IMG/VR virus record: IMGVR_UViG_3300035698_034612
Location: 1 to 22,186 of that record
Length of the DNA stretch: 22,186 nt
Source: a virus
Strand: one strand, 5' to 3'
Numbering within the stretch: position 1 is the stretch's first letter; every line of letters starts with the position of its first letter. The position numbers were made by a program, and so were the translations under genes. Positions 1 to 22,186 of the stretch are shown here, piece after piece. The notes under the pieces were generated by a model. That model made no database searches. It was given only the letters and a program-made list of their open reading frames with translations, and was not told the DNA's origin.

Positions 1-1286
1 CCATGAACAGAGACCAGAGAACCCGCAATCACAGGAACCTAGTGCGTAAAGATACCTGCCATCGATTCTTGCAGTCGGTGTCGACCGACTGGAACAAGTT
101 CCTGTCGCTTTTGGCCAAGGCCATCATCTGTAAAAGTTTCATACCGCTACGGAGGAAGGACTGTGAAGGCAAGGAGAAACCGTTTTTTCTTATCGCGGAT
201 GACAGCAGCTATTACCGGAACAGGTCAAAGAAGGTCGAACTATTCGCAAGGAACTGGGATCATGCCTTGGGCCGCCACTACAAGGGCTTCAGAATGCTTA
301 CCCTCGCGTGGACCGACGGGATTTCCGTCTTACCGGTAGCATTCTGCAATATGAGCACCTGCAACACGAAAAACAGGCTCAACGAGGCGAAGACCTTCTG
401 TGGGAAGAAGCAGGACAGCTTCGGGTGCCGCATCAGGAAGCTGGCTCAGCAGAAGATGAACGACACGTTGATCGATCTCATTGAGGTAGCAAATGCGGCG
501 AAGCTTCGGGCAAAATATGTGCTTTGTGACAAATGGTTTTCCAGTCCGGTTACCATCTTCTCCATCCTGGACACAGACCATGAAGTTATCTGCATGCTCA
601 AGAACTCCAGCACCTACTATGTTCACAAAGGCAATAGGCGCACGCTGAAGCAGATTTTTAGAATCCTGGTGGAGGCAGACAGAGTTCAGAGAAAACTGAA
701 TCGAAAAGCCGGCATAAGAAAAGGAAAACCCAAGAAATTTCTCTTCTCGACCATTATTTCTCTGGTGAACAAAAGGGAGGGAACTACAAAAGAAGTGAAG
801 CTGGTGTTTGTACGCAATCGAAACAAGAAGAGTGAGTTCCTGTCCATCCTCTGCACCGACACCGGGCTTACGGAAGACCAAATCATCGAATACTACGGTT
901 GTCGCTGGGGTATAGAGCTAATGTTCCACACCTGCAAGTCCTTTTTGAGACTGCAAAAGAGCACCCAATCCCTCGATTATTCGGAAATCCACGCAAGCAC
1001 CGCGATCATCATGTTCCAGTATTCGATGCTCTCCTGGCTAAACCGCAATAATTCTGATGAGATAAGTTTCGGGGAACTCTTTTATCAACTCCTCGAAGAG
1101 GTGCAAGATGTTGCTTTATTCAATGCCATCGAGCTGGTGCTTTCGCTATTCGTAGAAACCATCGCCTCCGAATACTCGTTCCCCTTGGAAAAACTGAATG
1201 AGACAGTGAACAATTTCCTCAGGCAACTGCCTCTGATATTGAAAAATCATTTCGAGTCAGTTGCTTGATGGGTATGCGAACTTTGA
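1..1286 (+). mobile_element. IS4-family insertion sequence (left end outside window)
   Basis: The element is defined by its transposase (3-1268). The left end and terminal inverted repeat lie before the window. The right end is inferred to fall roughly between 1269 and 1290. From 1287 onward the reading frame of the downstream dual-OB gene is open and already matches that family, while a TGA at 1284-1286 closes it just upstream. The element therefore appears to have inserted into that gene and removed or displaced its first ~65 codons. A heptamer GGTATGC (1271-1277) recurs inverted as GCATACC (1323-1329). The second copy lies inside the downstream coding frame, so I do not treat the pair as the IS ends. 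Confidence 0.75.
3..1268 (+). CDS. IS4-family DDE transposase (5' end possibly incomplete)
   Basis: This is a cut-and-paste transposase of the IS4 family. The first catalytic Asp is in the IADDSSY segment (residues 64-70). The second is in VLCDKWF (D176), matching the usual IS4 pattern of Asp followed by an aromatic. The family signature Y-(2)-R-(3)-E-(6)-K is intact at Y298, R301, E305 and K312 and supplies the catalytic Glu. Family members usually have a longer N-terminal DNA-binding part before the segment seen here around residues 15-40. Translation may therefore begin before the window, with the ATG at position 3 internal. No frameshift or internal stop is visible, so the enzyme could be active. 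Its base composition is more GC-rich than the genes to its right, consistent with an independent element that landed in the AT-rich operon. Confidence 0.88.
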   Translation: MNRDQRTRNHRNLVRKDTCHRFLQSVSTDWNKFLSLLAKAIICKSFIPLRRKDCEGKEKPFFLIADDSSYYRNRSKKVELFARNWDHALGRHYKGFRMLTLAWTDGISVLPVAFCNMSTCNTKNRLNEAKTFCGKKQDSFGCRIRKLAQQKMNDTLIDLIEVANAAKLRAKYVLCDKWFSSPVTIFSILDTDHEVICMLKNSSTYYVHKGNRRTLKQIFRILVEADRVQRKLNRKAGIRKGKPKKFLFSTIISLVNKREGTTKEVKLVFVRNRNKKSEFLSILCTDTGLTEDQIIEYYGCRWGIELMFHTCKSFLRLQKSTQSLDYSEIHASTAIIMFQYSMLSWLNRNNSDEISFGELFYQLLEEVQDVALFNAIELVLSLFVETIASEYSFPLEKLNETVNNFLRQLPLILKNHFESVA

Positions 1287-1784
1287 GTTATTAACATTGA
1301 ATTTATTTGTCATAAACCTCGAGCATACCAATCAGAAAACTATTTAATTAACGAAACAGAATATTGGGAAAAAATCAATACATTCGATATATCTGAAATT
1401 GATTCATTGGTTGATGATCCAAAACAATTATGGAAGCACCATGATTCATCAACCAATGGTATAAATGATCGAATCCCAGAGGTTTATACTTCAAATCTTA
1501 CTAATTCTCTTTACTTGATAAAAGCAAACATAGAAATTTTAGTAAGAGTAGAAGGTATTGGATACCCAAATCCAAGACGTAGGATTCGTTGCCAATTTTC
1601 TTATAAAGGAAAAAGATTTTTATTATCTTTAACTGACAAAATAATTGAAAAGCAGTATTTTCAAGGTGAAGATGGAAGATATCAATTAGGAGAGAAATAT
1701 ATTTGCATTAGCTTGGGTCCCTGCTACAGAAGTGGAAATTCAATGGAAAAATATGCTTATCTATTCGTAGCATCAGTAATATGA
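1287..1784 (+). pseudogene. Dual OB domain protein, N-terminus removed by the IS
   Basis: The frame is open from 1287 to the stop at 1784, but no ATG lies upstream. The first usable start is TTG at 1407, which would give a 125-aa product. The upstream codons read like genuine family sequence (HKPRAYQSENYLI, then a Tyr-Trp pair), so coding clearly begins before 1407. From memory of the family, members of ~220-230 aa have two OB-fold-like halves, a central NDRIP motif (here around 1466) and a C-terminal CISLG motif followed by a hydrophobic end (here ending VASVI). About 65 N-terminal residues are missing, next to the IS4 transposase. OB folds bind nucleic acid, so the intact protein probably bound DNA or RNA. 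The stop overlaps the next start (ATGA), so it was translationally coupled to the DUF488 gene. Confidence 0.7.
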
Positions 1785-2377
1785 ACAAATTATATACAAT
1801 TGGTTATTCAACATTTGAAATCTCAGATTTTATTAATATCCTCATAGAAAACAATATAAATGCAATTGCAGATGTAAGATCTGTTCCTTATAGTCGATAT
1901 AAACCAGAATACAATCGTGAAACCCTTAAGAATAATTTAAAGAAAAACAACATTAAGTATGTTTTTTTGGGTGAACAATGTGGCGCTAGAATTGAAGACC
2001 CAATTTGCTATAAAGATAACAGAGTCGATTTTTCACTTGTTGCAAATAGTGACACATTCAATGAAGGATTGAAGCGAATCGTTTCTGGCCTCAAAGAATT
2101 TACAATAGCGCTATTGTGTGCTGAGAAGGATCCCATTACTTGCCATCGAAATATTCTTGTGTGTAGAAATTTAAAACAGTTCAATATTAAAATAAAGCAT
2201 ATAATCGATCTCAAATTGGTAGAAGCAAATGATATAACTGAAAAAAGATTACTTGAGGAATTCAATCTTTATGAGAATGAATTATTTTATGATGAAAAAA
2301 CGTTATTAAACGAAGCTTACCGGAAGAAAGGACTCCAAATTGCTTTTCAAAATGAGGAAGGAGATAATAATGATTAA
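1781..2377 (+). CDS. DUF488 family protein (first copy)
   Basis: This 198-aa protein belongs to the DUF488 family. It opens with the typical LYTIGYST strand. It then has the motif DVRSVPYSRY (residues 31-40) and the diagnostic cysteine segment ending CHR (C113, then C121-H122-R123). DUF488 proteins are soluble and widespread. Their reaction is not settled, although the conserved Cys, His and Arg suggest an active or metal site. The ATG overlaps the stop of the truncated dual-OB gene by 4 bp, and the 3' end overlaps the next DUF488 gene by 8 bp, so the three form one operon. The sequence is strongly AT-rich. The IS insertion upstream may have removed the native promoter. Family assignment is secure; function is unknown. 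Confidence 0.88.
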   Translation: MNKLYTIGYSTFEISDFINILIENNINAIADVRSVPYSRYKPEYNRETLKNNLKKNNIKYVFLGEQCGARIEDPICYKDNRVDFSLVANSDTFNEGLKRIVSGLKEFTIALLCAEKDPITCHRNILVCRNLKQFNIKIKHIIDLKLVEANDITEKRLLEEFNLYENELFYDEKTLLNEAYRKKGLQIAFQNEEGDNND

Positions 2378-2807
2378 AGTTTTTACCATTGGTTTTACTA
2401 AGAAGAATGCTAAAACTTTCTTTGGGTTGTTAGAAACAAATAAAGTTAAAACACTAATCGATGTCAGACTTAACAATGTATCTCAACTTGCTGGGTTTGC
2501 TAAGAAAAATGATTTGGAGTACTTCTTAAACAAAATTCTTGGTATTAAATATATTCATCTACCAGAAATTGCTCCTACAAAAGATATTCTTGATGATTAC
2601 AAGAATAAACTAATTAGTTGGGAAGTATATAAGAAAAGGTATATAACTCTATTAGAAAAAAGAGTTGCTTACAAATCAATCGATATCAATATTCTTAGCT
2701 ATGCATGCTTCCTTTGTAGCGAACATACGGCTGATAATTGTCATAGACGTTTAGCTGTCGAATATCTTCAAAAGTATTATAAGAGGATATCTATAAAGCA
2801 TATTTAA
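2370..2807 (+). CDS. DUF488 family protein (second copy)
   Basis: This second, diverged DUF488 protein is 145 aa from the ATG at 2370. I prefer that start to the upstream in-frame ATG at 2340. A GGAAGGAG ribosome-binding site lies at 2356-2363, and the protein then opens directly with the family strand KVFTIGFT. It keeps the DVR motif (residues 31-33) and the C-x(7)-CHR segment (C116; C124-H125-R126). It lacks the SVPYSR part found in the first copy. Tandem, non-identical DUF488 genes suggest either a heteromeric complex or two related activities in the operon. The next gene begins 46 bp downstream. Confidence 0.85.
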   Translation: MIKVFTIGFTKKNAKTFFGLLETNKVKTLIDVRLNNVSQLAGFAKKNDLEYFLNKILGIKYIHLPEIAPTKDILDDYKNKLISWEVYKKRYITLLEKRVAYKSIDINILSYACFLCSEHTADNCHRRLAVEYLQKYYKRISIKHI

Positions 2808-2853
2808 TTTATTATTAATCGATATTTAGTAGTTTATAATTCATGAGGCTTGA

Positions 2854-3720
2854 ATGAGTATATTTCACTATACAGATAAAGAAAGTTTATTATCAATAAT
2901 TAAGAACAATGAACTTTGGGCAACCTGCAGTGATTTTCTTATTGATGCTGATGAATTAAATCATTTTAAAGAGCTATTTATATCTATCAATGAAAAAACG
3001 AATATTCCAGCATGGAGAATAATCAAGAAAATTTTTATTAAGCGTTTTGAGAAAGCGTCACAAAATGTTTTTATAATTTCATTCAGTACAGAAAAGGACG
3101 CGTTCAATTTATGGTCATATTTTTCAAATAATAATGGATATAACATAGAGTTTAGTGAAACTGAATTATATAGATATCTAAATTTGATTTTCAAATATAA
3201 TGAACATACCCCTAGTCATATGACAAATAACTATATTAATAACAGCCAAGATATTATTGTCCCAAATTATGAAATCATTCAAAAAAATACAATGTGTTGT
3301 AAAGTGAAAATGGGATCAGTTATTTATGAAGATAATATGAAAGCTAAAATAATATCTGAATTGAGTTTTGGAAAGAGGATTGAAGGATTAGATAATAGTG
3401 ATGTAACTGAAATGATATTAGAAATATTGATGGATTATATATATTTTTATAAAAAAGAAGGTTTTAAAGCCGAATCTGAATATAGAGTGGTTTTTAAGCT
3501 TCTAGATAATGGAGAACAAGAAAAATTAACCTGGTGTAGAACTCGAAATAATGTTGAAGTACCATATCTAAGAATTAGATTAAATAACAACTGTATTAAA
3601 TCAATAAATGTAGGTCCCTGGGTTAATAAAACTATATTACAAGATTCAATGAAACTTTTCTTAGTAAAAAACAACTTGAATATAGAGAATGTCAATATAT
3701 CAAAAATGAACATACGATAA
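2854..3720 (+). CDS. DUF2971 family protein
   Basis: This 288-aa soluble protein matches the DUF2971 pattern. It starts with FHYTDKESLLSII, then LWATCSDFLID-DELNHF (an Asp/Glu-rich loop). These are followed by a FIISFSTEKDAFNLWSYF block (around residues 72-89) and a late E-x-EYR segment (FKAESEYRVVFK, near residue 210). DUF2971 proteins are often found in accessory and defence-rich islands, but no reaction has been firmly assigned. Only a partial match to a ribosome-binding site precedes the ATG (GAGGCTTG). The gene follows the DUF488 pair in the same orientation with similar AT-rich composition, so it is probably part of the same transferred island. Confidence 0.82.
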   Translation: MSIFHYTDKESLLSIIKNNELWATCSDFLIDADELNHFKELFISINEKTNIPAWRIIKKIFIKRFEKASQNVFIISFSTEKDAFNLWSYFSNNNGYNIEFSETELYRYLNLIFKYNEHTPSHMTNNYINNSQDIIVPNYEIIQKNTMCCKVKMGSVIYEDNMKAKIISELSFGKRIEGLDNSDVTEMILEILMDYIYFYKKEGFKAESEYRVVFKLLDNGEQEKLTWCRTRNNVEVPYLRIRLNNNCIKSINVGPWVNKTILQDSMKLFLVKNNLNIENVNISKMNIR

Positions 3721-3755
3721 ATGTTTTAAATATTAATTAAATTAAATGAGGGTTT

Positions 3756-4478
3756 ATGAACTTTAACTTATTTACAATTGATTGGACTGCAATATCTTCA
3801 ATACTATCTTCTGTTACAATTATTATTCTTGTAATTAATTTGGTGGAGATGAGACACCAACGAAAATCAAATTTTTTACCAAAAATATGTTTGAAAAATA
3901 ATTCATTCAAGATTCTAAGAAAGAAAGATAAAATCCCAAATACCTGGGCAGATTTTGATGGAAACTCAAGTACGTTGCCCTTATATAATATAGAAATAAT
4001 TAATGCTGGATTAGGGGCTGCTGTAGAAATAGAAATATCATGGGATATTGATATTAAAAAGATTCACTCAAATATTAACGAACTCATGAAAAATAAAGAA
4101 TGTAAAATATCAAAAGGTGATTATAAGGAACAATACTTTTACGAATCAGCAATTCCACACCTTTTTGGATTTGTCATAAAAGATAATATTGATTCCACAA
4201 TATTGAATATATTACCACAAAATGGCTCAGATTATATCAGACTTCCTGATCAATTTTTTTACTATATTTCATATTATGAATTTGAAGTTTTTAGACTAAG
4301 TAAAAAAAGTCGACAAGTAAAAGAAATTGATGAAATACAAATTACAATTAAGTATGAGGATATTGATCATAATAAGAAAAAGCAAGTTTTCAGTTGCAAT
4401 ATCGAACTTGTTCTTTATGGTGAATCATTTAGGGGAACCACAGACGTACTAGGAATTATATCATTTAAAGCAAAATAA
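3756..4478 (+). CDS. Membrane-anchored protein of unknown function
   Basis: I do not recognise this 240-aa protein. One N-terminal transmembrane helix is visible (about residues 10-30, AISSILSSVTIIILVINLVE). It is followed by a basic stretch (MRHQRKSN), which predicts that the remaining ~200 residues are cytoplasmic. The soluble part is rich in beta-like segments with short charged loops and has no motif I can name. The ATG follows a GAGGG ribosome-binding site. It is the last gene of the AT-rich rightward island. The phage late operon approaches from the opposite side, so the two blocks are convergent. Confidence 0.7.
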   Translation: MNFNLFTIDWTAISSILSSVTIIILVINLVEMRHQRKSNFLPKICLKNNSFKILRKKDKIPNTWADFDGNSSTLPLYNIEIINAGLGAAVEIEISWDIDIKKIHSNINELMKNKECKISKGDYKEQYFYESAIPHLFGFVIKDNIDSTILNILPQNGSDYIRLPDQFFYYISYYEFEVFRLSKKSRQVKEIDEIQITIKYEDIDHNKKKQVFSCNIELVLYGESFRGTTDVLGIISFKAK

Positions 4479-4556
4479 GAAATTGCTATCTAATATTATA
4501 TTGTTCTTTATATATAACAATTAAACTTTGGAATACATAAATAAACTCCAACGAGA

Positions 4557-4582
4557 CCCGTTGTTCAACGTTGAACAACGGG
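4557..4582. repeat. Perfect 26-bp palindrome between convergent operons
   Basis: The half-site CCCGTTGTTCAAC (4557-4569) is followed immediately by its exact reverse complement (4570-4582), with no spacer. It lies in the 167-bp gap (4479-4645) between the end of the AT-rich island and the end of the phage head operon. It could act as a bidirectional hairpin for converging transcripts, but neither side has a T-tract. It could equally be a dimeric protein-binding site. The rest of the gap shows nothing else I can name. Confidence 0.6.
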
Positions 4583-4645
4583 GTGTATTGCAAAAGTTGT
4601 ACATTCATCCGTCTAAGCAGATTGGAACGCTCTGTGACGATTTTT

Positions 4646-6880
4646 CTATTTTTCTATTTTCATAACAAATTCACCAACAAGTCCCAATTCTGAGTACGCT
4701 TTTTTTGCTTCACTATCTATCCCATAAGAAGCAGCGCGATCTGCCATGTCCGGAGTCATTTGCCAGAAAGATCCTGAAGAAATCGGATTAGTTCCGAAAC
4801 CCTTTTGCGGATCCTCAATCAAGTCCGGAAGCTCGTTTGATTTGAGTCCAAGGACTTCAGCTTCTTCAGCATAGATCCCGCGCACCGTTGACCGACAAGA
4901 ATAATGAAGTGGTGGAATATTATTGTCCCAGAACTGATCACTGTAAGCTCTGATAATATTATTACGCTTGATACAGATTTCAGTCTGCCGGGAATCATCT
5001 ATCCCAAGAAACTCCAGGAACAATGGTTCGTTTACTTCAAAACTCATCATGCGACCGGTGTTATACGCAGTCTGGATATTTGTCCGGTAAACATTCTCCC
5101 AGTACCAGGGATCTTTACCAAATCCAGTTTTTTGCAATAATTCATCAGCTCCGAGCGATTCAATGAAATCAACCATACTCTTCCCCTCATCCAGGGCAGA
5201 GACTAAATAGGTTCTGGCTTTGTTTATCGCATCAATGGTGGTAAGCCTGGTGGAAGTAAATGCACGAAAGCGAAGCTGGGCAGAAAGTAAATCATACTCA
5301 TCCCGGCTTAAAGGAACTGCATTCCCTAATATTTCTATAGCTTTTGCAAATGTGAGATTCCCTTCATCAATAGAGAATTCTACATCGGCAAAATCTGAGG
5401 ATCCTGAAGGTGCTCCATGCTGCATACCAGAAAGTGCAGAAAGCATCAAAGATTCAAAGACTGCAGTACTCATCTCAAGGGGAAGAAGTTCCGGAACATA
5501 ATCCTGCTCCAGTAAGGATTCATCAGTCTTCAAAGCATTTAGGAAAATATCCAGGGAATTTTTTATATATTGCTGGGAGACTACTAATGATCGCCTGGCT
5601 ATGGTATCCAGGACTTTTGCGTTCTTCGTTTCCTTCTCTATGATTGACTTGTGGTTATTTGTGAAGTTTTTTTTTACACCCTCGGGGTCTGAGAAATCAT
5701 TTTTTCCATTTCCGGGGGTTATCTGGGGAACCGTTTGTGCAAAGACATCAGTTTCATCTTCAGGTTCGGGTAGCCGGTACCGGGAATAAAGTTTTGATTT
5801 TGAAATCGGGATACCTTTTTCTATGGCAGTAGCTACCATCTCCCATGAAGCATAGTCACCAGTGTCAATTTCCACTATAGGAACAACAGAACCTTCCCCA
5901 AAGTTCAGGATGATTATCATCTCCACTAATTCCTGTAACGTATAAGCTAAAGCCCTGGCATCATTTTCCACAAAGCCCTGCATGGTATCTGCATGCACTG
6001 ATCCAAGGGCGCGGGATCCAGCATCCGGATTATTAGTTGCTAGACTCTGTCCGGTTAATGCATAAGCAATTTGGACATCACAGGCTTGAATTAATACATC
6101 AAAATCCCGCAGCGCTCCGGACATTTCTATAGTCTTAATATCTTTTACATTAGCGAGAGATCCGCCTGAGCCCGATTCTATCTCTTGTAGGATTCCTGCA
6201 AGTGAATCAGCTCGTTCCTGAGTTTTGGTTGGATCCCCGCTATCTTCGAAGAGGGCAATGATTGAGGGCACTGAGAATTTCTCAGTTGCGGTTAACCAGA
6301 ACTGGAATCCGAGCTGCTTGAATTTATATGCCCAATAGGCTGATTTTAATATCGATACCCCATTGGGTTTATTATGGGTATCTCCTTCATGTCGGTGTAT
6401 GATCCATTTATAGTTTTGGTTTAATAGTCTTCTTCCGGAAGAGTCTGAGTAATAGAGATTCCCTTTGGTATCATAAGAGTAGTTGTTGATATTGTAGCCT
6501 TTGAGATAATCAATGAGCAAATATCCTTTCTCTCGTTTCCAGACCAACTCCTCTGGCCGGTGTCCATAGGTCAATGCTCCTGTTAGAAGCAGCCATCCCC
6601 ATTTACGCAGCTGCTTTACTTCCATGAACTCATCAGCAAATTTATCAATCTTGCTGTTTCCGGTTTTGTTTAAGAACACCGGCAGATTCATCGTGGCATT
6701 ACGCCGGGTATAAAAAAGGGATCCCACTCGACCATCGGTAAGCATCTCATCATAGAGACCGAGTCCCTCACCAGTACGCTGTACTACTTCATCCGGATTA
6801 GGCATATAGGAGATGAAGGAAGAAAAATCCTTGATAAACTCTACAGTAAGCTTTCCTTTTGTCGGTATATTTTCAGCCAT
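4646..6880 (-). CDS. Mu-like portal protein (gp29/DUF935) fused to MuF head protein
   Basis: This 744-aa product combines two Mu proteins. The first ~400 residues match the DUF935 portal: an early PNPDEVV segment, SLATNNPDAGSRALGSVH in the middle, then WEMVATAIEKGIPISKSKLY and LPEPEDETDVF. The portal ring is the channel through which DNA enters the head. A linker follows. Residues ~570-690 match the Mu gpF-like minor head domain (RTNIQTAYNTGR from 599, DDSRQTEIC at 627-635, PPLHYSCRS ending near C662). In Mu these are separate genes (29 and 30). The gene overlaps the terminase end by 8 bp. No virion protease or capsid gene follows on its 3' side; the next genes are the convergent AT-rich island. 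Confidence 0.92.
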   Translation of the reverse strand: MAENIPTKGKLTVEFIKDFSSFISYMPNPDEVVQRTGEGLGLYDEMLTDGRVGSLFYTRRNATMNLPVFLNKTGNSKIDKFADEFMEVKQLRKWGWLLLTGALTYGHRPEELVWKREKGYLLIDYLKGYNINNYSYDTKGNLYYSDSSGRRLLNQNYKWIIHRHEGDTHNKPNGVSILKSAYWAYKFKQLGFQFWLTATEKFSVPSIIALFEDSGDPTKTQERADSLAGILQEIESGSGGSLANVKDIKTIEMSGALRDFDVLIQACDVQIAYALTGQSLATNNPDAGSRALGSVHADTMQGFVENDARALAYTLQELVEMIIILNFGEGSVVPIVEIDTGDYASWEMVATAIEKGIPISKSKLYSRYRLPEPEDETDVFAQTVPQITPGNGKNDFSDPEGVKKNFTNNHKSIIEKETKNAKVLDTIARRSLVVSQQYIKNSLDIFLNALKTDESLLEQDYVPELLPLEMSTAVFESLMLSALSGMQHGAPSGSSDFADVEFSIDEGNLTFAKAIEILGNAVPLSRDEYDLLSAQLRFRAFTSTRLTTIDAINKARTYLVSALDEGKSMVDFIESLGADELLQKTGFGKDPWYWENVYRTNIQTAYNTGRMMSFEVNEPLFLEFLGIDDSRQTEICIKRNNIIRAYSDQFWDNNIPPLHYSCRSTVRGIYAEEAEVLGLKSNELPDLIEDPQKGFGTNPISSGSFWQMTPDMADRAASYGIDSEAKKAYSELGLVGEFVMKIEK

Positions 6881-8432
6881 TCATATATCTCCTCATCATC
6901 TGTTTTACATAATTACCACGTCGCTTTATCCCAGTTCCCCTGATAATCATATTGGTATTCACTGATATCAGTACCGCATAATAGCCTGCATCAAGCAGAC
7001 CATCATTTACCCCCGGGGTGGGAAAGCTGTACCACTGCTCCATCTCTGGTTCACTTTTAAAAGAATCCCGGTACCGCATGATTCCGGCTTCTACATAGGG
7101 TTGAATCTGCATAATACGTTTCTTCTTTGAAGTGGATCCGGGTTTGACACCAATACAGGGAAGATAGATTCCCCGTTCTGCTGCAGCCTCTAATATCCAT
7201 TTGCGATAGATCTTCTGAAAGGCAACTTCCTCAAAAGCAATCTGCTCAGGGTTATAGACTTCATACATGCTAAAAAGCTGATCCATAAGATCCTTAGCTG
7301 TCCCGTAGGGCTTATTCCACCAGTCGATGATGTCCCGGTATTTCTTGATCTTGTCATAAGCACAGACTGCTATTGCTGCATCATCAGAGCCTTCAGCATT
7401 CGGATCCACTCCGAAGGTGATCCGCCGGGTTGTTAAATCAATATCGTTGATATTAAACCAGGCAAACCAATTCTTCCGGAACATCTTATCTGCTGCAGAA
7501 ACTGATAGGGATAAATACTCAACTTGGTAAATATCAGATCCTACTTCCCGGCGTTTGAGTTCAAGGTCAGCCCTACTCCACCGTTCCGGCCAGATCGGGG
7601 TTCCATCTTCAAGTTGTGCAGAAAAACGTAAGGGGAGAAAGCCTTCGAGCTTTCCACTTACTGCTTCATATAACATCCGGGTGGCCGGGTCATTTTCATT
7701 GAAATGCGTATTTACAAAGATGATAAATGCATCCTTGCCTAAGTTCATAACCGTACGCCGGATCCACCGGTTTATCTTCTCACAAGTATCCAGGTTATCG
7801 GCTTCTTCGTCTTTTACAATGTCATCCAGGATTACGAGGTCTGGACGTGCCTCACGGAACCTCAGACCACGAGCAGATCCCCCTTTACTCCTAGCAGCAA
7901 TGGCCGTCCCATTTGAAAGTTCAATAAACTTTGCATCCCACCTACTCCCTTTGAGATCTCCGAAGTCTTCTAAGATAAGTTCATTCTCATCAAACTCACT
8001 TTTGATATTCTCCAGAAACAATTTTGCATCATCATCGTTGTTACCAAAAATTACGGTAAATTTGTTCTTCTTGAATAATGCCCTCCATAATGGATAGGCA
8101 AATGAGAACCGAACAGATTTAGCGTGATCTCTCGATTCTATATCGATGATTCCCCGGAGCTTCTCAATAGGAGAGAAATAGTTATGGAACATCTTTCTGG
8201 TATGCGTTTTAAGCCGCTCGATATCCTGCTGATTAACCGCACTTTTATTCACGATGTCATAAATGACTAAGTGATAGGCAGCCGGTTCACAGGAGAAGTA
8301 ATGCGGGAGATAGGTATTGCAGAAAAACTCAAAGTCCTTTTCAGCTTTATTAATACGATCCTGTTTACTTTGATCCTGAGTATCGTACTTGCTGATTAAC
8401 TCGCTGATAAGCGGGGTGTTCTTAGTATCCAT
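6873..8432 (-). CDS. Large terminase subunit (Mu gp28-like)
   Basis: This 519-aa packaging motor ATPase/nuclease pumps phage DNA into the prohead. The ATPase half has a degenerate Walker A, SRDHAKS (residues 100-106), as in Mu-type terminases. It also has a Walker B PDLVILDD (197-204) and a coupling motif FVNTHF (239-244). The RNase H-like nuclease half shows its acidic residues at D343 (TFGVDPNAEG), E401/E402 (AFEEVAF) and D477/D481 (NDGLLDAGY). Length is normal for the family. It starts at an ATG that overlaps the upstream gp27-like stop by one base (TAATG) and overlaps the portal gene by 8 bp, so expression is coupled in the late operon. Confidence 0.95.
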   Translation of the reverse strand: MDTKNTPLISELISKYDTQDQSKQDRINKAEKDFEFFCNTYLPHYFSCEPAAYHLVIYDIVNKSAVNQQDIERLKTHTRKMFHNYFSPIEKLRGIIDIESRDHAKSVRFSFAYPLWRALFKKNKFTVIFGNNDDDAKLFLENIKSEFDENELILEDFGDLKGSRWDAKFIELSNGTAIAARSKGGSARGLRFREARPDLVILDDIVKDEEADNLDTCEKINRWIRRTVMNLGKDAFIIFVNTHFNENDPATRMLYEAVSGKLEGFLPLRFSAQLEDGTPIWPERWSRADLELKRREVGSDIYQVEYLSLSVSAADKMFRKNWFAWFNINDIDLTTRRITFGVDPNAEGSDDAAIAVCAYDKIKKYRDIIDWWNKPYGTAKDLMDQLFSMYEVYNPEQIAFEEVAFQKIYRKWILEAAAERGIYLPCIGVKPGSTSKKKRIMQIQPYVEAGIMRYRDSFKSEPEMEQWYSFPTPGVNDGLLDAGYYAVLISVNTNMIIRGTGIKRRGNYVKQMMRRYMNG

Positions 8433-8956
8433 TAGGAATCCTTTGTCGCCAGAGCGGAAACAATAAGGGTAAGCTTCCCGAGGATCTCGGGGTATTGTTT
8501 GAGTTCATTCTGTAATCGAGAGAGGATATCTGCTTTCGCTTTATTATACCCATTCTGGTAGGTTAACCGGTTCCGAGCAATCCTGGTCTGAGCTGAAGAT
8601 AACCGGTTAATAGCCAGGATCAGTTCATTGGGGTTCTCGAAGGTTACCTCATCGATAGATTGCACAAAATCAAAGATCTGCTTGGTCATGAGGTTGGTGG
8701 TAATTTCGACAACATCGGTATTCGGATTATCCCGAACGGTATCAATCAAGACTTTTGCTTCGGTGGCTGCCTTTTTGTATTGGGTGGCCACACTTTTAGA
8801 GGTTTTTATTGATCGCCTGATGGCTTCCCGGGAGATATCAAAACCTTCCTCCTGAAGGACTTTCTCAATATCTTTGATAGTCATCTTGTCCTCTTCGTAC
8901 ATCTGGACAATTCGTTCAATAATACCCATAAGGTCAGCTTTTGCTCTTCTTCCCAT
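8432..8956 (-). CDS. DUF3486 protein (Mu gp27-like, probable small terminase)
   Basis: This 174-aa protein opens with MGRRAKADL, the typical start of DUF3486. An N-terminal helix-turn-helix follows (around residues 24-50, TIKDIEKVLQEEGFDISREAIRR), which is expected to bind DNA. The rest is helical. Position directly before the large terminase is the same as Mu gp27. It is inferred to be the small terminase subunit that recognises phage DNA and hands it to the motor. It abuts its neighbours: its ATG lies at the stop of the gene before it, and its stop overlaps the TerL start. Confidence 0.85.
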   Translation of the reverse strand: MGRRAKADLMGIIERIVQMYEEDKMTIKDIEKVLQEEGFDISREAIRRSIKTSKSVATQYKKAATEAKVLIDTVRDNPNTDVVEITTNLMTKQIFDFVQSIDEVTFENPNELILAINRLSSAQTRIARNRLTYQNGYNKAKADILSRLQNELKQYPEILGKLTLIVSALATKDS

Positions 8957-9255
8957 TACAGCCCCTCCTCAACGATCACCCCGGGGTCTGTGGCTACCCC
9001 GTCGGCAAGATTAACTCCCGGAGGAAGGATCTTATAAAATCTTACCTTCTTCTCCAGCTGGGCAGGATGTTTCCGGATTATACGGTCGATGTACTTACTA
9101 TCAACTAAATATTCCAGGGCTTTCCTGATATCAGAGGGTTCATAGAACTGGTATTTGATTTTGATAATAGATTCTTCTTCTACTTGTTCCGGATAGACTG
9201 CAGATAAAAATGCAAGAATGGATCCGCGTAATACCGGGCGTCTTGAATTGATCAT
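8956..9255 (-). CDS. Small late protein in the Mu gp26 position, winged-helix-like
   Basis: This 99-aa protein has a pattern of short helices and a strand pair suggesting a winged helix (SILAFLSAVYPEQVEEESI, then EPSDIRKALEYLVDSKYIDRIIRK). It ends in an acidic tail. It holds the position of Mu gp26, between a gp25-like and a gp27-like protein, where similar small helix-turn-helix proteins occur in related phages. Its ATG overlaps the stop of the gp25-like gene (4 bp). A role in packaging or head assembly is inferred from position only. Confidence 0.65.
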   Translation of the reverse strand: MINSRRPVLRGSILAFLSAVYPEQVEEESIIKIKYQFYEPSDIRKALEYLVDSKYIDRIIRKHPAQLEKKVRFYKILPPGVNLADGVATDPGVIVEEGL

Positions 9256-9623
9256 TTTGCTACCTCATTGTGTTTCTCGACATGGCGATCAATACGCTTT
9301 CGCAATTCGCCAACTTCATATTTCCAGCCACCAAGGGCTTCATACATATCCTCTTTTGATGCGAATCGTTGCTCAATATAGGAAATCCGTAAACTTTGAT
9401 CTGCAAGTAATTGTTCTAACCGTTCGTCTCGTTTATCTGATTTTAATTCCAAATCAAGTACTTTCTTAGAGAATAAGGTGCTTTGCTGGGTAATTGATTT
9501 GGTAAGGGATTTGACGGTAAACACCAGGATACCAATGCCAATTCCAATAGCCAGGATTAACACAAACAAGGTGAAAGTTGGACCAATTCCTCCGGCAATT
9601 CGCAGAATATCTGTTATGCTCAT
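9252..9623 (-). CDS. Mu gp25-like (DUF2730-like) membrane coiled-coil protein
   Basis: This 123-aa protein has one transmembrane helix (about residues 15-36, TFTLFVLILAIGIGIGILVF). A long charged coiled coil follows and ends ELRKRIDRHVEKHNEVAK. Size, topology and position before the gp26/gp27 genes match the DUF2730/gp25 protein of Mu-like phages, whose job is not well defined. Lysis or membrane-associated roles are possible. It begins one base after the stop of the spanin-like gene and overlaps the next gene by 4 bp. Family assignment is moderate because coiled-coil sequence is low in information. Confidence 0.65.
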   Translation of the reverse strand: MSITDILRIAGGIGPTFTLFVLILAIGIGIGILVFTVKSLTKSITQQSTLFSKKVLDLELKSDKRDERLEQLLADQSLRISYIEQRFASKEDMYEALGGWKYEVGELRKRIDRHVEKHNEVAK

Positions 9624-9624
9624 C

Positions 9625-10185
9625 CTACCCCCAAATTGCCAGTGCTATGACACCCAAAAGGAGTAACAGAGTTCCTCCATCATTGATTGCTTTTTCAAAC
9701 TGCATCCACTTGATTTCTTTCTGCAAAGAGGTAATCTCATCCTCCTGAGCCTGATCCCTTTTTTCGGTTTCGTCGACGTAGTTCTGCAAGGAGCTCTTCG
9801 TTTCGCTTTGCGAGTTCTCCAATTCGTTTATTGTCTGTGAGGCTTGACTCAACTCCTCCTTCGATTTCTCCTGCTGACTCAACGATGTTTTCACATCCTC
9901 CTTCAATGGATTCAATTCGTTCCAGAGCAGACTCACTTGATTCGATAGCTGAATCGAGCTGTTCTGCACCTGAATCAACGTGCTCTCCTGCTTCTCCTGC
10001 AAGATCGATATCGTCTGTGAGTTCATCACTAACTCGATCAGGATCTCCTCCGTGCTCATCGATTCCGGATCCGGAAGATCGTTTCCGGAAAGCCCTAACG
10101 GCAATAATGCACAACACAATAATAAGACTAATACCAATAAACCAAAGTATGATTTTACTCTGCATCTCACTTCACCCCTCCTCAT
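9625..10185 (-). CDS. Spanin-like protein with signal sequence, coiled coil and C-terminal TM
   Basis: This 186-aa protein (from ATG 10185) has a basic N-terminus and a hydrophobic segment (15-33) containing a double Cys (LLLCCALLPLG). A Gln/Ser/Glu-rich coiled coil spans about residues 45-160. The last 17 residues form a transmembrane helix (TLLLLLGVIALAIWG). Signal or lipoprotein-like N-terminus, periplasmic coil and C-terminal TM is the topology of unimolecular spanins, which fuse inner and outer membranes at lysis. The lipobox is not classical, so a plain signal peptide is possible. The ATG at 10185 has no ribosome-binding site. GTG at 10170 is 6 nt after AGGAGG and is a better start (181 aa). 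The whole 142-aa gene at 10165-9737 lies inside it in another frame. Confidence 0.7.
   Translation of the reverse strand: MRRGEVRCRVKSYFGLLVLVLLLCCALLPLGLSGNDLPDPESMSTEEILIELVMNSQTISILQEKQESTLIQVQNSSIQLSNQVSLLWNELNPLKEDVKTSLSQQEKSKEELSQASQTINELENSQSETKSSLQNYVDETEKRDQAQEDEITSLQKEIKWMQFEKAINDGGTLLLLLGVIALAIWG
9737..10165 (-). CDS. Nested inner-membrane spanin-like protein
   Basis: This 142-aa protein is encoded wholly inside the 186-aa gene in a different frame. It starts with an uncleaved-looking TM helix (residues 5-24, IILWFIGISLIIVLCIIAV) followed by RAFRKRSS. A Gly/Asp-rich linker and a heptad-like coil follow (about 66-131, with repeating Ile/Leu and Glu/Ser). It ends in a basic Arg/Lys tail. 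This is the layout expected for an i-spanin. An AGGAGGGG site ends 9 nt before its ATG, the best ribosome-binding site in the area. Both overlapping frames give coherent membrane/coiled-coil proteins, which random antiphase translation rarely does. Assignment as a spanin partner is inference. Confidence 0.6.
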   Translation of the reverse strand: MQSKIILWFIGISLIIVLCIIAVRAFRKRSSGSGIDEHGGDPDRVSDELTDDIDLAGEAGEHVDSGAEQLDSAIESSESALERIESIEGGCENIVESAGEIEGGVESSLTDNKRIGELAKRNEELLAELRRRNRKKGSGSGG

Positions 10186-10190
10186 GGGAA

Positions 10191-10220
10191 AGCTGCAGCA
10201 CAGTTTAATATGCTGCAGCT
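10191..10220. repeat. Perfect 10-bp hairpin before the spanin genes
   Basis: AGCTGCAGCA (10191-10200) and TGCTGCAGCT (10211-10220) are exact inverted repeats around a 10-nt loop. They lie 6 nt before ATG 10185 and just upstream of the AGGAGGGG site on the leftward transcript. There is no real T-tract. The hairpin may insulate or tune translation of the spanin pair, or mark an RNA processing site. A terminator is less likely because essential late genes lie downstream. Confidence 0.55.
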
Positions 10221-10247
10221 GATAATCTACCTGAACAAATCTTTTTC

Positions 10248-10595
10248 TTATGCAGAGCCGGGAAGTTCAGATCGGGTTTCACTTCTAGCAGTTGGTTTGA
10301 TATCAGAGGCAACTCCCTCTTCAGAGATAATCCCTCCGACCATTTCGCCAATGATATCCAGTGATGGGGTTTTTGCACCTTTGATAATGGATTTCCCAAA
10401 AAAGGCACCAATGATGGTAAAAGACAGGAACACAATTGCCTCAACCGGGATAATTCCGGCAGCTGGGGATTTAATGTGTCCAAGGTATGTCACCGCAACA
10501 AGTGTGATGACGATGAGAAAGAAGCAGGCGATTGCCCCTATCCAGGTGCGGGACCGGTATTTGTTATACCCTGATACAGTTACACTTTTTTTCAT
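10248..10595 (-). CDS. Holin-like two-TM membrane protein
   Basis: This 115-aa protein has two transmembrane helices (about residues 18-38 and 48-70), separated by a short loop (GHIKSPAAG). A ~45-residue hydrophilic tail carries mixed charges. Small size, two TMs and position first in the late operon, directly before the spanin-like genes, suggest a holin, which permeabilises the inner membrane to trigger lysis. I see no endolysin gene beside it; one would be expected elsewhere in the phage. A GGAGGAG site lies 6 nt before the ATG. No sequence family could be confirmed, so holin is a topology- and context-based call. Confidence 0.6.
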   Translation of the reverse strand: MKKSVTVSGYNKYRSRTWIGAIACFFLIVITLVAVTYLGHIKSPAAGIIPVEAIVFLSFTIIGAFFGKSIIKGAKTPSLDIIGEMVGGIISEEGVASDIKPTARSETRSELPGSA

Positions 10596-10622
10596 ATACT
10601 CCTCCTAAACAGTGTTAGAAGT

Positions 10623-10656
10623 AGTATAGCAAAGAGTGTGCGTGAGTAAGCTCACG
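10623..10656 (-). promoter_or_regulatory. Probable late promoter with dyad at the -35 position
   Basis: On the minus strand an extended -10 element, TGC-TATACT (10631-10623), lies upstream of the holin-like gene. No good -35 hexamer is present. Instead a perfect dyad with arms CGTGAG and CTCACG (10641-10656, 4-bp centre) is centred about 20 bp upstream of the -10. Such an arrangement fits activator-dependent late promoters, as with Mor/C proteins in Mu; no Mor/C-like gene is visible in this window. Transcription would begin near 10616 and read the whole lysis/packaging operon. Confidence 0.45.
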
Positions 10657-10711
10657 GGGGACGTACTGGATTTAATAGAAATTAGGTAATATATGTGTGA
10701 TAAGAGTATAT

Positions 10712-12037
10712 TTAAGTTCCTATTGGGTTGATAAAATCAATAAGCAAAGGGCTGCTACTGTTAATTATAACTTTCCTTGAAATAAATTCAATTAATTCAA
10801 TATCATAATATAATTGCCTTGTGGCATTTGCATAGGGAAGTAAAATATCAAAATCAGCACTTGATGATTTTGTATGAACTATTCTGCATCTGATTTCATA
10901 AATTCTTTGTGAAACCTCATTAACCAAATCAGCTTTTTTATTTTTTAAAGATATTTTCTGTTTTGAAATTTTATTACCTTCATTTTCTGAATAAAAACCA
11001 AGTCGCTCATAGTCAGCCTCAAAAAAATCTCGCAGTTCTGCATTGAATGTACAGGCTGAAATTGTAGCTTTCAATTGCTCATTTTCATTTCCAAAAGCAC
11101 CACCTCCACTCGATAATTTTATTGCAGTAATAATTTTTGATATATCGGAATCTTTGTTAGGATTAAATCTTGGATCTTTTATTATATTTTGAATTTTCTG
11201 TTTCGCAGCTTTTTTGGAATATGTAGGAAAGTAAAATTCAAGAGTTTGATAAAATGCTAAGAATTGAAATGTTGGCATGTTTTTTGATTCTTTAGCATAC
11301 CAATAGAGAGACATTGATTCTAAATCATAGGCATATTTGGATTCAGATATTTTAGCAGAATTGTCAATGAACCTATACTTTCTATTTTGTTTTTTTCTTT
11401 GCTCTCCAGAGGTCTTATCAATAGTTTGAAGATAAATAGGGATTTCAAAAGCTAAATCAATTTGAAAAAATATTGAATTTGCTATAATTTCCAACCCATC
11501 TCGTGATGCATCATGAGTTTTTATATCTATATTTTCTATCCTCAAAGTAATTGTTCTTCTTGAAAATCCTCTACCACCTTTAGATCTTTTCAATAAATTA
11601 AATTCTTTGGAACCATATCCAATTGAAAGTGTAAAATTATTTGACGAAGGTAAATCAATTTTACTAACTGTTTCTGTATCAGTCTCAACTAGATTATTAC
11701 CTTCTGTATAATTAGACTTATTCATCATTTCATCTAAGGTCTTAAGAAAATGCATACCATCAAAATCAGGGCTTTTAACTTCAGCTTCAATTACTTGATC
11801 TCTTTCTGACCATATTGCCTCATATCCATCAATAAATCGAAAATTTAAAAAATCTATATTCAAACAAGACTCAACACGGTCTTCAGTTAGTGCTAATCTG
11901 CAATCAAATACCTTGCGTCCAGCTGGTACTTTAAAAACAATCCTTGATACACTATCAGGATTTTCATCACCATGGATTTCATATTTAATATTGGCTTTAT
12001 CAAATTTTTCAATTAGCAAGTCTCGTTTCATGTTCAT
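10712..12037 (-). CDS. HEPN-motif protein, candidate RNase effector
   Basis: This 441-aa soluble protein is not in a family I can name with certainty. Near its C-terminus a helix carries IYEIRCRIVH (R383-x4-H388), an exact RxxxxH catalytic motif of HEPN ribonucleases. A Thr and an all-helical stretch with Tyr-rich ends (YDIELIEFISRKVI) follow, as in HEPN folds. The ~370 residues before it mix beta and alpha segments and could be a sensor part. A large N-terminal region plus C-terminal HEPN is the layout of anti-phage proteins such as ApeA, but I claim only similarity of layout. GAGGGG precedes two possible starts: ATG 12037 at short spacing and ATG 12031 at better spacing. It follows the 187-aa membrane protein gene by 56 bp and is AT-rich. 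Confidence 0.65.
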   Translation of the reverse strand: MNMKRDLLIEKFDKANIKYEIHGDENPDSVSRIVFKVPAGRKVFDCRLALTEDRVESCLNIDFLNFRFIDGYEAIWSERDQVIEAEVKSPDFDGMHFLKTLDEMMNKSNYTEGNNLVETDTETVSKIDLPSSNNFTLSIGYGSKEFNLLKRSKGGRGFSRRTITLRIENIDIKTHDASRDGLEIIANSIFFQIDLAFEIPIYLQTIDKTSGEQRKKQNRKYRFIDNSAKISESKYAYDLESMSLYWYAKESKNMPTFQFLAFYQTLEFYFPTYSKKAAKQKIQNIIKDPRFNPNKDSDISKIITAIKLSSGGGAFGNENEQLKATISACTFNAELRDFFEADYERLGFYSENEGNKISKQKISLKNKKADLVNEVSQRIYEIRCRIVHTKSSSADFDILLPYANATRQLYYDIELIEFISRKVIINSSSPLLIDFINPIGT

Positions 12038-12093
12038 TTTCCCCTCAATAATACTATTTTATAAACTCTCTTCTCTATATTCTTTCATCCGGC

Positions 12094-12657
12094 TTACATC
12101 AATATTTCATCAAGAGAAAATTCATTACCAATAACCTGACGAAACTCAACTAATTTTTTTCTAATCTTATTCAATTCATAGCTTGATTTCATTACTGATT
12201 GTTTAGATGGCAATTGGCATCTTTTTGAGAGTCCATCTTGTTCCATTATAATAATATTATGTTGGTTATCATCTATATCTGATTTTCCAGATATACTATT
12301 TAATAATAAATTTACACGCCTACTTTTATCTTCAACTAAAATAATTAGTGGATTCAATTTATTGTCAGCATACTTAATTAATTTTGTAATTCTTTCATCC
12401 ATTAAAGTTGAATTAACTCGTGTAATAACTATTTGCTGCTCCTTCAGTTTTATTTTAAGTGAATCTATATCTAAAGTATTTCCACTATTTGCATTTTCAA
12501 TAATTGTGAGAATTTCATCACCATTATCTACAACCGTCTCGAGATTCTCACATAATTCCATAAGAAATTTTGCAATTTTTTGGCGTGTAGTTGGCTGCAA
12601 TTTTGAAATTACTGGGATTATATTTACTATTAATGCGAAGATAGCTACCCAATTCAT
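12094..12657 (-). CDS. Membrane-anchored helical protein paired with the HEPN gene
   Basis: This 187-aa protein is unrecognised. A hydrophobic helix at residues 2-20 (NWVAIFALIVNIIPVIS) should anchor it in the inner membrane. The rest is predicted helical with several coiled-coil-like segments (around 35-110) and a basic linker near 110-120. AAGGAG lies 7 nt before the ATG. It is followed after 56 bp by the HEPN-motif gene in the same direction, so the two may act together, for example as membrane sensor or immunity partner and RNase. That pairing is inferred from spacing and shared AT-rich composition, not from homology. Confidence 0.6.
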   Translation of the reverse strand: MNWVAIFALIVNIIPVISKLQPTTRQKIAKFLMELCENLETVVDNGDEILTIIENANSGNTLDIDSLKIKLKEQQIVITRVNSTLMDERITKLIKYADNKLNPLIILVEDKSRRVNLLLNSISGKSDIDDNQHNIIIMEQDGLSKRCQLPSKQSVMKSSYELNKIRKKLVEFRQVIGNEFSLDEILM

Positions 12658-12807
12658 CTTATACTCCTTTATTCTTTTAACTGATGTTAAATCCAGTCAA
12701 AAGTGAGAAAAAAATCCGGTTATTTGATATTCCCAATTTCTTTTTCAATACTATCTTCTATAACATTTTCCGTATTTTCCTCAACTCATTATGAGGTTCG
12801 ATAAATC

Positions 12808-13875
12808 TTATTCTTCTTGCTCCTGGGGATAAGGGACTTGAGGTGCTGCAAACCATCCCCTAGATGAATTATTATGCGTTAGAATGGTAGATTTTTCTGT
12901 TGTATAAACAATCCCACCTCTATGTATAAATCCTCTTATTACTGATTTTCTTGGGTGGTCACTATCTTGGGGAGAGGTACAGACAAAAGCTTCAAATTTT
13001 CTACTTTTATCATACTCCGATTGAAGACGGCTGCCTAACCAAGTATCAAGAATCTCTGTTGATACATTGTGTCTTGATCCATGGTGGGGAATTTGGATAA
13101 TATCAATCCCGGGAAGAAACAACCCTGCAGAAGGAGCATATGCTGCAGCTTCTTTTAATGCTTCACGACCTGCATCTCCAGTTAATAATATTTTTCTATC
13201 ACAGAGTTTTGCGTATTGGATTATACTCATTTCATTTTCAGTACTGGTTCCGTTAGCTGAAAATATTTCTTCTCCCCATAGAGACCTAATAAATGAGAAT
13301 ATCTTTCTAACAGTTTTTCCTAAAGCAGTCGAAAAACTTTCTTCAAGCATTTTAATAGATTCTGGAGTTTTATCTGATTCAACTATTAAATCTAAATAAC
13401 GCGTTTTTGTTGGTGCTAATACTGTAAACTCTCCAATCTTTGCAGACTGAAAAGGTTCGCGTATCGGGATCCCTTTTTCTTCTGCAATTTTTTCCAATGC
13501 TACAATTGATGGGTAAATATCTTTTAGCCTAATTTTGAGATTATCAACATTTGTAAATCTACTGAATCTGTCAATTATTTCAGCTGCATATATCCAAGGT
13601 CTTAACATCCAGAGTTCTTCAACATTATAATATTCTAAAATCTTTTTTAAACCTCCAGTATGATCAGCATCAGGGTGGGTCACTATAACAGCATCTATTT
13701 TGCTTGGAGAATCATAGTATTGATTTATATGTTCAATTATATTTTCACCATTATCTTGAAAGCCACCATCGGTAATATGAATCTGAATTTTCTCATTTTT
13801 CTCATAACGTAAAGGAATTGCATCAGCACTTTTTTTTGACTGTGTTTTCAGAAAATCAATTTCAAAAAAATCCAT
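12808..13875 (-). CDS. ComEC-type metallo-beta-lactamase fold hydrolase
   Basis: This 355-aa protein has the metallo-beta-lactamase fold of the ComEC/Rec2 C-terminal type. Metal ligands are visible in HPDADHTGG (H67, D69, D71, H72), LLTGDAG (D234) and PHHGS (H264, H265). A further His lies in SDHPRKS (H307). The motif NEMSIIQ (214-220) matches the conserved ENEMS strand of this type. There is no signal peptide or TM, so it is cytoplasmic. Related enzymes cut phosphodiester bonds in nucleic acids or nucleotides; the substrate here is unknown. It starts 3 bp after the stop of the membrane protein gene upstream, preceded by AAAGGGGA, so the two are one translational unit. The 150 bp after it (12658-12807) hold no gene or clear signal. 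Confidence 0.85.
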   Translation of the reverse strand: MDFFEIDFLKTQSKKSADAIPLRYEKNEKIQIHITDGGFQDNGENIIEHINQYYDSPSKIDAVIVTHPDADHTGGLKKILEYYNVEELWMLRPWIYAAEIIDRFSRFTNVDNLKIRLKDIYPSIVALEKIAEEKGIPIREPFQSAKIGEFTVLAPTKTRYLDLIVESDKTPESIKMLEESFSTALGKTVRKIFSFIRSLWGEEIFSANGTSTENEMSIIQYAKLCDRKILLTGDAGREALKEAAAYAPSAGLFLPGIDIIQIPHHGSRHNVSTEILDTWLGSRLQSEYDKSRKFEAFVCTSPQDSDHPRKSVIRGFIHRGGIVYTTEKSTILTHNNSSRGWFAAPQVPYPQEQEE

Positions 13876-13878
13876 AAT

Positions 13879-14376
13879 TTAGTTATCCCCTTTATTTAAA
13901 TTTTCAACTCGCTCTTTTACATATTTAGTCTGTTTCCTGTATGATAAGAGGAATAAAATAAATAGAACTATGATAATGATAAGTGGGCTCCATTTTCTTA
14001 GCCAAAACAGATGGTTTAATAATTTTTCATAGCCAGGTAGTAAAAGCAATGCTAGGAACATTGTACAAATTGTTCGGTACATATTGTTTTCTTCTGATAG
14101 TATTTCGATTTTAAAATCCAATTTGCATGCTTTTAAAAAGTATTTAGTTTCTGCAAAGTGTAAAAACCTTACTGCTTTCAAAATAGGTTCAAGAATAATA
14201 GAACCTAATCTACTTATTATTAAACCAATAAAATAATATATAAAGATATTGAGAATTATATTTTCTTGATTAAATGAGAAATTTGTAATCTTTTCTGAAA
14301 TAGCAACAAACATAACACCCGGTAATAGATAGTTAAAAATGTTGTAAGAAGAAAGTTTCTCAAATAATTCCTTCAT
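13879..14376 (-). CDS. Multi-pass membrane protein partnered with the MBL hydrolase
   Basis: This 165-aa protein has three clear transmembrane helices (about residues 40-62, 101-120 and 129-146) plus a weaker N-terminal hydrophobic stretch (13-27) containing NYLLPG. It ends in a basic tail (YRKQTKYVKERVENLNKG). The NYLLPG start and ISRLGSIILEP segment resemble conserved small membrane proteins I associate with accessory islands; no function is established. A GGAG ribosome-binding site precedes the ATG. The MBL gene begins just after its stop, so the two probably form a two-component system with a membrane part and a hydrolase. Confidence 0.7.
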   Translation of the reverse strand: MKELFEKLSSYNIFNYLLPGVMFVAISEKITNFSFNQENIILNIFIYYFIGLIISRLGSIILEPILKAVRFLHFAETKYFLKACKLDFKIEILSEENNMYRTICTMFLALLLLPGYEKLLNHLFWLRKWSPLIIIIVLFILFLLSYRKQTKYVKERVENLNKGDN

Positions 14377-14418
14377 TATCGAATCTCCATTTTTTAATTC
14401 AGTAAAAAATAAACACGA

Positions 14419-14703
14419 CTATAACATAGCCCTTATTTTCTTCAACTCCGCATTCTCTGAAGAATCAAGCAACTCATGAAGTTTGGCAAGCGTTCTATGC
14501 TGCTGAATTTCAGAAAGATCGGGATTTTTATATTGTGTGATATAACTTAAAGCCAATAACTCTTCTAAAGGTCTATTTGTAGTGTCTGCTTTTTTCATTA
14601 ATCCGAGAAAATATTGTTCCTTTTCATTTAATTGAGAAAGCTGTGTATTAAGTACAGATTTACTATTTTTGGGGTTGTTTTTATCATTGTTGACAATCTT
14701 CAA
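14419..14703 (-). CDS. Small helical protein of unknown function
   Basis: This 94-aa ORF begins at TTG 14703, with AAGGAA about 7 nt upstream; no in-frame ATG is better placed. The product has a polar Asn/Lys-rich N-terminus (residues 1-20) and then several helices (about 25-94) rich in Leu and Glu. It has no TM segment and no motif I can name. It lies between a terminator-containing spacer and the membrane/MBL pair, in the same direction. It could be a small regulator or the first gene of that operon. The coding call rests on codon-like regularity and context. Confidence 0.5.
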   Translation of the reverse strand: MKIVNNDKNNPKNSKSVLNTQLSQLNEKEQYFLGLMKKADTTNRPLEELLALSYITQYKNPDLSEIQQHRTLAKLHELLDSSENAELKKIRAML

Positions 14704-14740
14704 ATAGAGTTCCTTGAATCATCACTTCAGAAGAACTATT

Positions 14741-14831
14741 TACTCATTAACATCTTAATACAAACTATATCATGAATATTACAATGTAGGAAAGAAAAAA
14801 GCGACATACAGCTGCTTTCTTCCGTATGGTT
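14741..14831 (-). repeat. Spacer repeat copy A (terminator plus promoter-like end)
   Basis: About 90 bp are repeated at 15676-15763 with roughly 75-80% identity by eye. Shared blocks include tactcattaacat, actatatcatgaata, agaaaaaag and gacatacagc. This copy follows the 265-aa gene on its 3' side and precedes the 94-aa gene. It contains a leftward intrinsic terminator (14792-14818), followed by AT-rich sequence with a TATAGT -10-like hexamer (14769-14764). Confidence 0.75.
14792..14818 (-). terminator. Intrinsic terminator after the 265-aa gene
   Basis: On the minus strand AAAGCAGC, loop TGTAT and GTCGCTTT form an 8-bp stem with one A-C mismatch and one G-T pair. A run of Ts continuing to TTTTTTC follows. 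It lies 23 bp after the stop of the 265-aa gene and should end its transcript before the next cargo gene. Confidence 0.65.
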
Positions 14832-14840
14832 AAGAACTTT

Positions 14841-15638
14841 CTAACTCGATCCTAATTTAGTTTTGATCGTAGATATTGCCTTTGCTGCTTTTTTTATTTT
14901 CTCAGATTTTTTAAATTCTTCAAGACGCTCATCTAAAATAATCTCAATTCCAACTCTTAGAGGATCAAAATAATCTAAGCATTGCTGTTCAGATAGTTCG
15001 TGTAATCCGAGACTTAGAACTGAATAAATCTCTTTGTTAGCCACAAGAAAGTCAGGTAGATAATGTGATAATAAACCAATTTTCTCAACCATTCTTGTCC
15101 CCCGAAAGTCTTCTTCAGAAATATCCTTAGCCTCCAGAGCTCTTAAATACGCTTCTTGAATCAAATATTCAAAAATTCTTCTCAGATAAACAAAAGACCC
15201 AATACCAATACCATTAGCAGCTAAACCAATTGCTCTTGTGAATTCTTTTGCCTTTTCATGAAGTATTACCTTATCATCATATTGCTTTATTTCTTGAAGA
15301 TGGAAATCGGCTAATGATGGTAATTGTCCGAATTTTATTATGATTTTAGAATTCTTATTCCAAAGAATCGAGCATATACACTCTAATCCAGTTCTTTTGC
15401 AGCAATACTTTATTTCATGAAAACCACTTCTTAGCAAAAAACAATCAGTTCTAAAATCGATAAGATCAGAAGTTATCGAATAAGTTGTATCAATTTTAGA
15501 TTCTGGATTATATCCATCGAAGCCTCGACTCTCATAAGATCTAAATAAATAAGTTAATTCTTTTGAATCCTTTATCTCAATTTTTATTTTTTTATAAAGG
15601 GGTGTATTGAAAATAAATTCTTCTAATGTAAAACTCAT
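14841..15638 (-). CDS. Unknown cargo protein in a moron-like cassette
   Basis: This 265-aa soluble protein has no function I can name. The first ~120 residues look mixed beta/alpha and include several Cys (residues 66-88: CFLL, CCKRTGLECICS). The C-terminal half is helical, with AIGLAANGIGIGSFVYLRRIFEYLI, then YSVLSLGLHELSEQQCLDYF. These blocks look like a conserved hypothetical family I have seen but cannot name. The tail is basic (KKSEKIKKAAKAISTIKTK). I looked for an RxxxxH HEPN motif and found none. The gene is flanked on both sides by the repeated spacer that holds a terminator and promoter-like sequence, so it forms a self-contained transcription unit, as phage morons do. Confidence 0.65.
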   Translation of the reverse strand: MSFTLEEFIFNTPLYKKIKIEIKDSKELTYLFRSYESRGFDGYNPESKIDTTYSITSDLIDFRTDCFLLRSGFHEIKYCCKRTGLECICSILWNKNSKIIIKFGQLPSLADFHLQEIKQYDDKVILHEKAKEFTRAIGLAANGIGIGSFVYLRRIFEYLIQEAYLRALEAKDISEEDFRGTRMVEKIGLLSHYLPDFLVANKEIYSVLSLGLHELSEQQCLDYFDPLRVGIEIILDERLEEFKKSEKIKKAAKAISTIKTKLGSS

Positions 15639-15675
15639 AATAATCCTACCTAATTTGCAATAATATTGATCTGTA

Positions 15676-15763
15676 TACTCATTAACATATTTAGTAAAAC
15701 TATATCATGAATACTATATTGGAGAAAAGAAAAAAGTGACATACAGCCGCTTTCTCCCGTGAG
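15676..15763 (-). repeat. Spacer repeat copy B
   Basis: This second copy of the ~90-bp spacer lies after the repressor gene and before the 265-aa gene. It has the same order as copy A: leftward terminator hairpin (15725-15753), then AT-rich sequence with TATAGT (15704-15699) and the terminal block matching tactcattaacat. The two copies are direct repeats about 935 bp apart, bracketing exactly one gene. Confidence 0.75.
15725..15753 (-). terminator. Intrinsic terminator after the repressor gene
   Basis: On the minus strand AAAGCGGC, loop TGTAT and GTCACTTT form an 8-bp stem (one C-A mismatch, one G-T pair), followed by TTTCTTTT. Position downstream of the repressor stop (15831) indicates that it ends the repressor transcript. 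Confidence 0.6.
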
Positions 15764-15830
15764 TTTGAGATTTCTTTTATTTGATATACTCTACTTAACA
15801 ATTTTAACAGGTTATAAACTGTGTTTACAG

Positions 15831-16220
15831 TTACAACCGACCCGAGCCACCCTGATCAGTACTCCCATGCTGATCGGGGTTTTTTTGAATGCCTGGTGGA
15901 GCAGATTTTAACAATGCTGCTTCTTTTGCCAGAATAATTAAATCATAAGCACTTACAGATTTAAGCAACAATAAATCATTATAAGTGACCATACTGCTTC
16001 CTTCAACTTCAATTACATCACCAACCCCCTTGAATAACCAATTTGGATTTACATGCAAATCAATAATCAAGGCTTGAATAAATTCCGTTTTGGGATTTTT
16101 TGATTTTCCATGTTCTAACTCTGAAATATAAGGTTGTCGAACCTTAAGGATTTTGGCTAGTTCAACAGATTTTAAATCAGTTGCTTGCTTAATCTCAGAT
16201 ATGACTTTTATCCAATCCAT
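15831..16220 (-). CDS. CI-type phage repressor (XRE helix-turn-helix)
   Basis: This 129-aa DNA-binding protein has a clear XRE helix-turn-helix (residues 18-39, VELAKILKVRQPYISELEHGK). It is expected to keep the phage lysogenic by blocking the early promoter. The central part has a PNWLFKGVGD segment typical of phage repressors of this size. There is no LexA/CI-type peptidase domain, so induction must work differently from lambda CI. GGGAG precedes the ATG. It is transcribed away from the early operon, and the 143-bp gap holds palindromic operators. Its last ~20 codons (NPDQHGSTDQGGSGRL) overlap a strong rightward terminator and read like translated terminator DNA, so the C-terminus may be dispensable. 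An imperfect hairpin (15810-15838) overlaps the stop codon. Confidence 0.85.
   Translation of the reverse strand: MDWIKVISEIKQATDLKSVELAKILKVRQPYISELEHGKSKNPKTEFIQALIIDLHVNPNWLFKGVGDVIEVEGSSMVTYNDLLLLKSVSAYDLIILAKEAALLKSAPPGIQKNPDQHGSTDQGGSGRL
15850..15886 (+). terminator. Strong rightward terminator inside the repressor 3' end
   Basis: CCCTGATCAG (15850-15859), a 10-nt loop and CTGATCGGGG (15870-15879) form a 10-bp stem with one T-G pair, followed directly by seven Ts (15880-15886). It would stop plus-strand transcription coming from the left, antisense to the cargo and repressor genes. It is not a terminator for the repressor itself. Confidence 0.75.
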
Positions 16221-16232
16221 CTAAGCTCCCTT

Positions 16233-16258
16233 ATAAGTATCGATATTTCGATACTTAT
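16233..16258. promoter_or_regulatory. Repressor operator O1 (11-bp inverted repeat)
   Basis: ATAAGTATCGA (16233-16243) and TCGATACTTAT (16248-16258) are perfect inverted repeats around TATT. The site lies between the repressor start (16220) and the TTGACA of the early promoter. That fits a dimer-binding operator, probably used for repressor autoregulation. Confidence 0.7.
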
Positions 16259-16260
16259 TA

Positions 16261-16289
16261 TTGACAAATTTGTTATACCGATATACTAT
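16261..16289 (+). promoter_or_regulatory. Early promoter candidate
   Basis: A consensus -35 TTGACA (16261-16266) is followed by weak -10 options: TACTAT at 17-bp spacing (16284-16289) or TATACT at 15 bp (16282-16287). The promoter is sandwiched between palindromes O1 and O2, as expected for the repressed lytic promoter driving the rightward early operon. Confidence 0.55.
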
Positions 16290-16314
16290 CGATATATCGA
16301 TGTAGACATATCGA
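16288..16314. promoter_or_regulatory. Repressor operator O2 and extra half-site
   Basis: ATCGATATATCGAT (16288-16301) is a perfect 14-bp palindrome sharing the ATCGAT core with O1. A further TATCGA half-site lies at 16309-16314. They overlap the presumed start of early transcription, so binding here should block it. Confidence 0.6.
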
Positions 16315-16363
16315 CAGTATACGACTGAAAATATCAGCGCACAAGAGGAGAATACAGAGTTTT

Positions 16364-17161
16364 ATGGGAAAAAATAACAAGCAACTCGCAACACAAAGCT
16401 ATAGGAAACGTATGGAATCTTGGGATTATGATGAGTCAGTAAACTCCATGCATAAAACGGTCTATAAGTGGAAAAATTTAACCGTAGATATAGTTGAGGA
16501 ACTGTATCTAGCAAGACAATCATTATCTTTCCCAGGTAATCCAAATGAAAACAGAATTGCAACTGGGAAAAATTTCCCAGTTAATACCCATACATGGGCG
16601 AGTTATTGCCAAGATATAGGTATAAGTAAACGAACAGCCAATTTATGGCTTGAACGCTTCCTTCCAGAAGAACAACAGCTACTTGAACCTGAAGAACATT
16701 TAGCCAGGAAGAAAATACTCGCAAAGAAAAAAGAAGACTTCCACCAGGAACTCATTCACCAGTATGAAGCCTCCGGAGTAAAGGGTGAAGAGTGGGATAA
16801 GTACACTGACAAGTTGTACCAACTCCATCAAGTTGCTAAAGGCAAAATGATAAATCCCTCCAAACTCCCCAGGGATTATTTCCAAAACTTACCTCAAACA
16901 AAAGTTCCGGATCCCACCACCTTATCAAATACCGATGTCTTGGCCTATCACGAATGCCTGCACCGTAATCGTGAGTACCTGTACCCAGAAATTGTTGAGC
17001 GCGATCAGGTATGGATGTTTTACCGTCTGGAAGAGTTTATCAATAGATTTCCCACCCGAGAAGCCAAGGCCATGCTCATCGGAAATTTAGTCAAAAAGCT
17101 TGCGGATCTCAGGGATGAAATCACGATTGAACAGCCATTAAGAGAAAAGGAGTCTAAATAG
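16364..17161 (+). CDS. Early phage protein with helix-turn-helix-like segment
   Basis: First gene of the early operon, 265 aa. I do not recognise a named family. Residues ~76-100 (THTWASYCQDIGISKRTANLWLERFLP) look like a helix-turn-helix, so DNA binding is likely. A long charged helical stretch follows (about 105-165). GAGGAG lies ~13 nt before the ATG, a longer spacing than usual. The stop is directly followed by the ATG of the Ner-like gene. Position between the operators and the transposition genes suggests an early regulator or accessory transposition factor; that is inference. Confidence 0.7.
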   Translation: MGKNNKQLATQSYRKRMESWDYDESVNSMHKTVYKWKNLTVDIVEELYLARQSLSFPGNPNENRIATGKNFPVNTHTWASYCQDIGISKRTANLWLERFLPEEQQLLEPEEHLARKKILAKKKEDFHQELIHQYEASGVKGEEWDKYTDKLYQLHQVAKGKMINPSKLPRDYFQNLPQTKVPDPTTLSNTDVLAYHECLHRNREYLYPEIVERDQVWMFYRLEEFINRFPTREAKAMLIGNLVKKLADLRDEITIEQPLREKESK

Positions 17162-17482
17162 ATGAATTCATTGCCTATTGCCGTATCTAATCCTGTAGGG
17201 AGTAATTCTCCTACAGGAGTCCATACAAAGAATGTTGCACAAGGGTCTTTTATCACATGGATGCTCTCCCGCCGGGGTATATCCATGCGGTTAATAGCTG
17301 ATGCTGCAGAATGTCACTTTGATACCGTATCAAAGACAATCTGGGGAAAAAGGAATGCAAAAGATCTCCAGGACTTCATTGCACTGGTCTTAAACTTTTC
17401 ATCATGGGAAGACCTGAAAAATGCGGAAGTTAAATTCAATGAGCATGCAACCGAAATATTACTCAAAGAGTTATCCGCATGA
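17162..17482 (+). CDS. Ner-like early DNA-binding regulator
   Basis: This 106-aa protein has a helix-turn-helix at about residues 38-65 (RGISMRLIADAAECHFDTVSKTIWGKR), followed by FIALVLNFSSWEDL, much like Ner/Nlp-type phage regulators. In Mu, Ner turns down early and repressor transcription after induction, and position just before the transposase genes supports the same role. AAGGAG lies 7 nt before the ATG. The first ~25 residues are low in structure and include DNA forming a 9-bp inverted repeat (17191-17218), so a later start is possible though none has a better site. The stop overlaps the next gene (ATGA). Confidence 0.65.
   Translation: MNSLPIAVSNPVGSNSPTGVHTKNVAQGSFITWMLSRRGISMRLIADAAECHFDTVSKTIWGKRNAKDLQDFIALVLNFSSWEDLKNAEVKFNEHATEILLKELSA
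17191..17218. repeat. Inverted repeat inside the start of the Ner-like gene
   Basis: TCCTGTAGG (17191-17199) and CCTACAGGA (17210-17218) are perfect 9-bp inverted repeats with a 10-nt centre. The site could be a regulator-binding site or an mRNA hairpin close to the gene's start. Confidence 0.45.
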
Positions 17483-17856
17483 GCCGGGCGAATATCTGGT
17501 ACCCGGGAAGATCCTGGTGGAAAGTTGAATTGGGATTTACCCATAAAGCGCTGCTTCATCTGAGTGCTGGACCGATTGTTCCTGGACAAAAAGTAACACT
17601 GAATGCAAACAGGCTCCGAAGCAGAGGTCGAATACCTACATCAAGGTTTGTCACGGTAAAAAAAACAATCCCTGTGAGCATGCATATAGGGTTTATCAGC
17701 CGATCAATCTATATGAAGTTTGACAGGAAAATTATGACACACAGAGCAGCTCGATTGCTTTGTCATAAATGTGGATATCGATCAATACCCGTTTTAGCTG
17801 ATCATCTCAGAGCAAAACAGGGGCTGCCTTTTTATGGGCAAGTCATCATCTGGTAG
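17479..17856 (+). CDS. Basic early protein of unknown function
   Basis: This 125-aa, strongly basic protein (many Arg/Lys) has an aromatic start (IWYPGRSWWKVELGF) and a region that looks beta-rich (SAGPIVPGQKVTLN). The C-terminal part contains one C-x2-C pair (CHKCGYRS, near residue 95). No family is recognised. Its ATG overlaps the Ner-like stop by 4 bp and the next gene begins 8 bp after its stop, so it belongs to the early operon. High positive charge suggests nucleic-acid binding; that is inference. Confidence 0.6.
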   Translation: MSRANIWYPGRSWWKVELGFTHKALLHLSAGPIVPGQKVTLNANRLRSRGRIPTSRFVTVKKTIPVSMHIGFISRSIYMKFDRKIMTHRAARLLCHKCGYRSIPVLADHLRAKQGLPFYGQVIIW

Positions 17857-17864
17857 GAGCCGTT

Positions 17865-18182
17865 ATGAGTGAACACTATGAAATGCTGACTATGGGAGTA
17901 AGCCTGGATTCTCTTAACGGTCGTCACCATGAAACACACCAGCGCAGACAGAAAAATGGACTTGATGAGATCGATGAAAAGATCATTGCTGCCATGCCTG
18001 AATATCCGGCTGAAATCACCTTACAAAAAATTGAAGAAGCGACTGGGATAAACGCTGAATATGTCAAATCCCGTTTGCTCTACCGAACACTCTGTATGAA
18101 CTATCCGGTATGTGATCTCGGAAGAAATCGATGGACTCTCGTGACAAAAGAATCACTTGAGTATGAGGAGGAAATCAGATGA
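17865..18182 (+). CDS. Small early protein, winged-helix-like
   Basis: This 105-aa protein begins at ATG 17865, with GGAG about 6 nt upstream. Residues ~35-95 suggest a winged helix (DEKIIAAMPEYPAEITLQKIEEATGINAEYVKSRL, then a short strand with RNRWTLV). The first 30 residues are polar. It overlaps the transposase gene by 4 bp (ATGA), so it is translationally coupled to it and may help control or assist transposition. I recognise no named family. Confidence 0.6.
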   Translation: MSEHYEMLTMGVSLDSLNGRHHETHQRRQKNGLDEIDEKIIAAMPEYPAEITLQKIEEATGINAEYVKSRLLYRTLCMNYPVCDLGRNRWTLVTKESLEYEEEIR

Positions 18183-20308
18183 TCTATTTGAAAACCGCTG
18201 AGGTAGCAGCTCTACTAGGGGTAACACCGAGAAGCGTGCAACAAAAGATCCAGTCAAACCAATGGCCTTCACAGAAAGTTGGACGGGGTTATAGTATCCC
18301 CTTATCAGCCCTGCCTGAAGATGCACAAATTACGTATCTCAAAGAACATCCAGATGTAACATTAACTACGAGAGAAATTAAAGAACTGACCACCGGGGCA
18401 CAACTTGCTGCCTCTTCCCGCACTATTACCGTAGGACTAAGTACCAGTCCAAAAACGGAAAAGCAAAAGAGAAAAATAGCTATCTGGCAGATGATGCAAA
18501 ACAAGCCAGTAAACTATAAAAAGACTGATTGGACTGAAACTGTAGCATCCATGTACTCAACCTCTATGCAATCAGTCTACAGAATTTGTACCGAAATTGA
18601 CGAGCATGGATTATCTGGAATAACCACACCGGTTAAGAAGCTCTCAACATGGAATGAGAATGCCGTCCAATGGCTCCAGGGCTATTACCTGAAAGCTATT
18701 AAAGAAGTGGGAGACTGCACCAAGTTATCAGCGTACAGAGCACTCTTAATAGAAGCTGAAAACCATGGATGGAAAACAGGTAGCAGATCCTCAGCATATG
18801 ATCATCTAAAAGCCCTGAACCCTCTCCTTGAATCCTTTGCCCGCGGGGGGAACAGAGAACTTGATAATCACTTCTATATCCTGCGGGATCTTGATGCCCT
18901 TCGACCCATGCAGATAATAGTCGGTGACCAGCATCGATTTGACTGGTGGGTTACTGATGAGAACGGGAAGATGATCCGACCAGAATGTTATCTCTGGATA
19001 GATATGGCCACTAGAATCCCCTACGGCATTGCCTTTGACAAGAAATACAACTCTTCAACGGTAAAAATGGCACTCTATATGGGTATGAGACGATTCGGCA
19101 GGTTTGAATGTTCTTATAACGATAATGGCCGCCCGGAACTTTCTAAAGCCATGCACGAGATCATCTCAGATATACAAGCTTATGGTATGAATAATGCCGA
19201 TATTTCTGATCTCTATAAATCCGATGAAGGTTTCATTGTCACTGATGATAATGACCAGATAGTATCGATGGCAGCAAACCCTGAAGATTGGAAAAAGCAG
19301 AACCGGCGTATCTTTGCCAAAGTCAAAAATGCGAAAGCAAAACCGATTGAACGGTTCTTTCGAACCTTTGAACAGATCCTCAATGACATGGCGCTCCCGG
19401 GAAAAATAAAGAACCTCAGGTCAACAGCAGCAGAGGAAGAGGAAGCTTCAAAACGGCTAATTAGCCAGGAGAAAAAAGGCTATCTCCTCACCCATGAAGA
19501 GTTCATTGTAAAGGCCATACAAGCGTTAGAAACCTATGAGAATCGTCCACATGCCTCATTAGGTATGAGTCCGAAAGATAAACTCATGGAGAAGTTCCAT
19601 AAGGGCTGGAAACCGACTTTTATCAATGAAACTGAATGTGATTTTATCTTCCTCTCCCGTATCCGGAGAAAGGTAGCAAAGGGTCGAGTGTTAATTGAAA
19701 GTATCTCCTATATTGGGGATGAGGTAACTACCAGCGATGATGGAATGATAAACACTTCAATTGGGATCCACCACCTGGAAGGACAGTCAGTAGAGATCAG
19801 GTATAACCCCTACGATCTGGACAAAGCCTTTGTGGTTGCCCCAGGTGGATCCATCCGCCCCCTCTATAAATCAAAAGTCTATGAAATGCTCAATGAAGAT
19901 CATATCAATGAAGCCATGTCCTGGAAAAAACGACAAATGAAAGCAGTACGGGATGCCTATAAACACATGACCGAAAGTATCCCGGGATTAGTGATTTCAT
20001 CCAGTGCAAAGAAGAAAATTACACAAGCAAAAACAGATCAAAAATCAAAAGAACCTGTGATTACACAGAAAGAACTGCAGAAAGCAGTTGAGGATCGAAA
20101 AGAAGCTTCTGTAAACAATGTCTATAAGATGCGACCGGCAGCCTGGGGGTCCCAGGCTGATCGCTATAAATGGTGTCTGGATAGTATTATCCAGGGCTAC
20201 AGTCTCAGTGCTCCGGATTCTGATTTCACACAATCATATGAAAAATTTATGAGTGAAGAGGATCAGCGGTACTGGGAAACTTACAAAACAATGGGAGGAA
20301 TCGTATGA
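18179..20308 (+). CDS. MuA-like DDE transposase
   Basis: This 709-aa transposase should cut and join the phage ends for integration and replicative transposition. The N-terminus (residues 1-60) has a MuA-type DNA-binding helix-turn-helix (LKTAEVAALLGVTPRSVQQKI), with a further end-binding region up to ~215. The catalytic core carries D250 (IIVGDQH), D315 (YNDNGRPE) and E391 (AKPIERFF), matching Mu D269, D336 and E392. The C-terminal beta-barrel and ATPase-contacting tail follow (about 500-709). Length is slightly over Mu MuA (663 aa). It overlaps both neighbours by 4 bp, and the MuB-like ATPase follows directly. Ends recognised by this enzyme are not visible in the window. Confidence 0.95.
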   Translation: MIYLKTAEVAALLGVTPRSVQQKIQSNQWPSQKVGRGYSIPLSALPEDAQITYLKEHPDVTLTTREIKELTTGAQLAASSRTITVGLSTSPKTEKQKRKIAIWQMMQNKPVNYKKTDWTETVASMYSTSMQSVYRICTEIDEHGLSGITTPVKKLSTWNENAVQWLQGYYLKAIKEVGDCTKLSAYRALLIEAENHGWKTGSRSSAYDHLKALNPLLESFARGGNRELDNHFYILRDLDALRPMQIIVGDQHRFDWWVTDENGKMIRPECYLWIDMATRIPYGIAFDKKYNSSTVKMALYMGMRRFGRFECSYNDNGRPELSKAMHEIISDIQAYGMNNADISDLYKSDEGFIVTDDNDQIVSMAANPEDWKKQNRRIFAKVKNAKAKPIERFFRTFEQILNDMALPGKIKNLRSTAAEEEEASKRLISQEKKGYLLTHEEFIVKAIQALETYENRPHASLGMSPKDKLMEKFHKGWKPTFINETECDFIFLSRIRRKVAKGRVLIESISYIGDEVTTSDDGMINTSIGIHHLEGQSVEIRYNPYDLDKAFVVAPGGSIRPLYKSKVYEMLNEDHINEAMSWKKRQMKAVRDAYKHMTESIPGLVISSSAKKKITQAKTDQKSKEPVITQKELQKAVEDRKEASVNNVYKMRPAAWGSQADRYKWCLDSIIQGYSLSAPDSDFTQSYEKFMSEEDQRYWETYKTMGGIV

Positions 20309-21204
20309 CAAGAAGTAGTAAACTCGCTGCCGTCCTGGAACAGTCCGGGATGAGTCAATCAGAGGCTGCGAGAATCGCTGGAGTAGATAAATCTATGATC
20401 AGTAGAGTTATCGCCAAAAACTACCAGGGATGGGAACAGAAAGAAACAGAAATCATTGAGGCACTAACTGATGCCGGCGTGCAAATCCAGTATGATCTTT
20501 TGCGAAGATTCAGAGTAGATCATACCACATTTATCAGCACACCGAATGTGAAAGAGTTCGATGATTTGGCAAATGATCTGCTGGAGAACCCGAACCTCAC
20601 CTCCTCCATCGGTCTGGTAAAAGGTACTGCCGGCAGGGGGAAAACTGCAGCTGCAAAACACTTTATCTCCACGAATCGAGACAGCGTGTATGTTCTGTAT
20701 GTAGATGGCTATTCACACAGCATGCTTGCCCGTCAAATCGCCTATGAACTTACGGGAATAAAGAACCACACATTTGAAAAGAACCTTGAGCTTATCCGGG
20801 AAGCAACCCGGATGCTCAGGAGAATGGTAATCATTGATGAAGCAGACAAGATGCCCGGGCGTCTCATAGAAATGCTTCGAGGAATGAATGAACGCTGCGC
20901 TCTTCCACTGCTGTTAGTAGGGGAAGAGATGCTGTATTCACGGATGTCTGAAGAACCCAGACGTTTAAGCAGAGTAAGAAAACCTATCGTCAACTTCGGG
21001 AAAGTTTCGAAGGTAGATATCGCACTTTTTTATGAACAGGCCATCGGTATATCTATCACCAAAAATCCAGAAGTCTGTTCTGAACTCCTGCTTCGCTCAC
21101 GCGGAGATTTCCGCCTGGTAGTAAGTGATGCTATGGCTATTTGTAAAGTCCTGAACTCTTCAGGGATCGGCACTGTCAACATGGTGGTTATAGATAAAAT
21201 ATGA
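20305..21204 (+). CDS. MuB-like transposition ATPase
   Basis: This 299-aa AAA+ ATPase should bind target DNA, bring it to the transposase and give target immunity. An N-terminal helix-turn-helix (residues 15-36, MSQSEAARIAGVDKSMISRVI) is followed by a Walker A, GTAGRGKT (107-114). The Walker B is MVIIDEAD (174-181), and a sensor-type Arg-rich segment (RRLSRVRKP) lies near 220. Size and the HTH-plus-ATPase order match MuB. The ATG overlaps the transposase stop (ATGA), and its own stop overlaps the next ATG the same way. Confidence 0.93.
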   Translation: MTRSSKLAAVLEQSGMSQSEAARIAGVDKSMISRVIAKNYQGWEQKETEIIEALTDAGVQIQYDLLRRFRVDHTTFISTPNVKEFDDLANDLLENPNLTSSIGLVKGTAGRGKTAAAKHFISTNRDSVYVLYVDGYSHSMLARQIAYELTGIKNHTFEKNLELIREATRMLRRMVIIDEADKMPGRLIEMLRGMNERCALPLLLVGEEMLYSRMSEEPRRLSRVRKPIVNFGKVSKVDIALFYEQAIGISITKNPEVCSELLLRSRGDFRLVVSDAMAICKVLNSSGIGTVNMVVIDKI

Positions 21205-21653
21205 CAGATACGATCTTTCGTACCGGTGTATTCAGTAAGAAAATCCGCATTCTTTTAATCAATCGAAAAGGTGTCGTCACCAGAGAAGAACTCTATGGCG
21301 TATTTGGAAGAGATAAGAAGACAAAAAAGCGGATTTATTCGGCAGTTTCAAATTTACGCGCACAAGGACATATCGAGATTACTCCTGAAGGGTATCGCTA
21401 CATTTCTGAAATTCCCTTACCAGGAGATAAAGCAGATCGTATATGGAAATATTGGAGATCAGAAGCAACGTTCACCGCACCTCAGACAGCTTTGTTTACT
21501 GAGATCTCCAGAGCTTATATACAAGCCCTTATTCGTCATTACATACGGCTGGGATTTGTAGAACTTATCCCCTTGATGTATAGCAATACCGATCCACGCG
21601 TATACCGGTTGAAAGATCCCTCGATCATCATACGGCCGACAACGGAGAAATAG
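21201..21653 (+). CDS. Early protein with two winged-helix-like segments
   Basis: This 150-aa protein appears to hold two helix-turn-helix or winged-helix units. One is at about residues 15-66 (VVTREELYGVFGR... YSAVSNLRAQGHIEITPEGYRYI) and a second at about 88-140 (TFTAPQTALFTEISRAYIQALIRHYIRLGFVELI). Each looks like helix, recognition helix and wing. No family name is recognised. It is coupled to MuB (ATGA) and ends one base before the GemA-like ATG. A regulatory role in early or middle gene control is inferred. Confidence 0.65.
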   Translation: MTDTIFRTGVFSKKIRILLINRKGVVTREELYGVFGRDKKTKKRIYSAVSNLRAQGHIEITPEGYRYISEIPLPGDKADRIWKYWRSEATFTAPQTALFTEISRAYIQALIRHYIRLGFVELIPLMYSNTDPRVYRLKDPSIIIRPTTEK

Positions 21654-21654
21654 C

Positions 21655-22131
21655 ATGGGAAAACGAGAGAAGCTTATACAACTCATTCATGTTGCACGTT
21701 CCCATACCTTAGAGTGTCTATCCTGCGGATCTCTGATCCCGGACACCAAAGAGCTGTGTGTATGTGGTTCAAATAGACTTCAACCAATGACTACCTGGAG
21801 ATACAGAAGCTCCTTAAAGCAGCTTACTGGAGAAGATTCCTGCATCAAGCTCTCTGAAGAGCAGCTGGAGAAGGTTTTAGACCTCTATAAGCAGGTTGGA
21901 TTCGTACCGAAACAACAAAAAGAGAATCCTGGGAAGAGTCTACAAAAATCCCTTACACAGCAAATCTTCTTGATTGAACAAAAAGCGCAAAGTGTTCTGG
22001 GAGACCACTGGCAAGGACGACTGGATGGATTCTTACGGAATATGAGCAGATCTTCCCTAAAGTTCTGTAATCATAATGAGCTGCGAAAAGTACACGGCTG
22101 GTTAAGCCGTCTAAAGAAAAAAGGAGCATAA
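21655..22131 (+). CDS. GemA-like protein (Mu gp16, DUF1018) with zinc-ribbon-like insert
   Basis: This 158-aa protein follows the GemA/gp16 pattern. It starts REKLIQLIHVARS, then has YRSSLKQLTGEDSCIKLSEEQLEKVLDLYKQVGF (around 50-84). It finishes with a helical half (QQIFLIEQKAQSVLGD..., FCNHNELRKVHGWLSRLKKKG). In Mu, GemA affects host gene expression and DNA supercoiling, but its mechanism is not well known. Unusually, residues 21-37 carry C21-x2-C24 and C35-x-C37, a zinc-ribbon or knuckle-like set, inserted where the family normally has the LDDDTYR-type loop. It lies 1 bp after the previous stop and 4 bp before the DUF3164 gene. Confidence 0.8.
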   Translation: MGKREKLIQLIHVARSHTLECLSCGSLIPDTKELCVCGSNRLQPMTTWRYRSSLKQLTGEDSCIKLSEEQLEKVLDLYKQVGFVPKQQKENPGKSLQKSLTQQIFLIEQKAQSVLGDHWQGRLDGFLRNMSRSSLKFCNHNELRKVHGWLSRLKKKGA

Positions 22132-22135
22132 CCCA

Positions 22136-22186
22136 TGACTAATTATCTCACCGATGCAAAAGGCCGATTGGTGCCAAAAGGACAAA
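22136..22186 (+). CDS. DUF3164 protein, start only (partial)
   Basis: Only 17 codons are in the window: MTNYLTDAKGRLVPKGQ. The segment YLTDAKGRLVP is the typical opening of DUF3164, a conserved early protein of Mu-like phages without a clear function. It begins 4 bp after the GemA-like stop, with AAAGGAG about 9 nt upstream, and continues past the right edge. Confidence 0.75.

Follow-up and report, generated by a model that had tools for sequence, protein, structure and literature searches.

Two almost co-extensive out-of-frame membrane protein genes, probably a spanin-like lysis pair without an outer-membrane lipoprotein, in Mu-like phages of spirochaetes

Can one stretch of phage DNA encode, in two frames and over almost its whole length, two membrane proteins, and do these proteins act as spanins? 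The question is raised by a window of 22,186 bases (the whole stretch of DNA that was analysed), which represents a Mu-like phage or prophage with a Mu-type transposase, a small terminase Gp27, a large terminase and a portal, and whose host, judging from its relatives, is probably a spirochaete. An earlier note on this DNA had described a 142-aa ORF lying fully within a 186-aa ORF on the minus strand, and both ORFs were found where it had placed them, the longer one opening at ATG 10185 and running from 10185 to 9625. The short gene is called A and the long one B hereafter, and all the examined pairs have B in the +1 frame of A. In the window the pair is flanked by a 115-aa membrane protein on one side and by the packaging genes on the other, with the following features:

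9737..10165, minus strand: gene A, 142 aa, with an N-terminal transmembrane (TM) helix, a helical/coiled-coil domain, 'AELRRR' and a basic tail; i-spanin-like type II topology (predicted)
9625..10170, minus strand: gene B, 181 aa from GTG 10170, with a signal-peptide-like N-terminus without lipobox, a long helix and a C-terminal TM; +1 frame of A
10248..10595, minus strand: 115-aa membrane protein with two hydrophobic stretches, at the holin position
9252..9623, minus strand: 123-aa protein with TM and coil, downstream of the pair and outside it, syntenic in relatives
8432..8956, minus strand: small terminase (Mu Gp27-like), synteny marker
6873..8432, minus strand: large terminase (TerL), used for finding relatives

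Elsewhere in the window, two adjacent genes (12808-13875 and 13879-14376, minus strand) strongly match PDC-M48B (E 7e-159) and PDC-M48A (E 2e-63), a candidate defence pair of PADLOC, and are found within an AT-rich block (~ 30% GC) with early genes on one side and the lysis region on the other. A 441-aa gene of the AT-rich block (10712-12037, minus strand) shows weak matches to MauJ and to PADLOC DzbB (E 7e-6). A second PADLOC candidate defence pair, PDC-M45A/PDC-M45B (DuOB domain, DUF488), is matched by two adjacent genes on the plus strand (1407-2377), with a DDE transposase gene (3-1268) beside them.

Direct searches of viral contigs and phage records with either window protein gave no relative, and single-protein scans with the small terminase or the portal gave none either. 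Relatives were reached via TerL, through alignments and then through whole-genome TerL searches; they are Mu-like prophages, the closest ones largely from Spirochaetota, and mostly MAG contigs. The nearest single-protein TerL match, L002, is a Clostridium-like prophage with no such pair and was set aside. In the order of Sphaerochaeta genome G001, the Sphaerochaetales, TerL was matched in 15 of 139 genomes, and the same almost co-extensive pair is present in 14 of these 15 while the last one, L202, displays an Rz/Rz1-like pair instead. ORF inspection shows that L200 and L229 carry the pair. The almost co-extensive form is also observed in two Treponematales loci, L230 and L235. Furthermore, L014 (= L234), a Treponema MAG contig, exhibits a nested pair of more divergent sequence (3429-3770 and 3433-3900) with starts 4 nt apart and a lipobox-like FFPGC in A, which is possibly a lipoprotein version of A.

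In most other Treponematales loci the pair overlaps only partly (125-293 nt) and in the same phase, as in L092 (4882-5235 and 5093-5500, +1). In these Treponema-type pairs A has 'TPAADLV'-like residues, B has 'EGYKAG' and matches PHROG 38323 (unknown function), and the pairs likely constitute a second spanin-like family of Treponema prophages. Homology between the Sphaerochaetales-type and the Treponema-type pairs was not established, the hhalign probability being 19% for B and 43% for A, for which the TM alone was aligned; hence an evolution of full nesting from partial overlap is not claimed.

Whether both frames are coding was examined with several independent comparisons. Pairwise BLASTP of the window against its relatives was too weak alone, and the similarity in the RSSGSG and DLPDP segments stems from a single piece of DNA translated in both frames, so that profiles with shuffle controls were relied on instead. 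A profile of A and a profile of B, each built from 16 aligned copies with the window included, match the same pair-bearing loci as well as L200, which is outside the profiles. When the window was left out, the profiles scored window A at 45.6 bits and window B at 56.6 bits, compared to maxima of 19.7 bits (A) and 21.9 bits (B) for controls in which the protein of the other frame was kept and its codons were shuffled, a control that matters given that a homologous protein in one frame by itself raises the similarity in the other to some extent. Moreover, permutation of the synonymous codons of window B left A open in 0 of 2000 cases, with a mean of 5.5 stops, and drawing the codons of B from the locus usage instead gave a mean of 10.6 stops in the A frame. 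In the reverse shuffle, using the codons of A, B was open in 1.9% of the permutations and in 0% of the draws from locus codon usage. Homologues with one frame repeatedly broken, which the earlier note had named as the result that would speak against the pair, were sought as well: among the copies matched by the A and B profiles none shows frame-breaking in only one gene, and neither A nor B is broken in any of the 14 Sphaerochaetales copies.

The earlier note had also proposed codon-position conservation as a check, and the phase test on L198 and L199 displays constraint in each frame. The differences amount to 28/166 at B1/A2, 58/166 at B2/A3 and 51/167 at B3/A1. Indeed, the second codon position of B, which is usually under the strongest constraint, varies as much as the third since it coincides with the third position of A, and the lowest variability is observed at B1/A2, where changes are non-silent in both frames. 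The downstream genes of the same two loci show the usual strong third-position excess, with values of 0.07/0.03/0.50 for the gene just downstream of the pair. This dependence of substitution on phase shows that A and B are both under purifying selection. A simulation was then considered in which the observed counts of silent and non-silent changes were placed at random with one frame free, and this simulation, which is crude as it spreads non-silent changes uniformly, rejects a non-coding B in 7/7 pairs (≤ 15/500) and, on identity, a non-coding A in 3/7 pairs (0/500, 0/500 and 2/500). Could B be the only gene, and the A frame an accidental ORF within a coiled-coil gene? The codon composition of coiled coils does tend to keep other frames open, and in some close pairs (L191/L194) the identity of A alone does not exceed the expectation under no selection, but this reading is highly improbable given the complete absence of open shuffles, the score of the A profile far above its control, the codon-position pattern of A and the unbroken A of the 14 Sphaerochaetales copies. 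Shuffles, leave-window-out profiles, phase test and simulation agree with the claim that both frames give real genes, and as judged from these sequence comparisons the nested pair is genuine, with two coding frames.

The start region was next considered, for which the earlier note had proposed, if B starts at GTG 10170, one ribosome-binding site common to both genes. In the window, GTG 10170 is located 5 nt ahead of ATG 10165 and a single site is indeed found upstream of both:

10177..10182, minus strand: Shine-Dalgarno AGGAGG, 6 nt before the GTG of B and 11 nt before the ATG of A

As the 5-nt spacing of the starts is conserved in relatives, GTG 10170 is favoured over ATG 10185 as the probable start of B, giving a protein of 181 aa. 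Across copies the start codons of A and B are 2-5 nt apart, often as ATGTG, and most of the Sphaerochaetales copies have the holin stop and both start codons packed into a few bases. A typical start region is GTGATGTG or ATGATGTG, in which the ATG of B overlaps the GTG of A, and the window shares with L191 the form RTGAGATG, in which A begins 5 nt after B. Upstream, no copy has more than one Shine-Dalgarno-like match, and its strength varies: L230 has no match of at least 4 bases and L191-L194 have only AAGG. The nesting varies as well: A is inside B in the window, L191-L193 and L195, and elsewhere B slightly outlasts A or the reverse. Hence the stable trait is the near-coincidence of the starts and the identity of the inner gene is not stable among relatives.

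The topology of both products was assigned from hydropathy and helix prediction, and lipobox calls were made with a simple motif rule:

10085..10153, minus strand: predicted N-terminal TM of A, residues 5-27
10072..10170, minus strand: predicted signal peptide of B (hydropathy), no Cys at the lipobox position
9628..9687, minus strand: predicted C-terminal TM of B, residues 162-181, past the end of gene A

The DNA at 10072..10170 thereby codes for the signal peptide of B in one frame and for the TM of A in the other. A consists of the N-terminal TM, a short basic/Gly-Ser linker, a helical domain and a C-terminal AEL-x-RR, which is common to most copies, and the charge pattern round its TM is ambiguous. 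The motif 'DLPDPxxMxxxEILxEL' is found in window B and appears as DP-x-x-M-T-x-x-E-I across the B proteins, nearly all of which have a hydrophobic C-terminus in the relatives. AlphaFold models, which speak to helix content and not to orientation or complex, display in A and B alike a hydrophobic N-terminal helix and one long helix, with helices at residues 3-30 and 43-138 in A (mean pLDDT 77.5) and a single long helix at residues 40-180 in B (mean pLDDT 88.0, 9-sequence alignment). Searching structures with the B model returned nothing significant, which is unsurprising for a single long helix. If straight, the ~ 120 periplasmic residues of this helix would measure ~ 18-19 nm at 0.15 nm per residue. 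On these predictions A resembles an inner-membrane protein of type II, and B a type I protein that is secreted and anchored at its C-terminus. The predicted N-terminal TM of A and its putative periplasmic helical domain (hydropathy, AlphaFold helices) are those of an i-spanin, in line with the i-spanin-like description of the short protein.

The neighbourhood in relatives places the pair in a lysis cassette. In Sphaerochaetales prophages a Hol44 superfamily V holin is found directly upstream of the pair (tested in L188 and L191; PHROG holin), at the position of the 115-aa membrane protein of the window, and the holin gene overlaps the B start in relatives. The window copy of this 115-aa protein (10248..10595) gave no significant family match and no endolysin was identified in the window itself. 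An amidase endolysin stands directly before the pair in L014 and a pesticin-type lysozyme upstream in L013. The slot of the pair in L202 is occupied by an i-spanin-like gene, which matches PHROG Rz-like families weakly, and by an overlapping ORF that has the lipobox GILASC and a Pro-rich segment:

L202, 2280-2609 and about 2515-2811, reverse strand: Rz/Rz1-like pair

This suggests that one lysis system was replaced by another, and the presence of an Rz/Rz1-like pair in the same slot makes a spanin-like lysis role likely for A and B. Position, number of partners and predicted topology together point to such a role as the likely one.

No match to known spanin families was found for window A and B, and PHROG Rz-like spanin families gave weak matches (best E ~ 5e-4) to only a few A relatives. 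The motif rule called no lipobox in window A or B, nor in any B. Applied to ORFs ~ 2 kb either side of the 16 pair loci, it called lipoproteins only in L235 (A itself, weak) and L192 (one 51-aa upstream ORF). The pair was therefore rejected as a canonical two-component spanin, the outer-membrane lipoprotein being absent by the motif test, and B was rejected as a u-spanin as its signal sequence has no Cys at the lipobox position. Hence the u-spanin-like description of the long protein stands for its predicted C-terminal TM and fails for the lipobox. For these reasons the pair is named spanin-like and not spanin. An independent origin of nested spanins, as the earlier note had suggested, is plausible.

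We consider it probable that A and B are an overlapping lysis-cassette pair, spanin-like without an outer-membrane lipoprotein, of Mu-like phages of spirochaetes. Ribosomes would start on one mRNA stretch at either of two out-of-frame starts a few nucleotides apart. A would be anchored in the inner membrane via its N-terminal TM and expose its helical domain to the periplasm, and B would be exported via its signal peptide and anchored by its C-terminal TM, leaving a periplasmic helix of ~ 120 residues. The two would most likely form a coiled-coil complex which would disrupt the outer membrane once endolysin action has opened the wall, without the usual lipoprotein. The coding and conservation of both frames, the fixed +1 phase, the clustered starts and the position in a lysis cassette are shown by the comparisons above, and topology, complex formation and outer-membrane disruption are what we infer in this explanation.

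Other roles can be considered for two small membrane proteins, neither of which has an outer-membrane anchor, encoded in relatives directly after a holin gene and overlapping it. Regulation of the holin or the endolysin (antiholin, lysis timing), or superinfection exclusion, would be consistent with all these traits, but the long periplasmic helices predicted in A and B, the Rz/Rz1-like pair that takes the slot in L202 and the maintenance of two separate components in nearly every relative make such a role rather unlikely. The absence of a recognised lipid anchor could also be questioned, as spirochaete lipoboxes are relaxed and lipobox-like residues are found in L014 A ('YFFPGC-AS') and L235 A ('LLAC'). 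The pair would then be a conventional two-component spanin, with A as the o-spanin lipoprotein and B as a type I i-spanin. A type I, C-terminally anchored protein has indeed been proposed as a possible i-spanin (Kongari et al. 2018, PMC6139136). However, window A, like most A proteins, lacks a suitably placed Cys, and the Cys is missing in L230, the nearest relative of L235, which leaves this conventional arrangement improbable.

The preferred reading, a spanin-like pair without lipoprotein, can be compared with known systems. Like the embedded or overlapped type of lambda Rz/Rz1, the pair comprises two membrane-associated proteins encoded out of frame by the same DNA in a lysis cassette, the first with an N-terminal TM and a periplasmic coil, in the +1 frame relation. 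In contrast, B, its second protein, carries a C-terminal TM and is no lipoprotein, and the two genes cover nearly the same stretch from starts 2-5 nt apart, whereas the inner gene of lambda starts halfway. Indeed, in a survey of embedded o-spanins, ~ 70% were found to begin 0.4-0.5 of the way along the i-spanin (Kongari et al. 2018, PMC6139136). B resembles a u-spanin of the T1 gp11 type by its predicted N-terminal export signal, periplasmic domain and C-terminal TM, but it is without lipobox and a second overlapping protein, A, is conserved alongside it. The Rz/Rz1-like pair of L202 has the same position relative to the terminase genes and the same +1 overlap, but it has the lipobox GILASC and a Pro-rich o-spanin-like product, and the overlap is confined to the 3' part of the i-spanin-like gene. 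Finally, PHROG 38323, the Treponema-type B, shares the slot, the signal peptide and the C-terminal TM, and a gene with an N-terminal TM partly overlaps it in the same phase, but that overlap is only 125-293 nt and no significant profile similarity to window B was observed.

Little on lysis was found in the open-access literature for phages of this phylum. Among surveyed Gram-negative phages, 91 of 677 (~ 13%) had no recognisable spanin, and type I inner-membrane proteins were suggested as possible spanins and left out of that survey (PMC6139136). B matches this unconsidered topology, and the pair is thus a concrete, conserved candidate for the no-spanin gap. Tentatively, it may represent a distinct class of outer-membrane disruption, in which co-extensive genes with near-coincident out-of-frame starts would give two inner-membrane coiled-coil proteins, one of type II and one of type I, acting together with no outer-membrane lipoprotein. 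The pair is also a clear case of two proteins of ~ 140-180 aa, both N-terminally hydrophobic, encoded by one DNA with starts overlapping or a few nucleotides apart, and such pairs will probably escape gene callers that disfavour overlaps.

Follow-up and report, generated by a model that had tools for sequence, protein, structure and literature searches.

A repeated intergenic spacer with promoter-like and terminator-like signals precedes cargo genes beside the repressor-like gene of a Mu-like phage

Phage morons are described as promoter–gene–terminator units inserted between phage genes (PMC4378225, PMC2920897), and there is precedent for accessory prophage genes that carry their own promoter or adjoin the repressor (PMC7067206). 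For Pseudomonas Mu-like phages, the available text of PMC4378225 reports no common sequence around accessory regions and calls the mechanism of accessory-gene acquisition mysterious. Intergenic repeats upstream of genes are known from other viruses. The halovirus HF2, an archaeal virus, carries homologous repeats upstream of viral genes in classes of 58 and 29 bp (seven and two copies), which are conserved in relatives and for which promoter activity has been measured (PMC8707807). The SAS/ESAS elements of Cluster K mycobacteriophages, consisting of a 13-bp motif and 17-bp inverted repeats, occur many times per genome upstream of the starts of genes of different families (PMC3203893). Candidate defence genes occupy one variable locus in P2-like phages and P4-like satellites, where hotspots are defined by many alleles per site (PMC9122126).

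The locus described here has something in common with each of these systems. As in morons, foreign-looking AT-rich genes are accompanied by promoter-like and terminator-like signals, here beside a repressor-like gene; however, shared spacers are no part of the moron definition, whereas here the same control element occurs twice, heading each unit. As in HF2 and the Cluster K phages, homologous copies lie upstream of different genes, here two copies at equal distance from two unrelated start codons. In contrast to the shorter HF2 classes, the two copies here are ~100 bp long and include a hairpin and a predicted promoter; a hairpin followed by a U tract is not described for SAS/ESAS in the available part of that report. 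The locus also resembles the P2/P4 hotspots in carrying candidate defence genes, although only one allele is known. We found no report of a repeated terminator–promoter spacer at phage cargo in the open-licence papers covered by the literature search.

The stretch analysed (the window) comprises the 22,186 bases of a virus record, which is a fragment. Plus-strand early genes lie in its right half, among them those for a Mu-type transposase (18179-20308; PF02914 and Mu-transpos_C) and for an AAA transposition protein (20305-21204; phrog_296). Minus-strand late genes lie in its left half, among them those for the large terminase subunit (6873-8432) and for a fused portal/head protein (4646-6880). 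Read from right to left, the middle zone consists of a 129-aa HTH repressor-like gene (15831-16220, minus strand) followed by AT-rich ORFs (10712-15638). BcepMu-like phages show the same leftward order, with replication and regulation followed by head genes, in the available text of PMC2920897. No family match was found for the small ORFs at 9252-10595, which might be the lysis genes, including a 186-aa ORF at 9625-10185. This ORF overlaps a 142-aa ORF (9737-10165) in a different frame, each has a hydrophobic stretch near its start, and the nesting resembles that of Rz/Rz1 lysis pairs. At the extreme edge of the record, an IS4 family transposase (3-1268; NF049925, 363 bits; GC 0.48) lies beside a second AT-rich cargo block (1407-2807, plus strand) with the PADLOC candidate defence genes PDC-M45A, B and C. 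The PDC-M45A gene covers only positions 105-223 of the 230 in its model and begins 139 bases past the IS4-type transposase ORF, and it is therefore probably truncated at its 5' end.

The two spacers were initially described as ~90-bp direct repeats, one following the repressor and the other the 265-aa gene. Both points are confirmed, since the spacers align without gaps over 118 nt at 77% identity (14733-14850 and 15668-15785; blastn, 80% over 110 nt) and are preceded, respectively, by the 265-aa gene (14841-15638) and by the repressor-like gene. Within the spacer cores (copy 1, 14733..14835; copy 2, 15668..15770; both read on the minus strand), 83 of 103 positions are identical, and the differences comprise 9 transitions and 11 transversions. 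The core alignment scores 53, compared with a maximum of 13.5 among 200 dinucleotide shuffles, indicating that the repeat is not due to chance. No other direct-repeat family in the window exceeds 32 nt, and an nhmmer model built from both copies matches just those two there. Spacer GC content is 0.30 and 0.32. In copy 1, similarity sets in ~5 bases beyond the 265-aa gene's stop codon; towards the next start codon it fades, in either copy, ~30 bases ahead. Because the repeat ends short of both downstream coding regions, the spacer is better seen as a control element than as a duplicated gene. The spacers do flank the 265-aa gene, as first proposed, but this is not the only cargo gene, since AT-rich cargo also extends beyond copy 1 (10712-14703).

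The TATAGT hexamer noted in the preliminary description is present on the minus strand of both spacers (14764-14769 and 15699-15704), preceded by the TGn of an extended -10 (TGATATAGT), which is contained in an invariant 17-nt block (14762..14778 and 15697..15713). A second invariant block of 13 nt (ATGTTAATGAGTA; 14741..14753 and 15676..15688) lies a few nucleotides inside the predicted leader. From the end of TATAGT to the start codon (TTG at 14703 for a 94-aa ORF, ATG at 15638 for the 265-aa gene), the distance is 61 nt in both copies, even though the last ~30 nt are unlike, and a purine-rich stretch lies upstream of both start codons (AGGTAGGA; AAGGAA). This equal spacing suggests that each spacer heads a cargo unit and does not merely follow a gene; what the spacers precede is at least as telling as what they follow. 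The extended -10 motif taken alone is weak evidence, since 40 such sequences with at most one mismatch occur in the window (17 on the plus strand and 23 on the minus strand) and neither spacer has a clear -35.

A cluster of TATCGA/TCGATA sites (16238-16315) covers the early promoter region, where a promoter-like TTGACA/TACTAT pair is found (16261-16289). These sites are likely the repressor operators. No TATCGA or TCGATA is present in either spacer, so the cargo promoters, if real, should work in the prophage.

The spacers had also been credited with a leftward intrinsic terminator. A hairpin with a U tract is indeed present on the minus strand of both copies (copy 1, 14791..14824; copy 2, 15726..15759), where it is terminator-like for the transcripts of the 265-aa gene and the repressor-like gene, respectively. 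The loop is UGUAU, and the 3' arm continues into the U tract. The two hairpins differ at 3 of 34 nt, and two of these differences are in the inner stem, where an A-C mismatch in copy 1 is G-C in copy 2 and a C-A mismatch in copy 2 is C-G in copy 1. Over 46 nt, the predicted folding energy is -12.3 kcal/mol for copy 1 (z -3.4; matched by 1/200 shuffles) and -11.6 kcal/mol for copy 2 (z -2.4; matched by 4/200), whereas folds of 75-76 nt are not outstanding (17/200 and 38/200 shuffles as good). A simple consensus terminator scan listed neither hairpin. Given this absence and the one stem mismatch, intrinsic termination is plausible, although not clean. A separate terminator-like hairpin on the plus strand (15849-15880) is strong, with 13 pairs and T6; it sits within the 3' end of the repressor ORF, facing the early region, and to its left the cargo zone shows no apparent plus-strand gene.

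Cargo genes are expected to differ in composition from the phage backbone. GC3 is 0.17-0.32 for the ORFs left of the repressor, compared with 0.36-0.59 for the backbone, and the repressor-like gene is intermediate (0.27). All of these cargo ORFs are on the minus strand. Downstream of copy 2 lies the 265-aa gene (14841..15638; phrog_25239-like; GC3 0.207). The first gene after copy 1 is the 94-aa ORF (14419..14703), for which family searches gave no match, followed by a 165-aa gene (13879..14376; PADLOC 1.6e-63) and a 355-aa MBL-fold gene (12808..13875; PADLOC 6.8e-159; Pfam PF00753) that are assigned to the candidate defence families PDC-M48A and PDC-M48B, respectively. Further left are two AT-rich ORFs, one of 187 aa (12094..12657), for which no convincing family was found, and one of 441 aa (10712..12037), with weak matches to MauJ and DzbB.

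Relatives of the 265-aa protein were found in two viral contigs (48%), on one Pelagovum plasmid (38%) and in 3 of 398 genomes of a one-phylum sample. Around the genes in the two viral contigs, no repeats of at least 25 nt were detected and no spacer was found by nhmmer. Related phages carrying the same gene with unrelated spacers were to count against the preliminary description; such a situation is seen here in these distant relatives only. In one of the three genomes, at the locus that we call L118, a distant relative (E 1.3e-10) is an ORF adjoining an integron integrase (TIGR02249, 466 bits), a setting in which integron cassettes may carry members of this gene family. The same region (L118:3248-7638) also contains an OLD/HEC-04-like ATPase gene (6184-7638). 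In another of the three the relative stands alone, beside ORFs that we take to encode ribosomal proteins. No PDB sequence match to the 265-aa protein was found, and its predicted structure, with a mean pLDDT of 46.6 from a two-row alignment, was too poor for a structure search. Rfam returned one line only, at chance level. Two moron traits are thus observed, namely deviant base composition and relatives of a cargo gene in more than one kind of element. Together with the hairpin and the extended -10, these support the moron-like layout that had been proposed.

If the spacer were a general feature of related phages, further copies would be expected elsewhere. A blastn search of phages and plasmids with the spacer gave no match. 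A longer query returned 22 phage records, of which the best 5 match 59 query bases (E 0.4), and E. coli genomes yielded only a 34-base piece of the spacer (11 of 5426 genomes; best E 0.1). Three spacer patterns gave 0, 0 and 1 matches in viral contigs; the single match was rejected, as nhmmer found no spacer there at E <=1 and no window protein matched at 1e-4. One pattern matched five stretches in genome contigs (L005-L009). Three of these (L005, L008 and L009) fall in open frames of 765-1386 codons, the stretches in L006 and L007 contain a hairpin with the loop and stem of the spacer, and the flanks of all five are unlike the spacer, so they were taken as chance matches or convergent terminators. 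A version of the spacer hairpin with every stem position paired, AAGCGGCTGTATGTCGCTTTTT, occurs at L006:3935-3956 and L007:1704-1725, in two unrelated genomes and apparently between genes; a 322-codon frame also crosses the L007 site. With the three window pieces and these five stretches set aside from 94 loci, nhmmer found the spacer in 0 of 86, as well as in 0 of 9 later loci, and 22 further genomes gave no convincing copy.

Close kin of the phage were likewise not found among the genomes and viral contigs searched with the transposase and TerL. Transposase searches of 295, 398, 398, 198 and 22 genomes (partly overlapping sets) gave matches in 0, 11, 20, 1 and 1, respectively, the strongest at E 3.5e-29 and 29% identity. 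TerL relatives in viral contigs reach at most 28%, and scans of viral contigs with the transposase or PDC-M48B as single proteins found no relative. Since exact patterns are weak for diverged copies and the collections may omit near records, the absence of further spacer copies says little about close kin.

Taken together, these observations make it probable that a duplicated terminator–promoter–leader heads separate cargo units of a Mu-like phage, giving expression in the prophage. The spacers would then be old copies of one transcription-control element, in which the hairpin stops or attenuates the transcript of the preceding gene and the extended -10 promoter, with its short leader, starts a new one. 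Copy 2 would drive the 265-aa gene, and copy 1 the 94-aa ORF and the PDC-M48 pair. Cargo beside the repressor of a transposable phage could in this way be transcribed from an otherwise silent prophage, from promoters that lack the apparent operators and with each unit insulated from its neighbour. We infer promoter activity, termination and prophage expression from motifs and their positions, and the second copy presumably arose when a cargo unit was added.

The preliminary description went further and proposed that the duplicated spacers let homologous recombination gain, lose or swap single cargo units, and that the site may be a general cargo-loading slot. The spacers are direct, they flank one AT-rich gene, and the repeat ends at an equivalent position ahead of each gene; moreover, lambda Red is reported to give high recombination yields between genes that are 22% apart (PMC2327257). 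However, the longest identical run is 17 nt, shorter than the minimum quoted for pairing by RecA (31-34 bp) or Red-beta (23-27) (PMC3945230, available part), and frequent exchange should keep the copies alike, whereas they differ by 19%. The early genes of the window, itself only a fragment, included no recognisable phage recombinase, and no other cargo with this spacer turned up in the collections searched. Recombination between the spacers is thus not supported and seems unlikely. There is no evidence for a general slot, as the collections gave no convincing further copy, although no close relative of the phage was found in them either. Divergence of 19%, differences without significant clustering and the lack of a third copy in the window would also suit a relic, with the second copy left behind by an earlier insertion or tandem duplication and now without a function of its own. 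Against this, both copies retain the hairpin, the -10 and the start-codon distance, and we regard this account as quite improbable. Equally doubtful is a dedicated docking element, by which cargo would join at a fixed point and arrive insulated and prophage-expressed, each gain adding a copy so that the copies record insertions.

A different possibility is that a regulator encoded by the cargo or the host recognises the invariant 17- and 13-nt blocks as half-sites, so that both units are switched together and are not constitutive. The blocks amount to 30 mismatch-free positions in the region of the -10 and the predicted start of the transcript, the motif TAyTCATkA is found in the two spacers only, once per orientation in each, and in mycobacteriophages the ESAS that precede gene starts form imperfect inverted repeats (PMC3203893). 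Yet the inverted repeat (7/9) is reached by 13% of shuffles, and no DNA-binding family was recognised in the 94-aa or 265-aa proteins. Random redistribution of the 20 mismatches across the 103 positions gave an identical run of at least 17 in 35% of trials (p 0.35) and equalled the four longest runs in 12% (p 0.12), so that mismatch clustering is not significant. A Fisher's test on the blocks (p 2e-5) was rejected as circular, the blocks having been chosen from the same data. Since the unbiased shuffle is non-significant and two copies are too few, selection on the blocks lacks support, and joint regulation through them is improbable. Site-specific recombination, with the spacers serving as recombinase sites, attC-like or otherwise, and the 265-aa gene as a cassette, would fit the distant relative next to an integron integrase. 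Integron attC sites have RYYYAAC ... GTTRRRY core sites and self-complementary ends. No such core pair is present in the spacers, matches to the core within 14651-15850 are confined to two overlapping ones at 15793-15799, which is not part of the repeats, the repeat ends are not complementary, and no integron-type integrase was recognised in the window. The missing core sites and non-complementary ends speak against an integron attC cassette, which was rejected, and any site-specific system of this kind is very improbable. A MITE was also rejected, as terminal inverted repeats are absent (best end match, 44% and 39%).

Thus, the spacers are most likely an ordinary means of switching passenger genes on. 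A control element that heads cargo units and is shared between them follows the moron principle, and this ordinary reading is sufficient. The finding bears on the acquisition and insulation of passenger genes by temperate phages. It is one case with two copies at present; one control element per cargo unit would allow past insertions to be located by sequence search and would help to uncover new defence genes.
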